From Nitrospirales bacterium (GTDB lineage Bacteria > Nitrospirota > Nitrospiria > Nitrospirales > UBA8639), in assembly GCA_029261255.1 (NCBI GenBank), contig JAJDBQ010000104.1:1-64000 (forward strand): a stretch of 64,000 nt of DNA, written 5' to 3'. The position numbers were made by a program, and so were the translations under genes. The notes under the pieces are model-generated. The model was given only the letters and a program-made list of their open reading frames with translations. It had not been told where the DNA came from and made no database searches. Below, piece after piece: positions 1 through 64,000 of the stretch (the stretch's first letter is position 1; the number at the start of each line of letters is the position of its first letter).

Positions 1-196
1 GATGTTCAGGTATTTGAGCTTCGGGAAGGGTTTTGAGTAAGCCCAGGATTTCTGAGCGATTTTTTAGCATCCCACAAGCCAACTCTCCAATGACATATGG
101 ATGGATCAGAACCAGCTCTTCCTGCAGTAAGGATATGAGGCAGGTACTTCCAGTTCTGAGATGATTCACCCAGACGGATGTATCTACCAGGGTCAT
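1..196 (-). CDS. vapC: VapC-like PIN-domain toxin (3' end cut by window edge)
   Basis: Toxin half of a type II toxin-antitoxin module; PIN-domain toxins of this family are Mg-dependent endoribonucleases that act on tRNA or rRNA. The 65 visible residues begin MTLVDTSVWVNHLR, the usual PIN start with the first acidic active-site residue (D5), followed by HPYVIGELACG with the second conserved acid (E in GEL). The ATG overlaps the antitoxin stop codon in an ATGA arrangement, so the two are translationally coupled. The C-terminal half, which should hold the last acidic residues, lies beyond the window start. Family assignment is firm; target and activity are unknown. Confidence 0.85.
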   Translation of the reverse strand, partial: MTLVDTSVWVNHLRTGSTCLISLLQEELVLIHPYVIGELACGMLKNRSEILGLLKTLPEAQIPEH

Positions 197-393
197 GGCT
201 TGGAGACGGATCGGCGTCGCGGGGTTAATTTGAGTTGCTTCTCTGATCCTCCTAAGTGAGCCAGTCGAAGGGCGGCTTCTTTGGAAATGAGGGCCTCCAG
301 GCCTAGCCGAACTAAGGAAGTCTTCTCTTGAACTCCAGTCAGCTTTGCGGCTTTACGAAGGAGCTGCTCGTCGATATTCAATGTCGTTCTCAT
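193..393 (-). CDS. vapB: VapB-like antitoxin
   Basis: Antitoxin of 66 residues, partner of the PIN toxin that follows with a 4-nt ATGA overlap. It starts MRTTLNIDEQLLRKAAKLTG, the N-terminal beta strand and helix of the VapB type found in many bacteria, then a region rich in Leu and Ala (SLVRLGLEALISKEAA) that forms the ribbon-helix-helix core, and a short basic C-terminus that would wrap the toxin. An in-frame start 54 nt upstream is possible, but it would add residues unlike the family and would translate through the palindrome described below, so the MRTT start is chosen. By family analogy it represses its own operon. Confidence 0.85.
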   Translation of the reverse strand: MRTTLNIDEQLLRKAAKLTGVQEKTSLVRLGLEALISKEAALRLAHLGGSEKQLKLTPRRRSVSKP

Positions 394-401
394 GTGTATA
401 A

Positions 402-422
402 GTATGCACGATTTATGCATAC
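402..422. promoter_or_regulatory. Probable VapB operator palindrome
   Basis: A perfect inverted repeat, GTATGCA and TGCATAC separated by 7 nt, sits 9 nt upstream of the vapB start. Autoregulatory antitoxins with ribbon-helix-helix folds typically bind such palindromes. The position is seen; the function is inferred. Confidence 0.5.
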
Positions 423-562
423 AAGTAAATCCCATGTTTATCCACATATAGCCAATATCTGAGGGCTTTACCCCTTCGGTGGGAAGGGCTAGGATATCAT
501 TCAGTTTCTCAATCTCTATCTCTTCTTCTGCTTCTTAAAAAGGAGGGGGAAAGACGTAATTC

Positions 563-3500
563 ATGCCTCTGCAAGCGTTTCATCCAGTCATTCAAGAATG
601 GTTCTCCACGACGTTGGGGGAGCCGACGGATGTGCAGCAGGCCAGTTGGCCAGCGATTCAGTCTGGAAAACATGCGCTGATTTCTGCCCCTACTGGATCG
701 GGGAAAACTCTCGCCGCTTTTTTGACTTGTATCGACCGATTATTGCATCAGGCGATTCATGGGGAGTTGGTTGATGGTATTCAGGTCATCTACGTGTCGC
801 CTCTTCGTGCGCTGAGTCATGATATCCATAAAAATTTACAGCAGCCATTAGATGAGATCAGTCAACTGGCGCTGTCTGCCGGTTTGCTGAGTCCCAATAT
901 TCGGGTCGAGGTCCGAACTGGAGATACGCCCCCTGCGCAACGGCAACGACTTCTCAAACACCCACCGCATATTTTAGTCACGACCCCAGAAACGTTATTC
1001 CTGATGGTGACCGCCAAACGGAGCCGAGAATTATTAACCGGTGTGCATACTGTGATCGTTGATGAAATTCATGCCCTGGCGCCTAATAAACGAGGTGCAC
1101 ATCTTGCCCTGTCGTTGGAACGGTTAGATGTGGTGACCAAGCAGCGGTTAGTTCGCATTGGTTTGTCGGCGACGCAACGACCGTTAGAACAAGTTGCGCA
1201 GTTTCTTGTGGGTGAGTCTGCATATCGGAAGAAGGACCAGCAAGGGTCTCTCTTTGAATCGGCAGATTGTCACATTGTGGATGTGGGACATCGACGAACG
1301 TTGGACTTGCACGTGGAAGTACCTCAGGATGAATTGGGTGCGGTTGCGTCCAATGCGATCTGGTCTGAAGTGTATGACCGTATTGCGGCTTTGGCTGAGC
1401 AACATCGTTCGACGTTGGTCTTTGTGAATACGCGACGCTTGGCGGAACGTATTGCCCATCACTTAAGTGAGCGGGTGGGTGAGGATCAAGTGGCCTCGCA
1501 TCACGGCAGTTTGTCTCGAAAACTCCGGCTGGCCGCTGAGGATCGTTTAAAGACCGGAAAAATAAAGGTGATGGTGGCGACGGCGTCGTTGGAGTTAGGA
1601 ATTGATATTGGGTTTATTGATGTGGTGTGCCAAATTGGTTCGCCTCGTGCTATTGCCACGTGTCTTCAGCGTGTGGGCCGGGCAGGTCACTGGGTTGGGG
1701 CGGTGCCTAAAGGTCGAATATTTTGTACCACACGAGATGAGTTGGTGGAATGTGCAGCGGTAGTACGAGCCATTCGACAGGGGCAATTGGAATCCATTGA
1801 GATCCCGTCGGCACCCCTCGATATTCTCATTCAACATCTTATTGCGGAAGTGGCGGCGCAGGAATGGGATGTGCGGGTGTTGTTTGATCTGTGTCGGTCA
1901 GCCTATCCCTATCGGGAGATCACTTGGGAAACATTTGAATCGTTGATAGATCTCATCGCAGAAGGATTTGTGCCTGGACGTCGTCGATTATATGCCTACT
2001 TGAGTTATGACCGACGTGAAGGTCGACTTCGACCTCGACGAGGCGGGCGGTTGGCGGCTTTGACTTCTGGCGGCGCTATTCCCGAGACGGCCACCTATTC
2101 GGTTGTTGCTGAGCCTGACGGCACGGTCGTGGGCACGGTCGACGAAGATTTTGCCATTGAGAGTTTGGCGGGTGACATTATGTTGCTTGGAACTACGTCG
2201 TGGCGCATCAGGGCCATTGAAACAGGAAAAGTGCGGGTGGAAGATGCTCATGGTCAGCCACCTAATATTCCTTTTTGGCGCGGTGAAGCTCCTTCACGCT
2301 CGAAGGAACTGTCGCATGCTGTGGCAGAGGTCAGGCTGATTATTCATCAATTGCTGGAGCAGGGTGCGACGTCTGGGGATGTTTCCGCACGACAGCAATT
2401 ATTTGAGGAATGTGGGGTGGATGCCGCCGGGGCTGATCAATTGTTGGCCTATGTGGCTGGTGGCGTGCAAGTTTTGGGTGGTGTACCGACGCAAGACTGT
2501 ATAATTGCCGAACGATTCTTTGATGAAGCGGGGGGTATGCAACTCGTGGTGCATGCGCCATTTGGTGGACGACTCAATCGTGCGTGGGGGTTGGCTCTCC
2601 GTAAACGATTTTGTGTGAATTTTGATTTTGAATTGCAAGCCGCAGCCACCGATGATGGATTGGTGCTTTCTCTTGGCGAACAACATAGCTTTCCATTGGA
2701 GTCGATCTTTCAATTTCTCCAACCGAAGACCGTGCGAGATGTGTTGATTCAAGCCACCTTGGCGACGCCATTGTTTATGACACGGTGGCGATGGAATATC
2801 AGCCGTTCATTAGCCCTCTTACGGTTTCAGAAAGGGAAGCGAGTGCCAGTTCACCTTCAGCGAATGCGAGCTGAAGATCTGCTCGCAGCAGCCTTCCCTA
2901 TGGCGGCGGCGTGTGGAGACAATCATGTGGGCGATATTCCCGTGCCGGAGCATCCGTTGGTAAAGGAAACGTTACGAGATTGTTTGACTGAAGCGATGGA
3001 TATCGAGGGCCTCCGTCGAGTATTGGAGCACATCGATACTCAGTTGATTCAAGTTCGGGCGGTCGAATCTCCCGTCCCGTCACTTTTTGCCCATGAAATT
3101 TTGAATGCCAATCCGTACGCATTTTTGGATGATGCCCCGTTGGAGGAACGACGAGCTCGAGCCGTTAATCTTCGGCGAACATTACCTGCTTCCTTCGATG
3201 GGAAAATTGGGGCATTAGATCCACTGGCTATTGAGGCCGTTCTTGAGGAAGCGTGGCCGCGAGTGCGAGATGAGGACGAGGTTTATGATGTGTTGCACGT
3301 TATGGGATGGCTGCCAAAGAGCGATGGAGAAGCCTGGCGTGATGAGTTAGAACGTCTCGTAGCCAAAGACCGAGCCCTGTTTCTTCGCGTCAGGCCTGAA
3401 GAGTCTCTAGGAGCGACGAGTATCGAAGGATGGACGACTCAAGAACATGTGGCGCGCGTTCACGTGTTATTTCCCCAAGTAGACGTTCTGGCTGGCAAAC

Positions 3501-4939
3501 AAGAGCCATGGGTGAATGATGAAACCGAAACCCATTCATCTGAATCGGCCGCTCTCTATGTGGTGCAAGGGTGGATGCCTCATATCGGGCCTATCACTAT
3601 GCCGGAATTGTCCGATCGTTTAGGGATAGCAACTTCCCATGTTTCTCAGGCATTACTCCAATTGGAAGACCAAGGACAAATCCTACGCGGCCGATTTCGC
3701 CCTCATACTCCCTCGCCCTTCCAGGGAGAGGGCAGGGGTGAGGGTAAAGTCGAGCAACTACAAGACGATGAGTGGTGCGACCGCAGTCTTTTAGCTCGCA
3801 TTCATCGTCGAACGGTCACAGCGTTACGTCGGGAAATTGAACCAGTGGCCGCTTCAGATTTTATGCGATTTCTGTTTCGCTGGCAGCATTGTGCGGCAGG
3901 TTCACAACTGCATGGCGAAGCGGGACTTCGCGAAGTCCTCGCCCAGTTAGGCGGATATGAAACCTCTGCGTCTGCTTGGGAAGGCTCTGTTCTCAAAGCC
4001 CGTGTTGCGAATTACAAACCTGAATGGCTCGACAATCTCTGTCTGAGAGGTGAAGTGACTTGGGGACGACTCACGCCGCCAGACATGAAACCGAATCTGC
4101 GACCGGTTGTCGAGGGCGAGTCATTTCGGCGCATCACACCAACGAGCATGGCCCCCATCAGTTTTGTGTGGCGCGAAAATATCGAGTGGATGTTGGCATT
4201 GGCTCGACCTGGTAAGGCTTCTGGCCCTCTGAGTATTCGATTAAGTTTGAGTGGTGTGGCAGAAGCGATCTATGAATGCTTGGAGCAGCGAGGCGCGTGT
4301 TTTTTTTCAGATCTAACCATTCGTACGGGTCATGTGGCTGCGGAAGTTGAGCAAGCGTTGTGGGAGCTTGTAGCAACTGGATTAGTCACGGCGGATGGGT
4401 TTGATCCCTTGCGCGCATTAGTTGATCCCCGGCGACGACGAGCGGAAGGGAAAGATCGTGCCAGACGACCACGCCATAGTGCCGGACGTTGGGCCTTGTT
4501 TGAAGGGCACGCCCTAGATTCAGAAGCAGAAGCGACTTCGAAGGTTCATCCCCATGAGCAGTGGGCTAAACAATTGGCGCGTCGTTATGGCGTGATTTTC
4601 AGTGATGTATTGAAACGGGAATCTCTTCCTCTGACCTGGCGTGAGTTGCTCATCCAATATCGAAAAATGGAATGGCGTGGGGAAATGCGAGGCGGACGTT
4701 TTGTGGATGGATTTACGGGTGAACAATTCGCGTTACCTGAAGCCGTTGAAGCCCTGCGAGCTATCCGTCGAGACCCACAAGCCGGTTCGCAAGACATTCG
4801 CCTGGCACCAGCTGATCCACTCAATCTTGTCGGGATCATTCTTCCTGGAGATCGCATTTCCTCGCATACCTCCAAACCCATTCTCTTTCGAGATGGAGCG
4901 CAAACCCTCGATGCGCGTCCTGTGATGAGTCTCGCGTAA
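563..4939 (+). CDS. lhr: Large Lhr-type DEAD/DEAH-box helicase
   Basis: ATP-dependent superfamily 2 helicase of 1458 residues, close to the length of full Lhr proteins. Lhr translocates 3' to 5' on single-stranded DNA and unwinds DNA or RNA:DNA hybrids in repair. Visible motifs: Walker A APTGSGKT at residues 42-49, DEIH at about 167-170, LSAT near 201, the helicase C-terminal block with ATASLELGIDIG, and QRVGRAGH near 369-376. The C-terminal half carries the Lhr winged-helix/core and long extension. An AGGAGGGGG stretch lies upstream of the ATG. Residues 1048-1061 (HTPSPFQGEGRGEG) are encoded by a palindromic repeat that appears inserted in frame. One base separates the stop from the next gene, so the two are probably cotranscribed. 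Confidence 0.93.
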   Translation: MPLQAFHPVIQEWFSTTLGEPTDVQQASWPAIQSGKHALISAPTGSGKTLAAFLTCIDRLLHQAIHGELVDGIQVIYVSPLRALSHDIHKNLQQPLDEISQLALSAGLLSPNIRVEVRTGDTPPAQRQRLLKHPPHILVTTPETLFLMVTAKRSRELLTGVHTVIVDEIHALAPNKRGAHLALSLERLDVVTKQRLVRIGLSATQRPLEQVAQFLVGESAYRKKDQQGSLFESADCHIVDVGHRRTLDLHVEVPQDELGAVASNAIWSEVYDRIAALAEQHRSTLVFVNTRRLAERIAHHLSERVGEDQVASHHGSLSRKLRLAAEDRLKTGKIKVMVATASLELGIDIGFIDVVCQIGSPRAIATCLQRVGRAGHWVGAVPKGRIFCTTRDELVECAAVVRAIRQGQLESIEIPSAPLDILIQHLIAEVAAQEWDVRVLFDLCRSAYPYREITWETFESLIDLIAEGFVPGRRRLYAYLSYDRREGRLRPRRGGRLAALTSGGAIPETATYSVVAEPDGTVVGTVDEDFAIESLAGDIMLLGTTSWRIRAIETGKVRVEDAHGQPPNIPFWRGEAPSRSKELSHAVAEVRLIIHQLLEQGATSGDVSARQQLFEECGVDAAGADQLLAYVAGGVQVLGGVPTQDCIIAERFFDEAGGMQLVVHAPFGGRLNRAWGLALRKRFCVNFDFELQAAATDDGLVLSLGEQHSFPLESIFQFLQPKTVRDVLIQATLATPLFMTRWRWNISRSLALLRFQKGKRVPVHLQRMRAEDLLAAAFPMAAACGDNHVGDIPVPEHPLVKETLRDCLTEAMDIEGLRRVLEHIDTQLIQVRAVESPVPSLFAHEILNANPYAFLDDAPLEERRARAVNLRRTLPASFDGKIGALDPLAIEAVLEEAWPRVRDEDEVYDVLHVMGWLPKSDGEAWRDELERLVAKDRALFLRVRPEESLGATSIEGWTTQEHVARVHVLFPQVDVLAGKQEPWVNDETETHSSESAALYVVQGWMPHIGPITMPELSDRLGIATSHVSQALLQLEDQGQILRGRFRPHTPSPFQGEGRGEGKVEQLQDDEWCDRSLLARIHRRTVTALRREIEPVAASDFMRFLFRWQHCAAGSQLHGEAGLREVLAQLGGYETSASAWEGSVLKARVANYKPEWLDNLCLRGEVTWGRLTPPDMKPNLRPVVEGESFRRITPTSMAPISFVWRENIEWMLALARPGKASGPLSIRLSLSGVAEAIYECLEQRGACFFSDLTIRTGHVAAEVEQALWELVATGLVTADGFDPLRALVDPRRRRAEGKDRARRPRHSAGRWALFEGHALDSEAEATSKVHPHEQWAKQLARRYGVIFSDVLKRESLPLTWRELLIQYRKMEWRGEMRGGRFVDGFTGEQFALPEAVEALRAIRRDPQAGSQDIRLAPADPLNLVGIILPGDRISSHTSKPILFRDGAQTLDARPVMSLA
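3704..3745 (+). repeat. REP-like palindrome inserted in frame in lhr
   Basis: A 42-nt tract with interrupted dyad symmetry (CCCTCGCCCTTC against GGGAGAGGGCAGGGG) that encodes HTPSPFQGEGRGEG. Related G/C-rich CCCTC/GAGGG sequence occurs in intergenic DNA at about 13358-13397, so this is a dispersed repeat found here inside a gene. The reading frame stays open through it. Confidence 0.7.
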
Positions 4940-4940
4940 A

Positions 4941-5936
4941 TTGAATAGTCAATCGGCCCGATCCTCTCAAAGCCTCAAGCAGGCGGTAGTCCTTGGCTGC
5001 CTTCTTGTTGGAATTCTTTCTGTTCTGTTTCTCCCGATGCCGTCACATACTTTTTTGTGGAAAGCCGTGAACAATTTCGGTCACGTGCCATTGTTCGGGC
5101 TCGTGGCCATAGTGTTGTTGTGGATTTCTAGGACACTTACGAAGCCATCACGCTGGTCGAGTATTCGACATTATGGTCTTTCCCTATTGGGAGTGTTAGC
5201 TCTTGCGTTCCTGACTGAGGGACTACAATCGTTCGACATCGCGCGGCAGACGAGCCTCTCTGATGTCTTTCACGACATTGTAGGAGCAATCTGTGGACTG
5301 GCACTATTCTTCACCTATGATGCACATCTTCCTGAGGCATGGGTGAAATGGCGAAAACGCCCTCGAAAATTCATCCTTCACGTGTGTGTGATCCTGGTTC
5401 TTGGGATTACGCTTCTGCCTGTGATTGAATGGACTTATGTGTATTGGGATCGAGCCAATCGCTTTCCGTCTTTTGTACAATTTTCTTCAGAGTGGGAAAT
5501 GAAATTTGTTAAGGCGAGAGATAGTAAACTTCAGATTGTGGTACCACCGGTGGGATGGGAGAAATCAACTGATGACCTTGTGGGACAGGTGAAATTTCAT
5601 CTGAAGAAATACCCAGGGATTCTCTTAGATGAACCCTATCCTGATTGGCGAGGATATACGTATTTGCAGTTTGAAATTTTTTCCGAGTTATCACACCCAC
5701 AACAAATGGCTATTCGAATTGATGATGCGGAGTACAACCGTACCTATACGGATGGATTCAATCGGCGCATCATGGTGTTGCCTGGCATCAACCATATCCA
5801 AATAACAATAGAAGATATTCAACGGTCACCAGTAAGCCGAGAAATGGATATGAGTTCGATCAGGAAAGTTCTACTGTTTACCGTCAGCCCACCAGAAGAA
5901 TTTACCCTCTACTTCGATAATCTCCGCCTAGAATAA
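4941..5936 (+). CDS. VanZ-like membrane protein with C-terminal beta-sandwich-like domain
   Basis: Protein of 331 residues. The N-terminal part holds four predicted membrane segments and the VanZ-family signature: a TEGLQ motif followed by R-x-x-SLSDVFHDIVGAICG. After a fifth hydrophobic segment (residues about 145-165) comes a roughly 165-residue extracytoplasmic domain with DWRGYTYLQFEI, an IRIDD motif and a closing YFDNLRLE. This end resembles carbohydrate-binding-like beta-sandwich modules seen fused to VanZ domains. VanZ itself is linked to glycopeptide resistance in Gram-positives; most relatives have no known role. Translation starts at a TTG one base after the lhr stop, suggesting coupling. 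Function here is unknown; a cell-envelope role is an inference. Confidence 0.75.
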   Translation: MNSQSARSSQSLKQAVVLGCLLVGILSVLFLPMPSHTFLWKAVNNFGHVPLFGLVAIVLLWISRTLTKPSRWSSIRHYGLSLLGVLALAFLTEGLQSFDIARQTSLSDVFHDIVGAICGLALFFTYDAHLPEAWVKWRKRPRKFILHVCVILVLGITLLPVIEWTYVYWDRANRFPSFVQFSSEWEMKFVKARDSKLQIVVPPVGWEKSTDDLVGQVKFHLKKYPGILLDEPYPDWRGYTYLQFEIFSELSHPQQMAIRIDDAEYNRTYTDGFNRRIMVLPGINHIQITIEDIQRSPVSREMDMSSIRKVLLFTVSPPEEFTLYFDNLRLE

Positions 5937-5940
5937 GTGA

Positions 5941-6150
5941 TCTGTTGCAGAAATCCGCCAGCGGTGTTCCCTGCCTTCGCGCTCGCCGCTGAAGCCAGCT
6001 TTGGCGCGCAAGCAGCCGTAGAGGCTTCGCGCAGGCAGGTCGCCAAATTCCCGTGCTCATGTACAGCATGTATGCTCCGTGCATCCAAATGCCTGCGGTC
6101 TTGCTGGACGAACTTTTGAGCAAGCCGGAAGCCTTTGAGATTCAACCCTT
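5941..6150 (+). repeat. Intergenic composite repeat, copy A
   Basis: Degenerate copy of the family described at 16939-17122. It starts CTGTTGCAGAAATCCGCCAG, holds a long internal module (GCTTCGCGCAGGCAGGTCG), the GTGCTCATGTACAG / TGTATGCTCCGTGC dyad and GGTCTTGCTGGACGAACTT, and ends with an ATTCAACC-type tail. It lies directly behind the VanZ-like gene. Confidence 0.75.
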
Positions 6151-6695
6151 CTGCCAGCGCTTTAGCTCATGCGGATTGTTCTTCAATCCCTCATCCATCA
6201 ATAGGTCCAGCCGGAATGGGCAAGGATGCCTTAAGAAGCTTTCTACAAGAATGATTCCTTCATTCTGGGCTCTACACGGATGAGTGCTGTCGGAACGTCA
6301 TGAGTGAGTGCCGACCGAAAACCATAGGGTTGATCTTGTTCGGGCATTTGAATTCCTTGAAATTCTATTCTTAATTTTTGAAATAAAAATTTGCTGAATC
6401 TTGTGATATTTTCCGGAAGGTTATTGATTGTTATAGGTAAATAGGCATGGCGCCAGTCTTGCTCTGTGAAAGACAAGAGAAAGCAAATATTGGCTTTCCC
6501 AGTATGCCATCTACGAATGGTGGGCTATCCTCGTCTTGTGTTCATGAAAGGTTGATCATCCTTGTCATTCATGTAAAAGCATGATGAGTGGGATGGAAGG
6601 GATGAGAACAATGTAGAGAAGTCAGACCAAGTAGTGTTAATTGAAATCTAGAATATGCCTATGTGTTGATCCGTTTATTTTATGGAGGTGCGGCC
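6151..6695. other. Intergenic region without a clear gene
   Basis: About 545 bases between the repeat and the secreted propeller gene. No convincing gene. A reverse-strand open frame (6243-6476) has no good start or ribosome site and no recognised motif; it could be a decayed fragment. The 3' end holds the GGAGG ribosome-binding site for the next gene. Confidence 0.4.
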
Positions 6696-9638
6696 ATGAG
6701 AAGAACCACGAACGATCAAGGGATCGAACCATCACGACAGCTCTCTACTTGCTGGGTCGCAGGAAAGTCTCTTGCGGCTTTTTTTGTCCTGTTTGCCCTT
6801 GCCTGCCTCTCTCCCGTGTTTCTCACCTTGGCCCATGCAGCTCCAAGCGAGACCACTCGGGTGAGTGTGTCGAGTAGTGGGGAGGAGGGAAATGGATCGA
6901 GTGATCCATTGTATTCATTTTCCAGGGCTTCAATCAGCGCTGATGGGCGTTATGTGTTCTTTCGCTCCTATGCGACGAATTTCGTGCCTGGGGATTCCAA
7001 TGACTTAGACGATTTATTTCTCTATGACCGGCAAACCAGTACCACCTCGCGGATAACCGACTCAAGCATTGCGCAGCGCCTATTGTTTCGTGATTCCCAA
7101 GCAATCACTCCTGATGGGCGTTATGTCGCCTATAGTGCAGGGCAAAATCAATTTGGTTATCGTACCGCATCAATTTTTGTCTATGATCGGCAAACTGGAA
7201 GCACGGAGAAAGTGAATATTGAAGGAGTGGGTAGTTTGTTCCGTAGCCCAACCCTGAGTGCCGACGGGCGATATGTGGCCTTTGCATCCGTGTTCATTGG
7301 TGACCCGTCTTATCCAATTGACAGTGCCTCGAGCGTCTACATTCATGATCGGCAGACCGGAGGGACAACACTGATCAGTGGGAGTGGGTTTGGTTTTAGC
7401 GAATCACCCTCGATGAGTGCTAATGGTCGGTATGTGGTGTTTCGCTCTAATGTACCAAACTTAGTGGTAGCCGATACTAATAGCACTTACGATGTCTTTG
7501 TCTATGACCAGCAGGCTGGAGATACGTCACGAGTGAGTCTGTCGAGTAGTGGCGAACAAGGGGCTCTTCCAAGTTTCGGCGCCTCCATCAGTGCTGATGG
7601 ACGCTATGTCGCATTCTCCTCCGCGGCAGACAATTTGGTGGTGGGAGATACGAATGATGCTACGGATGTGTTTGTTCACGATCGACAGAGCAGAAGTACG
7701 ACACGCGTGAGCGTGTCGAGTAGTGGGGAAGAAGGCAGTGGCACGAATCCTTCGATCAGCGCTGATGGGCGGTTTGTGATGTTTGAATCTGGCGCCACCA
7801 ATTTGGTGACAGGGGATATCAACGATTCAGTGGATGTCTTTGTCCATGACCGACAAGCCGGAACGACGTCGCGCGTGAGTATCTCAAGCAGTGGGGAAGA
7901 AGGGAATGACCGGAGCGAGGATTCTGCAATGAGTGCCAATGGGCGCTACGTGGTGTTTGATTCCGAGGCGACCAATTTAGTGCCAGGGGATACCAATGGT
8001 TTCGATGACGTGTTTGTCCATGAACGCGGCGGCCCGGTTAGTGCAACTCAACCATTAACGGTCAGACTCTTTGGCGTAGGCACTGGCACGGTGACGAGCG
8101 GTACAGCAGGGATCGATTGTGGTGTAGATTGTTCAGAAGACTATTTGCCTGGCAGCTTGATCACGCTTACTGCCACTCCCGATGCAGACTCTGTGTTTAT
8201 GGGGTGGAGTCGAGGCACGGATTGGAGTGGTACGAGCTGCAGTGGCACCGACACGTGTACGGTGGTCATGACTCAAGCTCATACGGTGATGGCGGAATTT
8301 GCACCTCTTGGAGGGGGGCGGCTTGTGTCTATGGAGTATGTCCGATTGGTGGCCAACTCGGAAGTGAATGGCAATCCTTGGACGTCCATCGCAGAATTGA
8401 CTCTGTTAGATCAATTCGGAGCGCCACTGGATAAAAGCAACTGGACCTTGGTGTCGGCGGATAGTGAAGAGTTGGTTGGCGAAAATGGGGTAGCTGAAAA
8501 TGCCTTTGACGGCAATCCGTCGACTATCTGGCATACCACATGGCCGGGTGTCCCCGGCCACCCGCATGAGATCGTCATCCGTCTCGGGACGAGATCCCAA
8601 GTCGTGAGTGGCTTCCGCTATCTGCCCCGGCAAGATGGTGGTGAGAATGGTCGAATTGCCGAGTATCAGTTCTACGGGAGTCGGTCTACTTTTTCCTGGG
8701 GTGCACCATTAGCTGTCGGCACGTTTGCGAATACGGCTGAAGAGCAGCAGGTGGCCTTTGGGGAAGATCTACGCTACATCCGCTTGGTGGCACTGTCGGA
8801 AGTCAATGGTAATCCTTGGACATCCATGGCGGAACTGACTGTACTGGATGAGAATGGAACACCATTAGATAAAACCAATTGGACCCTACAGTCGGTGGAC
8901 AGCGAAGAGTTGATTGGTGAGAACGCCGCGGCGATCAATGCCTTTGATGGGAATCCATCCACGTTTTGGCATACTCAATGGTCGGGTGGCTCTCCGTCAC
9001 ACCCACATGAAATCATCATTGATCTCGGAGAACAGCAAGCGGTGAGCGGTTTCGGGTATCTACCACGGCAAGACGGTGGGACCAATGGTCAAATTGCGAT
9101 GTTTCGATTTTACGGGAGCACTGACGGCGTCAATTGGGGTTTCCAACTGGCCGAGGGAACATTTGCTGATACGGACCAGGATCAACAGGTTGCGTTTGAC
9201 GGCACGCGCTATCTCTCGTTAGTGGCCAACTCGGAAGTGAATGGGAATCCGTGGACAAGTGTGGCTGAACTAACGGTGCTCGATCGTTTTGGAATGCCTC
9301 TCGATAAGGGCGATTGGAAGGTGGTGTCTGTGTTTAGTCAAGAATTAGTGGGTGAAAATGGCGCGGCACGCAATGCCTTTGATGGCAATCCGACAACGTT
9401 CTGGCATACACGGTGGTCTAGTGGCAATGATTCACATCCGCATAGCCTCAGGATTGACCTTGGGAGAGCCCAAGAGATTAGTGGCATTCGCTACCTCCCG
9501 CGGCAGGATGGTGGGACCAATGGTCGGATTGCAGAATATTCGTTCTCTGGCAGTCCAAGATTGAGAGGCGGTTTCAAGCCGTTGGCGTCAGGGGTGTTTG
9601 CTGATACGGATCAAGAACAGGAAGTGCTTTTTCCATGA
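6696..9638 (+). CDS. Secreted TolB-like beta-propeller with InlB-type repeat and three discoidin (F5/8C) domains
   Basis: Large exported protein, 980 residues from the ATG preceded by GGAGG; an in-frame TTG 33 nt earlier lacks such a site. The signal peptide ends near LTLAHA. Next come seven WD40/TolB-like repeats of about 60 residues, each with a S-I-S-A-D-G-R-Y-V core and an F-V-H-D-R-Q-like strand, which would close a seven-bladed propeller. A GTGTVTSG...CGVDC segment typical of divergent InlB B-repeat domains follows. Last are three discoidin-like modules of about 145 residues, each with NSEVNGNPWTS, NAFDGNPST-W-H-T and YLPRQDGG. Such modules bind glycans or surfaces. The gene overlaps the oxidase gene by 4 nt, so the proteins are probably made together. 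The ligand is unknown. Confidence 0.85.
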   Translation: MRRTTNDQGIEPSRQLSTCWVAGKSLAAFFVLFALACLSPVFLTLAHAAPSETTRVSVSSSGEEGNGSSDPLYSFSRASISADGRYVFFRSYATNFVPGDSNDLDDLFLYDRQTSTTSRITDSSIAQRLLFRDSQAITPDGRYVAYSAGQNQFGYRTASIFVYDRQTGSTEKVNIEGVGSLFRSPTLSADGRYVAFASVFIGDPSYPIDSASSVYIHDRQTGGTTLISGSGFGFSESPSMSANGRYVVFRSNVPNLVVADTNSTYDVFVYDQQAGDTSRVSLSSSGEQGALPSFGASISADGRYVAFSSAADNLVVGDTNDATDVFVHDRQSRSTTRVSVSSSGEEGSGTNPSISADGRFVMFESGATNLVTGDINDSVDVFVHDRQAGTTSRVSISSSGEEGNDRSEDSAMSANGRYVVFDSEATNLVPGDTNGFDDVFVHERGGPVSATQPLTVRLFGVGTGTVTSGTAGIDCGVDCSEDYLPGSLITLTATPDADSVFMGWSRGTDWSGTSCSGTDTCTVVMTQAHTVMAEFAPLGGGRLVSMEYVRLVANSEVNGNPWTSIAELTLLDQFGAPLDKSNWTLVSADSEELVGENGVAENAFDGNPSTIWHTTWPGVPGHPHEIVIRLGTRSQVVSGFRYLPRQDGGENGRIAEYQFYGSRSTFSWGAPLAVGTFANTAEEQQVAFGEDLRYIRLVALSEVNGNPWTSMAELTVLDENGTPLDKTNWTLQSVDSEELIGENAAAINAFDGNPSTFWHTQWSGGSPSHPHEIIIDLGEQQAVSGFGYLPRQDGGTNGQIAMFRFYGSTDGVNWGFQLAEGTFADTDQDQQVAFDGTRYLSLVANSEVNGNPWTSVAELTVLDRFGMPLDKGDWKVVSVFSQELVGENGAARNAFDGNPTTFWHTRWSSGNDSHPHSLRIDLGRAQEISGIRYLPRQDGGTNGRIAEYSFSGSPRLRGGFKPLASGVFADTDQEQEVLFP
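8335..9630 (+). repeat. Three tandem discoidin-module repeats
   Basis: Three in-frame units of about 430-435 nt, starting near 8335, 8773 and 9208. Each encodes one discoidin-like module. They are clearly similar at DNA level but less uniform than the four copies in the next gene. Confidence 0.8.
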
Positions 9639-12600
9639 TGGCGGGAAGCTTCGGCCAGCCTTTTAGGCTCATGGTCGGTATCCGTCATCAGAAAGGTCTG
9701 TTAATTCTGGCTGTTTGGCTTGCGGTCTGGTTAGGCCTGCTAGCCAATGGAGCAGCCCAGGCTCATGATCATGCACTAGATGATGCGACTGGAGCCGCGC
9801 AAGCGCGACTACTGAACGAACCACTCTTTGCGATGGTTGAAACTGAAGCGGTAGCCATGAGTGCATTGGAAGCGATGGGGCAGTGGGGCCCGGTGACGAC
9901 TTGGCCGTTTGTTTTTGCCTCGGCGGCTAATTTACCCGATGGGCGAATTGCCGCGTGGGGAGGGAATCGACCAACGACAGCGAGTGGTGGTTTTGACACC
10001 TATACCGGGGTCTGGGATCCGGTGACGGGACAAATCACGGAGCAGCTCTACGATCAACATGCGATGTTCTGCGGGATTGCGACGCTGCGGGAGAATGGGC
10101 AAATCTTCGTAGCCGGTGGCGACGGGGAGAGTCGAGCCCTCACGAGTCTTTTTGATTATGGTACGAACAGTTGGCAGCGCATTGACGATGCCCATGTTGG
10201 CCGCTGGTATAACGGGGCGTTGCACTTACCGACGGGCCAAGTCTTTATGGCGCTTGGCAGCACTGGCAGTCGCTATCCTGAATTGTGGACAGAGGGTGTC
10301 GGTTGGCGGTGGCTCACGGGTATCGACTTGCAGGCGCCGATTCTCGACTACGTAGCAGAGTATGGCCGACCGGATTGGTTCCCTCTGTTTACGGTCGCAC
10401 CCAGCGGGGACATTCTGCATGTCGGGCCGACACCGAAAATGCATTACATTAATCCCCAGGGAAACGGTTCGATTCAGGAAGCTGGGGCGGGGATCATTGG
10501 TTGGGATGCGAATAACCAGGCAGGGACCATGATGATGTACGCCAAGGGCAAGGTCCTGACATTTGGGGGTGAGCCCAATCAGCGAAAGTCGTCCATTGTC
10601 GATCTGAATGCCGTGCCTCCTCAGGTCACGTCCACAACTGGCATGTTACAACCCCGTTCCTTTGCTAACGCTGTCATGATGCCCAATGGTGAGGCCTTTG
10701 CTGTTGGTGGGAATACATCGGGCAAGCGATTTAGCGATGACGGGACTATTCTCACTCCAGAAATTTGGAATCCACTGACGCAACAGTGGCGTGCGGTGGC
10801 AGATCATTCAGTGCCCCGCAACTACCATGCTGTTGCCTTGCTCATGCCTGATGGCCGCGTGTTTTCTGGCGGTGGCGGTCTCTGTGGTTGCAGCGCCGAC
10901 CATGCTGACCATCAAGTCTATTCGCCCGGATATCTGTTTAATGCTGATGGGTCGTTGGCTGCACGTCCCACGATCACAGACGCCCCAGATGTGTCTACCT
11001 TCGGCATGACACTCGACATTGCGGCCGTTCCCGATATTCAGCGGTTTACCATGATCAAAATGTCAGGCACCACTCATGCCTACAATACAGACGTGCGTTT
11101 TCTGAATGTTCCCTTCAGCGGCAATAATGGGAATTATCAGTTGACCTTGGAGAGCAATCCCAACGTGCTGACCCCTGGATACTGGATGCTCTTTGCGCTC
11201 AATGCACAGGGCACACCTTCGGTCGCCAAAGTGATCCAGATTCAGAGCCACACCGTTTCTATCACAAATCCTGGCAGTCAAATCACTGAAGTCAATGAGA
11301 GCGTCTCGCTACCCTTGATCGTCGACAATCCTCATGGAAAGAGCTTGACCTTTAATGCGACAGGGTTGCCGCCCGGCTTGACGATTGACAGTACCACTGG
11401 CGTGATCAATGGTATTGCCACAGCGGAGGGGACTTATGAAACAAGTGCGACAGTGAGTAATGGTTCAATTGTGACAGATGTTCTTTTTACCTGGACGGTG
11501 TTTCCCATAGGTGGAAGCTCAAATGCCTATCGGTATGTCAGGTTGGTCGCCGACTCAGAAGTGAACGGGAATCCCTGGACGACCATGGCCGAATTGACGG
11601 TGCTGGATGGAAATGGGACCCCCCTTAACCAAAGCGGCTGGACGCTACACTCCGTGGATAGTGAAGAACTCGTGGGTGAAAATGGGGACGCGGTCAATGC
11701 CTTTGATGGCAATCCGTCGACGTTTTGGCATACGCAATGGTCCGGTGGGAATCCTCCGCCCCCGCATGAAATTGTGATTGATCTCGGGACTGTGCAGACC
11801 GTGAGTGGCTTTAGGTATTTGCCACGACAAGATGGCGGGGAGAATGGGCGTATTGCGAACTACCGTTTTTACGGGAGTAATGACGGCGTAACCTGGGGGG
11901 CACCCTTAGCCACAGGGACCTTTCCTAATACGGCTGAGGAGCAAGAAGTGTTGTTGGCTGGCACCCGCTATGTCCGGTTGGTGGCCGACTCGGAAGTGAA
12001 CGGCAACTCCTGGACGACCATGGCCGAATTGACGGTGCTGGACGGGAATGGGACCCCCCTTAACCAAAGCGGCTGGACGCTACACTCCGTGGATAGTGAA
12101 GAACTCGTGGGTGAAAATGGGGACGCGGTCAATGCCTTTGATGGGAATGCTGCGACGTTCTGGCATACCCAGTGGTCCGGTGGGAATCCTCCGCCCCCGC
12201 ATGAAATTGTGATTGATCTCGGGACTGTGCAGACCGTGAGTGGCTTTAGGTATTTGCCACGACAAGATGGTGGGGAGAATGGTCGGATTGCAGACTACCG
12301 GTTCTACGGGAGCAATGATGGGGTGACGTGGGGCACGCCGTTGGCCACGGGCACGTTTGCCAATACTCCAGATGAACAGCAGGTAGCGTTTGGTAGCACC
12401 CGCTATGTGCGGTTTGTGGCGGATTCGGAAGTCAACGGGAATCCTTGGACGACCGTGGCCGAACTGGTGGTGTTGGATTTCACTGGCACCCCACTGAATA
12501 AAAACGATTGGATATTGCAGTCCGTGGATAGTGAAGAAGTGATAGATGAAAATGCTGCAGCGAGGAATGCTTTTGATGGCAACCCGTCGACTATTTGGCA

Positions 12601-13264
12601 CACCCAGTGGGCGACTGCGGCTCCACCACATCCACATGAGATCGTGATTGGTCTCGGGGGCGCATACGGGGTGAGCGGGTTCCGCTATTTGCCGCGGCAA
12701 GATGGCGTAAGCAATGGGCGCGTTGCGGATTACAGGTTCTACGGGAGCAATGATGGGGTGACGTGGGGCACGCCGTTGGCCACGGGTACGTTTGCCAATA
12801 CTCCAGATGAACAGCAGGTGATCTTTGGGGGCACGCGCTACGTGCGGTTGATGGCCAACTCCGAAGTCAATGGCAATCCGTGGACGACGATGGCTGAATT
12901 GACGGTGCTGGATTCCACAGGCACACCGCTTGATAAGAGCGGCTGGACCTTGCGGGCCGTGGATAGTGAGGAATTTACAGGTGAGAATGGCGCCGCGGTG
13001 AATGCCTTTGATGGTAATCCCGACACGATCTGGCACACCCAGTGGTCTGGTGGGGATGTTCCATACCCGCATGAGATCATCATTGATCTAGGAGTCGTGG
13101 AATCTTTGGGTGGCTTTCGCTATCTGCCGCGCCAAGATGGCGGGATCAATGGGCGGATTGGGGAGTATCAATTTTATGGGAGTTCGGATGGGGTGACGTG
13201 GGGAGTGCCACGGGCGTCAGGGGCCTTTGCGGATACGGACCAAGAACAGGAAGTGCTGTTCTGA
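9635..13264 (+). CDS. Secreted radical-copper oxidase (galactose/glyoxal oxidase-like) with four discoidin domains
   Basis: Exported protein of 1209 residues with a signal peptide ending near NGAAQA (about residue 43). Residues about 85-430 form a kelch-type propeller and about 445-560 the C-terminal domain of the galactose oxidase family. All copper-radical residues appear present: Cys146 (MFCG) and Tyr192 (RWYNG) for the thioether-linked radical cofactor, Tyr397-His398 (PRNYHAV) and His481 (THAYNTDVR). The family oxidises primary alcohols or aldehydes and releases hydrogen peroxide; RWY resembles glyoxal oxidases. A putative-Ig (He_PIG) domain follows at about 565-625, then four discoidin modules. 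The start overlaps the upstream stop (ATGA). The substrate is unknown, though glycan binding by the tail suggests a sugar or polysaccharide. Confidence 0.88.
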   Translation: MMAGSFGQPFRLMVGIRHQKGLLILAVWLAVWLGLLANGAAQAHDHALDDATGAAQARLLNEPLFAMVETEAVAMSALEAMGQWGPVTTWPFVFASAANLPDGRIAAWGGNRPTTASGGFDTYTGVWDPVTGQITEQLYDQHAMFCGIATLRENGQIFVAGGDGESRALTSLFDYGTNSWQRIDDAHVGRWYNGALHLPTGQVFMALGSTGSRYPELWTEGVGWRWLTGIDLQAPILDYVAEYGRPDWFPLFTVAPSGDILHVGPTPKMHYINPQGNGSIQEAGAGIIGWDANNQAGTMMMYAKGKVLTFGGEPNQRKSSIVDLNAVPPQVTSTTGMLQPRSFANAVMMPNGEAFAVGGNTSGKRFSDDGTILTPEIWNPLTQQWRAVADHSVPRNYHAVALLMPDGRVFSGGGGLCGCSADHADHQVYSPGYLFNADGSLAARPTITDAPDVSTFGMTLDIAAVPDIQRFTMIKMSGTTHAYNTDVRFLNVPFSGNNGNYQLTLESNPNVLTPGYWMLFALNAQGTPSVAKVIQIQSHTVSITNPGSQITEVNESVSLPLIVDNPHGKSLTFNATGLPPGLTIDSTTGVINGIATAEGTYETSATVSNGSIVTDVLFTWTVFPIGGSSNAYRYVRLVADSEVNGNPWTTMAELTVLDGNGTPLNQSGWTLHSVDSEELVGENGDAVNAFDGNPSTFWHTQWSGGNPPPPHEIVIDLGTVQTVSGFRYLPRQDGGENGRIANYRFYGSNDGVTWGAPLATGTFPNTAEEQEVLLAGTRYVRLVADSEVNGNSWTTMAELTVLDGNGTPLNQSGWTLHSVDSEELVGENGDAVNAFDGNAATFWHTQWSGGNPPPPHEIVIDLGTVQTVSGFRYLPRQDGGENGRIADYRFYGSNDGVTWGTPLATGTFANTPDEQQVAFGSTRYVRFVADSEVNGNPWTTVAELVVLDFTGTPLNKNDWILQSVDSEEVIDENAAARNAFDGNPSTIWHTQWATAAPPHPHEIVIGLGGAYGVSGFRYLPRQDGVSNGRVADYRFYGSNDGVTWGTPLATGTFANTPDEQQVIFGGTRYVRLMANSEVNGNPWTTMAELTVLDSTGTPLDKSGWTLRAVDSEEFTGENGAAVNAFDGNPDTIWHTQWSGGDVPYPHEIIIDLGVVESLGGFRYLPRQDGGINGRIGEYQFYGSSDGVTWGVPRASGAFADTDQEQEVLF
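11530..13261 (+). repeat. Four tandem near-identical discoidin-module repeats
   Basis: Four in-frame units of about 435 nt begin near 11530, 11966, 12402 and 12837. Units 1 and 2 share long identical stretches covering the middle of the module, while units 2 and 3 are nearly identical at their 3' ends. This patchwork shows recent unequal recombination or gene conversion. Confidence 0.85.
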
Positions 13265-13357
13265 GAAAACTACATGATCGATTAAAATGAGAATGGACGC
13301 GGCCTGGTCAAAGGAAGTAATGGCATTTGATCTATTTCCTGAGTTTTGCCCCGACGC

Positions 13358-13397
13358 TCACACCACCCCTCTCCTTGGAAGGGTGAGGGAGTCGGGA
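13358..13397. repeat. REP-like G/C-rich palindromic sequence
   Basis: Sequence CACCCCTCTCCTTGG followed by AAGGGTGAGGGAGTCGG, a partial dyad resembling the element inside lhr. It lies between the oxidase gene and a small zinc-ribbon gene and might form a hairpin in the transcript. Confidence 0.5.
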
Positions 13398-13508
13398 CGC
13401 GACATAGTTATCAGCTAGTCAGAAAAGAACAATGAGCTTGGAATGGTGATCACTTTTTATTTTTCATCGTTTCTTGACCGTATTCTTTGGCTTGGATAAG
13501 ATCGATCT

Positions 13509-13781
13509 ATGCCGATGCCACCATTTCCAGGCGGTTCTCGTCCCACTCCAGGGATGCGACCGCGCCGCCCACCTGTTTCTCAAGAGGATCCGAAGCAATT
13601 CGAATCTCTTCGAGCCTCATTACTTTTTTGCCCAAAATGCCAGACTGCGACGCCGGCTCGTGAACGGCTTCTTTTAGTGCTGCCAACCGGAAATCTTTAC
13701 GAGTATGTGTGCGCACAGTGCGGGACGTCTACTGGTTCTAAGACTGAGCAAGCACAGGGTGGTGGACTTCTTGCGCCATAA
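13509..13781 (+). CDS. Small zinc-ribbon-like protein
   Basis: Protein of 90 residues. A Pro/Arg-rich N-terminus (MPMPPFPGGSRPTPG) precedes a compact domain with FCPKC at about residues 41-45 and CAQC at about 69-72; two CxxC knuckles 25 residues apart are typical of a zinc ribbon. Between them lies RERLLLVLPTGNLYEYVC. I recognise this as a conserved hypothetical type but know no function. It sits alone between the oxidase operon and a repeat copy. Zinc binding is inferred from the cysteine spacing; nucleic-acid or protein binding would both fit. Confidence 0.7.
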   Translation: MPMPPFPGGSRPTPGMRPRRPPVSQEDPKQFESLRASLLFCPKCQTATPARERLLLVLPTGNLYEYVCAQCGTSTGSKTEQAQGGGLLAP

Positions 13782-13784
13782 GGG

Positions 13785-13930
13785 GTCTGTTGAAAAAAGC
13801 CGCCAGCGGCGTTCTCACTAAATTCCGGTGCTCACGTACGAAGTGTACGCTCCGCGCCTGAATTTGGCTGCGGCCTTGCTGGACGAACTTTTTTGAACCG
13901 ACCCGAAGAATCCGATGTTCAGGGTTGCCA
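13785..13930 (+). repeat. Intergenic composite repeat, copy B
   Basis: Short form of the family: starts GTCTGTTGAAAAAAGCCGCC, then CAGCGGCGTTCTC, the GTGCTCACGTAC / GTGTACGCTCCGCGC dyad, CGGCCTTGCTGGACGAACTT and a GATGTTCAGGGT tail. It begins four bases after the zinc-ribbon gene stop. Confidence 0.85.
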
Positions 13931-13986
13931 TGAAAGCATTGGCTCGTGAGAGAAATTTATTCTCCTCACGCCTGACCCCTCACCCC

Positions 13987-15852
13987 TTACGATTGTGTTT
14001 TCTGTTCCTCAGGAACTGGGAGTCCTTCTTGAGCCATGATGCGGAGTGCGTTCGTGGTGGGACATGGCCCGGAGCGGAGTTGGTAGTCAAAACGTAGAGC
14101 GCCATCTTCGACTGATTCTTGAAAGTGTGCATTGCGAATGTGTTCGTTTGCCTCTGCTAGACGTGTGAGTTCCAAATCATGTGTCGAAATCATACCTAAC
14201 CCTCGACTTTTTTGAAGCACCTGTACGAAGGCTTCACTGCCCGCCAACCGCTCTCTATTGTTGGTGCCTCGGTAAATTTCATCTATTAAAAAAATGACCG
14301 GTTGTGAGGTGATGGCGTTGACGGCGTCCAAAATGACTTTGAGTCGTTTGACTTCGGCATAGAAATAGGACAGTCCTTCGTCTAAGGCATCGGTCACTCG
14401 GATGCAGCAATAGAGCTGCAGCCACGACCATGAGCAGGTTGTGGCACAGACTGGCCCACCGGCCTGCGCGAGGCAGATATTAATGCCGACGGTTCGTAGA
14501 TAAGTACTTTTTCCGGACATGTTCGATCCCGTGACGATGGTCATGTGCCCTTCGCCTCTGAGGTCAAGGTTGTTTGAGACGCGATGGGCGCGAGTGATGA
14601 GCGGATGGCCAATATCTTGTGCGGTGATTCCAGCTGGATGTTCAAGATCATGGGCTGTTTCGAGCTGGGGCCATTGATAGTCAGGATTCACATAGGCAAA
14701 TCGTGCTAATGCACTGGCGGCATCTAGTTGGCCAATGGTTTCTAACCATTTGGGAAGAATATGTTTCAATTGCGTCATGAGGCGATTGAGTTTTCCCACA
14801 TAGAGTAAATCCCAAGGGATGAAGGCGTTGAATGCTAAGTGGACGAGCGGATGGGCCTTGATGCTGAGTCCATGGCAAATACGCCCGAGTTGCTTGAGAC
14901 AGACTGTTGGCCGGTTCTCTTCTTTGAACAATTCTTGGCACTGCTCTCGAATGGTCGGCTGCTTGGAAAATGTTGATCGTTCAAGCGTGGCAATGACGGT
15001 GACGAGTTTCTCAAGCTCTACGTGTAGGGCCAGGACTCGCCCGAAGAGCGGGGCGATTGATCCTGATAACGAGAAATAGAGGCCCACATAGAGAAGCAGG
15101 GGCAAGAGCCAAAAATTCGATGCTCCAGTGAAGAGCGTCCAGAGTCCCAGCATGGTGGTGAGGGCACAGAGAATCGATGCGCACATGACCATCAAGGGAA
15201 GATTCGGGACGGCAATGGATTGCTGAAGAAGCGCAAGGATTCGGCTGCCGTCGAGTGCATGGGGACTGATCAGCCTTGTGGCGAGGAGGCACCGATCTCG
15301 TAATCGTGAGAGGGGCGTGAGTTCTCTGATCAAGCGCTGTCGAATGTGCCAAGGGACTGTGTCGGAATCAGGATTGTTGGCCTCAAACACCCAGCGTTGG
15401 AGTTGGGTGTGGCCATTTGTAGAAAATGTGGTGTCGAGCAGGGCCAAGAGCGAATGGGGGCCGGTGAGATCCAGATCCAAGGCATACGGATGGTGCGGCG
15501 GAGCTAGATGGGTCTGGACGTTCATGTTTGGCCAATCGAGTTGCAATCGTGCAAGCAGATCCTGTTTGATCGACATCCAGAGGGCCAAGCGGTGCAGACG
15601 GGATTTTAATCGTTGATGAAACCATGTTGTTGTCAGGAAAATAACCAGAAAAATTAAGAGCACGATATTGCCACTGTGAAACCAGGCATGCTGATATAAG
15701 CCTATGCAAGCGGCCGCGCCCAGGAGAAAGATACTCAGCCTCCATCGACTGAATCGTTGGCTAGCGGATTTTCCTTGTTCTGTGAGCCGATTTCCTCGAC
15801 GCAAAAGGCGGGTCAACGCGTCTTGTCGTTGATCGGTGTGAGTATAGTGCAT
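13987..15852 (-). CDS. Membrane-associated MutS-family ATPase
   Basis: Protein of 621 residues carrying the MutS ATPase (domain V) at its C-terminus: Walker A GSNMSGKST near residue 427, FLIDEIYRGTNNRER (Walker B and following loop) and STHDLEL as the switch histidine region. The N-terminus is unlike mismatch repair MutS. It has two hydrophobic segments at about residues 35-85 and further ones at about 215-265, and lacks the Phe-X-Glu mismatch-recognition domain. This architecture matches a poorly studied MutS-related subfamily with membrane helices (MutS7-like). A role in ordinary mismatch repair is therefore unlikely; the true role is unknown. It is transcribed alone, with repeats on both sides. 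Confidence 0.85.
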   Translation of the reverse strand: MHYTHTDQRQDALTRLLRRGNRLTEQGKSASQRFSRWRLSIFLLGAAACIGLYQHAWFHSGNIVLLIFLVIFLTTTWFHQRLKSRLHRLALWMSIKQDLLARLQLDWPNMNVQTHLAPPHHPYALDLDLTGPHSLLALLDTTFSTNGHTQLQRWVFEANNPDSDTVPWHIRQRLIRELTPLSRLRDRCLLATRLISPHALDGSRILALLQQSIAVPNLPLMVMCASILCALTTMLGLWTLFTGASNFWLLPLLLYVGLYFSLSGSIAPLFGRVLALHVELEKLVTVIATLERSTFSKQPTIREQCQELFKEENRPTVCLKQLGRICHGLSIKAHPLVHLAFNAFIPWDLLYVGKLNRLMTQLKHILPKWLETIGQLDAASALARFAYVNPDYQWPQLETAHDLEHPAGITAQDIGHPLITRAHRVSNNLDLRGEGHMTIVTGSNMSGKSTYLRTVGINICLAQAGGPVCATTCSWSWLQLYCCIRVTDALDEGLSYFYAEVKRLKVILDAVNAITSQPVIFLIDEIYRGTNNRERLAGSEAFVQVLQKSRGLGMISTHDLELTRLAEANEHIRNAHFQESVEDGALRFDYQLRSGPCPTTNALRIMAQEGLPVPEEQKTQS

Positions 15853-15900
15853 AGAGAGTATGACCTTAGCCGCTCTTCATACCTCCGTCAATAATGTGAA

Positions 15901-16013
15901 TGTTGAAAAAAGGGGGCAGCTGCGTTCTCGCTTTCTTGCCGCGCTCACTGAGTGAGAGACTCGCTCCGCGAGTCAAAAAGGCTGTGGCCTTGCTTGACGA
16001 ACTTTTTTGAACC
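15901..16013 (+). repeat. Intergenic composite repeat, copy C
   Basis: Diverged short copy starting TGTTGAAAAAAGGGGGCAG, with GCTCACTGAGTGAGAGACTC replacing the usual central dyad, then GGCCTTGCTTGACGAACTT and TTTTGAACC. It separates the divergently transcribed MutS-like and prmA genes. Confidence 0.75.
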
Positions 16014-16095
16014 TTCCTGGCGGAAGTTTTTATCGATTGTAGCTCCTCTGCATATGTCCCGTGTTTAAGAAATCTTCAATAGGATTGTAATTTTT

Positions 16096-16947
16096 ATGGT
16101 GATGTCTTCGACGGTTTTGCAAGTACAAATTCCTGCATGTGTGGATGGGGCCGAACTCTCTGGACTCTTGTCTTGTTCAGATTTTTTAGGTGTATGGGAA
16201 GAAGATGGAGCGTTGATGATTTATTGGAAGGGAAGCGAGGAGTCTATTCTTCAAAAAATACGCGAGGCTTTGGCGCAACTTCATGTCGACATGCGGGTTT
16301 CCGCGAACGACGTTCAATGTGTGATCTCTCAAGATTGGAATGCTCAATGGGCTGCGTCGGTTGAACCCATTCGGATTGGTCAGCGTGTCGGGATTCGTCC
16401 AAGTTGGAAAACGATGGAATTGCCTGAGAATGGAATTGAAATTGTTCTTGATCCTAAACAAGCGTTCGGGACGGGGCATCATGCCACGACTTATCTTCTC
16501 ATTGAATGGTTAGAAGAGCTATCTGAGTTGGAAGGTTCTCGAGTCTTAGATGTCGGGACGGGGAGTGCGATTCTGAGTATGGCGGCGGTACGCTTGGGAG
16601 CATTGTCGGCGTTGGGAATAGATAATGATCCCGTGGCGATTGATTGTGCCAAGGACTATGCCGTGGTGAATGGGTTCACGAATGAACTCGATCTTCGAAC
16701 GTGTTTGACCAGTGACTTGGTGGATCAATCATTTGATATTATTGTCGCCAATATAGATCGAAAGACGATTCTTGAAATCACCCCGGAATTTTCAAGGTTT
16801 CGTTCTTCAACGACGCAGTTGTTTCTTTCAGGACTTTTGGCAGAAGATGCGACTGATATCGTGGCAGCGTTCACGCATCATGGGTGGGTTCGCCAAGCCT
16901 TGCGGCAACGCGAAGGATGGATTGCCCTTCATTTTAGTGTCTGTTGA
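16096..16947 (+). CDS. prmA: Ribosomal protein L11 methyltransferase-like
   Basis: Protein of 283 residues, normal PrmA length. PrmA trimethylates ribosomal protein L11 using S-adenosylmethionine. The PrmA signature DPKQAFGTGHHATT occurs near residue 119, followed by the SAM-binding motif VLDVGTGSAILS and the acidic GIDNDPVA. The family catalytic/substrate motif NILA appears here as ANID (FDIIVANIDRKT), a modest departure. The N-terminal 90 residues fit the L11-recognition domain only weakly. The last codons and the TGA stop are supplied by the start of repeat copy D (GTCTGTTGA). A less likely alternative is another protein methyltransferase of the same fold. Confidence 0.85.
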   Translation: MVMSSTVLQVQIPACVDGAELSGLLSCSDFLGVWEEDGALMIYWKGSEESILQKIREALAQLHVDMRVSANDVQCVISQDWNAQWAASVEPIRIGQRVGIRPSWKTMELPENGIEIVLDPKQAFGTGHHATTYLLIEWLEELSELEGSRVLDVGTGSAILSMAAVRLGALSALGIDNDPVAIDCAKDYAVVNGFTNELDLRTCLTSDLVDQSFDIIVANIDRKTILEITPEFSRFRSSTTQLFLSGLLAEDATDIVAAFTHHGWVRQALRQREGWIALHFSVC

Positions 16948-17122
16948 AAAATGCCGTTAGCGGCGCTCTGATCAACATCGAGTGCTTACGTACTGCATGT
17001 ACGTTCCGCGCCCAAACTTGGCGGCCTTGCTGGACGGACATTGTTTAACAGACATGAAGTTGATGCTATTCAACACATTCCTGGGTCTGTTTGCCTCTTG
17101 ATCTCCTTATTATTCAACACCC
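16939..17122 (+). repeat. Intergenic composite repeat, copy D (reference copy)
   Basis: About 184 bp that fills the space between two convergent genes exactly. It starts GTCTGTTGAAAAATGCCG, contains the GTGCTTACGTACTGCATG / TACGTTCCGCGC dyad and GGCCTTGCTGGACGGACA, then a second module with CACATTCCTGGGTCTGTTTG and ends TTATTATTCAACACC. The ends (TGTTGAA and TTCAACA) are inverted, as in a MITE. No coding capacity. Confidence 0.85.
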
Positions 17123-17517
17123 TAATTGGATGTGGGGTCTTCTTCGTGATCGTCGTCTGGTTGTGATTCCAGGAACGTAATGAGTGCATGATAGGTCTGC
17201 TTGCGGACTTCTGCTTTTGAACCATCCCCTCCATCGATATTTTGTTGTAACCACACGGTCTCGGAAATTTGGTCATTAGCTTTGTTACACAGCGTCCACA
17301 TTTGATGCAGAAATTCAGTAGGCAGTCCGACCTGTACTCCCTCTGATTCGATTCGGTCGTCTAATATGGCCAGCAGATCCGAAATGGCTTGATCGGCCCG
17401 ATACGGCTGAGTCGCAAATCCGAACGCCGCATGGGACATTGCATCTTGTTCGGCCTGTTGAACGAGATCATGCATATATTCCTTGAGGAGCCCAATGATT
17501 CGCCCGGACAACCGCAT
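17122..17517 (-). CDS. Hypothetical protein
   Basis: Protein of 131 residues from the ATG (MRLSGRIIGLLKEYMHDLVQ); the frame stays open to a TTG at 17634, but the added residues are low-complexity His/Pro/Asn and look non-coding. The protein is predicted mostly alpha-helical, with an acidic end (SQPDDDHEEDPTSN), no signal peptide and no membrane segment. I recognise no family. It lies 106 nt downstream of a 55-residue small gene on the same strand and may share its transcript. Its stop codon abuts repeat copy D. The start is uncertain because no strong ribosome site is visible. Confidence 0.55.
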   Translation of the reverse strand: MRLSGRIIGLLKEYMHDLVQQAEQDAMSHAAFGFATQPYRADQAISDLLAILDDRIESEGVQVGLPTEFLHQMWTLCNKANDQISETVWLQQNIDGGDGSKAEVRKQTYHALITFLESQPDDDHEEDPTSN

Positions 17518-17623
17518 AAAGAAGAGTAGCTGGAAGGATGGGGTGTTGTTAAGAGCTCGAGGATGGAGAGACGGGTTTCGATTTGGGTGAGGGCTATGTG
17601 TCGATGGGTGGCAGTGTGTGTTT

Positions 17624-17791
17624 CTAGTCCCCAAAGAGTGTTTCTATATCAGGCTCGAAGACTCCATCCGGAAGGCCGGGTCGCCAATCGCCGTATTTTT
17701 GGTCTGGCCGATGGAAATATTGGTTATTTTGACGTTTGATGACCCAATCTTCTCCCTCGGCCCATATTTGCCGAATTTCTTCTTCATCCAT
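17624..17791 (-). CDS. Small acidic hypothetical protein (55 aa)
   Basis: Short gene encoding a 55-residue acidic protein that begins MDEEEIRQIWAEGEDWVIKR and ends with EPDIETLFGD. Aromatic and charged residues are well distributed (YFHRPDQKYGDWRPGLPDG), and the codons look natural, unlike the opposite-strand frame over the same bases. An AAAGGAAA tract lies about 11 nt before the ATG. No signal peptide or cysteine motif. Family not recognised. It precedes the 131-residue hypothetical gene on the same strand, so a two-gene transcript is plausible. Confidence 0.6.
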   Translation of the reverse strand: MDEEEIRQIWAEGEDWVIKRQNNQYFHRPDQKYGDWRPGLPDGVFEPDIETLFGD

Positions 17792-18158
17792 TTTGAAGGG
17801 ATTTCCTTTGTTTGCCTTCGAAAGTTTTTAGGGAGTCAAAGTGGGAAAAATTTTGTAATGTTGGCAATGAGACATGCTATTTTTGATCAAAAATGCTCCT
17901 AAGAATATTTCGTCCAATTGCGAGGCGAACTAAAGTCGAGCCTCTGGTTTTCCACAAGTGATAACTTTAAAACTGTCTGTTATTGCGATTTAGGAGGTCA
18001 GAGTGCATGAAAACGACAAGAAAATGCCATTTAGTGGGAATATTGGCAACAAAAGTCGAATATGGTATAGAAATAAGACCCCTCTATTTAGACTCAGCAT
18101 TTTAGAAAATCATCCGAATAGAATCAGATTGCCACCATTAGGTATTAAGGGGATAGTT

Positions 18159-18800
18159 ATGCGACGAGAGATAGGTATTCTTTGTGTCGGTGTCATTTGC
18201 TGTATCTTGGGTGGACCAAGCGTGTGGGCGGAGGAATCGCTACAAGATTTAACCACTCGAGCTATGGACGAATGCCAGAAGGGACGTCTGGCAAAGGATG
18301 CGGAAAGTCGGAGTGCGCATTTTGATCGCGGCCGGACACTTGCGGAAAAAGCCGTGGCGCTAAATGATCAATCACCTGATGCACATTTTGCCTTGTTTTG
18401 TAGCATTGGGGAACGTATGCGAGCAGATGGAGAGGTCGTCTTTTCTGTCTTTGAATATGGACGGATGATGGAGGCGCTGGATCAAACCTTGGCCTTAAAT
18501 CCGAATCATCTGGATGCGTTATCGTCCAAGGGTACAATCCTCATTGAGGTTCCAGGTCTTTTGGGTGGAGATGATGAGAAGGGTGAAGTCATGTTGCGTC
18601 AAGTGATCAAAGATGCGCCTGAATCGATTAATGCTCGAATGGTTGTGGCGCGTCAATGTGCAGAGCGAGGTGAGCACAAGGAAGCCTATGAACTGTCCAA
18701 GCGAGCCCTAGAATTAGCAAAAGCACAAGAACGAGAAGACCTCATCCCCGAAGCGGAAGAAACGTTTTCTGATATCCAAGGTCAATTACAAGCTCGATAG
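18159..18800 (+). CDS. Exported TPR-repeat protein
   Basis: Protein of 213 residues with a signal peptide (MRREIGILCVGVICCILGGP, cleavage near SVWA) followed by three to four tetratricopeptide-like helical pairs: DLTTRAMDECQKG, HFDRGRTLAEKAVALN, RMMEALDQTLALNPNHLDA and AYELSKRALELA. TPR domains mediate protein-protein contacts; no enzyme motif is present. It should act in the periplasm. The ATG chosen follows AAGGGGAT and gives a proper signal peptide. A GTG 156 nt upstream has a perfect AGGAGG site and an open frame, but starting there would bury the signal peptide behind 52 residues. The partner is unknown. Confidence 0.75.
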   Translation: MRREIGILCVGVICCILGGPSVWAEESLQDLTTRAMDECQKGRLAKDAESRSAHFDRGRTLAEKAVALNDQSPDAHFALFCSIGERMRADGEVVFSVFEYGRMMEALDQTLALNPNHLDALSSKGTILIEVPGLLGGDDEKGEVMLRQVIKDAPESINARMVVARQCAERGEHKEAYELSKRALELAKAQEREDLIPEAEETFSDIQGQLQAR

Positions 18801-18862
18801 ATCGTTCATCTTCCTCGCCTCTCGTTATCAGGTTCCCTTCCTCATGTAGGTGTTATCCTGCC

Positions 18863-19429
18863 ATGGTTATGACTCGACTTCGCGGCGGTCTTCCTGATTA
18901 TCTTGCTCTCGGTCTTTCTATTCTATTCGTGGGAATCAATCCAGGGCTTCGTTCATCTGATGTTGGACATCACTATGCCGGTCCCTCAAACCGATTTTGG
19001 AAACTCTTGTTTGATTCTGGGCTGATTTCCTCTCCGATGACATATCGAGATGATGGACGGTTGTTAGAGTACGGGTATGGTTTGACGAATCTTGTTGCCA
19101 GACCGACAGCGGGTCTTCACAATCTATCTAAGCAAGACTTTCTGCAAGGGCGCCATGCGTTAGTGGAAAAGCTTATCCGGTATCAACCTAGCCTTGTGGC
19201 GCTACTAGGAATCAGTGTGGCTCGAAGTGTATTGCCTCTGGATAGTTCAAAATTTTCTCGCAAGGGTTTAGTAAGCCATCCCATCCAGCCTGGACTTCAG
19301 ACTGAGTTGCTGGAAGGCACTCGCATATTTGTGCTCCCAAATCCAAGCGGGAGAAATGCTCATTATTCGTATCAGACAATGAAAGAGCTTTTCGGTGAAT
19401 TACATGCCGTGGCAGTTCAACCTTCATGA
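18863..19429 (+). CDS. mug: G/U mismatch-specific DNA glycosylase
   Basis: Monofunctional base-excision repair enzyme of 188 residues that removes uracil (and related adducts) opposite guanine. The MUG/TDG family block LFVGINPGLRSSD at about residues 20-32 contains the catalytic Asn, followed by the conserved GPSNRFWKLL. The second block, LPNPSGRNAHYS at about 155-166, is the lesion-intercalating loop. Length and motif order match bacterial Mug. The gene is preceded by the TPR gene with a 60-nt gap and followed by repeat copy E. Confidence 0.92.
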   Translation: MVMTRLRGGLPDYLALGLSILFVGINPGLRSSDVGHHYAGPSNRFWKLLFDSGLISSPMTYRDDGRLLEYGYGLTNLVARPTAGLHNLSKQDFLQGRHALVEKLIRYQPSLVALLGISVARSVLPLDSSKFSRKGLVSHPIQPGLQTELLEGTRIFVLPNPSGRNAHYSYQTMKELFGELHAVAVQPS

Positions 19430-19489
19430 TCTTTTGGCAATGGATGCCTTGTGAACTTCTGATCGTTGAGTCGGTGGGTTTGATTGTAG

Positions 19490-19692
19490 GTCTGTTGAAA
19501 AAAGCCGCCAGCTTTCGCCAAGGATCCGGCTGACAGGCTAGCGGTGCCATGCCTGCCGAAGCGGCTTCGCATAGGCAAGTCGTCATTTTTCTGTGCTCAC
19601 GTACTGGAAGTACGCTCCGCGCACAAAAAGGGCTGCGGCCTTGCTGGACGTATTATTTTGAACAGCCCCAAAGCCTATGATATTCAAGGTGT
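19490..19692 (+). repeat. Intergenic composite repeat, copy E (long form)
   Basis: Starts GTCTGTTGAAAAAAGCCGCC. It has an inserted module (GCTGACAGGCTAGCGGTGCC, then GCCTGCCGAAGCGGCTTCGC) not found in the short copies but shared with copies F and G, then GTGCTCACGTACTGG / AAGTACGCTCCGCGC, CGGCCTTGCTGGACG and a TATGATATTCAAGGTGTT tail. Confidence 0.85.
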
Positions 19693-19749
19693 TCCTCGTC
19701 ATATACGTTCTTAAAGATCGCTATTATTCAAAACCGCATTCTGTAGGAC

Positions 19750-20790
19750 ATGATGATGGTTATCAGCACAATGAAGCGTGATCTTTTTTTACTAGTTATC
19801 GGCCTTGTTCTTTGGCTATGTTTGGGGGGATCCTTTGCATGCGCTGCTGGTTTAGAATCGAAAAATTATGCCCAGGCAATTGAGCAAGCAAAGCTTGCCA
19901 CAGTCGGTATTCTTCAAGGCGTTTCTGCGGAGGCTGGCGAACCTGAATATGATGTCTCAGTCAAGATTCGAGGTACAGGGATTCATCTGGGTGAAGGCGT
20001 GATTCTGACCGCTCGACATGCTGTGGAGCGATCAGAGGGCGGGAAAAGGGTCGTTCCAAAAGAAATCCGTGTGATGACGGATAATTTACGGCAGGTATCA
20101 GCCATCCGTCTGGGAGCAAATTCCTATGTAGATGTGGCCGTGTACAGGCTTCAGGGGGACACATCGGATTGGCCGATCTCAGCCGTGAAATTTTCGCAAC
20201 AGGATGCCACGTATGGAGATGAGGTTTTTACCGTAGGTTATCCTATGGGCAGAGGCCCAGCGTTATCTTTTGGACAAGTTGGAAACCCTAATACTTTTTT
20301 GTCGACGGTCCAAAGTCGACTACTGCAGGTGGACCTTTCTGCTTGTCGTGGAAATTCTGGCGGAGGTCTTCTCAATCATGATGGCCAATTGGTTGGCCTT
20401 GTCCACGCGATTATCCAAACCGAGAGATTGCAGGCTGAGCGAGGATGTAGCCGATTCGGGTTCGCTCTTCCTGGAATGCTCGTGAAACGTGTGGTCGATG
20501 CCGTGCTCACGGGTGAGGCTCCGGGGTTTTCGGTCCTAGGCATTCACCTTAAAACACTCAAAGATGGGAATCGTTGGGTGTTGGGTGTCGCCAAAGCGAC
20601 GGGACCTTCCCGACATGCAGGATTTAAAAAAGGAGATATCTTAGTGGCGATTGATGAGTTGAAGATAACCAGTGCCTCTCAATTAAAGAACTATCTGCTT
20701 GAACGAACAACACCTGGACAGACCGTTGCTTTACTTGTACAACGTGGCGATACCAAACGGACCATTTCCGTGAAACTCGGGAAATCCTGA
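19750..20790 (+). CDS. Periplasmic trypsin-like serine protease with PDZ domain (DegP/HtrA type)
   Basis: Protein of 346 residues. The N-terminal signal peptide (LFLLVIGLVLWLCLGGSFAC) is followed by a chymotrypsin-fold protease: catalytic His in LTARHAVE, Asp in VDVAVYRL and Ser in CRGNSGGGL. A single PDZ domain occupies about residues 255-340 (ATGPSRHAGFKKGDILVAI, then a typical terminal strand). HtrA proteases degrade misfolded envelope proteins and can act in regulated proteolysis; one PDZ domain suggests a DegS-like layout, though the signal may be cleaved. The ATG cluster at the start leaves a few residues of uncertainty. It converges with the STN-domain gene. Confidence 0.85.
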   Translation: MMMVISTMKRDLFLLVIGLVLWLCLGGSFACAAGLESKNYAQAIEQAKLATVGILQGVSAEAGEPEYDVSVKIRGTGIHLGEGVILTARHAVERSEGGKRVVPKEIRVMTDNLRQVSAIRLGANSYVDVAVYRLQGDTSDWPISAVKFSQQDATYGDEVFTVGYPMGRGPALSFGQVGNPNTFLSTVQSRLLQVDLSACRGNSGGGLLNHDGQLVGLVHAIIQTERLQAERGCSRFGFALPGMLVKRVVDAVLTGEAPGFSVLGIHLKTLKDGNRWVLGVAKATGPSRHAGFKKGDILVAIDELKITSASQLKNYLLERTTPGQTVALLVQRGDTKRTISVKLGKS

Positions 20791-20806
20791 TTGCGTAGCT
20801 ATGACC

Positions 20807-21385
20807 TTATCCATTTCCATTTCGCTGCCACCGCTCTAATGTCTCTAGGAGATTTGGTGGTAAGGCTTCAAATTCTTCATCACTGAATACATCTTCTTCT
20901 TCCTCCGATTCCTGATTATCTGTCGGTTGAACAACATTTGCGTCGTAGGTCTGACTCAAGATGGTGGGTTGAGATTGTGATGGAAGAAAATCACGGTTCG
21001 ATGGGGAGCGTGTTGACGTGTCTAGTGGGCTACTTATGTCTGATGTGTCGATTCGTTGTGACACGAGATACAGAGTTGTGATTCTCCCTGTACGAGTATC
21101 TCGACTGATTCCATAGTTCCATCCGCTGAGTACTCGATGAATGCCTTCTTCGAGAGGGAGATTCCAAAATTTTTTAGAAATTCTTACATGACCGATATTG
21201 GTTTCTTCTAGTGCGATGATTTTGATTTGAGCTTGCTCGGTGAGTGTCTTCAAGACTTCATGGATTGTGGCACCCTGCACGTTTACCGTGAGTGTGTTTT
21301 GAGCGAGAAAGACCTCTGCCTGACAGGGCAAGCTAAGGAGCACAAGAGTAATGATTTGGATGAGAAAGCGATTTCGATTGTTCAT
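20807..21385 (-). CDS. Exported STN-like domain protein
   Basis: Protein of 192 residues with a signal peptide ending near LPCQA. Residues about 30-110 resemble the secretin/TonB short N-terminal (STN) domain: LTVNVQGATIHEVLKTLTEQ, IKIIALEE and a VLSGWNYGI segment. The rest is a low-complexity tail rich in Ser, Thr and acidic residues (ESEEEEDVFSDEEFEALP). STN domains occur at the front of secretins and of TonB receptors that signal to anti-sigma factors, but here the domain stands alone. The ECF sigma operon lies 2 kb upstream on the same strand, which makes a signalling link possible but unproved. Confidence 0.65.
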   Translation of the reverse strand: MNNRNRFLIQIITLVLLSLPCQAEVFLAQNTLTVNVQGATIHEVLKTLTEQAQIKIIALEETNIGHVRISKKFWNLPLEEGIHRVLSGWNYGISRDTRTGRITTLYLVSQRIDTSDISSPLDTSTRSPSNRDFLPSQSQPTILSQTYDANVVQPTDNQESEEEEDVFSDEEFEALPPNLLETLERWQRNGNG

Positions 21386-21421
21386 TATCTATACCTCTTC
21401 TGTCATCGTGATGGGACAGTA

Positions 21422-21453
21422 ACAGTGACCGAACCCTAGCGGTCGGCCACTGT
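21422..21453. promoter_or_regulatory. Intergenic hairpin between RTX-like and STN genes
   Basis: Stem-loop ACAGTG-a-CCGA with TCGG-c-CACTGT, 10 paired bases with one mismatch and a 10-nt loop. It lies in the 93-nt gap between two reverse-strand genes and may attenuate or terminate readthrough from the RTX-like gene. No U-run follows on the reverse strand, so an intrinsic terminator is not certain. Confidence 0.45.
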
Positions 21454-21478
21454 CACTGGATCTGATAGGCCGTTTACC

Positions 21479-22381
21479 TTAGAACACCATGGCCTTAATT
21501 CGATTGCGAAGCTTGTTGTTTTGTATTTGATCAATGTCAATTTCTTGTGCCGGACTCTTTGTGAGATCGTATACTTGAACTAACCCACCGTCACGGTTTG
21601 TGCAAACCAATGTTTCCACATCTTTTAGGTGTAACGTCACACGTAAGCCGTTGTCCGTACTTTGTGCTCCGCTTTCAAAGGCATTGGCGACGCCTCGAAT
21701 CAAAAATTTGACCAAATGATCGATCCCCAGCGCATCTAATGCGGCTTTCCCGCCTTCAGCATTTGACTCATCAATAATTTCACAGAATCCTGGTGAGCCG
21801 CTAACATCCATAAGAGGAAGGTTGGTCAATGGGTTCAAAAAGATTGGATCGGAATCTTGGGAGCCAGGAGTGCCGGGAAGACTGACATTGAATTCAATGT
21901 TCCCACTATCTGCAATTTCCCCAATTTTCCCGAACAGTACTGCATCCCGTCCTTTTCCGCCTTCAAAAAGATCGGAGCCATCTCCGGGTGCCCACATGAA
22001 AATATCATGTCCGAGGCCACCAAATGCGCGATCTCGATTGAAGGGATTAAAATCTTCTGTTCCTCCGAGCAAGACGTCATTGCCACGATTCCCAATGAGC
22101 AGATCTGTGCCCAATTTACCAATGATCAGGTCGTCTTTTCTGGTTCCTCGCAGCACATCGCCGAATTGTAAGGTTTGGTCACGATCATTTCCGGACAATG
22201 CAGGATTTTGTGGCTGAACAGTTAGATTGGCTTTGTTGTTGAGATCAGTGGCTTCGATCACATTCTGGATCCGGACGTTCTGGCGTTTCTTCCATTTTCC
22301 TGCTTCGGCAGCATCTGTAAACCCTAAGCCACTGACTAGAGCCATCGCGGTTAAAGTTGCGGTAAACATTGTGTGAGTCAT
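21479..22381 (-). CDS. Exported RTX-like calcium-binding protein
   Basis: Protein of 300 residues with a signal peptide (MTHTMFTATLTAMALVSGLG, cleavage near DAAEA). The central part (about 75-135) has nonapeptide-like hemolysin-type repeats: IGKLGTDLLIGNRGNDVLLG, AFGGLGHDIFMW, GDGSDLFEGGKGRDAVLFG; these bind calcium between turns of a parallel beta roll. The C-terminal half is unassigned and ends KLRNRIKAMVF. Classical RTX proteins use type I secretion without a signal peptide, so this Sec-dependent form is atypical. It is on the same strand as the downstream STN gene. Role unknown; a surface or matrix protein fits. Confidence 0.75.
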   Translation of the reverse strand: MTHTMFTATLTAMALVSGLGFTDAAEAGKWKKRQNVRIQNVIEATDLNNKANLTVQPQNPALSGNDRDQTLQFGDVLRGTRKDDLIIGKLGTDLLIGNRGNDVLLGGTEDFNPFNRDRAFGGLGHDIFMWAPGDGSDLFEGGKGRDAVLFGKIGEIADSGNIEFNVSLPGTPGSQDSDPIFLNPLTNLPLMDVSGSPGFCEIIDESNAEGGKAALDALGIDHLVKFLIRGVANAFESGAQSTDNGLRVTLHLKDVETLVCTNRDGGLVQVYDLTKSPAQEIDIDQIQNNKLRNRIKAMVF

Positions 22382-22610
22382 GACATTCCTCCTTGATAGA
22401 TAAATATGTTGTGTGAGTACTCTCGACTCCGTTCATGGTTTGTGGCGTTGAACAGTGTCGTAGGGTAAGTCGTGAGGGAGGAAAAAAAGGTTGCAAGCAT
22501 TTTTGAATGTTTGTTGAGTGACGAGTTCAGAGGACGCTACATGTTTCCGTGTATGTGAATGACGGACGAGGTGATCACGCCCTATTGGCATCAGGGCGAG
22601 CCTATCTGGG

Positions 22611-22855
22611 GGTGTTGAATAATAAAGATATCAAGGGGCATACAGACCCAGGAATGTGGAATCGCAGCGCTTTTGGGTCAGTTCAAAAAAGTCCGTCCAA
22701 CGAAGTTGCAGGCAAGTTTGTGTGCGGAGCGTAGTCTCAGTAGTGAGCACGGCCAAGAGGCGACTTGCCTCTGCGAAGCGCCTTCGGCAGGCATGGCACC
22801 GCTAGCCTGTCAGTCGGAGCCTTGGCGAAGGCTGGCGGATTTTTTCAACAGACCC
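22611..22855 (-). repeat. Intergenic composite repeat, copy F (inverted long form)
   Basis: Same family in the reverse orientation and the most complete copy. Read on the plus strand it starts GGTGTTGAATAATAAAGATA, includes CAGACCCAGGAATGTGG, then GTCCAACGAAGTTGCAGGC, the long-form module (GGCATGGCACCGCTAGCCTG) and ends GATTTTTTCAACAGACCC. It carries both terminal modules present in copy D. Confidence 0.85.
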
Positions 22856-22924
22856 GCTATGGTTTTAGTCGAGCGAGTGATCGTGAGCGTCTATTTGACT
22901 GTTCGTGTCGTCGAGACTGGCGTT

Positions 22925-24268
22925 CTACGAGGATTGTGTGTGAATTGATGGGCGTGCTTGTTGGCAGGTTTGTGGAATTTGAATCAATCCCCATCCAAAT
23001 GTTTGGTCTTTGCCCGGTGTTCCTAAGTCGACAGCCGAATCTGCGAGTTTGCGGGAAATTTGGTCTGTCGTCCATTGGAGATTGGATTGTTTGATGGCCG
23101 CAGCGGCAGCGGTAACAAACGGGGTGGCGAAGGAAGTCCCTGACTTGAAGATGCCTTGTCCATCTCCGTGAGGAATCCAAATGTCGACACCCGGTGCAGA
23201 AAAAGCGATGTATGAACCTTGGCTCGCATGACGATAAGGCTTGAGAGTGACATCCAAGGCAGTGACAGCAATGACACCTTCTTGGGCAGCAGGATACATC
23301 GAATGTCCGGATGGTCCTGTGTTTCCTGCCGCGGCCACGATCGGAATATTGCGATCCAGTGTTTGGCTAATGGCATACGTCAGGAGTGAGTTCTCAGGTC
23401 CGCCGAGGCTAAGATTAATAATGTGCGGGTTTTGTGCAACCAACCAATCCAAACTGCGCACGATGCTCCATGTTGTGGCTTCGACATGTCCGAGATCATT
23501 TTGTCGAAAGGCTTCTGCGACAAACAAGGAGGCTTCAGGAAGTAAACCATGGTTCTTTGAAGCAGTCTGTCCAATAAGAAGCGTGGCTACTGCTGTTCCA
23601 TGATTGTTGGGAGCTTTTGGTGCGCTAGCCGAGAGGAAAGATTCCCTGTGAATGGTTTGCTGTTGCAGAAGAGTTTGATCAAGATTGACAGAGGTATCAA
23701 TCATGCCGATACGCAATTTTTGTGTTCGGCAACTGAAGGTTCCTTGATTCCATTTCACCAATTGTTGGCCGTATCGATACGGATCAATGTGTTCGGTTGA
23801 TTCTTGCAAGTTGTAATGATGGTTGGCATCAATGATGTATTCAGGGAATTCTTTTCTAAGGTCGGCAATGCCTTGCTGTACGGTTTTCCCCGTGGGCACC
23901 TTCACGATACTCATGATAAATCCCAGTTCGTTCAGCATGCGTCGTTTCTTGCTGGTGTACCCTTGAGCTTGTGTAAACGCATCGAGTTGTTTCGCATCCG
24001 CTTCATCGGTGTTGATAACGCAGACCTCTCCTGGTTCGAGGCCATGTAACTCCATGGCAATCTGGTTTCGAGTGTTGGTGTCCTGTATATGCGGCAATTC
24101 GATCAAGGCTTTCTTGTGATTTGGAAGCTTGGTAGGACTTTGGGCGTCAGGTCCTGATTGCGGTTCATCGGATGGGTCGACAGTCGGTGAAGTGGTACAT
24201 GCATTTCCACTGAGAAAGATCATTCCCAGCGAAAACATGACTAGCATCTGTCGTATTGAGCGAAGCAT
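22925..24268 (-). CDS. Exported subtilisin-like serine protease (S8)
   Basis: Protein of 447 residues from the ATG at 24268, which has an AAGGA site and lies 25 nt after the anti-sigma stop. An earlier frame start would overlap that gene. The N-terminus is hydrophobic and ends LSGNAC at residue 24, a weak lipobox, so it may be a lipoprotein. A propeptide-like region (about 60-180) precedes the S8 catalytic triad: Asp in RIGMIDTSVN, His in NNHGTAVATL and Ser in SGTSFATPF. As third gene of a sigma/anti-sigma operon it is either a target of that sigma factor or part of its control circuit. C-terminal motif QTFGWGLIQI fits the family end. Confidence 0.85.
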   Translation of the reverse strand: MLRSIRQMLVMFSLGMIFLSGNACTTSPTVDPSDEPQSGPDAQSPTKLPNHKKALIELPHIQDTNTRNQIAMELHGLEPGEVCVINTDEADAKQLDAFTQAQGYTSKKRRMLNELGFIMSIVKVPTGKTVQQGIADLRKEFPEYIIDANHHYNLQESTEHIDPYRYGQQLVKWNQGTFSCRTQKLRIGMIDTSVNLDQTLLQQQTIHRESFLSASAPKAPNNHGTAVATLLIGQTASKNHGLLPEASLFVAEAFRQNDLGHVEATTWSIVRSLDWLVAQNPHIINLSLGGPENSLLTYAISQTLDRNIPIVAAAGNTGPSGHSMYPAAQEGVIAVTALDVTLKPYRHASQGSYIAFSAPGVDIWIPHGDGQGIFKSGTSFATPFVTAAAAAIKQSNLQWTTDQISRKLADSAVDLGTPGKDQTFGWGLIQIPQTCQQARPSIHTQSS

Positions 24269-24293
24269 GGTATCAATCCTTCCCACTTCGTGC

Positions 24294-24914
24294 TTATTCT
24301 TTGGTGACATGAAGAATAATCTCTGTCTTTTGTCGTAGGTGTTGTATCGCGCGCTCAATAGCTGCTTCGTTGGACGTTTTATTATCATCTAAGCGAATAC
24401 GATAAATACCTAACGAGCTTGGTCCATCGATGAATCTACCGTGTATAGCGGTGATCACCTCTCGTAATTGAGCTTCGGATGCGGTCGGAGTAAACGACAC
24501 TTGTAAGACGAGCCCGTGTTCTTGTGGCCCAGATAGAGGAATCATCGGTTTTGAAATATACCACGTATCAATGAGAAGCCCTGCTTGGATAAAAATGATC
24601 AATGATGCCGCGATGGCGAACCCAGATTTCCACCATTGGGAGGTGGTTTGCTGTGGCGCTTCGGTAACGGTCTGATCATTTCGAACCGTGCTTAAGAGCC
24701 GATTCAGGCCAAACTCTCCTGGGGATTCTGTGTGAATTGCTTTCACGTGGGTACGCATTTTTTGAAGCAGCGTGATTTCTTGCTGGCATTGAGGGCACGT
24801 TTCGACGTGCTGTTCGACGGTATGCTGTTCTTCTGTCGAAAGCGTCTCGTTGACAAACCAGGGCAACAGCTCCGCTGGGTGTCCCTGTTGTTCTCGTGGC
24901 ATGTCTGGCATCAA
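24294..24914 (-). CDS. Anti-sigma factor with zinc-finger (zf-HC2) domain
   Basis: Membrane protein of 206 residues. The N-terminal anti-sigma domain has the HxxxCxxC arrangement (HTVEQHVETCPQCQQEI) that binds zinc and clamps the cognate sigma factor in the cytoplasm. One transmembrane segment follows at about residues 103-122 (FAIAASLIIFIQAGLL). The outer part (about 130-206) is a small alpha/beta domain with LVLQVSFTP and IYRIRLDD, unlike known sensor domains. It lies 12 nt downstream of the sigma gene in the same operon, so the pairing is confident. Signal and release mechanism are unknown. Confidence 0.88.
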   Translation of the reverse strand: MMPDMPREQQGHPAELLPWFVNETLSTEEQHTVEQHVETCPQCQQEITLLQKMRTHVKAIHTESPGEFGLNRLLSTVRNDQTVTEAPQQTTSQWWKSGFAIAASLIIFIQAGLLIDTWYISKPMIPLSGPQEHGLVLQVSFTPTASEAQLREVITAIHGRFIDGPSSLGIYRIRLDDNKTSNEAAIERAIQHLRQKTEIILHVTKE

Positions 24915-24926
24915 TTCCTCTCGCGA

Positions 24927-25556
24927 TTAACGAATAACTCTCGCCAGGCAGCGTTTGAGTGCTTGTTTGGCATGAAACATTCGAGCTTTTATCGTGCCTT
25001 CTGGACTTCCTGCAATCTCTCCAATTTCGCGATACGACAAATCTTCAAAGAAGGCCAACTGTACCGTTTGGCGATGGTCTGGTGAAAGTTTCTCCATACA
25101 ATGCTGGATATGATTTTCTAGTTGTTTTTGTCCAAGGATATCATCCAAATTGCAGTCGGATTCCTGGTCGACGGTTGATTCCAAGGGTTCCGTCTGATGT
25201 TTCCCTTTAGTGCGTATGCGGTCGATGACTTTGTGATGAGCGATACCAAAGACCCAGGTCGTGACACGCGAGCGGCCCTCAAATTTCTTAGCACTTCGCC
25301 ACACTTCCCACATAATCTCATTAAGTAAGTCGGCGGCTTCATGCGAATCGTTTAAACGAATTTTCACAAATGCGTATATTCGAGGTTCAAAGGCTCGATA
25401 GAACTCTGTTAGTGCGGCTTCACTGCCCTGAGCTATCTGCTGGAGGAGTGCATAATACTTCGTCTCCTGGTCTTCTCTGGGATGCTTCGATGAGCCTGTA
25501 AGGGATTCTGACGGTAAGTGCGGAGTGCCGGGCAGCGGTGACACGCAAGACCTCAA
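24927..25556 (-). CDS. ECF-type RNA polymerase sigma factor
   Basis: Sigma-70 family protein of 209 residues with only regions 2 and 4, as in the extracytoplasmic-function group. Region 2 runs EFYRAFEPRIYAFVKIRL through AADLLNEIMWEVWRSAKKFE (promoter -10 recognition); region 4 is LSPDHRQTVQLAFFEDLSYR with the helix-turn-helix EIGEIAGSPEGTIKARMF (-35 recognition). About 35 N-terminal residues are poorly conserved, so the true start could be slightly downstream. The anti-sigma gene follows at 12 nt. Expression is probably autoregulated from the divergent intergenic region at 25557-25809. Confidence 0.92.
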   Translation of the reverse strand: MRSCVSPLPGTPHLPSESLTGSSKHPREDQETKYYALLQQIAQGSEAALTEFYRAFEPRIYAFVKIRLNDSHEAADLLNEIMWEVWRSAKKFEGRSRVTTWVFGIAHHKVIDRIRTKGKHQTEPLESTVDQESDCNLDDILGQKQLENHIQHCMEKLSPDHRQTVQLAFFEDLSYREIGEIAGSPEGTIKARMFHAKQALKRCLARVIR

Positions 25557-25809
25557 CTGTGAAATGACGTACTAAGTGCGGATAGAGTCAAGAAGCGACG
25601 AATCATATGGCGACTTTGCCAGAGAGGAATTGTGCCTCGTTTTACATTGTGGGTCAATAAAACTACGAGATGTGATAATCCGTAGATAGGTAGGGAAGAA
25701 TTTTTTAGAGGGTTTTGGGCTGGATTTTGCTATCATGCTGAACAAGAATATTAATAATCAAAGTGTGATCTCTCGTGATGCGATGGTCGGCAGGCCGTAA
25801 AGGTTCGTT

Positions 25810-27006
25810 GTGAATTTTTCTGTTCCTTCCGAGCACTATGATGTGATTATTGTTGGTATGGGGCCGGCTGGTGCATCTGCAGCTTATGAGCTTAGTCTAC
25901 GCGGGTTGTCAGTTTTAGCCTTTGATAAACAGGCTCATCCTCGATACAAAGTGTGTGGAGGGGGGCTCTCAGCTCGAATCGCGAAGATTCTGCCTCCGGA
26001 TTTTCCTAGCATTGTTGAAGAATCTGTTCATCGGGTGCAATTTACCTATGGAGCCCAAGAATCGTTTTTGATTCAATCACCAGAGCCAATCGCCTATATG
26101 GTCATGCGCCAGGATTTCGACCAATGGTTAGTAAATAAAGCTCGACAAGCCGGGACAACCGTTCACGAAGACGAGACGGTGCTTGAGATTCACAACCGAG
26201 AAGAAGAGGTCGAAGTTGTCACGAAACAGGGCAGATATCAAAGTCGTGTCGTGATTGGAGCCGATGGAGTGATGAGTATGGTGGCGCAACAATGCTTTCC
26301 AGGGCGATCTCTGATCAAAATTCCAGCCTTAGAAAGTGAAGTGCACGGAGAACCCTTACATGTGTTTCAAAAGACTCCGACAGCCTTAATCAGTTTGCAA
26401 GCGGCGAAAAAAGGCTATGGGTGGATTTTCCCAAAGCGAGAGGGTCTTTCTCTAGGTGTGGGTGAATTTGTGAAGGGCACAAAACGCCCGAAGCAAAGTT
26501 TCCGTGATTTTATTGGCGATGAACCATTGCTGGCTGGATTGAAAATTCCTGCGCCCTTGGGATATCCGATTCCGATTGCTTCAGCGCAAGCCTATCGTAA
26601 TGGCCATGCATGGGCGGGACGATTAGTGCGTGGCCGAACCATGTTGGTGGGAGATGCGGGACATCTGGTTGATCCGTTGTTGGGTGAAGGTATCTATTAT
26701 GCGGTCCGCTCAGGCCAATTAGCTGCGAAAAGTGTGACGAACATGTTGTCTCACCCAGCGATACATGAATTGAGTGACTATGAACGATTGGTGGACAATG
26801 AGTTTGGTGCAGAATTTCGTGTGGCCGGGCGATTAGGGAAGATTATTTATGGTCTGCCTCGTTCAGTCCATCGTTGGGCTGGCCGACAATTTCCAGATGC
26901 CTATCAACGAGTCCTCAATCGATATTGTGAAATGCTACAAGGGAAGGAAACCTACCAAAGCATTAGAAATCGTATTCTCCGACGACTGCATTGGCCTTTT
27001 GCATAG
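25810..27006 (+). CDS. FAD-dependent oxidoreductase, geranylgeranyl reductase family
   Basis: Flavoprotein of 398 residues. The N-terminal FAD-binding fold begins DVIIVGMGPAGASAAYELSL (GxGxxG near residues 15-20); the family motif YKVCGGGLS follows, and the second FAD motif RTMLVGDAGHLVDPLLGEGI lies near residue 280. The family reduces prenyl chains of chlorophyll, quinones or archaeal lipids, or acts on other polyprenyl substrates. No pathway partners are adjacent, so the substrate cannot be assigned; isoprenoid saturation is the best guess. GTG is taken as start, with AAAGG 8 nt upstream. It is divergent from the sigma operon. Confidence 0.85.
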   Translation: MNFSVPSEHYDVIIVGMGPAGASAAYELSLRGLSVLAFDKQAHPRYKVCGGGLSARIAKILPPDFPSIVEESVHRVQFTYGAQESFLIQSPEPIAYMVMRQDFDQWLVNKARQAGTTVHEDETVLEIHNREEEVEVVTKQGRYQSRVVIGADGVMSMVAQQCFPGRSLIKIPALESEVHGEPLHVFQKTPTALISLQAAKKGYGWIFPKREGLSLGVGEFVKGTKRPKQSFRDFIGDEPLLAGLKIPAPLGYPIPIASAQAYRNGHAWAGRLVRGRTMLVGDAGHLVDPLLGEGIYYAVRSGQLAAKSVTNMLSHPAIHELSDYERLVDNEFGAEFRVAGRLGKIIYGLPRSVHRWAGRQFPDAYQRVLNRYCEMLQGKETYQSIRNRILRRLHWPFA

Positions 27007-27054
27007 ACATATTCGGGGATAAGAAGAGCGGGACAATTTGTGTGTGCATGACGT

Positions 27055-27645
27055 TTAAGAAGATGTCCAGTCATCTTGAGGGGCATAGGCGTTCAAGCCA
27101 TCAATGAGTGCATGAATACCATAGCCCCAGGTTCCACGCACGGCATGGTGTTCTTGTCCAGAAGCGATCATCATGACGGTGAGGCTCCAACCTTCAATCT
27201 CATGGTGATGGAAGTGCGTGGGTTGTATCTCTAGGATGATTTCAAGATCAAGGGTATTGTCCAGCATGGAGATGGCATCTTTGAGAATCGCATCCATTTG
27301 TTGCTGAAGAAAACTCACGAGGTCTGATACAAGATCTTTGGCATTGTGGGAAATTTCTGCAAAGCATAACGACACAAACGAGACTAAAATCACTGGTCGC
27401 TCAGGATCAGGTCCTTTCGCAAAACTTTGATCGGCGGCTAGGGTCATAAAGGGTGAGCGAGACTTATTAATCTGTATCAAGAGTTCCTGTGTTTCAGGCC
27501 ATCCGACACAAGGCGGTAATACCGGAATGATTTCAGGGTTTGTTTTGAGGTCAATGAAGCGGGCCTCAAGTGATCCATCGCTAATGGCCGGACCATACGG
27601 CACATGAAATTGTTTGGACCCTTCCGACAGTACGATATCCATCAT
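27055..27645 (-). CDS. Conserved hypothetical protein
   Basis: Protein of 196 residues starting MMDIVLSEGSKQFHVPYGPA. No signal peptide or membrane segment. It contains a His-rich stretch (THFHHHEIEGWSL) and a repeated acidic/hydrophobic helix (MDAILKDAISMLDNTLDLEI). Composition and codon use are those of a real gene. I recognise no family. It converges with the flavoprotein gene and is divergent from uup, so it appears monocistronic. Confidence 0.65.
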   Translation of the reverse strand: MMDIVLSEGSKQFHVPYGPAISDGSLEARFIDLKTNPEIIPVLPPCVGWPETQELLIQINKSRSPFMTLAADQSFAKGPDPERPVILVSFVSLCFAEISHNAKDLVSDLVSFLQQQMDAILKDAISMLDNTLDLEIILEIQPTHFHHHEIEGWSLTVMMIASGQEHHAVRGTWGYGIHALIDGLNAYAPQDDWTSS

Positions 27646-27766
27646 GTTCGCTCAATGAGTAACATTCGTGGTCCTATTGTACTGGAAGTGGAGGTTGAGA
27701 AGGAAAGTGAAAAAATTAGAACGTTCCTCCCTCTTCTGAGGGGTGGTGTAAGGAGTTGAGTGTTAT

Positions 27767-29587
27767 ATGTCTTCGTTAATCTATGCACAAAAAATACAAA
27801 AGTCATTTGGGGCGAAACGGTTGTTTCAGGGAATCACGTTTGGCATTGCTGAAAACGACCGAGTGGGGATTATTGGTCCCAATGGCTCTGGGAAATCGAC
27901 GTTTTTAAAAATTCTGGCAGGGTTCGAGACACCAGAAGAAGGGACGGTGACTCGACGGCAACGGCTACGAGTCGCGTATGTGCCGCAAGACACCTCGTAT
28001 TCAACAGACGTCACGGTTGGAGCCATGTTACTTGAGTCGGCTTTGAAGTCTGGATTGCCGGAAGGAGCGAGCCAAATTAGGGTATACGAAATCTTAGGAC
28101 GAGTGGGGTTTGAGGACGGAGAACAGCAGGTCTCCGTGCTTTCCGGTGGTTGGAAAAAGCGTCTAGCCATTGCCTGTGCGATGGTCCAAGATCCCGATGT
28201 GGTCTTACTTGATGAACCGACCAACCATATGGATGTGGAGGGCTTGCAGTGGTTAGCTCAACTTATGGCGCAGGCTCCTTGGGCGTGGGTTCTGGTTAGC
28301 CATGATCGGTGGTTTTTAGAGCAGGCCACAAATAAAATGGCGGAACTTCATAGCCGGTATGTCGATGGAATTTTGGTGTTCCCTGGGAACTATTCAAGCT
28401 TTCTCGAAAAACGTGATGCGCATCAGAACAATCAGGAGCAACAGGCCCAAGCCTTGGCTGGTAAGGTGAGACGTGAGGAGGCTTGGCTTCGGCGCGGGCC
28501 GAAGGCGCGAACGACGAAAGCCAAGTATCGAATAGACACTGCCCATGCCTTGCAAGCCGAATTAGCCGAAACATCAACGCGATTACGTCATCAAGATGTC
28601 TCCATTGATTTTGTGGGATCTGGTCGAAGAACCAAACAATTGATCGAGGTGACTGGACTCAACAAAGTCTTTGATTCTCGAACGATCATTCACGATCTGG
28701 AGATGATGGTGTCGCCAGGAAGAGCGGTGGGGATTATTGGCCACAATGGCTCAGGAAAATCCACGTTGTTGAAGTTGTTGGCGAAAGAATTAGTTCCTGA
28801 TCAAGGAACCGTGAAGTATGCAGATAATTTGCAGATGGTCTATTTCGATCAGCATCGGGCGCAATTAGATCCGAAGATGACCTTGCGGCGCACGCTCTCT
28901 GATTCAGGAGATTCAGTGACGTATCGAGGACAGCTCGTGCATTTGGTCGGATGGGCCAAACGCTTTCGTTTTGAGCCAGAACAATTGGATCTTCCGGTAG
29001 AGCTCTTGTCGGGTGGTGAACAAGCGCGTGCGGTCATGGCGCAGTTCATGCTCCAGCCAGCAGATGTTTTGATTGTCGATGAGCCGACTAACGATTTGGA
29101 TATCCCTACTCGAGAAACCTTAGAAGAAAGTTTCAAGGAATTCCCTGGCGCCTTAATTTTGGTCACGCATGATCGGTATATGCTCGAAGAAGTCTGTGGG
29201 GAGTTTGTGGGATTGGATGGCCAAGGGGCTTACGGGAATTTTGCGAGTTATGAACAATGGGAAACCTGGTTTCGGCGTCAACAGCGAGGAAAGAACCAGG
29301 AACCAAATGCTTCGCAAAAACCCAAGGGAGCGTCTGGAGGGCCTAAACCGAAAAAACTCTCGTATAAAGAACAAAAAGAATACGATCAGATGGAGGCAAA
29401 AATCCTTCAAGCTGAGACAGTACTCGCAACGTGCCGTGCAAATGCGGAAGACCCAGCAGTGGTGACTGACCACGTTCGTCTTCAAGAAGCCTATGGCGTT
29501 CTGAAGGAAGCCGAGCAGAAAGTCGCAAAATTCTATGCCAGATGGGCCGAACTAGAGGCGAAACACAAAGCATCCTCAGGTGGGTGA
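27767..29587 (+). CDS. uup: ABC-F family ATPase, Uup type
   Basis: Cytoplasmic protein of 606 residues with two ABC ATPase domains and no membrane part. Domain 1: Walker A GPNGSGKST near residue 38, signature VLSGGWKKR, Walker B VVLLDEPTNHMD. Domain 2: Walker A GHNGSGKST near residue 327, signature LLSGGEQARA, Walker B VLIVDEPTNDLD. A linker rich in charged residues and a C-terminal coiled coil (LSYKEQKEYDQMEAKILQAE) distinguish Uup from EttA-like members. Uup relatives act on ribosomes or on branched DNA intermediates and reduce transposon excision. The ATG is preceded by TAAGGAG. The gene stands alone. Confidence 0.88.
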   Translation: MSSLIYAQKIQKSFGAKRLFQGITFGIAENDRVGIIGPNGSGKSTFLKILAGFETPEEGTVTRRQRLRVAYVPQDTSYSTDVTVGAMLLESALKSGLPEGASQIRVYEILGRVGFEDGEQQVSVLSGGWKKRLAIACAMVQDPDVVLLDEPTNHMDVEGLQWLAQLMAQAPWAWVLVSHDRWFLEQATNKMAELHSRYVDGILVFPGNYSSFLEKRDAHQNNQEQQAQALAGKVRREEAWLRRGPKARTTKAKYRIDTAHALQAELAETSTRLRHQDVSIDFVGSGRRTKQLIEVTGLNKVFDSRTIIHDLEMMVSPGRAVGIIGHNGSGKSTLLKLLAKELVPDQGTVKYADNLQMVYFDQHRAQLDPKMTLRRTLSDSGDSVTYRGQLVHLVGWAKRFRFEPEQLDLPVELLSGGEQARAVMAQFMLQPADVLIVDEPTNDLDIPTRETLEESFKEFPGALILVTHDRYMLEEVCGEFVGLDGQGAYGNFASYEQWETWFRRQQRGKNQEPNASQKPKGASGGPKPKKLSYKEQKEYDQMEAKILQAETVLATCRANAEDPAVVTDHVRLQEAYGVLKEAEQKVAKFYARWAELEAKHKASSGG

Positions 29588-29606
29588 GAATATCTATCCA
29601 GAGTGA

Positions 29607-30092
29607 TTAGCCACAGCATTTTTTATATTTTTTTCCACTGCCACACGGGCATGGATCATTGCGACCCACTTTGGGTTCACTGCGAGTGATAGGCTCTTTT
29701 TTTGTAGGGTCACTCGAGTCAACGAAGTACCATTTGCCTTCGTGCTTTCGAAAGAGACTGAGCTCCTGGTGATCTTGAATGCCTTCTTCGGTCTCAAATT
29801 TTGCTTTAAACGTCACCGTGCCAACTTCGTCGCCCACGCCACCTTGTTTGGTCTCAAGAATCTCTAGCCCTGTCCACTTCGTTGATTCAGCCCATTCACG
29901 GTTGGCCTCCATGTCGGTTTCGTCGCGTGTTTTGGGATCATGTGTCCGCTCAATATAGTCCATTGCCACTTGGGTATAGGCCGAGTACCTGGACCGCATC
30001 ATTTGCTCGGCCGTCTCAGCTTCTTTTTCGCCCTTAATAAATGGTTCGCAACATGTCTTGTAGGTTTCCCCACTTTCACACGGGCATTGCAT
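29607..30092 (-). CDS. YchJ-like SEC-C motif protein
   Basis: Protein of 161 residues flanked by zinc-binding SEC-C motifs: [13 protein letters not shown] at the N-terminus and [17 protein letters not shown] at the very C-terminus. In between lies the YchJ NTF2-like domain ([27 protein letters not shown]). The family (UPF0225) is widespread and of unknown function; the SEC-C motif binds zinc and, in SecA, SecB or the ribosome. The ATG at 30092 is chosen because AAAGGAG lies 5 nt upstream; an in-frame GTG two codons earlier overlaps that site. It converges with uup. Confidence 0.85.
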
Positions 30093-30186
30093 AAACACTC
30101 CTTTGAAGTTATTGGAAAGATGTGCTGTTCTTGTACTTTTTCTATGACAACAAAGTCAAAAGGCTTGGGCTGAGGACTTCTTTCAT

Positions 30187-30654
30187 CTATTTCTGCTCAT
30201 TTCTTGGTTTGGCGATGTGGGTGAGATAGTGATCGAGGTGTTTGGCAAATAATTGGCGATCACGTAGGCTTATGGCAGAAGGCCCTCCAGTTTCGATGCC
30301 GCTGGCGCGGAGTGTCTCCATAAAATCTCTCATTGTCAGTTTAGCTTGAATCGTATCGGACGAATGCATCTCCCCCCGTGGATCAAGCGCATGTCCACCT
30401 TTCTCGATGACTTCTGCTGCAAGTGGAATGTCGGCCGTAATCACCAGGTCGCCAGCTTCAAGTCTTTTCACGATTTCCGAATCAGCCACATCGAAGCCAT
30501 CAGCCACTTGGATAGCGGAGATGTAAGCCGAGGATGGGGTATAGAGTAGCCGATTCGCGACAAGCGTGACCTGCACAGCCGTTCGATCCGCCGCACGAAA
30601 CAAAATTTCCTTAATCACCTTAGGACACGAATCAGCATCAACCCAAATTGGCAT
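30187..30654 (-). CDS. yaiI: YaiI/YqxD-family PIN-like protein (DUF188)
   Basis: Protein of 155 residues starting [18 protein letters not shown], the hallmark of the YaiI/YqxD (UPF0178) family. Conserved acidic residues in [24 protein letters not shown] and the LDPRGEMHS block match the family, which has a PIN-like nuclease fold. Catalytic activity has not been established for the group to my knowledge. The length is normal. The start ATG is followed directly by the conserved motif, so it is secure. Neighbours suggest no pathway. Confidence 0.88.
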
Positions 30655-30832
30655 GGCTTCCTTTCATTGCTAATACTTTACTCATTAATAATTTTATAAT
30701 TTCGGGTTGTTGTGAAAGCTGATTAACGCAGGAACTTATTATAAGCGAGTGAGTTTCGGCTCATGAACCTGATATTTGCCTTTGTTCTTGGCGGAAGATT
30801 GGTCCCATCCAGAATCCGCATAGTCTATGAGA

Positions 30833-31638
30833 TTACTTAAGACCTGAGCCGGAACGGGAAACCTCTATGTTGTGGGGAATTCTGCCATTTCCGAGTTGCG
30901 AAAGCATTAGTTCCCATGAATATTTGCTTTCGAGATCGGATTTTGGCCCAAGGTTGATGTGTGCGATGCAATCACGCTTCAATGGGAAGCAGTAATAGGG
31001 GATAAGATTGTTGGGTCGAGGAAAGAACCGATAATCGGTGTAGGGTACTCCTTGCCTTGCAAAGCGAAACTCCTTCTCTGACTCGAATGATCGATCTTTG
31101 GCGAATGCTGCCAAACGAATGAGGCGATTGACTGCATTCTCACGAAGGCCCGATCGATTGGCATCTTCAACCGCGCGCACAATACCGTCGATCTTTTTTG
31201 TTATTTCAGCATCGTCATACAGAACCAGGTCAGCGAATAGATATTTGTGGGCATCAGAGGCGACAAGCAACTTGGCCTTCCAAAACCAAGTGCAACCCCT
31301 CCGCCATTTGAAGCATACCGTTCCCACTGTGCTACGTCGTTGGAATGTGCAGAAAAACATATTACACAGATACTTGTTCCTGGCCGGCGATTGATGAACT
31401 GCTTAATTGCTTCAATAATCGCAGGATCAACTGGGTCCTTTGCATCAATACGCTGTTGAATGTAGTGGCGGACACGGTCGAATGTTCCCCAGAACTCTTT
31501 TCCGTCGTTGAGATACAGGATATTCGATAGCCATATTTCTTCGTTGTGCACAATGCTCGCCGCCGCGTCGTGCGATGTGTAGTGATAAACTATGTCGTCA
31601 CTGGCATGCATAGTGTGATTCAACTCTTTGGGGATCAT
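30833..31638 (-). pseudogene. Frameshifted DUF2971-family gene
   Basis: Two overlapping reverse-strand frames together encode one DUF2971-like protein. The first (from 31638) has the family start VYHYTSHDAAASIVHNEEIW, YLNDGKEF and VAQWERYASNGGGVALGFG. The continuation (KAKLLVASDAHKYLFADLVL, then SEKEFRFAR and the end) is in another frame. The switch falls near 31275-31282, where one missing base would restore GFGR-AKLL. DUF2971 proteins are often near defence or stress genes but have no fixed function. The lesion may be a true inactivating frameshift or a sequencing error; no slippery heptamer that would suggest programmed shifting stands out. Confidence 0.75.
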
Positions 31639-31763
31639 GTGGTGCTGAAGATTCGCATGTAAGCCATATGAAAATAATTAAACTGATCTGACTAAGATGC
31701 CGCATCCTGATTTCCTTTTCGAATAATCATCGATGGGATTTTTGTCAAATTTATTACGTTTTT

Positions 31764-31930
31764 AACCCAAGCTCTGGTCGGATCATAAGCCAGCATAACC
31801 GACAATAAATGCAATACATGCGGCGAGGCCGACTGCGACGGGGCCAGCCGTATGTGTCTGTGATCCAGGGTGTTAACGTTGGTGAAAGAGTGTCGCCTAG
31901 ATCGGCTATGATGTTCATTAGGCGGTGGGA
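31764..31930 (-). pseudogene. Decayed copy of the MFS gene 3' end (copy 1)
   Basis: Diverged duplicate of the last 170 bases or so of the MFS gene at 33020-34327. Shared blocks include GCGGCGAGGCCGA, CCAGCCGTATGTGTC, GATCCAGGGTGTTAACGTTGG (CAGTGTTGG in the gene) and GCCGCCTA/TCGCCTA. It carries substitutions and indels and no longer encodes the protein end. Confidence 0.7.
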
Positions 31931-32000
31931 TTTCTAAACAAGGCGTGCTTTTCAAGATTTTTCTGATGCTGTCTTAAACTGGAATTGGAGCGACACAGAA

Positions 32001-32034
32001 AGTGCGGGCTTCGCCTAGGCGAAGCCCGCCACTT
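32001..32034. terminator. Strong hairpin downstream of a small lysine-rich gene
   Basis: Near-perfect palindrome: AGTG, CGGGCTTCGCCT, AGGCGAAGCCCG, a one-base bulge, CACT. It lies 22 nt beyond the stop of the 28-residue reverse-strand gene. The stem is very stable, but no long U-run follows, so it could be a terminator, an mRNA-stabilising hairpin or part of a repeat. Confidence 0.5.
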
Positions 32035-32055
32035 CCATCGAAGAAAGGATCTCGG

Positions 32056-32142
32056 CTATTTCTTCTTGTCCTTTTTTTTCTGTTGCTCGGTTTTTTGTTT
32101 TTGCGCTTTGTCTTTATCCTTTTTTCCGCCTTTATCTCCCAT
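32056..32142 (-). CDS. Very small lysine-rich protein (28 aa)
   Basis: Reverse-strand gene for a 28-residue protein that begins MGDKGGKKDKDKAQKQK and ends in a Lys-rich tail; 15 of 28 residues are Lys. The ATG is preceded by AAGGAGGGATACC, an almost perfect ribosome site at good spacing, the strongest argument that it is translated. I recall similar Lys-rich proteins opening MGDKGGKKDKDK in many bacterial genomes, annotated as hypothetical. The charge suggests nucleic-acid or ribosome association. A strong hairpin closes the unit. It sits between the two decayed MFS tails. Confidence 0.7.
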   Translation of the reverse strand: MGDKGGKKDKDKAQKQKTEQQKKKDKKK

Positions 32143-32292
32143 GGTATCCCTCCTTTCTCACTAAGATGGACTGTCCGTCCGTGGTAATCTCAACTACGTG
32201 GATCTGTCACTGAAGATGCTTCTTCTGTTCCAAAGCCGAAGCTCAGCTTATCATGCAAAGGAACAATCTGGAGGAAGTTTCTTTATTCATGT

Positions 32293-32378
32293 TTCAGCCC
32301 GAGACCTGGGCGAATGAAGAACCAACACATTCCGCCTATTAGCGCAATGATGGCGGCGAGGCCGAGGGCGACGGGGCA
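32293..32378 (-). pseudogene. Fragment of the MFS gene 3' end (copy 2)
   Basis: Short duplicate of the final bases of the MFS gene. A 56-base stretch at 32311-32366 is identical to 33048-33103, with a few differences on either side. It ends abruptly in unrelated sequence, so it is a recent partial duplication or a gene-converted older copy. Confidence 0.8.
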
Positions 32379-32484
32379 GCCGAAAAAATAGGTTGGAGGA
32401 GGCGACGAATTTGAGGAAATCAGGTGACTTCCATTTTCTGCTGGGAAAATTGGTATAGGAAAATGCCATCAAGAATGGCGACCG

Positions 32485-32754
32485 TTAGATGCTGCTTTTT
32501 GCTTTGAGAGGGAACTGTCCGGGATGTTTGATGGTGTCTCTTCCTAGATCAATATCCAGATCTGGCCAAAAATAATGTCCTGGTGAAGGTTCTTCGACAT
32601 GAAGAATCTTTCCGACTGGAGCTTCCTTGAACCAAGGAAAGTCTTGGTATGAAAGGAACAATTCTTCCCCATTCGTGAATAACCAAATTCCGTGGGAGGA
32701 AATATTTGTTACTTCAAGTTCCGAAGTGGTTTTTCCAGGCGTTGGTGAATTCAT
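32485..32754 (-). CDS. DUF2442-type protein
   Basis: Protein of 89 residues starting MNSPTPGKTTSELEVTNISS, with ISSHGIWLFTNGEELFLSYQ, FPWFKEAPVGKILHVEEP and WPDLDIDLG, all typical of DUF2442. These proteins are commonly found next to DUF4160 partners in arrangements that look like toxin-antitoxin or addiction pairs, though this is not firmly shown. The start codon lies inside the preceding DUF4160 gene (41-nt overlap), and homologues of this subtype begin at the same MNSPT, so the overlap is accepted. Confidence 0.82.
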   Translation of the reverse strand: MNSPTPGKTTSELEVTNISSHGIWLFTNGEELFLSYQDFPWFKEAPVGKILHVEEPSPGHYFWPDLDIDLGRDTIKHPGQFPLKAKSSI

Positions 32755-32953
32755 GGTGGTGCTCCTTTATCAGTTGCTCAATTTCTCGAAGATGTGAACC
32801 TGATAATGAATAATTGTGTGCTAATTGAATCTCAGGTTCAAGCCAAAACTTGGCTTCCCCATCTCCACAATGCACATGAATATGCATTCGTTCTTCTTCG
32901 CGAGAAAAGAAGAAAAACCGAAATCCACGAATCTTGAGAACTGTTGGACTCAT
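32714..32953 (-). CDS. DUF4160-type protein
   Basis: Protein of 79 residues with the DUF4160 core: SPTVLKIRGFRFFFFSREEE, RMHIHVHCGDGEAKFWLEP and a C-terminal helix ending WKNHFGT. The His-x-His and Glu/Lys/Trp residues of the HIHV...GEAKFWLEP motif are the family hallmark. It is the first gene of a two-gene unit with DUF2442 and overlaps it by 41 nt. Small size, tight coupling and island-like surroundings fit a toxin-antitoxin-like pair; which partner would be toxic is unknown. Confidence 0.82.
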   Translation of the reverse strand: MSPTVLKIRGFRFFFFSREEERMHIHVHCGDGEAKFWLEPEIQLAHNYSLSGSHLREIEQLIKEHHHEFTNAWKNHFGT

Positions 32954-33019
32954 GGGTTTAGCTTAACATGGCTCTATGAAATTGTATTGATGAACTCAAC
33001 AAGGAAGACTGCACTCAAG

Positions 33020-34327
33020 CTATATAGGCTTTAACCCAAGACCAGGACGAATGAAGAACCAACACATTCCGCCTATTAGCGCAATGATGGCGGCGAGGCC
33101 GAGAGCGACGGGCCAGCCGTATGTGTCGGCGATCCAGGGTGTCAGTGTTGGGGAAAGTGTGCCGCCTAAATTGGCGCCGGTGTTCATGAGGCCGGAGAGT
33201 GTGCCGGCATATGGTTTGGAAAGATCGGTTGTCGCAGACCAAAAAGGGCCAACCGTGAAGTAGAGCCAACCTGCCCCTAATGACAAAAATCCGATGGCCA
33301 CATAAGGCGCTTCGACGTTAGCGCCGATGATGATGAAGAGCGCCGCCATGATCATTCCTGTTCCGCCTACGCTCGCTCTTCCCCAATTGATACCGTATTT
33401 TTCTGATAGCCTATCGGTGACCCAACCTCCCAATGGACAAAAGATGGTCATGGCGATGAATGGAGCCGAGGCAAAGAAGGCACCTTGAAGGATGGCGAAG
33501 CCTCGGACATTGACCAGATAGAGATAGAACCAAGACATGTAGATGTAGGCCACGTATCCCAAACATGTGTAACTGATCGTGAGCCACCAGACGGTTGGTG
33601 TGGTGAGGATGGCTTTCCAGGGGACACGTTCTGGTTTTTGAATATTGTCCTCGCCTTGGTCCTGTCCTTCGATGATGGAGACTTCGGCTTCGTTGACATG
33701 TGGATGCTGACGGGGAAGGTCTGTAGCATACCAATACCACAGAAGCGCAATCACAAGGCCGAGCAGTCCGGCAGCATAGAACGCTGTTTGCCAGCCATAG
33801 TTCACCATGATCCAGGCGGTGACGGGCGGTGTGAGGGCTGAGCCGATGCCGATACCGCCGATTGTGATGCCAATACCTAAGCCTCGTTCTTGTGGTGGAT
33901 GCCAGTTTGCAATTGATCGGTTGAAATTGGGAAGAGCGGCGGCTTCTCCAATGCCAATGAGAAATCTCACGACCGCAAGCGAGCCCATAATGCCGATAAG
34001 ATTGACTAGGGGAAGGGTTGGCGCAAGAGCTGTGAGTGCTGTGAAGATCGACCACCAGATGACGGCGAAGGTTAAGACTCGCCGAGGTCCCCATCGATCC
34101 CCCATCCATCCTCCCGGAACTTGAAAGAGCGCATAACCAAAAACGAATGCTGAAAAGATTTGTCCCATTTGCAGATCGCTGAGTCCTAACGCGGGCATCA
34201 TGTGTCTGGCGGTGACAGAGATGTTGACGCGGTCGATATAGGTGACGATGCTGATGAGAAGCAGGAGAAAGAGAATTCTCCACCGGATACGAGTCGGTTG
34301 GTTTGAATGGGGAGGTGTGAGCGTCAT
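33020..34327 (-). CDS. MFS transporter, anion:cation symporter (ACS)-like
   Basis: Inner-membrane carrier of 435 residues with about 12 hydrophobic segments. The N-terminus has the ACS-type signature YIDRVNISVTARHMMPALG and FGYALFQVPGGWMGDRWGPR, the A-like motif between helices 2 and 3. The centre (YATDLPRQHPHVNEAEVSII) is the cytoplasmic loop. ACS members import organic anions such as sugar acids, phthalate or phosphate esters in symport with H+ or Na+; the substrate cannot be predicted here. The ATG at 34327 is preferred to an in-frame TTG four codons earlier. Fragments of its 3' end are duplicated downstream. Confidence 0.85.
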   Translation of the reverse strand: MTLTPPHSNQPTRIRWRILFLLLLISIVTYIDRVNISVTARHMMPALGLSDLQMGQIFSAFVFGYALFQVPGGWMGDRWGPRRVLTFAVIWWSIFTALTALAPTLPLVNLIGIMGSLAVVRFLIGIGEAAALPNFNRSIANWHPPQERGLGIGITIGGIGIGSALTPPVTAWIMVNYGWQTAFYAAGLLGLVIALLWYWYATDLPRQHPHVNEAEVSIIEGQDQGEDNIQKPERVPWKAILTTPTVWWLTISYTCLGYVAYIYMSWFYLYLVNVRGFAILQGAFFASAPFIAMTIFCPLGGWVTDRLSEKYGINWGRASVGGTGMIMAALFIIIGANVEAPYVAIGFLSLGAGWLYFTVGPFWSATTDLSKPYAGTLSGLMNTGANLGGTLSPTLTPWIADTYGWPVALGLAAIIALIGGMCWFFIRPGLGLKPI

Positions 34328-34614
34328 GAAAAATGGCAACAGGGAAGGCTCGTGTTACTTAAATTCTGTTGATTTAATTGTCAGATATTTGAAAATGTGT
34401 TGATTGGTGCCAAGGGAGGTGTTAATTATCTCAATTGGCGACCGTATTTTAGCAGGGATTATGGATGGTCGGAAGTTGGGAAAATGTCCAAGATTATTTT
34501 TTCTTTGCATCTTTTGTTGATTGCAAGGCCCTCTCCATGGTAGATGGGGTCCATTGAAGAGGCGATCCGTTCCATGCGGGTCGGTTGTCGATCATACTAG
34601 CAGGAGGGTGACAC

Positions 34615-35523
34615 ATGGCTGTTAAGGCTAAGCCCAAGTCAAAGGCCAAGCCCAAGTCGCAGAAGAAAGTGACATCGAAGCCTAAGGCTGTGTCGAAGAA
34701 ACCCGTGAAAGCCACAAAAGTCCTGTCCAAAAAGGTTAAGCCAAAACCGAAACCTCAGAAGGCCAAGGTTGTGACGAAATCTAAACCGAAGTCCAAGGGA
34801 GCGACACCAAAGGCTTCCTTACGATCGAAGGTGAAGCCTACAAAGGCGCCGAAAGGTAAAGCGAAAACATTGACAACCGTAACAAAGAAGCCAAAACCAG
34901 CAGTGAGTACCAAAAATTCCAATCCGGCTAAAAAGACTGCAGTGTCCAGCACTCGAACTACAGCTAAGTCGACAACCAAGAGTCAGAAGACCTCTGCGAC
35001 TGGACCTACAAAGAACGTGAAGGGTGCCAAGGTTGCTCAGGGATCCAAAGCTCTTGGTCAAGGGAAAAAGGCCGTGAGTACAGCGAAGAACGTTGCCTCA
35101 TCCACCAAGAAGGCTGTTACAAAAAAGGCCACAAAACAAGACTCAGAGAAGACTATAGAGTTGGTTCCTACTCCTCAAGGCAAGAAATCATCGTCTAAAG
35201 GTGATGTTGATCGGTCGGAGGCCGTGTTGCCGAATGACATTGATGCTGAATTGGACGTTGAAGTGGAAGCTGGGAGAGGTATGACGCTCGAGACGTTAAC
35301 CTCGGAACTTACGGATGCCTCAGATGATATCGATGTAGCTGACCTGGACGATGACTTCGCTGACGATGATTTTTCCGAAGATTTGGCCGATGAGGCCGAT
35401 GAGGCCGACGAAGACTTAGATTTGACCGAAGATTTAGCTGAGGAACTCGGCCCAGGGAAATTTATCCGAGAGCCAGAAGGGAACAACCGGGATGATGAAG
35501 ATGAAGGCCCACGTTCCTGGTAA
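34615..35523 (+). CDS. Histone H1-like Lys-rich protein with acidic C-terminal tail
   Basis: Protein of 302 residues with two opposite halves. Residues 1-190 are a Lys/Ala/Pro/Ser/Thr-rich low-complexity array (AKPKSKAKPKSQKK, KKVKPKPKPQKAK) as in bacterial histone H1-like and AlgP-type DNA-binding proteins. Residues about 200-302 are strongly acidic (DLDDDFADDDFSED, DEADEADEDLDLTEDLAEEL) and end EDEGPRSW. The first half should bind nucleic acid; the acid tail might mask it or recruit other proteins. A strong AGGAGG site precedes the ATG. No folded domain is evident. The array is prone to length change by recombination. Confidence 0.75.
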   Translation: MAVKAKPKSKAKPKSQKKVTSKPKAVSKKPVKATKVLSKKVKPKPKPQKAKVVTKSKPKSKGATPKASLRSKVKPTKAPKGKAKTLTTVTKKPKPAVSTKNSNPAKKTAVSSTRTTAKSTTKSQKTSATGPTKNVKGAKVAQGSKALGQGKKAVSTAKNVASSTKKAVTKKATKQDSEKTIELVPTPQGKKSSSKGDVDRSEAVLPNDIDAELDVEVEAGRGMTLETLTSELTDASDDIDVADLDDDFADDDFSEDLADEADEADEDLDLTEDLAEELGPGKFIREPEGNNRDDEDEGPRSW

Positions 35524-35617
35524 ACGGCGGCCGTCTTAGATTTTATCTTGCCTTTTCTTGTTTTGACCTCCTCTCGCTCCCGTGCTGTCCTTGGCGTGTT
35601 CTTGTCCCGTGTGGGAT

Positions 35618-35640
35618 TTCCTGTTACAAGTAAACAGGAA
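35618..35640. promoter_or_regulatory. Palindrome upstream of the peroxiredoxin gene
   Basis: Perfect 8-bp inverted repeat TTCCTGTT/AACAGGAA with a 7-nt loop, 36 nt before the peroxiredoxin start. It could be an operator or a transcript hairpin; no run of T follows directly, so a terminator is less likely. Confidence 0.4.
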
Positions 35641-35676
35641 CTCTAAGCCGTTTCGATACTGTTAGAAGGAGAATTC

Positions 35677-36474
35677 ATGTCGGAAGAATACGGACTGCCT
35701 CGCATTGGTGACCCTGCGCCAGATTTTTCAGCTGTGACCACGCAACAGACTGATTTTAATTTTAGTGTTTGGCAAGAGCAACATTGGGTTGTGCTCTTTT
35801 CACACCCTGCGGATTTTACTCCTGTGTGTACCACGGAACTGATCGCATTTGCCCGTGAAAATGAAAGTTTTCGCAAGCGGCAAGTGAAGCTAATTGGCCT
35901 GAGCGTGGATAGTATTCATGCGCATTTAGCGTGGGTGCGGAATATTCAAGACAAAATGAATGTGAGTATTCCGTTTCCGATGATTGCGGATTCGGATATG
36001 AAGATCGCGAAACTCTATGGGATGATTCATCCCAATGCGAGTTCTACGGCGACGGTGCGTGCTGTGTTTATCATTGATCCCAAACGTGTGATTCGAGCGT
36101 TGGTGTACTACCCCTTGAATGCTGGGCGGAATGTGGACGAAATTCTACGACTAGTGACAGCTTTGCAGACGACGCAACGCTTTTCCTGTGCAACACCAGC
36201 TAATTGGCAAGAAGGCGATAAGGTAGTCGTGCCTCCCCCGAAAACTCTTCAAGAAGTTGAACAGTCTTTGGCGCACGCTGACTATGATCACCAAGATTTT
36301 TATTTAGCCTTCAAGGATATTTCCAAACCTCCTGAACCCAGTGTTTCCACACCGCCTGAAACTGATCCGAACGCCAAGAAAGAGGAGGCGCCGAAGTCTC
36401 CTGAGATTCCGACAGCCACACCTGCTGACGGAAACGGGGCTGCCTCAACCGAAACCGCTCCTCCAATATCCTAG
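35677..36474 (+). CDS. 1-Cys (Prx6-type) peroxiredoxin with extended C-terminal tail
   Basis: Cytoplasmic peroxide-reducing enzyme of 265 residues. The thioredoxin-fold core begins LPRIGDPAPDFSAVTTQ; the peroxidatic Cys lies in ADFTPVCTTEL near residue 48, with the conserved Arg in KTIRAL-like VIRALVYYP. The long C-terminal domain with PANWQEGDKVVVPP marks the Prx6/AhpC-TSA 1-Cys group. Residues about 220-265 form an additional Pro/Glu/Ala-rich tail (EPSVSTPPETDPNAKKEEAP) not present in typical members. AGAAGGAG precedes the ATG. An upstream palindrome may regulate it. Confidence 0.9.
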   Translation: MSEEYGLPRIGDPAPDFSAVTTQQTDFNFSVWQEQHWVVLFSHPADFTPVCTTELIAFARENESFRKRQVKLIGLSVDSIHAHLAWVRNIQDKMNVSIPFPMIADSDMKIAKLYGMIHPNASSTATVRAVFIIDPKRVIRALVYYPLNAGRNVDEILRLVTALQTTQRFSCATPANWQEGDKVVVPPPKTLQEVEQSLAHADYDHQDFYLAFKDISKPPEPSVSTPPETDPNAKKEEAPKSPEIPTATPADGNGAASTETAPPIS

Positions 36475-36589
36475 CCTCGTCTTTTTCTATTCCGTGAGGC
36501 CAAGGTCTATCCGGGTTCTTCTACAGCCGATGTTTCGTAGAACGAGCCTTACTATGGTTCTCCTCAATTTTGCTTTTCTTGATCGGGAA

Positions 36590-36800
36590 TGTTGAATAAA
36601 TCCACCAGCCTTCGCTACAGCTACGGCCGACAAGCCAGCGGTTCCGTGCCGGCCGAAGCGGCTTCGCGCAGGCAGGTCGCCATTTGGTCGTGCTCACGTA
36701 CTGAAAGTACGCTCCACGCGTCAAGCCTACTCCGCCAAAGTGAGCTACGAAGGTCGGGATGGGCTGTGGCCTTGCTGGATGACTTTCTTGACCATTCCCG
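36590..36800 (+). repeat. Intergenic composite repeat, copy G (long form)
   Basis: Starts GTTGAATAAATCCACCAG, has the long-form module (GGTTCCGTGCCGGCCGAAGC, then GGCTTCGCGCAGGCAGGTCG), GTGCTCACGTACTG / AAAGTACGCTCCACGC and GTGGCCTTGCTGGATGA. An extra 45-nt dyad (GTGAGCTACGAAGG and the earlier CCTTCGCTACAGCTACGG) is unique to this copy. Confidence 0.8.
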
Positions 36801-36895
36801 TCAGCTGCTGGCAAACGCAATCTCCTGCAGTGTTTACGAGCTATCTTTGAGAAATATTCAACAGTCCGTGATCTGGTGTTCAAACGCGAAATTCT

Positions 36896-38017
36896 ATGGG
36901 GTTCATCTTGAACGAACGACCTGATAGTCATCAGCTCTTGTTCATGCTTTGTGTGGTGTTTCTGTGTCTGACAGGTGGCATGATTGAGACGGCCGGGGCT
37001 TGCCGTGCCCTAGATCCACCGACTGATGCCGTCGACACACTGTGGGTTCATCTTGAAGGTTTGTGTTTTACCTCAGATCAGCGTGAACGGGCCGTGAAAG
37101 GGATTGACGTGTTGGAGGCCGTGAAAACTGGGAAAAATCTTGATTTTCAAGGCGCATTGGTCGTTGATGATGTGATGTTCGATCAATTGCCTTTGCAGGC
37201 TGTTGCCGATCTTCCTGATCTTCCTGCCGCGATTCAAGAGCGCCTTCAGCAACAAGGCTTGGCTATGGTTCGCGTGATTCCGGGTTCCATCACCATTCGC
37301 GACAGCCAATTTGAAAAAAATCTCGCAACCAATTTGCTCAACGATGTCTTGGTAATATTGGGCGAAGTGAATATTGCTGGCTCCACGTTTTTGCAGTCAC
37401 TGGATTTTTCGAAAATTCTGTTTGCAAAGCCCGTCGTGTTCACGGACGTCACTGTGGAGAATGAAGGATTTTTTATTGGGGTGCAATTTGAAGGCAGTGT
37501 TGATTTTTCACACACCAATTTTGGTACCCATTCACGATTTCATAAAGCGATCTTTCGAGCGCCAGTGACCTTTGCTGACGTGCAGTTTCAAGGCGTGGCG
37601 GAATTTTTGGAAGTGGAGTTCCAGGAAGCGGCCGACTTTTCGAGGGCAAATTTTATGAGTGGCACTGGGTTTTCTGGATCTGTTTTTCGTGGTCCTGCCG
37701 ATTTTTCAGGGATCAAGACCGAGAGGGAGGTGTATTTTCGTTTCAGTGAATTTAAACAACAGGTGTCTTTTCGTGATGCGCACATTCGAAATGTGCTCGA
37801 TTTTTCCAATTCCAGCTTTGAGGGTGAGCATAATTTCTCAAATGCGGAGTTTGCCGTCGCCCCAGATTTTACGGCGAGTAATATTTCTGTGGATGTCTCT
37901 GTTTCTGGACGGAAGCCCAGTCAACAATCTCAATGGTTACTCTTGGGCGGGTTGCTCATGTTAGTGGCCATCTACCTGTGGGTATCTAAGAGGAAAACAC
38001 CAGGTCATTCAGCCTGA
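36896..38017 (+). CDS. Pentapeptide-repeat protein with membrane anchor
   Basis: Protein of 373 residues. A signal peptide (LLFMLCVVFLCLTGGMIETA) leads into an N-terminal domain with an Asp/Ile-rich segment, then about 30 repeats with a Phe every fifth residue (FAKPVVFTDVTVENEGFFIG, ADFSRANFMSGTGFSGSVF), which form a right-handed quadrilateral beta helix. One transmembrane segment lies near the end (WLLLGGLLMLVAIYLWVSKR). It is therefore an exported, inner-membrane-anchored pentapeptide protein of the type with bulky Phe repeats. Pentapeptide proteins range from gyrase inhibitors to scaffolds; for this exported form no function is known. It precedes scpA by 95 nt. Confidence 0.75.
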   Translation: MGFILNERPDSHQLLFMLCVVFLCLTGGMIETAGACRALDPPTDAVDTLWVHLEGLCFTSDQRERAVKGIDVLEAVKTGKNLDFQGALVVDDVMFDQLPLQAVADLPDLPAAIQERLQQQGLAMVRVIPGSITIRDSQFEKNLATNLLNDVLVILGEVNIAGSTFLQSLDFSKILFAKPVVFTDVTVENEGFFIGVQFEGSVDFSHTNFGTHSRFHKAIFRAPVTFADVQFQGVAEFLEVEFQEAADFSRANFMSGTGFSGSVFRGPADFSGIKTEREVYFRFSEFKQQVSFRDAHIRNVLDFSNSSFEGEHNFSNAEFAVAPDFTASNISVDVSVSGRKPSQQSQWLLLGGLLMLVAIYLWVSKRKTPGHSA

Positions 38018-38112
38018 ACCACTATATTTTGATAGGGGATTGCAGCTTCCCACAAAAGATGGTATACCAGTTTTATCTTCCGCTCTCTTGGTTTTTGCAG
38101 AAAGGCTTGTGA

Positions 38113-38940
38113 TTGGATTCTGCCCCTTCCCTCGATTTTCAGGATATTTCCGATCTTGATGATGAACAGGCATATGAGGTCAAGCTTGAGGCTTTTACTG
38201 GTCCCATGGACCTCCTGCTTCATCTGATTCGAAAGCAAAAGGTTAATATCTACGATATTCCCATTGCGTTGATTGCTCGCCAGTATTTGGAATATCTCTC
38301 TTTGATGAAGACGCTGAATTTGTCTTTGGCTGGAGAGTTTTTAGTGATGGCGTCTACGCTGCTGTATATCAAGTCTCGGACGTTGCTCCCTAAGGAAGCG
38401 ACAATCGAGGCTGAAGATGAAGAGGTGATTGATCCTCGTAGTGAATTGGTGCGGCAACTTATCGAGTATGAACGTTTTAAAGACGCGGCAGGGAGCTTAG
38501 TCGTCCGCGAACAACTTTGGCAGGCTTCCTTCACTCGTGATCCGCTTCCAGTCCCCAAGGCATCTGAGGAAGAAGAGGATGTCTGGACGGAAGATTTACA
38601 ATTATTTGATCTGCTGAGTGCACTACAGGGTGTGCTTGATCAGGCGCCTGCAGATACGTACGTCGAGGTTTCACGAGAAAATTGGACTGTTGAGGAACGG
38701 ATTCAAGTGGTCATGGAACGATTGGAAACCGAAGCGGCCATACCCTTCGCGGACCTTTTTGAAAAACAGTGGTCGCGCCCAATAATTATCGTGACGTTTT
38801 TAGGGTTATTGGAACTCGTCCGGATGAATTTGGTTCGGCTCTTTCAAGAGAAATGGTTTGGCGAGATTCATGTGACTCGTCGATTTGTGCCCGCAGCTGA
38901 AGACAATGCTCCAGGTCCGGTTTTGCCGGAGGATGTGTAG
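38113..38940 (+). CDS. scpA: Segregation and condensation protein A
   Basis: Kleisin subunit of the SMC-ScpAB condensin, 275 residues. The family N-terminal motif VKLEAFTGPMDLLLHLIRKQ and INIYDIPI-like VNIYDIPIALIA are at residues about 23-58, binding the Smc neck; the C-terminal winged helix (FLGLLELVRMNLVRLFQEKW) binds the Smc head. TTG is the likely start, with AAAGG upstream. ScpB follows 57 nt later in the usual order, so the two form an operon. The role is chromosome compaction and segregation. Confidence 0.93.
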   Translation: MDSAPSLDFQDISDLDDEQAYEVKLEAFTGPMDLLLHLIRKQKVNIYDIPIALIARQYLEYLSLMKTLNLSLAGEFLVMASTLLYIKSRTLLPKEATIEAEDEEVIDPRSELVRQLIEYERFKDAAGSLVVREQLWQASFTRDPLPVPKASEEEEDVWTEDLQLFDLLSALQGVLDQAPADTYVEVSRENWTVEERIQVVMERLETEAAIPFADLFEKQWSRPIIIVTFLGLLELVRMNLVRLFQEKWFGEIHVTRRFVPAAEDNAPGPVLPEDV

Positions 38941-38996
38941 AAGATGTTGGCTCTTGTGTTCTGTGATATATCGATCGAGTCTATAGAGGGGGATTT

Positions 38997-39758
38997 ATGA
39001 TGACACCTGTAGAAACGAATGGCCATCTCTCCTCAGAAGTTGTTGACGTGGAATTGTCGGAAACCCAAGATTTACCAGAACTCGTCGTGAATGGGGATGA
39101 AATTAGTGAGCATATGGAAGAAGAGGCTTCGCACGACGATATTCAGTGGGATTTAGACGATATCAAAGCGACATTTGAAGCCGTATTATTTGTTTCCCAT
39201 GATCCGCTCACGATAGAGAAGCTCGCATCGGTGCTAGAAGGAGTCCCAAAATCGACGCTCAGGACTACGATGTATATGCTTCAAGAAGAATATAATCAGG
39301 CTGGTCGAGGCCTGCGCATCACGGAAGTCGCTGGCGGATTTGTGCTGGCCACACGCCCCGAACAGAGCGACGCCATCAAGCGTCTTTCTAAAACTAAAAT
39401 CTCCACCGCGAAACTCTCGCGCTCAGCTTTAGAGGCTTTAGCGATTGTTGGCTATAAGCAACCCATTACACGGGGTGAAATTGAAAAAATTCGAGGGGTG
39501 GAAACGTCGGGGGTTTTACGAACTCTCTTGGATCAAAAAATGATTCGAATCGTTGGGCGGCAAGAAGTCCCAGGACGGCCAATTTTGTATGGAACTGGCA
39601 AGCAATTTTTACAGCGTTTTGGACTACGCGATCTACGCGATCTTCCACCGTTAAAAGAGCTGAAAGATTTAGGAGATTCTGAATCGCTCTCTTTGGAGTT
39701 GCCCTTTGATTCTCAGGATAGCCAAGAGGAACCTCGTGTTGCGGATCTTTCCGCATAG
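38997..39758 (+). CDS. scpB: Segregation and condensation protein B
   Basis: Winged-helix partner of ScpA in the SMC condensin, 253 residues. After an acidic, poorly conserved N-terminus of about 60 residues comes the ScpB core: IKATFEAVLFVSHDPLTIEK, GGFVLATRPE, SRSALEALAIVGYKQPITRG and IEKIRGVETSGVLRTLLDQK, ending YGTGKQFLQRFGLRDLRDLP. The N-terminal extension makes it longer than average. GAGGGGG lies before the ATG. It is cotranscribed with scpA. Confidence 0.93.
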   Translation: MMTPVETNGHLSSEVVDVELSETQDLPELVVNGDEISEHMEEEASHDDIQWDLDDIKATFEAVLFVSHDPLTIEKLASVLEGVPKSTLRTTMYMLQEEYNQAGRGLRITEVAGGFVLATRPEQSDAIKRLSKTKISTAKLSRSALEALAIVGYKQPITRGEIEKIRGVETSGVLRTLLDQKMIRIVGRQEVPGRPILYGTGKQFLQRFGLRDLRDLPPLKELKDLGDSESLSLELPFDSQDSQEEPRVADLSA

Positions 39759-39773
39759 CACACTCGAATTACT

Positions 39774-40004
39774 CTATTTCAGGCGCTTCTGCTTGGTCAT
39801 CTCGCCGTTCTTCCCCGCACGTGTCATTCGAACTTTTTTTTGCGCCTCTGAGTGATATGATTGCAGGTACATGAGACTTTCTAGGAATTTCATTTGAAGA
39901 GGAGAACAAGCAGGGCCTTTTGCCAAGAATTGTGTCAGTCGTTGTGCTGGAGGAGCCTTAAATCTAAGGTGGAAAATGCCACATCTCCGACAAAATTTTT
40001 CCAC
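39774..40004 (-). CDS. Small basic protein with CxxC motif (possible gene)
   Basis: Possible gene of 76 residues on the reverse strand, GTG start, beginning MEKFCRRCGIFHLRFKAPPA and ending with a basic tail (RAGKNGEMTKQKRLK). One CxxC motif near the N-terminus could be half a zinc knuckle. It ends 16 nt from the scpB stop, as expected for a convergent gene. No strong ribosome site and no family match recognised, so it may also be a chance open frame. Confidence 0.4.
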   Translation of the reverse strand: MEKFCRRCGIFHLRFKAPPAQRLTQFLAKGPACSPLQMKFLESLMYLQSYHSEAQKKVRMTRAGKNGEMTKQKRLK

Positions 40005-40106
40005 ATTAATACATTCTAGTGCTATAACTAGACGTGGCTTTTTTTTTGAGACCTATCAGAAAAATCAAAGAAGCTACGAAGACTTTCAGAGAGTAAGGTA
40101 TGAAAT

Positions 40107-40388
40107 ATGCTTAAGGTGTTAATGTTTGGGCATGAAATACGGGAAGCGGTGGAAGATCCCGAAGTAGAAATTTCTTTAGAACAATCAGTTTCGCTTCGCC
40201 AACTATTTGAAGATCATCAAGCCCACTTTCAAGGACTCATGCCGTTTCTGGAATCCGCTGAATTAATGTTGACGATTAATCAAAAGATTTCAACTTTAGA
40301 TGCTACCGTAAAAGATGGTGATACGATCAAGATCACACATCAAGGTAGTGACCAGTCTGCGGATGGAGCCAGATGGCATAATCCATAA
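40107..40388 (+). CDS. MoaD/ThiS-like beta-grasp protein
   Basis: Protein of 93 residues with the layout of MoaD/ThiS sulfur carriers: VLMFGHEIREAV at the start, SLEQSVSLRQLFEDHQAHFQ in the middle, then LTINQKISTLDATVKDGDTI with the typical DGD turn. The Gly-Gly tail needed for thiocarboxylation is absent; the protein ends GSDQSADGARWHNP instead. It is therefore probably not an active sulfur carrier. It leads the polysaccharide island and precedes the beta-barrel gene by 190 nt. Function unknown. Confidence 0.65.
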   Translation: MLKVLMFGHEIREAVEDPEVEISLEQSVSLRQLFEDHQAHFQGLMPFLESAELMLTINQKISTLDATVKDGDTIKITHQGSDQSADGARWHNP

Positions 40389-40577
40389 TGTATTCTCGTG
40401 CTTTTGCGTAGGAAAATTCTGTGAAGAAAAAGTGCTAGCGTAGGTTGTTGTACCTGAAAGAATGTGTTTTTATGTACTTGGGCCCTAATCTGGTGGTCTA
40501 TCGTGGGATAAGCCATCCCTTTCTAAAACATCCTTCTCTTATTTTTAACATGCTAGGAAACTGATAAGAGTTTTATA

Positions 40578-41951
40578 TTGCCTTTAATATTTAATAGACG
40601 TATAGAGCCCATTGTGACTCATTTCCTTCTTGCTGCAAAAAGAGCACACCTAAAGATTCCGTGCGGCCTTTTACTCCTATTGATTGTTGGTGGTGAAATC
40701 CTTCTGCCACTAAAAGGGTGGGCGCAATCCTTTAGCGATACGGGTACATTCAGCTTTACCGGAAGCAGTAACCCTGTTCTTATTGCTCAGAGATATCGTG
40801 AATTTCTTCCAGGGGATGGTGTAAGAGTTGGTCCGGTACAGCTCCATCCCTTTTTAGGAGTAGCAGAAGTGTGGACGGACAATGTCTTTCGGACCAATAG
40901 GAACGAGGAAAGTGACTTTCTGACGACCATAGCCCCAGGAATTCAAGCCTCTCTACCATTTGGCGGAAAGCACTCTTTTTTACTAGATTATCGCGCGGCT
41001 CAGTTCCTCTACTCAAAATTTTCTGGGAACAATTCGTTCACTCAAAATGGGGTAGGGCACCTCACCTTGGATTATCCTGGAGGGTTAAGGGTAGATGTGG
41101 ACGCCAATGTTGTCGGGGGTTTTGATGCTAGAGGATCGGAAGTCGATAGTCAGCAACCGGATATAACGAAGTGGAATTCGAATACGTTTCGATCCACAGC
41201 CCAATTGGTTGGGACCAACCTTGGGATTCGCGGAGGGGTGCGCTACACCCAGTTAAGTTTTCGAAACAATGGACAAGATAGGCCACGGGACCGGAACAAT
41301 GCGGCAGCTAATTTGACCATATTTATCCCAACCAGTGTGACAACCTCTGCTCTTCTTGGAGGGTTTATATCAGATCAGAATTATGACAGGAATAACCAGT
41401 TGGATAGTTTCACATACGGGGTGTTTACGGGGTTCAGAATAGCGCCTAGCCGACAGTTATCTGGAGAATTGAATGTTGGGTATAATATTCTAAACTTTGA
41501 CCGGGCTCCTGAAGGTGAAACTTTAAAAATCCAGGAGCTCCTCAGAATGGGGTTAAGCATTGGAGGGAAGCAGCAGAAGGCACTTTTTATTAGTGGAAAT
41601 TTGAGGTGGAGGCCTACGTCTCGGTTATCTTTCGTTTTTCGGCCTTTTCGATTAATCCAGCAGGCAGCGGTTTTTAATACCTCGACGTTTACGCAAACCG
41701 GTGTCGGGTTGAGAGTGAGCCAGACTTTTAACACTCGGCTCTTTATCAATGGATCGGTTCTCTACACAAATAGTGATTTTGAGGGAGGGAGAAGTGATAA
41801 CCGATATCGTTTGAGGACAGAACTAGAGTACCGTACCGTGAAATGGCTAGGTTTTAAATTTGCCTATATTTTCGAGAGGAGGTTTGCAAATCAGACAATT
41901 TTTCGATTCAATGCTAATACCGTTATGCTTTCGATTCAAGCATTTCTTTGA
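40578..41951 (+). CDS. Outer-membrane beta-barrel protein of exopolysaccharide locus
   Basis: Protein of 457 residues. A signal peptide (LLLLLIVGGEILLPLKGWAQ) precedes a soluble stretch with VRVGPVQLHPFLGVAEVWTD and then about 16 amphipathic beta strands with alternating Tyr/Phe pattern (LSFVFRPFRLIQQAAVF, LRTELEYRTVKWLGF), ending in an aromatic-terminal strand (MLSIQAFL) suited to BAM recognition. It resembles the outer membrane beta-barrel family found in Vps/PEP-CTERM-type exopolysaccharide loci. A role in polysaccharide export or attachment is inferred from position. TTG at 40578 follows AAGAG; an in-frame GTG at 40614 is an alternative start. Confidence 0.8.
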   Translation: MPLIFNRRIEPIVTHFLLAAKRAHLKIPCGLLLLLIVGGEILLPLKGWAQSFSDTGTFSFTGSSNPVLIAQRYREFLPGDGVRVGPVQLHPFLGVAEVWTDNVFRTNRNEESDFLTTIAPGIQASLPFGGKHSFLLDYRAAQFLYSKFSGNNSFTQNGVGHLTLDYPGGLRVDVDANVVGGFDARGSEVDSQQPDITKWNSNTFRSTAQLVGTNLGIRGGVRYTQLSFRNNGQDRPRDRNNAAANLTIFIPTSVTTSALLGGFISDQNYDRNNQLDSFTYGVFTGFRIAPSRQLSGELNVGYNILNFDRAPEGETLKIQELLRMGLSIGGKQQKALFISGNLRWRPTSRLSFVFRPFRLIQQAAVFNTSTFTQTGVGLRVSQTFNTRLFINGSVLYTNSDFEGGRSDNRYRLRTELEYRTVKWLGFKFAYIFERRFANQTIFRFNANTVMLSIQAFL

Positions 41952-42526
41952 TACCTTCGATTGAAAAAACATTAAATTTGAAATCCTGCCCCCATCGCCT
42001 ATCCCTCCCTAAGAAAGCTCCGAATCTTGGGTTTGCCCATCGCCACAAACTCGATAGCCTCCTCTCTTCTTTGTGGAAATTGACGACTGAATGAGGACTG
42101 AAAAGCAATTGGTTCAATGATGTGCCAAAAGGATACATTATCTATACTTATACTGTTCCTAATCTGTGCTGCTGACTCAATACGGTGAACACGAGATGAC
42201 AAAATTAGCCGGGTAGGGAAACAGTCTCAAGAGACAAGACCAGGGCGGATAAAAACGTGACTTGTGATTAATATGAGTATTTCTAATTGGCGATAATGAT
42301 GGGTTGGATAGATTTTTGCCATAATAGGAAAGTGCGGGTATTGTAATTATTTAGGATTCATTGCCAATAGTTCTGTGTTGCAAATAATGTGTCGACTAAC
42401 TTTTGCTCCTCTCTGCCTCAAAAACCATTAAAGAAAATAGGGTAAGTTTCTCTTTGTCTGCGCCTCTGAATATTAAAGAGGGAATGTAATTTAATTGAAA
42501 GTATAGAAGAGAGAGATCAAGATAAC
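41952..42526. other. Gene-free stretch upstream of glycosyltransferase
   Basis: About 575 bases without a supported gene. A reverse frame at about 41999-42202 encodes RREEAIEFVAMGKPKIRSF and could be a remnant, but no family is recognised. The 3' part turns AT-rich and ends with AGAGAGATCAAGATAAC before the next TTG start. No riboswitch consensus recognised. Confidence 0.4.
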
Positions 42527-43459
42527 TTGTCAAAATTAGTCACAATTGGAATTCCCACCTATAATAGAGCAAAGAGTTTTTTGCCTCAGGCCATTGAGAG
42601 TGCGTTGGCTCAAACTTACGACACTCTTGAAATAATTGTTTCCGATAATTGTTCTTCTGATCATACCGAAGCACTTGTCCAGGAATACGGTGACCCACGA
42701 ATCAAATATGTAAAGCAGAATGTACCTCTGAAGCCTCTACAAAATTCCAACTTTTGCCTCAAGGAAGCAAAAGGGGAGTATTTTTTACAACTTCATGACG
42801 ATGATGTCATTGACCATGATTTTATTGAAAGTTGCATGAAAGCAGAACAAGGCTCACCGAATATAGGGGTGATTAGAACAGGTGTTCGAGTAATTGATGC
42901 CAAAGGGCTTGTTCTCCAAACGCAAAAAAACGTCGTTGAGGGCCCCTCGCTAAGTGATTTTTTTTTGGCATGGTTTGAAAATAAGACCTCCTGGTATCTC
43001 TGCAATAGTCTATTTCAGACCAAGGGAATCCGAGACGATGGAGGCTTTCACTCGAAGCGGCATCATGTTAGCGACGGGGTGGCCATTGCTCAGATGGCCC
43101 ACAAGTATGGGCGAAAAGATATTGAAGATGTCAAAGCGAGTTTTAGGCAACATTCTGAAGAAATAACCTTTTCTGTCACACTCAAGGATTGGTGCCTTGA
43201 TTATCATGCCTTGTTAGAGCAAATGTACATGGCGACGGATAATGACGAGGACGTGAAGAGAAAAGGAGCGGTATTTTTTTCTCAGATGAACTACCATCGT
43301 GCGAATTCTATTCACTCAAGGACGAAACGGTTGTTAACTTTTTTGATGATCTACCGATTGTTTTACTATAGCTATCCACCAGAGAGGTATATTTTCCCTT
43401 CGGTATTTTGGAAAATCCTTCGTGGCATAAAAAAATGTGTATCACCTAGAAACTACTAG
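42527..43459 (+). CDS. Glycosyltransferase family 2
   Basis: Inverting GT-A enzyme of 310 residues that transfers a sugar from a nucleotide-sugar to a lipid-linked or growing glycan. It opens LVTIGIPTYNRAKSFLPQAI, has EIIVSDNCSSDHTEAL for nucleotide binding and LQLHDDDVIDHDF, the metal-binding Asp motif, near residue 88. The region after residue 120 (VRTGVRVIDAKG, WFENKTSWYLC) is the variable acceptor domain. No transmembrane helix, so cytoplasmic. TTG start is supported by a purine-rich AGAGAG. First GT in the AT-rich part of the island. Confidence 0.85.
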   Translation: MSKLVTIGIPTYNRAKSFLPQAIESALAQTYDTLEIIVSDNCSSDHTEALVQEYGDPRIKYVKQNVPLKPLQNSNFCLKEAKGEYFLQLHDDDVIDHDFIESCMKAEQGSPNIGVIRTGVRVIDAKGLVLQTQKNVVEGPSLSDFFLAWFENKTSWYLCNSLFQTKGIRDDGGFHSKRHHVSDGVAIAQMAHKYGRKDIEDVKASFRQHSEEITFSVTLKDWCLDYHALLEQMYMATDNDEDVKRKGAVFFSQMNYHRANSIHSRTKRLLTFLMIYRLFYYSYPPERYIFPSVFWKILRGIKKCVSPRNY

Positions 43460-43632
43460 AATGTCACATGTGTGATCAACTTATACTGACAATTTCATCA
43501 TGGACTTTTTAACGCTTTCTCTCGAATAGTGAGGATTTATTATTTGGCCACTGTCTTATTCGATGCGGACTGATCAATCTTTCAAAGAATACATGTTAGC
43601 TACAAATCAAATAATTTTGTGATAATCCCATA

Positions 43633-44589
43633 ATGACGTTTATTCAAGATTTTTGGCGAAATATTAAGTTTTTAAAAGCACTCCGTTGGAAAAAGGATTT
43701 TGTACGATCTCTCCTTGAATCGGAAAATTTGGAGTTTCTTCAATTTGCTCCTCCGGGCCATTTTTATTCTCCTCTCCCTGATTTGCCAGACGTGCATTCG
43801 AATGCCAACCGTATTTTTAATGAAAATCCCCAAGATCTTCTGGCTATCAATCTTAATGTGGAATCTCAGATTCAATTGGTGGAAAGCTTCTCTCGCATCT
43901 ATAAAGAAGTTCCATTTCAGGATCACAAATCAGCAAGTGTTCGCTATTTTCTCGATAACAAATTTTTCAGCTATGGTGATGGAATAATCTTGTACTCATT
44001 TTTACGGTACTTTCAACCAAAACGCGTTGTGGAGGTTGGTTCTGGTTTTTCCTCAGCCGCCATGTTGGATATTAATGATTTGTTTTTGGACAAGCGTCTT
44101 GAATTTACCTTTATTGAACCTTTTCCTGATCGATTGTTTGGGTTGCTCTCTTCTGATGACAGGCAAAAATCCAGGATTGAAGTCAAGCGGGTTCAAGAAG
44201 TGGAAGATAGGGTTTTCACATCTCTTGAAGCGAATGACATTTTATTTGTGGATTCGAGTCATGTGGCAAAGATCGATAGCGATGTCGTGCATATTATTTT
44301 TCAAATCTTGCCTCGCCTGCAAAAGGGTGTCATTGTGCATTTTCACGATATCCCTTGGCCCTTTGAGTATCCAAAACAGTGGGTAGACGAAGGTCGGGCA
44401 TGGAATGAAGCCTATTTTTTACGAGCATTCTTACAGGACAATGTGAATTTTGAAATAGTGTATTTTAATTCCTTCATGGCAAATCGCCATGCGGACCTTT
44501 TGAGTAAAGCAATGCCAAGGGTATTAAACACACCGACTTCACCCGTGACTCTGGGCAATTCAAGTCTATGGTTGAGGAAAGTGAACTAA
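43633..44589 (+). CDS. SAM-dependent methyltransferase (Methyltransf_24-like)
   Basis: Protein of 318 residues. The Rossmann SAM-binding motif reads KRVVEVGSGFSSAAMLD near residue 134, followed by LEFTFIEPFPD as acidic beta-2 loop, then NDILFVDSSHVAKIDSDVVH and VIVHFHDIPWPFEYP, which match the Methyltransf_24 group. In polysaccharide loci such enzymes often methylate sugar hydroxyl groups. Substrate unknown. No signal peptide. It is followed by the first copy of the hairpin element. Confidence 0.75.
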   Translation: MTFIQDFWRNIKFLKALRWKKDFVRSLLESENLEFLQFAPPGHFYSPLPDLPDVHSNANRIFNENPQDLLAINLNVESQIQLVESFSRIYKEVPFQDHKSASVRYFLDNKFFSYGDGIILYSFLRYFQPKRVVEVGSGFSSAAMLDINDLFLDKRLEFTFIEPFPDRLFGLLSSDDRQKSRIEVKRVQEVEDRVFTSLEANDILFVDSSHVAKIDSDVVHIIFQILPRLQKGVIVHFHDIPWPFEYPKQWVDEGRAWNEAYFLRAFLQDNVNFEIVYFNSFMANRHADLLSKAMPRVLNTPTSPVTLGNSSLWLRKVN

Positions 44590-44608
44590 CGATGATATTT
44601 CATTGTCC

Positions 44609-44717
44609 TTTAAATCACTTGAGGGTATATTCCCCGCTGCTTGCGGCGTAAAAAACTACTCGCGTGAGTGAGTCCATGCATAATACCCCGTCCGCTTGCG
44701 GCGGGGATCATTTATTC
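44609..44717. mobile_element. REP/MITE-like hairpin element, copy 1
   Basis: 109-bp element with three hairpins: CCGCTGCTTGCGG; ACTCGCGTGAGTGAGT; and CCCCGTCCGCTTGCGGCGGGG. A second copy at 52005-52113 is identical except for one base in the middle stem. It has no coding capacity and resembles REP elements mobilised by RAYT-type Y1 transposases. Confidence 0.8.
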
Positions 44718-44805
44718 TTTAGTTTAGTGTAGATCTCATTTGGCATTCAATGGCTACCGTTGGTACGAATGCTGGAATTTTTGAAGGTGCCAATTTTCAT
44801 CTTCC

Positions 44806-46023
44806 ATGATTTTTCCTTCTCTTTCCACAATTAGTAAATGGGGCGGCGGTTGTATCTTTTTATTCCTTTTCTATTGGGCTGTCCGATGGTGGGCAAATGG
44901 GTTCCATTTATTTTTAATTGCTCTCGTTTTTACTTTCGGAATTTTGGTGGTCTTTCTAAGACATAATGGGTTAAGAGTCCTCGCTCTTATCTGCCTTTCG
45001 TTTTCGTTGCTGTTATTCATCATAGAGTATGGATTCTTGATCAATAAGAGATTTTCTCCTCAGTTAGCTACAGCACAAAAAACCTTTTTTTGTGGCAAAC
45101 AAAAAAAAATAAGTAAAGGAGATCGGGAACTAGGATATCGGGGTGTCCCAGGTCCGGTTGCCTGTACGTTTAAGTTGCAGAGAGAAGGGAATGATGTACA
45201 CGAGGGCACATATTCGCTCGACGAGCATGGATTTCGGGTCACGCCAGGAACAAGCCAGAATGGCGATTCTATCGTTTTTTTTGGAGGGTCCAACATGCTT
45301 GGAGAGTTGGTTAACGATGACGAGACCCTTCCCTATTATGTTTCTCAACGGTTAGGCCATCGCTACAATGTCGTGAATCTTGGGTGGTCTGGTTGGGGAC
45401 CGCATCAAATGCTTCGTTTGCTTGAAGTCGAAATGTTGAAGGATATAGTCAAGGGTCCGCTTCGAGGTGCGGTCTTCAAGACAGCTATATGGCATACGCA
45501 GCGAGTGTTAGGCTACTCATCTTGGGATCAGACAGGTCCAAGATATCAGAGGGTAAGCACAGGGCACATTGAGTATGGCGGTCCATTTAAATCAGAATCC
45601 CGTCTGGAATTTGAAAAATATTTGAAGCAGAGTTCTTTGTTTGTCTGGTTGTACCAACGGACACAGAGGATTTCATCTCGAGACATTGATTTGTATATCG
45701 ACATCATTGTTAAATCATCGTCTCTTCTTCAGGAACAATATGGGGTTCCTTTGACTGTCCTTTTTTTTCCTTCCCCAGATCAACCTGAGCATTACGGTGG
45801 ATTCACTTCAGAAAAAGTTATTCAGCGCTTGAGACAAGAGGGATTAAAAGTTCTAAAGGCTTCTGATGTCATTAATTATAAGGCAGCAGACATGATCATA
45901 GAAGGCGATGGGCATCCTTCCCCTTTGGCCTATTACCGCGAAGCACAACTGGTTTCTACAGTATTTGTTCAGTCTGATGAGAAGGTCAAAGAGGGATGTC
46001 GCAATAACAACAATGATTGCTGA
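44806..46023 (+). CDS. Membrane protein with SGNH hydrolase-like domain
   Basis: Protein of 405 residues. Three transmembrane helices at about residues 12-90 precede a periplasmic SGNH-type domain. Block I reads SIVFFGGSNMLGELVNDDET, with Ser in GGSN in place of GDS, and block V is EGDGHPSPLAYYREAQ, giving the Asp and His of the triad. Such proteins remove or add acyl groups on cell-surface glycans. The substitution GGS for GDS is unusual and leaves activity uncertain. It follows directly after the hairpin element. Confidence 0.7.
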   Translation: MIFPSLSTISKWGGGCIFLFLFYWAVRWWANGFHLFLIALVFTFGILVVFLRHNGLRVLALICLSFSLLLFIIEYGFLINKRFSPQLATAQKTFFCGKQKKISKGDRELGYRGVPGPVACTFKLQREGNDVHEGTYSLDEHGFRVTPGTSQNGDSIVFFGGSNMLGELVNDDETLPYYVSQRLGHRYNVVNLGWSGWGPHQMLRLLEVEMLKDIVKGPLRGAVFKTAIWHTQRVLGYSSWDQTGPRYQRVSTGHIEYGGPFKSESRLEFEKYLKQSSLFVWLYQRTQRISSRDIDLYIDIIVKSSSLLQEQYGVPLTVLFFPSPDQPEHYGGFTSEKVIQRLRQEGLKVLKASDVINYKAADMIIEGDGHPSPLAYYREAQLVSTVFVQSDEKVKEGCRNNNNDC

Positions 46024-46285
46024 AGACTATACTTAGTGAGTATCAACCTGGTCTTTGTGTCCAATCCTGCTGCATAGATGATTGATTCTTTGCCTGCAAA
46101 AGCGGGATCCTCATTCAGTTTCGTCAGGAGATACTCAAGATATTGTGAATCGTGTTATTGACGTCGTCTTTCTCCGTCAGCACGTTTCTTGTTCAGCAAG
46201 GAGGGATTGTGTTTTTGCGTATGCTATTCAAAGATGAGAATGAATAAACCTTGGGTGTTACTTCAATGAGGGAGAATTTGACCGT

Positions 46286-47047
46286 ATGTTAAAATCATTC
46301 TTCAGAAACCTTCCACCAATTAAGCGGCTCATCGAGGAACGAGACTATTTACGTTCAATTGTCTCAGATGCGGGTGGAAATTATGAAGTGGAATTGGCAG
46401 GGGCAGTTGCCGAGGGCCGACACCGAGATTCCATTGGCGGTCTATGGGAGGAAATGGGAAAGCTACAGTTTCAATTCCTTGTGGAACAGGGGTTAGACCG
46501 AACTCATCAATTTTTGGATATTGGTTGTGGTTCGCTTAGAGGCGGATTACATTTTATTCCCTATTTAGATCCTGGAAATTACTGGGGAATAGATAATAAT
46601 CAGGGTTTGATTGATGCTGGTTGGGAAATTGAACTAGCCCAAGCCAATTTGCAAAGCCGACAACCTCATCAGCAGCTGGCATGCCTAAAAGATTTCGAGT
46701 TTCCTTCGCTGGATACAACCTTTGACTTTGTACTCGCTCAATCCGTCTTTACTCATTTAAATTTTAATAGGATACGGCGATGCTTAACTCGTCTTGCACC
46801 AGTCATGAAGCCAGGAGGGAAGTTCTTTGCGACATTCATTGAAGCAAAAGCAGGACAAAGCCTAGAGGAGTCACTTCGGTATAAACAGGATGGCCTCATT
46901 TCCTATTCACACCGGGATCCGTTTCACTATTATTTCGAAGACTTTCAACATGCCATTTCGAGATTGCCTTGGACTGTTCATTATCATGGTGATTGGAATC
47001 ATCCAGCTCAAACGCGAATGCTCATTTTTGAAGCAGCTCCCAAATAA
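46286..47047 (+). CDS. SAM-dependent methyltransferase
   Basis: Cytoplasmic protein of 253 residues with a class I methyltransferase core: QFLDIGCGSLRGGLHFIPYL (motif I) near residue 79, YWGIDNNQGLIDAGW (acidic loop), TFDFVLAQSVFTHLNFNRIR (motif IV) and LAPVMKPGGKFFATF (post motif). The final part with YEDFQHAISRLPW-like YYFEDFQHAISRL matches many glycan-modifying methyltransferases. The substrate is probably a sugar or glycan in the island. The start MLKSFFRNLPPIKRL is supported by GAGGGAG upstream. Confidence 0.85.
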   Translation: MLKSFFRNLPPIKRLIEERDYLRSIVSDAGGNYEVELAGAVAEGRHRDSIGGLWEEMGKLQFQFLVEQGLDRTHQFLDIGCGSLRGGLHFIPYLDPGNYWGIDNNQGLIDAGWEIELAQANLQSRQPHQQLACLKDFEFPSLDTTFDFVLAQSVFTHLNFNRIRRCLTRLAPVMKPGGKFFATFIEAKAGQSLEESLRYKQDGLISYSHRDPFHYYFEDFQHAISRLPWTVHYHGDWNHPAQTRMLIFEAAPK

Positions 47048-47463
47048 ATTGTAGGCTGGTGCAGTCTTACTTACTTAATGGTCTGTCGTGGGGGAGACAC
47101 CTCGAAAACTTAGTGGATTTTCATTATCAAACTATGGTGCCAAGGCCCCTATTGTGGTCATTTAACTCTAAAAGAACATTGAGGACCTTTCCATTGGGCC
47201 GATTTGCTCATTTTGTTGTGTTTTTTTATCTTAAAGGGAATGTCAGGGCTGGTTAATCTATGTTGTACAATTGGCTGGAAATATGACCCTGGAAATGCTA
47301 TTCCTCGGTCATCCTGAAAACCTACCATTTGTTATTTTCCTACTAAGGTTTGCAAAATTTTTCAAAAAATGGGCTAGGACCTGCTACTTGGTTTCCGCTA
47401 GAGGTAATTGGGGCATCCCTCTGGAGTGGGTTTAATCTTAAGATGGGTGGATTCTGAAATAGA
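47048..47463. other. Gene-free stretch
   Basis: About 415 bases with no supported gene. A 65-codon forward frame at 47059 lacks a ribosome site and family features. No repeat or hairpin element is visible. Confidence 0.5.
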
Positions 47464-48696
47464 ATGAAAGTTTTAGTTGTTTCCAAAAACGTACCTAGTG
47501 ATTTTCGTACAAAAGTTCATGGTGTCTATCAGCGTCTACGCATGTTTCTTGAAGGAATCAAAGAAATTGCAAGCGTTGATATGTTGTTCTACGTTTCTTC
47601 TGATCTTCAAGTTTCTCCGTCCCTTGTCGCCCAGGTGAAACATTCATTTTTAGAGCATTGGAACATTGACCTAAACTTGCTTCTATTTCCGTCTGAAAAA
47701 TTTCAGGAAGAAAAAACTTTTTCAGGAAAATTTGTTCAATATGTTGGACACAGCATGAGTTTTCTTAAGCAACCGGGGTATTTGGAAACGAGTGGTGCCA
47801 AACAAGTACAAGTCTTTGAGGACTGTTTGAGCTTTCAGCCGGACGCAATCTTTGTTGATAAACTTCAGGCAATGTGCCCGCTTTTACTCACAAAGAAAAG
47901 CCTCCCTCCAGTTTTTTTCAATATGGATGATATTGAGCATGTGGCCATTTTTCGTAGCACGAGCAAGATCCCGAAATGGCGCACAAAGCTTTTGTCTTAC
48001 TCTCGTGTTCCTGCTCTCATGATCGGTGAACGCCGTGCGACATGCTTGGCTCAGAAAACATTTATTTGCTCTGAGTTGGATAAAACGTATTTGGCTAAGT
48101 GGGGCATTAAGAAAATCGCGACTGTTCCTAATGCCGTTTCTATCCCTCGACAACAAATGCTTACAGTGGATTCGACGATATTATTCATTGGGTCCTATAC
48201 CTATCGCCCAAATATTGAAGCTGTAGAATTCCTCATTGAGGAAATTTGGCCGAAGGTTCATAAGGAAATTCCTACGGCCAAATTGATTATTGCTGGAGCT
48301 AACCCAGAAAGGATTCGTGGCTATGGTGTAGGTAATAATGGAATAGAGTTTCCAGGTTTTGTAGAGGATTTAGAGGAATTATATGGTAAGGCCAAGATAG
48401 TTTGTGCGCCAATCTTAACCGGAGCCGGCACGAGAGTGAAAATCATTGAAGCAGCTGCATACGGTAAGCCGATTGTTTCTACTAGTCTTGGAGCTGAAGG
48501 GCTGGATATGCGGGATGGCCAAGAACTAATGTTGCGTAATGATGCCGAGTCGTTTGCTGAAGCCTGCTTACAGCTCCTAAAAGACATCTCTCTGTGCGAG
48601 CATTTGGGGAGTGCGGCTCGCGCAAGAACAATACAGTTGTATGATAAGCAAAATATTATCAAGGTGATCCAGGAATACCTGACAAGGATAAATTGA
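47464..48696 (+). CDS. Glycosyltransferase family 4 (group 1)
   Basis: Retaining GT-B glycosyltransferase of 410 residues. The N-terminal acceptor domain starts MKVLVVSKNVPSDFRTKVHG; the linker has KIATVPNAVSIP; the donor domain has TILFIGSYTYRPNIEAVEFL, AKLIIAGANPER, FPGFVEDLEELYGKA and the nucleotide-sugar-binding block ILTGAGTRVKIIEAAAYGKP, with the Glu of the EX7E-like motif. The order matches GT4 enzymes. Cytoplasmic; donor and acceptor unknown. Confidence 0.88.
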   Translation: MKVLVVSKNVPSDFRTKVHGVYQRLRMFLEGIKEIASVDMLFYVSSDLQVSPSLVAQVKHSFLEHWNIDLNLLLFPSEKFQEEKTFSGKFVQYVGHSMSFLKQPGYLETSGAKQVQVFEDCLSFQPDAIFVDKLQAMCPLLLTKKSLPPVFFNMDDIEHVAIFRSTSKIPKWRTKLLSYSRVPALMIGERRATCLAQKTFICSELDKTYLAKWGIKKIATVPNAVSIPRQQMLTVDSTILFIGSYTYRPNIEAVEFLIEEIWPKVHKEIPTAKLIIAGANPERIRGYGVGNNGIEFPGFVEDLEELYGKAKIVCAPILTGAGTRVKIIEAAAYGKPIVSTSLGAEGLDMRDGQELMLRNDAESFAEACLQLLKDISLCEHLGSAARARTIQLYDKQNIIKVIQEYLTRIN

Positions 48697-48798
48697 TGAG
48701 ATGGAAAGCTTAGAATATCAATAGATACGTTTGATTTGGGGTTTCATTGAATACATGTTGCACCTTTGAAGTAGCTGATGCTAAACAAGATTCACGAA

Positions 48799-49812
48799 CT
48801 AATTAAAAACTTTCCGAAACTCCCGAACTTTGGTGCGATACGTTTCAACGTAAGTTTGCCGCGATAAAGTCTTAACCGAAAGACCAAAGCCTCCTGATTC
48901 CCCATTGATACGTTTCACAATTTCTTTTTGAATAAAAGGAAAGTAGTGACTTCCATCATAGGTATTTTCAGGGTCACTGGTCACTGCGCTTGGAATGGAG
49001 AAGTCGTAAATTTCGAGAAAGAAGCTGGACATTGAGTGCACAGAATTTAGGAAAAAATCAAGTTCTTCTTGTGGCTTTGATGCCGTGATCCAAGAGGAAA
49101 CTGGTGGGATGTATCCAATAAAGATTGCTTCAGGGAATACTTCTCGCAAATCTTTGTAGTCCTTCACCACATCTTTGTAGGGTATTTGTTGGGAGGCAAA
49201 TAAAGTCGGATGGTATTTTGGTGGGGCCTGGATCACAGCTCCTAGGAATGTATGATCATAAATTTTAGGGTCGTTTTCTGAGTGGGATAGAAGACGGTAA
49301 GACATATCTAATGCATCAAGTGAGAAATAGTTATTGAAAATACTTGGCGGATCGGACTGGTTCTTAATGAAGTCAGGGATATTGAGTTCTGTGCTCAGTT
49401 GCACAAAATTAAAGTCGTCAATGCCTAGAATGACATAGCTCGGGTTCTCGCCCCTGCCTTTTAACCAATTGGCATATGCCACAAATTCTTTAATTCGCCC
49501 CCCAGAAAAAGAGAAATTGAAGCACCGATATTGATCATCCAATAGAGATTCATTCAGTAGCGTGGTTCTCGAGCTTCCGAATATTATGCAATTATAGTTG
49601 TGAGTTGAACGTCGTTTTTCATATTGATTCGTTTTGGAGAGCCGTTCATTAAACATGTAATTCAGGCCTTCTAGCTGATTGCCATTGATATACCACAGTG
49701 GGTCAAAAAATATGTTAATGCCAAAGGCAATAAGGCATGTCCCGAATGAACAACAAATCAGCACAGTCAAGTATTTGATGTTTTTTTGCATTTCTGAAGG
49801 CCGCTTAAACAT
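48799..49812 (-). CDS. Membrane-anchored SGNH/AlgJ-like protein, partner of MBOAT
   Basis: Protein of 337 residues. One N-terminal transmembrane helix (TVLICCSFGTCLIAFGINIF) is followed by FDPLWYINGNQLEGLNY, then IIFGSSRTTLL, an SGNH block I with Ser in GSSR, and near the end NTYDGSHYFPF, the Asp and His of block V. It has the layout of DltD/AlgJ-type proteins that work with an MBOAT enzyme to move an acyl group onto a glycan. The MBOAT gene lies immediately upstream in the same operon, 69 nt away, which supports that role. Confidence 0.75.
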   Translation of the reverse strand: MFKRPSEMQKNIKYLTVLICCSFGTCLIAFGINIFFDPLWYINGNQLEGLNYMFNERLSKTNQYEKRRSTHNYNCIIFGSSRTTLLNESLLDDQYRCFNFSFSGGRIKEFVAYANWLKGRGENPSYVILGIDDFNFVQLSTELNIPDFIKNQSDPPSIFNNYFSLDALDMSYRLLSHSENDPKIYDHTFLGAVIQAPPKYHPTLFASQQIPYKDVVKDYKDLREVFPEAIFIGYIPPVSSWITASKPQEELDFFLNSVHSMSSFFLEIYDFSIPSAVTSDPENTYDGSHYFPFIQKEIVKRINGESGGFGLSVKTLSRQTYVETYRTKVREFRKVFN

Positions 49813-49881
49813 GCACCAAGACGTTCACGGTTTAATCCTGCTCGGGAATACCTCTAGTATTTCCGATAGTTTGGTTGTTGC

Positions 49882-51441
49882 TCAAAATTGAAAATACAGA
49901 AACTCTGAGGCTGAGCCTAGGCCAAGAATGGATAGACCGAGCATTATTCCAACCCCCGTTGCCCAATAGAGGGAATTGTTCCAGGCGATCATTGTTGGAA
50001 CTGGTTGATGATGAATAACTGGATTAGTCTTCCCCATGATTTGTGTGACATTGGGCATAAACCAAGTCAGAAGCCCCGCAATCAATAAAGCAAGGATACC
50101 CCTATAGGCCCAAGGTGCGGTGTTATTTGGAAACATCCCATCGAATATAAGCCAATGTGGTGGTATCCAGGCTAGATATTTTATTGCCATGTCTTGCAAT
50201 AACCTAGGAAATGAGATGCCGTGAAGCCCGGCCATTGATTGCCACATGTTTGTGGCAGACTCCAAATTTTCAGACCTAAAGACCACCCAAGATATGACAA
50301 CAACAAAAAAAGTCAGAAGTTGTGCCGATAGTTTCCCGCGCAATGTACCTTTTGTTCGGTCAAGTCCTAGAAAAGTATGCCGAACATGCAGCCAGGCATG
50401 ATTGGTCGCCAAGAAAACCCCATGTAATGCCCCCCAGACTATAAAGGTCCAACCTGCACCATGCCACAAGCCGCCAAGTAACATGGTTGCAACAAGGTTG
50501 GCATACTGCCGCACTCTACCTTTTCGATTACCTCCAAGCGGGATATAGAGATAATCCCTCAAGAATCGTGAGAGAGTGATATGCCATCGTTGCCAAAAGT
50601 CAATAATGTTTACGGCTTTGTAAGGGGAATTAAAATTCAAGGGTAGACGAATGCCCAGCATGCGTCCAAGCCCAATAGCCATGTCGGAATAACCAGAGAA
50701 GTCGAAATAAAGCTGAAAGGTATAGGCAAACGCTCCGCACCACGCCTCAAAGAATGTAAGGGTTACTCCCTGGTCAGCTGCAGCAAATACAGGCGAAGCG
50801 TAGGTGGCTAGAGTATCAGCAATAATGACTTTCTTGAATAAACCAAACGCAAATATGGTCAAACCAATAGAAAGATTTCCAAGCTTAAACTTGGAAATTA
50901 CCTCCAGCGTAAATTGAGGCAGCATTTCTTTATGATGGACGATTGGTCCTGCAATCAACTGCGGAAAAAATGTGACAAACAAGCAGTAGTGGAGGAAGCT
51001 ATATTCTTTGGTTTCGCCTCTGTGGGCATCAATGAGGTAGGCGATTTGTTGGAAGGTAAAAAACGAGATTCCTAAAGGAAGGATAATTTTTCCCAGGTGA
51101 TAGCCTGACCCGAATAAAAGGTTGATATTGTCCAGAAAAAAATTTGCATATTTGAAATAGCCAATAAGGCTTACATTGGCCGCAATGCCTATTCCTAGCA
51201 GTAACGTGGAATGTTTCGTGCGGTGATGGTTCCCGAGAGACAAGCCTATCTGATAATTGAATAGAATGGAGCCAACAATAATGATCAGGTATATGGGGTT
51301 CCACCATCCGTAAAAGAATAGGGAAGCGCCTACTAACCAGGCTAAGGCTAGTCGATGATAACCGCGACCTCCAATTAAATAGAAAACGATGAAAGTAACG
51401 GGACAGAAGAGAAATATGAATATGTATGAATTAAAGAGCAT
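49882..51441 (-). CDS. MBOAT O-acyltransferase (AlgI-like)
   Basis: Integral membrane protein of 519 residues with about 12 hydrophobic segments. The MBOAT signature runs WQRWHITLSRFLRDYLYIPL, GNRKGRVRQYANLVATMLL and GGLWHGAGWTFIVWGALHG; the His in LWHG is the conserved catalytic residue. AlgI-type enzymes transfer an acetyl group from a cytoplasmic donor across the membrane to a surface polysaccharide. Two starting helices (YIFIFLFCPVTFIVFYLI) and the motif order match. It is transcribed opposite to the flanking island genes, together with the SGNH partner. Confidence 0.92.
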   Translation of the reverse strand: MLFNSYIFIFLFCPVTFIVFYLIGGRGYHRLALAWLVGASLFFYGWWNPIYLIIIVGSILFNYQIGLSLGNHHRTKHSTLLLGIGIAANVSLIGYFKYANFFLDNINLLFGSGYHLGKIILPLGISFFTFQQIAYLIDAHRGETKEYSFLHYCLFVTFFPQLIAGPIVHHKEMLPQFTLEVISKFKLGNLSIGLTIFAFGLFKKVIIADTLATYASPVFAAADQGVTLTFFEAWCGAFAYTFQLYFDFSGYSDMAIGLGRMLGIRLPLNFNSPYKAVNIIDFWQRWHITLSRFLRDYLYIPLGGNRKGRVRQYANLVATMLLGGLWHGAGWTFIVWGALHGVFLATNHAWLHVRHTFLGLDRTKGTLRGKLSAQLLTFFVVVISWVVFRSENLESATNMWQSMAGLHGISFPRLLQDMAIKYLAWIPPHWLIFDGMFPNNTAPWAYRGILALLIAGLLTWFMPNVTQIMGKTNPVIHHQPVPTMIAWNNSLYWATGVGIMLGLSILGLGSASEFLYFQF

Positions 51442-51631
51442 ACAATGGTGGGCGGGTCTTGAAGATTTCCTGATACACGAATTCAGAGATTTATGATATA
51501 AGTGTTGTCGTTACCATATGACTAGTCACAAGAGATAAAAGTACCATTGCTCGTTAGTAAACACCAGATTATACAAATGGCATTGTTCCGCCACTTGGCA
51601 GAAAAACCTACGGGGTGACCCATGCCAGGAA

Positions 51632-51856
51632 TTGATGAAAAGAATCGGTAGCTCTCTTCTCAAAGAATTTCCTCTGAGGGCTGTGTTAAGTTGGATCCAT
51701 CGAGAAAGATTTTTAGTAAGTCCGATGTGCCATTTCTTGGAGGTGGGCATACATGGATTCTCTGCTTGGTTACAACGTCATGAGAGCCTTCGATGTCTGG
51801 AATCTCTGCGGTTCTCCTTGCTGTCAAGGGTGTACAATGAAGCAGTCGTCAGATAA
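51632..51856 (+). pseudogene. Remnant of IS3-family transposase
   Basis: Short frame containing WIHRERFLVSPMCHFLEVGI and HGFSAWLQRHES. This resembles the N-terminal part of IS3 OrfB transposases, which read roughly H-x-E-x-F-x-V-x-x-M-C-x-x-L-x-V, G-x-x-A-W, R-x-x-S. The rest of OrfB, including the DDE motif, is missing. It lies in a gene-poor stretch before the second hairpin element. Confidence 0.45.
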
Positions 51857-52004
51857 ACGACAGGCCATGTATTCGTGCGGACCTAAATAGTTCGGGGGAG
51901 CATCCTGATTGTCCTAACTGATCAGATACTCGGGAATAATACATGCCACAAAAAGGAAGCGTAAGGCGGCCACAAACTCCAATTATTTGCCTCTGGTGAT
52001 GAAT

Positions 52005-52113
52005 TTTAAATCACTTGAGGGTATATTCCCCGCTGCTTGCGGCGTAAAAAACTACTCGCGTGAGCGAGTCCATGCATAATACCCCGTCCGCTTGCGGCGG
52101 GGATCATTTATTC
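52005..52113. mobile_element. REP/MITE-like hairpin element, copy 2
   Basis: Second 109-bp copy, same orientation as that at 44609-44717. The only difference is in the middle stem, where this copy has GAGCGAGT, giving a perfect six-base stem, against GAGTGAGT in copy 1. The gene-free region continues to 52598. Confidence 0.8.
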
Positions 52114-52598
52114 GGCAATTGAAAATTTCTGAATTCAATTGCTGGAGAGTGTCAGATATTATAAAAAGTGTCCCAAACTTTCTTCCCACAAATAGGGGAA
52201 GAATTCACGGAATATTTATCTAGAATGCGGATTAGCTATTGGGTTCCTTATGGCTATGCGCATATTCTATTTCGTTGGGTGTAACATGGTTATAGGCACA
52301 TGATCGTGGTAATAGCTAATAGCTTCAAGCTACATGTCTGGCATATTCACCCAAGGGTAAACCCGTGGTACCCTATCTTCGAATACTGGGAGTAAACGTT
52401 CCATTGCTTGGGAGTACCCATCAGATACTAGATTTGCATAGGACGCGAATTTGTTTATGGGTTTTTGGGAAAACTCCCAGAGAAGGTAGATTTGATTCCC
52501 TGGCAAAATGCCATTGTGAAAGGTCAGTCCTTTGACGGAGGTAGAACGAAGCGAATGTCTCGAGCATGTTATTGGTCGGTTAACCAATCTTTCCCGAA
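52114..52598. other. Gene-poor stretch
   Basis: About 485 bases with no secure gene. A reverse open frame (52330-52605) contains QIYLLWEFSQKPINKFA and could be a fragment of a lost gene, but it overlaps the next forward gene and has no clear start. Confidence 0.35.
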
Positions 52599-53747
52599 AT
52601 GACATCCTTATCAGCCAGGCGGTGTTTCGTGACCAGGAATCTCGAAGAAAATGCTTCGAGAGATAGAAAAAAGCAGGAAGCCATTTTAGTGGGCCTAAAG
52701 ACTATTTCAGGCAGAGATACACCATCTCCTCTTGTCAGTGTCATTATTCCAACCTATAACGCAGACCAATTCATTGGGCAGGCAATACAAAGTGTATTGG
52801 ATCAAACGTATAGGTCGTACGAAATCATTGTTGTTGATGACGGCTCGACTGATAAGACGAAAGATTTCTTGAGGGGCTTTGCTGGCCAGATCCATTGTCG
52901 CTTTCAAGAGAATCGTGGCCCTTCCGCAGCCAGAAATACCGGCATTACGATCGCTCAAGGCGAGTATATTTGTTTTTTGGATGCCGATGATCTTTGGACT
53001 CCTCACAAGCTTGAATGCCAACTTGAGTATATGGACCGTCATCCTGACATCGCCTTTGTGTTCTCGGACCATCAAGACTTCAATGCAAGAGGTGTCTTGC
53101 CTGGCTCGTTTCTTGAAAACAAGATGATATTTGAAGATTCTCTCATCAAAGAAGGTCCGATTCAGAATGCTTTTTTGATGTTGCTTCAGGAGAACTTTAT
53201 TTCCACCCCGACGGTCATGGTGAAGAAAGCATGTTTTGAAGAGACTGGTCTCTTCGATGAGGATCTCTGGTCGGTAGAAGACCGAGATTTATGGCTACGA
53301 ATGGCTGCCAAATTTACGTTGGTATGTTTGCCAGGGATTTTGTGTAAAAGGCGAGTTCACCAATCCAATATATCTAGACAATCAGAGTTGACTTTACGAA
53401 GCCGGATTAAAGTCTTTGAAAAAAATAAGAGGCAGTTTTCCTATCTTGCTCCGGCAGAAATTTGGCATAGTGCACTTGCTAATTTCTATTGTCAAATCGG
53501 ATATGTCCTATTAGAAAATGACCAGAGAAAACATGCAGCCCATGCCGGAGTCAAAAGTCTAAAGCATGCTTTTCAACAAATGTTCAAGAGGAGAGCCTCC
53601 TCTTCTTATCCGTGGATTTTAGGAATTAATCTGATCCCTGCGGCGCTATTAGGACGGCAATTCAGTCGTATCATTTTCCAACCGATGAAGAGGCTGTTTG
53701 GCCATAAGGGCCTAAGTGACCATGCTTCTTCAGACAAGAAAAGCTAA
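52599..53747 (+). CDS. Glycosyltransferase family 2
   Basis: GT-A enzyme of up to 382 residues. The catalytic domain begins LVSVIIPTYNADQFIGQAIQ at about residue 46, with EIIVVDDGSTDKTKDF and YICFLDADDLWTPHKLECQL, where DADD is the metal-binding motif. A C-terminal hydrophobic helix may associate it with the membrane. The first ATG (52599) lacks a clear ribosome site; a GTG near 52690, preceded by AGGAAG, is an alternative start that would keep the full catalytic domain. First gene of a run of six co-directional genes. Confidence 0.88.
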   Translation: MTSLSARRCFVTRNLEENASRDRKKQEAILVGLKTISGRDTPSPLVSVIIPTYNADQFIGQAIQSVLDQTYRSYEIIVVDDGSTDKTKDFLRGFAGQIHCRFQENRGPSAARNTGITIAQGEYICFLDADDLWTPHKLECQLEYMDRHPDIAFVFSDHQDFNARGVLPGSFLENKMIFEDSLIKEGPIQNAFLMLLQENFISTPTVMVKKACFEETGLFDEDLWSVEDRDLWLRMAAKFTLVCLPGILCKRRVHQSNISRQSELTLRSRIKVFEKNKRQFSYLAPAEIWHSALANFYCQIGYVLLENDQRKHAAHAGVKSLKHAFQQMFKRRASSSYPWILGINLIPAALLGRQFSRIIFQPMKRLFGHKGLSDHASSDKKS

Positions 53748-53775
53748 CTTTCCTGCCATTTAAAATTAAGTCGTC

Positions 53776-55209
53776 ATGAAATCTGTCATTATGATTGCAT
53801 ATTTTTTCCCACCGGAAGGTAGTGCTGGTGTGTACCGACCGCTCCGATTCGTTCGGCAACTTTCGAAAATAGGATGGAGTACCACCGTGGTGTCCGCAGA
53901 TCCTTACCAATGCGAAAGATATGACCCTGAACTTCTCACGATGGTTCCCAAGGAAACGGATGTTATCCGTGTCCGGGCAACAGACCCATGGCAAGCCTTC
54001 CAAGCCTGGCGCGGAAGCCGCGTTCAATCAGAGCTGTCTGGAGCACCCGTTGAAAAAGTCGAAGGGCTTCGTGCCAAGCACCATGCTCCATTGCGATCAC
54101 GGATCCGAGAAGCTATTCGGTCTGCCGAAGCCTATTATTACCTTCCAGACCTTCGGAGACCTTGGATCCGTCCTGCCGTCAATGCTACGAGCGTGGTTTG
54201 CGGCAGAAAGCATCCGGATATTTTATGGGCGACATTAGGTCCAGTATCATCAGGTGTTGTTGCGCTAAAAACTTCACAGCGGACAGGGATACCTTACGTC
54301 CTTGATTTTAGAGATCCTTGGGAGCTTGCCTATTACGAATCGGAACTACGACGGTCAAAGTCGATTTCGCGTTTAGCCTATCGAAACATGTATGAACTTC
54401 TAAAGGGAGCACACGCGGTAATTTTTCTGTTTCCCCGAATGGCTGAATGTTATTGGAATGTGTACCGGGGAGCGCTGAAAGCCGACAAGATTCATATCAT
54501 TCCTAATGGATACGAAGGAACGATAGAAAATTTTCAAATGGCTAATCCAGAAAAGTGTTCGATCTTGTATACAGGAACGTTAGCAACATATAGATATGAT
54601 ACGCTCCTGCAGGCAGTCAAAAATCTGAAAAATTCTGACCCAAATTTCGCCAATCGCTTGCGGCTATTATTTGTGGGTGATGCGATGGAGGAAATGGCTA
54701 GAGATGCCAATGCACTCGGTATTTCCGACATTGTGGAAACATCCCCTCCGATACCTTATGCCCAAGTCATGCAATTACAACGTGACGCCCATGCGTTTCT
54801 CATCCTTGGCAGAAAGCCTGAACGGCGAGGGCATGAGCTTGTTGCTGGTGCAAAGCTGTTTAGTTATTTCAAGGCGAGAAGGCCGATTTTGGGAGTAGTG
54901 CCGGGAGACGAGACAAAAAGGATTCTCTTGGATGTTGGCATACAAACGATTGCTAATGCTGACTCGGTATCAGAAATAGTGGATAGGTTAAAACAGATTG
55001 TTATGGGATGGTCGGAAGGTAATTTAGCAGCTTTGCTTCCTAACCGTGAGGCTTGCGAGCGGTATTCAGTTGAGCCTCAAACTGTGGCACTCACTCAAGC
55101 TTTAGAAGGTCTGCCGGCTTCTAAGCCCTTTATCCCTGGCTCAGTTGATATCCCTTCGAGTTTAAGGGACGAGATCCGTTCTGGAAATTTGCTGCATAGA
55201 GCTGGATAG
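53776..55209 (+). CDS. Glycosyltransferase family 4 (group 1)
   Basis: GT-B enzyme of 477 residues starting MKSVIMIAYFFPPEGSAGVY, a start shared by many polysaccharide-locus GT4 proteins. Further features: YVLDFRDPWELAYYESELRR, IHIIPNGYEGTIENF (linker), ILYTGTLATYRYDTLLQAVK and the donor-binding ARRPILGVVPGDETKRILLD. The lost Glu of the typical EX7E motif is replaced by a less conserved segment, so the donor site may differ. Cytoplasmic. 28 nt downstream of the GT2 gene. Confidence 0.85.
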   Translation: MKSVIMIAYFFPPEGSAGVYRPLRFVRQLSKIGWSTTVVSADPYQCERYDPELLTMVPKETDVIRVRATDPWQAFQAWRGSRVQSELSGAPVEKVEGLRAKHHAPLRSRIREAIRSAEAYYYLPDLRRPWIRPAVNATSVVCGRKHPDILWATLGPVSSGVVALKTSQRTGIPYVLDFRDPWELAYYESELRRSKSISRLAYRNMYELLKGAHAVIFLFPRMAECYWNVYRGALKADKIHIIPNGYEGTIENFQMANPEKCSILYTGTLATYRYDTLLQAVKNLKNSDPNFANRLRLLFVGDAMEEMARDANALGISDIVETSPPIPYAQVMQLQRDAHAFLILGRKPERRGHELVAGAKLFSYFKARRPILGVVPGDETKRILLDVGIQTIANADSVSEIVDRLKQIVMGWSEGNLAALLPNREACERYSVEPQTVALTQALEGLPASKPFIPGSVDIPSSLRDEIRSGNLLHRAG

Positions 55210-55339
55210 ATTCATTTGCCGTTTCGCAATTGCTCTCAGGAACCGTCAAAAGACAAGGTAATAAAAGAACATCGGTTTTTCCAAAGAAAAATCCTGATTT
55301 TGGTGCGATAAAAAGTTAGGGAGGTTGGAGTCTTCTCAA

Positions 55340-57193
55340 ATGTGTGGTTTTGTGGCCTTTCTACAGAATGACCCTATTTTTGATATCGAGACAGCTCGAC
55401 GAGCTGTCGATACCATCGCTCATCGTGGTCCAGATGCCAATGGGGAATGGCGTGAGCATGATGTGATGCTCCTGCACCGGCGACTTTCGATCATAGATCT
55501 CGAGACGGGCGATCAGCCTATGCAAAGCGGAGATGGTCGCTATGTGATTGCCTTTAACGGAGAGATTTACAATTTTCCAGAAATTCGGGACCGTCTCTCT
55601 CGTGATGGAGTCGTCTTTAGAACAGAATCTGACACGGAAATCATTCTTGAAGGCTATCAATATTGGGGGTCGAAGATTGTAGAACTTTTAGAGGGTATAT
55701 TTGCTTTTGTGATTTGGGATCGTCTTCGTTCATCGGTATTTGGAGCGCGAGATCGATTGGGGATCAAACCATTGTGTTGGGCACAACACCGTGGCGCATT
55801 AATCGTATCGTCGACGCTGGAGCCTTTTCACGTGTTAGATGAATTCCAGAAAATCGATCCGGTTGCGGTACGGGATCTCATGACGTTTGATTATATTCCC
55901 GCACCACGAACCGTTCTACGTGCAGTACAGAAGTTTGACCCAGGAAGTCGATTCAACTGGTGCTTTGGTGAAGAGAGACCAACGATCACTCGATATTGGA
56001 GTCCACCTGTGGCAAGTGCTCGTTCGGTTGTCCCCGATGAGTTTGAATTAGAAGAAATTCTTGAGAAAGCCGTGGCACGCCAAATGATCAGCGATGTCCC
56101 AATTGGGGCTTTTTTATCAGGAGGCATTGATTCTTCTCTTCTCGTCGCTTTTATGGCAAGGCACAGTGAGAAGCCTGTCCAGACGTTTACCTGCTCTTTT
56201 ACTGATGCGAAATCAGATGAATCCCATATAGCAGAATTGGTTGCCTCACGATTCGGGACTAATCATGTCGTCTTACGTGCTGAAGACATTGGACCTAATG
56301 CCCTCCTGGAATTACTTGGGCGTCTTGATGAACCGTTTGCTGATCCTGCTGTCATTCCGACCATAGGTTTATCGAAAATGACGGCATCTCATGTTCGGGT
56401 TGCACTCGCTGGAGACGGCGGAGATGAAGTGTTTGGCGGATACCCTAAATACCTTCAAGGGCTTGGGGGCCGTAGGAAATTGCCCCTATCATCTTTATGG
56501 CAAAAGATATTTAAGATGTTGCCTTGGAGGCCTAATCGTGCGTTGCATGTGTACTGCCGCACTCTTGCATCTAAGGATCTCATTCGGTGGTCATGGACCC
56601 GCTATGGAGATTTCCCCGTCTTCCCCAAAGATATACGTTCGTTACTGAATCCCTTTTATCATGAATCTGCGGAGGTCGAGCATTACTTTGTCCCATGGGA
56701 ACAAAAAGCGCAACGTTATGGGAACAAATTTGACGTCGATACCTTGATGCGGACCGATCTTGAAATGTATCTGAGTGAGAATTGTCTTGTTAAGACCGAT
56801 CGGGCAAGTATGTTAGCCTCCCTTGAGATTAGAGTCCCGTTCCTGGATGAAACGGTCTTGGATCGTATCCTTCCGCTTTCTGCGGAAAAGAAGATGGTAA
56901 ACGGGGAGCTCAAGGCCATGCTCATGCCTATTGCACGAAGAATCCTTCCAAGAGAAGTTTGGGATAGGCCAAAGCATGGCTTTCATGTGCCTCTGGGGTC
57001 GTGGCTTGGGGGAGTATGGCGTCCAGCTGTTGAGGCTGCATTGGATTGGGGAGAAAAAAATCTCGATGTGTTTAATTATCAATATCTTCGCCGTCTTCAT
57101 AAGATCAATATTGCCAAAGGATCTTTTGGTCGTGAACTCTGGACTCCGTTCGTTTTTATCGCATGGATGATGAAACATTCACATAAAATATGA
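55340..57193 (+). CDS. asnB: Asparagine synthase-like glutamine amidotransferase
   Basis: Protein of 617 residues with two domains. The N-terminal Ntn glutaminase has Cys2 as nucleophile (start MCGFVAFLQ) and HRGPDANGEW plus RLSIIDLETGDQPM; the C-terminal synthetase has the PP-loop FLSGGIDSSLLV near residue 256 and GDGGDEVFGG. It would transfer ammonia from glutamine to an adenylated carboxylate: asparagine or, in polysaccharide loci, a sugar uronic acid or amino acid decoration. The start is placed at the ATG before CGF, since Cys must be residue 2. The stop overlaps the next gene by ATGA. Confidence 0.92.
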   Translation: MCGFVAFLQNDPIFDIETARRAVDTIAHRGPDANGEWREHDVMLLHRRLSIIDLETGDQPMQSGDGRYVIAFNGEIYNFPEIRDRLSRDGVVFRTESDTEIILEGYQYWGSKIVELLEGIFAFVIWDRLRSSVFGARDRLGIKPLCWAQHRGALIVSSTLEPFHVLDEFQKIDPVAVRDLMTFDYIPAPRTVLRAVQKFDPGSRFNWCFGEERPTITRYWSPPVASARSVVPDEFELEEILEKAVARQMISDVPIGAFLSGGIDSSLLVAFMARHSEKPVQTFTCSFTDAKSDESHIAELVASRFGTNHVVLRAEDIGPNALLELLGRLDEPFADPAVIPTIGLSKMTASHVRVALAGDGGDEVFGGYPKYLQGLGGRRKLPLSSLWQKIFKMLPWRPNRALHVYCRTLASKDLIRWSWTRYGDFPVFPKDIRSLLNPFYHESAEVEHYFVPWEQKAQRYGNKFDVDTLMRTDLEMYLSENCLVKTDRASMLASLEIRVPFLDETVLDRILPLSAEKKMVNGELKAMLMPIARRILPREVWDRPKHGFHVPLGSWLGGVWRPAVEAALDWGEKNLDVFNYQYLRRLHKINIAKGSFGRELWTPFVFIAWMMKHSHKI

Positions 57194-58278
57194 AACTTGT
57201 CTTTGTGAATGATCTTATTTATGAATACGCTTCTGGCAGTCCTCGTCGAGTTGGAGGTGCTGAACGGCAGCAGTGGATACTGGCTCGTGCACTCGTTTCC
57301 CTAGGTTGGTCTGTGACAATAGGTGTGCGTCATGCTCTCCAGGCGTCCAAATGTGAAAACATTGATGGTGTCAACTTTGTTGGTATTGGAAGTGGTATCT
57401 ATTTGTGGGCGTGCTATCGTTTCCTCTTATCTGAGCGCCCAGATTGGTGGTACTGGAGAGCTGCCGAACATTGGTGGGGTCCTGCAGTTCAAATTGCCAA
57501 AATGGCGAAAGTTCGGACGATTTATGCTGCCGCGTTTGATACGGATGTCATCCCCCGGCGTGCTCTTGCTCGGCGAAAGCGATGGTGGCCTCTTTATGCT
57601 TGGGGATTGATGTGCTCAGATCGAATCTTTGTTCAACATGAGGGGCAACTTTCTCGGCTTGCTCCGCAATGGCAGTCAAAAGCATTTATCGTCCCAAGTT
57701 TTTCGGGTGAGATATCGATGAGTACACCTCATGAGCAGCGACGAGAGTATGTTGCCTGGGTCGCTAATCTTCGACGGCCGAAACGTGCAGATTTGTTAAT
57801 TGAGATTGCAAAGAAAATACCAGCTATTCAATTTGTGGTCTGTGGTGGGCTGACGAGCCACCGATCGTCAAGAGAATATGGACAGAAAATTGTGGCCGGA
57901 CTTTGTGCCTTGCCGAATGTCGAATATCTCGGACTTGTAGATCCTCAAAAAGCCAAACAAATTATTGCCGAAGCCTCCATGTTTCTTTCAACATCTGATA
58001 GCGAAGGGTTTCCGAATACGTTTCTTGAAGCCTGGAGCAGTGGGACGCCAGTCGTGAGTTTGACTATCGACCCTGATGGCATTATTCAGCACAAGGGACT
58101 TGGACGTGTGACGGGTACATTTGAACAGGCTAGTAAAGACATCGAGATTCTTATGGCTGATCCCAAGCTTCGTGATCAAATTGGTAGACATGCGAAAGGA
58201 TATATTTCCGAAAGACATAGCTTAGAAGGCGTAACCAAAATTTTTCTGGAAGCTATATCTCATGAGTGCCGGGGTTGA
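57190..58278 (+). CDS. Glycosyltransferase family 4 (group 1)
   Basis: GT-B enzyme of 362 residues beginning MKLVFVNDLIYEYASGSPRR, with VGGAERQQWIL in the N-terminal loop. The donor half has REYVAWVANLRRPKRADLLI, IQFVVCGGLTSH, NVEYLGLVDPQKAKQIIAEA and SDSEGFPNTFLEAWSSGTPV, containing the conserved Glu of EX7E. The start overlaps the asnB stop by 4 nt, so the genes are translationally coupled and their products probably act in one step series. Confidence 0.9.
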   Translation: MKLVFVNDLIYEYASGSPRRVGGAERQQWILARALVSLGWSVTIGVRHALQASKCENIDGVNFVGIGSGIYLWACYRFLLSERPDWWYWRAAEHWWGPAVQIAKMAKVRTIYAAAFDTDVIPRRALARRKRWWPLYAWGLMCSDRIFVQHEGQLSRLAPQWQSKAFIVPSFSGEISMSTPHEQRREYVAWVANLRRPKRADLLIEIAKKIPAIQFVVCGGLTSHRSSREYGQKIVAGLCALPNVEYLGLVDPQKAKQIIAEASMFLSTSDSEGFPNTFLEAWSSGTPVVSLTIDPDGIIQHKGLGRVTGTFEQASKDIEILMADPKLRDQIGRHAKGYISERHSLEGVTKIFLEAISHECRG

Positions 58279-58319
58279 GTTCCCATATTCTGGAAATAGC
58301 CACAATAAGGTGAGATCAT

Positions 58320-59603
58320 GTGGCCCTCTCGATAATTCCCCTGGCGCTGTGTGGTCGGATGATTGACTGGAAAAGACTCGGAATTAACGTTTGTTTATTT
58401 TTCTTTGCGATTGCCATTTTTGTGGGAATAGCTGAGCTTGCACTCGTTGTTTTAAAGGTCAACACTAAATCGAATATTCGCTTGGTTTCTGACAAAGGGA
58501 CAACGTTTGTCCCTCAAGCCTATTACCGTCATACGAAAGAAGGGTTCTCCGAAGGCTATTTTAATTTGCATGGATTTCGGGATTATGAACGGACCCACTT
58601 CAAGGCTGATGGTATTTTTAGAATTCTCGTGTTAGGTGATTCTTATGCAGAAGCGTTGCAAGTGCCTCTTAGTAAAACATTCTCTGCGTTGCTTGAACAA
58701 TCCCTCAATGAACGTTCTGAAGGAATCCGCTTCGAAGTATTGAATCTTGGGCAGTCTGGTTTTGGAACAGCTGATGCCTATATGAGGTTTTTGAATTTTG
58801 GTGTGCACTATTCCCCGGACCTCGTTCTCCTTGCTTTTACGACGGGTAACGATGTTAGAAACAATTCGAAGTTGTTGAACCATGAAACGCTCGCATTTTA
58901 TTTTAACTATGACGAAAAACGAGACCTTGTACTCGACCGTTCTCTTTTCGACGAATACAAAAAGAACATTACCTATCCGAAGAAAATGGTGACGTGGCTT
59001 AAAAGAAGGTCGTATTTAGCCAGCCTTATTTCTGAGCGGGTTTTTTTATTGAAGCAGCAATACAACGAAAGACAATTCAGGGCAGGTTTAGCTGATGCTC
59101 ATCAGGACAATAGTCAGAACAAGTTAGATGAGTTCTCTGATTTTAATATATACCTCTCTGATTTGACGCCACGCTGGCAAGAGGCCTTTGATATTACCAG
59201 AAGCTTGCTTAGCAAGTTCAAAGACTCGGTAGAGGCACATGGCGCAAAATTTCTATTAGTAACGATGTCAAATGCAGAACAAGTCCATCCTATCGTTCAG
59301 CAGCGTGTTGAAGCGTTGTATTCGCTTTCATTTGATTTTGAGCAACCGGATCGATTGATAGAGGATTTTGCGAAACAAAATGAGATCGTGTTCCTAAAAC
59401 TCTTGCCGGAATTTCGGGAATACCACCATAGAACGGGGACTTATTTGCACGGCTTTGACTCACGAGGTGTGGGGCATTGGAACGAGATTGGCCATCAGTT
59501 GGCAGCTGAGAAGATATTAGGGTTTTTGATTGACGAGCAACAAATTCCAAGCTTCCCACATGCACGAGACAACCAGATGCCTATGAAGCATTCAGAAAGT
59601 TAG
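58320..59603 (+). CDS. Membrane-anchored SGNH/GDSL hydrolase-like protein
   Basis: Protein of 427 residues with an N-terminal transmembrane helix (NVCLFFFAIAIFVGIAELAL) and a periplasmic SGNH domain. Block I is ILVLGDSYAEALQVPLSKTF with the nucleophile Ser in GDS; block II/III residues are less clear; the C-terminal GVGHWNEIGHQLAAEKI supplies the His. The protein may deacylate or acylate a surface glycan. GTG at 58320 is the likely start, preceded by AAGGTGA; an internal ATG at 58359 is possible. It is the third SGNH-type gene of the island. Confidence 0.8.
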   Translation: MALSIIPLALCGRMIDWKRLGINVCLFFFAIAIFVGIAELALVVLKVNTKSNIRLVSDKGTTFVPQAYYRHTKEGFSEGYFNLHGFRDYERTHFKADGIFRILVLGDSYAEALQVPLSKTFSALLEQSLNERSEGIRFEVLNLGQSGFGTADAYMRFLNFGVHYSPDLVLLAFTTGNDVRNNSKLLNHETLAFYFNYDEKRDLVLDRSLFDEYKKNITYPKKMVTWLKRRSYLASLISERVFLLKQQYNERQFRAGLADAHQDNSQNKLDEFSDFNIYLSDLTPRWQEAFDITRSLLSKFKDSVEAHGAKFLLVTMSNAEQVHPIVQQRVEALYSLSFDFEQPDRLIEDFAKQNEIVFLKLLPEFREYHHRTGTYLHGFDSRGVGHWNEIGHQLAAEKILGFLIDEQQIPSFPHARDNQMPMKHSES

Positions 59604-59926
59604 AATCATTTCACGTCACCCTGCTTGAGTCTTTTGTAGAAGAAAGGGAAAAGAAGTTGTTCGCAGGATTTTATCGTTTGGCTTTTCCACTTTCCCGGGG
59701 TTGTCTTAACACTTGAGCGCACCGGAAATCGAAGTTTTCGTGCCTAGAAATATGCCTGAGAATGTTTAGATGCCATACAGAGCCTTCCGAATTTTCAGGT
59801 ATTCTACGGGTTGACTGTTCTCTTAACAATCACGTTATTCGAGATCAAAAATATCCTAAATCCGATATTTGTGAAACAGAAACAAATACTTCTTATTTGA
59901 AATTCTCAAGATAAAATAGGATTGCA
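59604..59926. other. Gene-free stretch
   Basis: About 320 bases, AT-rich towards the 3' end, with no recognisable gene, repeat or hairpin. It probably contains a promoter for the polymerase gene that follows. Confidence 0.4.
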
Positions 59927-61141
59927 ATGTCGGCAATTGATGTGTCTTCTCAGACACGAAAAAAATTCCTCAGGCCTCCATCCTACCTCATCGAGTATAG
60001 TTTTTATGGAACGATAGCCTATTCGATGTTGGGGGGGGCATTGGGCTTGACCATTCCCTTGCTAGGTGCGGGGTTACTCGCAGGTTTGGCAGTCATGTGT
60101 GTTCTGCATTTTGGACAAAATTCGGGAACGGTATTTAGGCCTGTTTCGCTCGCATTATGGTGTGCTTTGTCCGTTCTTCTCTTGCAACTGGCATTACACG
60201 AAGAATCGTTCATGGATGCAGGAATTCGGTCGTTTCTCACATGGATTCTTTCACTTATCGTTATTCAGTCACTTGGTTTCCGCAAGGGATTTCTTCACCG
60301 ATTTGCCATTGTGTCGTTCCTTATTGGATGTGCGACACTTCCTTATCTTAAGGTTTACGTTTCCACGGGGGAACTGACCAGAATTGGTGTCAGCGCGGAT
60401 GTTGGGTTGGCGAATCCCAATACATTTAGCCAATGGTTTGGTTTTTGTTTGGTGTATTTCGTGATTGCAGGAATCCAAGCAAAAAATACAGCCATTAAAT
60501 TTGCATTTTGGTCTGCAGGATTTCTGTGTCTTTATCTTGTAGGCATCACTGTCAGTCGTGGTAATCTTCTTGGCGCGTTTATTGCCATTGCTTTTGCGTT
60601 TAAGAATGTACTCAGGCGCAGCTTTGCACCCATTCTCGCACTGCTATTTGCTGGGTGGCTCATCTATCTATCTGGTATATTTGATGACCTCATTGGTTTT
60701 TATCTTCAACGTGGTGCAGAAGAAACCGGTCGATCCTATCTCTGGTCTGTGAGTCTGAGCAAGTTCCTGGATGCCTGGTGGGTAGGTGTTGGACTATCTG
60801 AGAGTTCTGTCGTATTGCCTGATTCAGGGTATAGGACGAGCCCTCACAATAGTCTTCTTTTTATTGCTGTTTCATCTGGTGTCGTTCCCTTGGTCTGCTT
60901 TGTTGGGTATTTAGTGCGTGCGTCCCGCGAAGCATTTTACGCCAATGGCAAGCAAGTTTCAGATGCTCCCTTCAAATTCCCATTAATGATTTTCGCTTTA
61001 TTGACCATGATGCTTTCTTCCAACGCATTTATGTCATCTTGGCATGTTGTTGTTCTCTCCTTGGCTCTGACTGCTGGGGATGTTCGTGGGATTCGTCACG
61101 AAAGATCAAATAAGGCGCCAACTGGATCCGTTCCGGGTTAG
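59927..61141 (+). CDS. O-antigen ligase/polymerase-like membrane protein (Wzy_C)
   Basis: Integral membrane protein of 404 residues with about 11 hydrophobic segments. The long periplasmic loop region has the Wzy_C/O-antigen ligase features: TVSRGNLLGAFIAIAFAFKN (Arg-containing loop start), RGAEETGRSYLWSVSLSKFL with WWVGVGLSESS, and TSPHNSLLFIAVSSGVVPLV, whose HN motif is the hallmark. It should join glycan units to each other or to a lipid acceptor on the periplasmic face. Which of the two cannot be decided from sequence. Start MSAIDVSSQTRKKFL is clear. Confidence 0.82.
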   Translation: MSAIDVSSQTRKKFLRPPSYLIEYSFYGTIAYSMLGGALGLTIPLLGAGLLAGLAVMCVLHFGQNSGTVFRPVSLALWCALSVLLLQLALHEESFMDAGIRSFLTWILSLIVIQSLGFRKGFLHRFAIVSFLIGCATLPYLKVYVSTGELTRIGVSADVGLANPNTFSQWFGFCLVYFVIAGIQAKNTAIKFAFWSAGFLCLYLVGITVSRGNLLGAFIAIAFAFKNVLRRSFAPILALLFAGWLIYLSGIFDDLIGFYLQRGAEETGRSYLWSVSLSKFLDAWWVGVGLSESSVVLPDSGYRTSPHNSLLFIAVSSGVVPLVCFVGYLVRASREAFYANGKQVSDAPFKFPLMIFALLTMMLSSNAFMSSWHVVVLSLALTAGDVRGIRHERSNKAPTGSVPG

Positions 61142-61244
61142 AAATCGAGTGAGCATTCGGAAAATATAGACGAATTGCTAAGCACAGAGGTTGAGTGAGC
61201 TCAACACCCCTCAGAGCGTGAGGATTCCTGTATCTAAGAGAAGT

Positions 61245-62363
61245 ATGAGTCTGATAAGTATGGCAGAGGCGAGACACCACATTTTGTATCTTATTAGCCA
61301 ACTCGGACCAGGAGGGTCAGAAAAGCAATTATTTGGTTTGCTTCAAGCCATGGATCGGCAAAAATATTTTCCCACGGTCGCGGTCTGGAATTTTAGAGAG
61401 CATGATGTCTATGTTTCTCAGATCCGTGCACTAGGGGTACAAGTACTTTCGATTTCAAATACGTCTCATTCAATTATTAAGCTTCTTAGTTTTATGCGTT
61501 TGGTCATGAGGCTTCGGCCAGGGGTGATTCATTCCTTTACCTTTTATACAAACATTGCAGCCTTTTGTGGTGCCCTTATAGCCTATTCAGTTGCGATTGG
61601 ATCCCTCAGGGGAGATTTACAGCAGACTCTCTATGATACTGGAGGTATCTTAGGCAGATTGTGTTTGAGATATCCTAGATTTCAAATTTGTAATAGTAGC
61701 ATTGTTGCGGAGAAGGTTAAGCAGCTAGGAGGATTCTTTGGCCCAAAATGTCTTTGTGTTGTTCGAAACGGCTTGGATTGTTCTTTGTTTAATCGTGAGC
61801 ATTGGCCATTTTCTAAACGTGCAGAAATTCTTGCTATTGGCTCCCTACTGGCCTATAAACGATGGGACCGTCTCATTGATGCTGCCGCAGATCTGAAAAA
61901 AAAAGGGTATGATTTTCTCGTGAGAATCGCGGGTTCTGGTCCCCTTGAATTTTCATTGAAACAGCAAGCGCAAACATTAGGGGTAACAGACTGCGTTGAG
62001 TTTCTTGGATTTTGTGAGAATATACCGGATTTACTTGCGTCCTCTAGTTTTCTTGTCCATACATCCGACACCGAAGGTCTTCCCAATGCCATTATTGAAG
62101 CAATGGCTAGTGGGAGAGCTGTCGTCGCAACTGATGTGGGTGAAGTGCCTATGCTTGTGGAGGAAGGGACGACTGGTTTTATTGTCAAGAGGAATGACAA
62201 AGATGAACTAGTTGAGCGTCTTGCTTTTTTAATTAGAGATTCTGAGCGCTGTGCCCAAATGGGAATCGCAGGCCGTGATAAGGTGAGGAAAGAGTTTGGG
62301 GTGAATCAGCATATTGTAAAAACCTTTGAGGCTTATCATTTAGCTGGCTGGAAAGAGGCTTAG
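61245..62363 (+). CDS. Glycosyltransferase family 4 (group 1)
   Basis: GT-B enzyme of 372 residues. The N-terminus has HHILYLISQLGPGGSEKQLF; the donor half has AEILAIGSLLAYKRWDRLID, VRIAGSGPLEFSLKQQAQTL, CVEFLGFCENIPDLLASSSF and TSDTEGLPNAIIEAMASGRA, with the Glu of EX7E. The start is uncertain: a TTG at 61191 keeps the frame open but the ATG at 61245, next to AGAGAAG, is preferred. Two bases separate its stop from the next gene. Confidence 0.88.
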   Translation: MSLISMAEARHHILYLISQLGPGGSEKQLFGLLQAMDRQKYFPTVAVWNFREHDVYVSQIRALGVQVLSISNTSHSIIKLLSFMRLVMRLRPGVIHSFTFYTNIAAFCGALIAYSVAIGSLRGDLQQTLYDTGGILGRLCLRYPRFQICNSSIVAEKVKQLGGFFGPKCLCVVRNGLDCSLFNREHWPFSKRAEILAIGSLLAYKRWDRLIDAAADLKKKGYDFLVRIAGSGPLEFSLKQQAQTLGVTDCVEFLGFCENIPDLLASSSFLVHTSDTEGLPNAIIEAMASGRAVVATDVGEVPMLVEEGTTGFIVKRNDKDELVERLAFLIRDSERCAQMGIAGRDKVRKEFGVNQHIVKTFEAYHLAGWKEA

Positions 62364-62365
62364 TC

Positions 62366-64000
62366 ATGTGTGGAATTGCTGGGTGGCTTGGTGTCCTAGA
62401 CCACAGGGCAGGTTTTGGTGAGCGCATGGCTAAAGCGTTGCACCACCGCGGACCGGACGCCTCTGGAGTTCGTTCGTGGCCGGAAGCTACTCTTGTTCAT
62501 ACACGTCTGAGTATCATTGATGTGTCGTCCAGGGGCGCGCAGCCTATTGCCAATGAAGACGGAACGGTTTGGGCAATCGTTAATGGGGAGATCTATAATC
62601 ATCAAGAAATTCGACGGTCTTTGAAGGCATCTGGGCATCGTTTTAAGGGATATTCAGACAGTGAAGTTCTCCCACATCTCTATGAAGAAAAAGGGATGTC
62701 GTTTGTGAATGAGTTGCGCGGTATGTTTGCGCTTGCGATTTATGATACTCGAAAACAGCTTCTGATCTTAGCGCGGGATCGTTTCGGTATAAAGCCGTTA
62801 TTTTACGCACCTGGCGATCAGTTTTTTGGGTTCGCGAGTGAAATTCTCGCACTGCGTCAATTGCCTGACATTGATGAACGGCCAGATGCGCAGGCGATAT
62901 CTGATTATGCTGCTCTTTGTTTTATCCCTGCTCCGCAGACCTTCTTTGTCGGTATTCGCGCCCTGCTGCCAGGTGAACTTATGCTGGCACAGATGAAGGG
63001 TGACCTCGTATCCGTGGAAACACGGACCTATCATCATTGGGATATGGTTCCTGATTTTAGGATGACGATTTCACAGGCGACAGAGAAGGCAGATATGTTG
63101 ATTCGAGATGCAGTAAAACAACAAGTCGAAAGTGACGTTCCACTTGGTGCACTCCTAAGTGGAGGAATTGATTCTTCCCTTATTTGTGCTGCGGCTCAGG
63201 ATGCGACTAAAAACACGCTTGAGACGTTTAATGTCCGATTTTCTGAAAGGGAGTTCGATGAAACCTGGGCTGCAGTGGCAGTGAGCGAACACATTGGAAG
63301 CCGTCATCAGATACTCGACATGGAACAGACTCGAGGTACTTGGGACTATTTAACGGGCTTACTCATGCATTGTGGTCAACCTTTCGCTGATACGTCCCTC
63401 TTTGCTGTCAACGCGGTCTCACAGCTGATGAGGCAGCATGTGACAGTGGCTCTGTCAGGGGATGGAGGTGACGAAGGTTTTGGAGGCTATTCTCTTTATT
63501 GGCAAGTTGAAGAAATTGCTCGCTTGCAACAATTGCCCTCAATTGCCTGGCGAGCCGCTTCTGTGGTCCTACCCCAGTTAGCGAAATGGGGATTAGTGGG
63601 TAGTTCCATTCCGCAACGCGTAAGAGATCTTCAGGGAGTCGATGAGACAGGCCTCATTCAAAATATGTTTTGCTGGATTCGTGAGGAAGAACACACGAAG
63701 CTCCTAAAGGATCATAATACCCAATCAGTTCGTAGATGGTTCGAACCTCAGTGGGGTAATGAGTTTCCCAGTGACATTTCTCGATTAGATCGTTTATCCG
63801 CACATGTTTCAGAGGTGAATGCACGATTGATTTTGCCTAATGACTTTCTTTTTAAAGTGGACATTGCCAGTATGAGGGAAGGCCTAGAAGTTCGTGTGCC
63901 CATGTTAAATGAGGACTTGTTTGCATTTGGGCTCTCTCTTCCTCACCGTCTAAAGGTGAAGGGGCGTATGACCAAAAGAGTGTTACGTGCGATCGCTTCT
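62366..64000 (+). CDS. asnB: Second asparagine synthase-like amidotransferase (cut by window edge)
   Basis: Second AsnB-type enzyme; 545 residues are visible and the gene runs off the window. MCGIAGWLGVLDHRAGFGER gives Cys2, followed by HHRGPDASGVR, RLSIIDVSS and GEIYNHQEI in the glutaminase domain. The synthetase PP-loop is LLSGGIDSSLI near residue 263, with SGDGGDEGFGGYS later. It shares only the domain plan with the other copy 7 kb upstream, so the two are not a recent duplication. AAAGAGG precedes the ATG. The carboxylate acceptor may be a uronic acid residue. Confidence 0.92.
   Translation, partial: MCGIAGWLGVLDHRAGFGERMAKALHHRGPDASGVRSWPEATLVHTRLSIIDVSSRGAQPIANEDGTVWAIVNGEIYNHQEIRRSLKASGHRFKGYSDSEVLPHLYEEKGMSFVNELRGMFALAIYDTRKQLLILARDRFGIKPLFYAPGDQFFGFASEILALRQLPDIDERPDAQAISDYAALCFIPAPQTFFVGIRALLPGELMLAQMKGDLVSVETRTYHHWDMVPDFRMTISQATEKADMLIRDAVKQQVESDVPLGALLSGGIDSSLICAAAQDATKNTLETFNVRFSEREFDETWAAVAVSEHIGSRHQILDMEQTRGTWDYLTGLLMHCGQPFADTSLFAVNAVSQLMRQHVTVALSGDGGDEGFGGYSLYWQVEEIARLQQLPSIAWRAASVVLPQLAKWGLVGSSIPQRVRDLQGVDETGLIQNMFCWIREEEHTKLLKDHNTQSVRRWFEPQWGNEFPSDISRLDRLSAHVSEVNARLILPNDFLFKVDIASMREGLEVRVPMLNEDLFAFGLSLPHRLKVKGRMTKRVLRAIAS

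Follow-up and report, generated by a model that had tools for sequence, protein, structure and literature searches.

An oxidase gene and an adjoining propeller gene

Two adjoining plus-strand genes lie within a 7.6 kb variable segment (5936–13508), delimited by BLAST synteny and boundary alignment, of the window, i.e. the whole 64,000-nucleotide stretch of Nitrospirales DNA analyzed here. The downstream gene (9635–13264) is an uninterrupted ORF encoding a copper radical oxidase of 1209 aa, in which a likely signal peptide region, judged by eye (aa 1–42, 9635–9760; a hydrophobic stretch ending in GAAQA), is followed by an AA5 catalytic domain comprising a kelch-type propeller and a galactose-oxidase early set (aa 80–538, 9872–11248; Pfam, structure matches, and model), a He_PIG Ig-like domain (aa 542–622, 11258–11500; Pfam), and four CBM32/discoidin modules (aa 632–776, 777–921, 922–1066, and 1067–1209, 11528–13261; Pfam and alignments). 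The Pfam matches include four F5_F8_type_C copies (E = 2.6e-91) and GO-like_E_set (aa 444–536, E = 6.1e-18), together with He_PIG and kelch motifs. A minus-strand ORF at 12080–13072 extends across the CBM32 repeats; we treat it as mechanical.

Sequence searches of solved structures matched aa 81–536 to the bacterial galactose oxidase 9G43 (whole-protein E = 1.9e-120) and to Fusarium galactose oxidase 1GOF (E = 8.1e-98), matches that far exceed chance. An AlphaFold model built with 56 aligned sequences (mean pLDDT 92.2, pTM 0.93) superposes on 9G43 with a TM score of 0.95 (rmsd 2.0) and on 1GOF with a TM score of 0.93 (Foldseek). The features that define the AA5 superfamily, i.e. the first-shell set (Cys-Tyr, Tyr, His, His), the seven-bladed propeller, and the C-terminal early set, are all present. 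The first-pass annotation of this DNA, which described a complete radical-copper oxidase joined to four discoidin modules, is thus borne out by the Pfam matches and the 9G43 and 1GOF alignments, although the He_PIG domain was absent from its description. It had proposed a search against structure and family models, in which all five of its copper/radical residues align and the AA5 fold is found; the prospect it raised, that a structural prediction might place these residues far apart, is contradicted by the superposition on 9G43.

The upstream gene encodes 991 aa as the longest ORF (6663–9638), with a signal-like N-terminus, a seven-repeat propeller, an InlB-type repeat, and three CBM32 modules (ORF, Pfam, and repeats); its true start is likely the ATG at 6696, behind GGAGG at 6684–6688. 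Assignment of the propeller as PD40/TolB-like (6843–8030) rests mainly on seven [DN]GR[YF]V repeats, a PD40 match (6.6e-12), and TolB-like Foldseek matches, the latter from a poor single-sequence model (pLDDT 63). The three CBM32 modules (aa 557–701, 703–847, and 848–991) occupy 8331–9635. A possible ribosome-binding site, AGGAAG (9619–9624), precedes an ATGA start/stop overlap with the oxidase gene (9635–9638; whole element 9619–9638), an arrangement that makes translational coupling of the two genes likely.

The CBM32 modules of the window align with the CBM32 of the M. viridifaciens sialidase and with galactose oxidase, and the FWH..W/IWH..W and LPRQDG motifs are retained in all seven. These motifs match the H, W, and R residues given for the Gal pocket of CpCBM32 (PMC12926856), and with F5/8 type C matches above cut-off they place the modules in the CBM32 family. 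The seven modules are nearest one another, with 58–73% identity between oxidase and partner and up to 90% within the oxidase, and they group together on a weakly supported tree, which suggests local duplication and a common ligand. Further F5/8 type C (CBM32-type) proteins occur in the same genome: two long ones are close together on one contig (L042, 1690–4923 and 7622–10768), and a third is cut by a contig end (L043, 13211–15859).

The first-pass annotation had gone on to suggest a two-component surface system. Its local basis stands, i.e. the ATGA overlap with likely co-translation, the 58–73% identity between the CBM32s of the two proteins, and the location of both genes in one variable segment, but the pairing was seen at no other locus examined: a propeller homologue was found near no oxidase relative in these loci. 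Homologues of the propeller are widespread, being found in 40 of the 396 genomes of the phylum searched, and also on plasmids, and are unlinked to an oxidase there; the common CBM32s could simply reflect local duplication. A single dedicated machine made of the two proteins is therefore plausible on the strength of this one locus, and is compatible with the function that we favor below, but we regard it as rather unlikely.

The copper site and the tryptophan switch

The thioether partner Cys146 (10070–10072), the radical tyrosine of the predicted cross-link, Tyr192 (10208–10210), and the copper ligands Tyr397-His398 (10823–10828) and His481 (11075–11077) align one-to-one with Cys228, Tyr272, Tyr495-His496, and His581 of galactose oxidase, as the earlier assignment of copper/radical residues would have it. 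The five first-shell residues are invariant across all aligned relatives of the oxidase, the motif GGGGLCG(x)C is common to the window protein and galactose oxidase, and, as far as alignment can tell, the metal site is complete.

AA5_2 galactose 6-oxidases carry an aromatic residue at the Trp290 position (Trp, with Phe/Tyr in some); in the window protein, the loop bearing this residue is four residues shorter and retains no aromatic at that position. Trp290 is also missing in some alcohol oxidases, with Phe or Tyr in its place. Other changes relative to galactose oxidase are Tyr329 to Gly, His334 to Phe, Phe194 to Ala, and a gap at Gln406. Phe366 aligns with Phe464, and Arg245 aligns, in a locally uncertain part of the alignment, with the galactose-binding Arg330; a sugar substrate is therefore possible, which counts against the function that we favor. 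Trp191 (GRWYN; 10205–10207) immediately precedes the cross-link tyrosine and by alignment takes the position of the AA5_1-type second-shell Trp, W509 of the fungal aldehyde oxidase FgrAldOx (PMC13094651). The 2026 structure of this AA5_1 enzyme, which prefers aldehydes, shows W509 directly preceding the cross-link Tyr510 and flipped with respect to Trp290, and the position of the second-shell Trp was proposed to help tell aldehyde from galactose oxidases, the fungal enzymes compared being 16–19% identical (PMC13094651). In sequence, the pair Trp191-Tyr192 corresponds to this AA5_1 arrangement.

The window protein and its relatives served as queries to collect 108 catalytic domains, which are thus not a random AA5 sample (one fungal AA5_2 and no fungal AA5_1 sequence); among these domains, the two Trp arrangements are mutually exclusive (82 versus 25, with a single Tyr/Tyr outlier). 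Gly or Ala at position 271 accompanies Trp290 in 81 domains and Gly271 accompanies Phe290 in one, whereas 25 domains have Trp271 without an aromatic residue at 290; the Fusarium row is the W290G mutant entry 2EID, counted as wild type (Trp). The exception, with Tyr at both positions (RYYP and GGSYP), is an AA5 protein (L196) of the cyanobacterial genome G853. On a tree built without the trait columns, and with the Tyr/Tyr row unlabeled, the Trp switch amounts to one change. On this unrooted tree, Trp271 first and Trp290 later would be the simplest direction if the RWYP group is the outgroup.

This maximum-likelihood tree, to which extra Verrucomicrobiota rows were added relative to a first tree, included one fungal galactose oxidase and no fungal AA5_1 sequence. 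The window protein and seven Verrucomicrobiota proteins form one clade (100/99), which a protein from a cyanobacterial MAG joins with weaker support (96/70). The neighboring clade is that of the W290 galactose oxidases (100/97), and in both trees the window protein falls outside it, on the neighboring branch. RWYP proteins of Nitrospirota and cyanobacteria lie further out, and a 100/97 branch separates this bacterial RWYP group from the window protein, whose terminal branch length is 0.72 with trait columns removed. The Pfam model Glyoxal_oxid_N scores 21.1 bits against a cut-off of 37.5, below the level for AA5_1 sequence membership, and the GlxA equivalog NF052501 scores 131.1 bits against a cut-off of 800. 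The bacterial branch that contains the window protein lies between the two known enzyme groups and has, to date, gone undescribed; we found no biochemical result for this window/Verrucomicrobiota branch in the open-access literature. The sole fungal galactose oxidase in the tree (GOase_Fgr) nests among Actinomycetota, with Micromonosporaceae (100/98); such a placement would point to bacteria as the source of fungal AA5_2, but one fungal sequence is too few for a conclusion.

Because the Trp290 loop is deleted and an AA5_1-type Trp191 is found instead, galactose oxidase activity is not to be assumed. The window oxidase might nonetheless be a bacterial galactose 6-oxidase of the usual kind from which this loop was lost by chance: a bacterial galactose oxidase is its best solved-structure match, Arg245 and Phe366 are retained, and its CBM32 modules are of the galactose-binding type. 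We consider this improbable given that the loss of Trp290 comes with the four further changes at Tyr329, His334, Phe194, and Gln406, that the protein lies outside the W290 clade, and that the Trp/Arg pair has been described as the key indicator of galactose 6-oxidase activity (PMC11267884). The window oxidase is probably not a galactose oxidase. The changes in several second-shell and substrate residues, the long terminal branch, and the presence of seven CBM32 modules in two adjoining proteins would also suit a catalytically silent AA5-fold adhesin that attaches through its CBM32s, but retention of all five first-shell residues on a divergent branch, a Trp switch common to relatives, and a full-length ORF without a stop make such a loss of activity more improbable still. 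The first-shell set, the signal-like N-terminus, and the glycan-binding-type modules with galactose-pocket motifs make an active, H2O2-producing enzyme outside the cytoplasm plausible.

Bacterial relatives, peroxidase fusions, and genomic setting

Searching genome contigs with an alignment of four sequences identified 219 bacterial loci encoding relatives of the oxidase, whereas a single-query scan gave no matches. The best 80 of the 219 loci belong to Actinomycetota, Pseudomonadota, Bacteroidota, and a small number of further phyla. CBM32 modules are commonly fused in tandem, with up to four N-terminal copies in Actinomycetota and C-terminal copies in Burkholderiales; no other locus examined showed four tandem copies at the C-terminus. 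The non-fungal setting pointed out in the first-pass annotation is not new, given 219 bacterial loci, many with tandem CBM32 modules, and the existence of bacterial structures (9G43 and 9G8H). GlxA and FbfB show that radical copper oxidases of bacteria can have a developmental role (PMC3543389).

A genome from another family of the same order (G137) encodes a relative of 772 aa, and the closest relatives of the window oxidase are 1566–2951 aa long. In the Pfam-scanned fusion proteins, Ig/PKD-type domains come after the oxidase, then lectin-type modules in some, a propeller match, and finally a diheme CCP_MauG and cytochrome c region. Exactly two CxxCH motifs, ∼125–134 residues apart, occur in 19 proteins (near-identical species included), i.e. 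L062, 11 proteins from Burkholderiales and other Pseudomonadota (L064, L065, L067, L068, L071, L082, L083, L085, L095, L103, and L104), and L206–L212. Pfam was run on eight of the 19 (L062, L064, L065, L071, L082, L207, L211, and L212), and the peroxidase part of the rest is deduced from motif spacing. The window protein is 44% identical to L211 over aa 16–622, with the oxidase and He_PIG domains in common and the heme part missing; it contains no CxxCH, and no peroxidase gene was identified adjoining its gene. In several relatives from Verrucomicrobiota and Burkholderiales, too, the oxidase domain is followed by He_PIG. The partner propeller was considered as a piece split off from such a fusion, but no similarity was found between it and the first set of fusion proteins (L206–L212 lay outside this comparison).

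From their domain order, the oxidase–diheme-peroxidase fusions possibly combine a producer of H2O2 with a consumer of it, or with an activator, in one chain. We found no paper on a galactose oxidase–peroxidase fusion or on the Verrucomicrobiota members in the open-access literature. We tentatively propose, at a little short of even confidence, that the window and Verrucomicrobiota proteins constitute an undescribed AA5 branch with a galactose-oxidase scaffold and an AA5_1-type shielding Trp, a living intermediate near the move of Trp between positions 271 and 290, that they oxidize aldehydes or non-galactose alcohols, and that the fused forms feed, or are activated by, the built-in diheme peroxidase.

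In the genome of a sister species (G005), most flanking proteins are 86–95% identical and collinear, but the region from 5936 to ∼13508 is missing, leaving ∼167 bp from the VanZ gene to where conserved sequence resumes. The chromosome is otherwise collinear, and the gene pair constitutes a variable segment within it. The VanZ-like gene beside it (4941–5936) is 67% identical to that of the sister species, versus 86–95% for most neighbors. Of the 48 other genomes of the family searched, some of them incomplete, none yielded the oxidase (E-values are per genome, and such absence counts depend on MAG completeness). The comparison with the sister species fits either gain or loss; absence from the rest of the family favors gain. 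Boundary alignment revealed no target-site duplication or terminal (inverted) repeat at the segment ends, and mobile-element insertion was rejected on this basis. A dispersed intergenic repeat of ∼130 bp (5933–6117, 13775–13905, 15901–16013, 16939–17053, 19489–19669, and 22675–22862) has copies near both segment ends and recurs in further genomes of both the genus and the family. An exopolysaccharide-type cluster encoding a beta-barrel porin (BBP2_2), an MBOAT acyltransferase, two glycosyltransferases, and an asparagine synthase (40578–57193) lies ∼27 kb downstream of the gene pair, with nothing linking the cluster to the two genes. The MAG that contains the window (4.36 Mb, 88% complete) is 4.2% contaminated and the oxidase is absent from the 48 other family genomes, but a contig foreign to this Nitrospirales genome is largely refuted by the collinear flanks and the empty site in the sister species, and we give contamination next to no weight.

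Proposed function and comparison with known systems

The AA5 reaction is a two-electron oxidation with O2. The reading that we favor, and hold to be moderately probable, is that the window protein is a secreted AA5-fold copper radical oxidase, from a branch neighboring the galactose-oxidase clade, that its four CBM32s would hold on a galactose-containing glycan. The oxidase would be exported by way of its signal-like N-terminus and take up copper, and the Cys146-Tyr192 thioether cross-link would form. Trp191, in place of the Trp290 loop, would shield the Tyr-Cys radical as in AA5_1 aldehyde oxidases, and given this arrangement a small aldehyde or a non-galactose alcohol is the expected substrate. 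Oxidation of a primary alcohol or aldehyde would release H2O2 either at the surface of the cell or within the matrix, and the matrix of the organism itself could be what is naturally targeted.

The branch is ∼40% identical to galactose oxidase yet has the Trp arrangement of the aldehyde oxidases, and so offers a much closer natural comparison, in which the effect of moving the Trp on radical stability and substrate choice is directly testable. The window oxidase resembles the AA5_2 galactose oxidases (1GOF, and 9G43 from Pseudarthrobacter siccitolerans) in its fold, its five first-shell residues, GGGGLCG(x)C, and CBM32 attachment. In contrast to these enzymes, it has Trp191 and no Trp290 loop, several substrate residues are changed, and its CBM32s are C-terminal, four in tandem, and behind He_PIG. 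With the fungal AA5_1 aldehyde/glyoxal oxidases (FgrAldOx, 9N3U) it shares the Trp before the cross-link Tyr and the missing Trp290, but overall it is nearer galactose oxidase (TM score of 0.95 to 9G43 versus 0.84 to 9N3U), and FgrAldOx has a WSC domain where the window oxidase has CBM32. Streptomyces GlxA is likewise a bacterial radical copper oxidase with a propeller and an early-set domain; however, it matches the window oxidase weakly (16% identity, TM score of 0.82), and its second-shell Trp288 comes from another position.

The nearest relatives, with an RWY-type site, are the giant oxidase-CCP fusions of Verrucomicrobiota/Prosthecobacter (L062 and L206–L212), in which He_PIG lies behind the oxidase domain as in the window protein (L062, L207, and L211). 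These fusions run on into PKD, propeller, diheme CCP_MauG, and cytochrome c regions with two CxxCH motifs, whereas the window protein has no heme motifs. The oxidase–diheme-peroxidase fusions would be a bacterial counterpart of fungal oxidase–peroxidase pairs: the tandem peroxidase–alcohol oxidase pair of Colletotrichum (PMC9770985) also brings together a copper radical oxidase and a heme peroxidase, but as separate fungal genes and with a class II peroxidase (PMC9770985).
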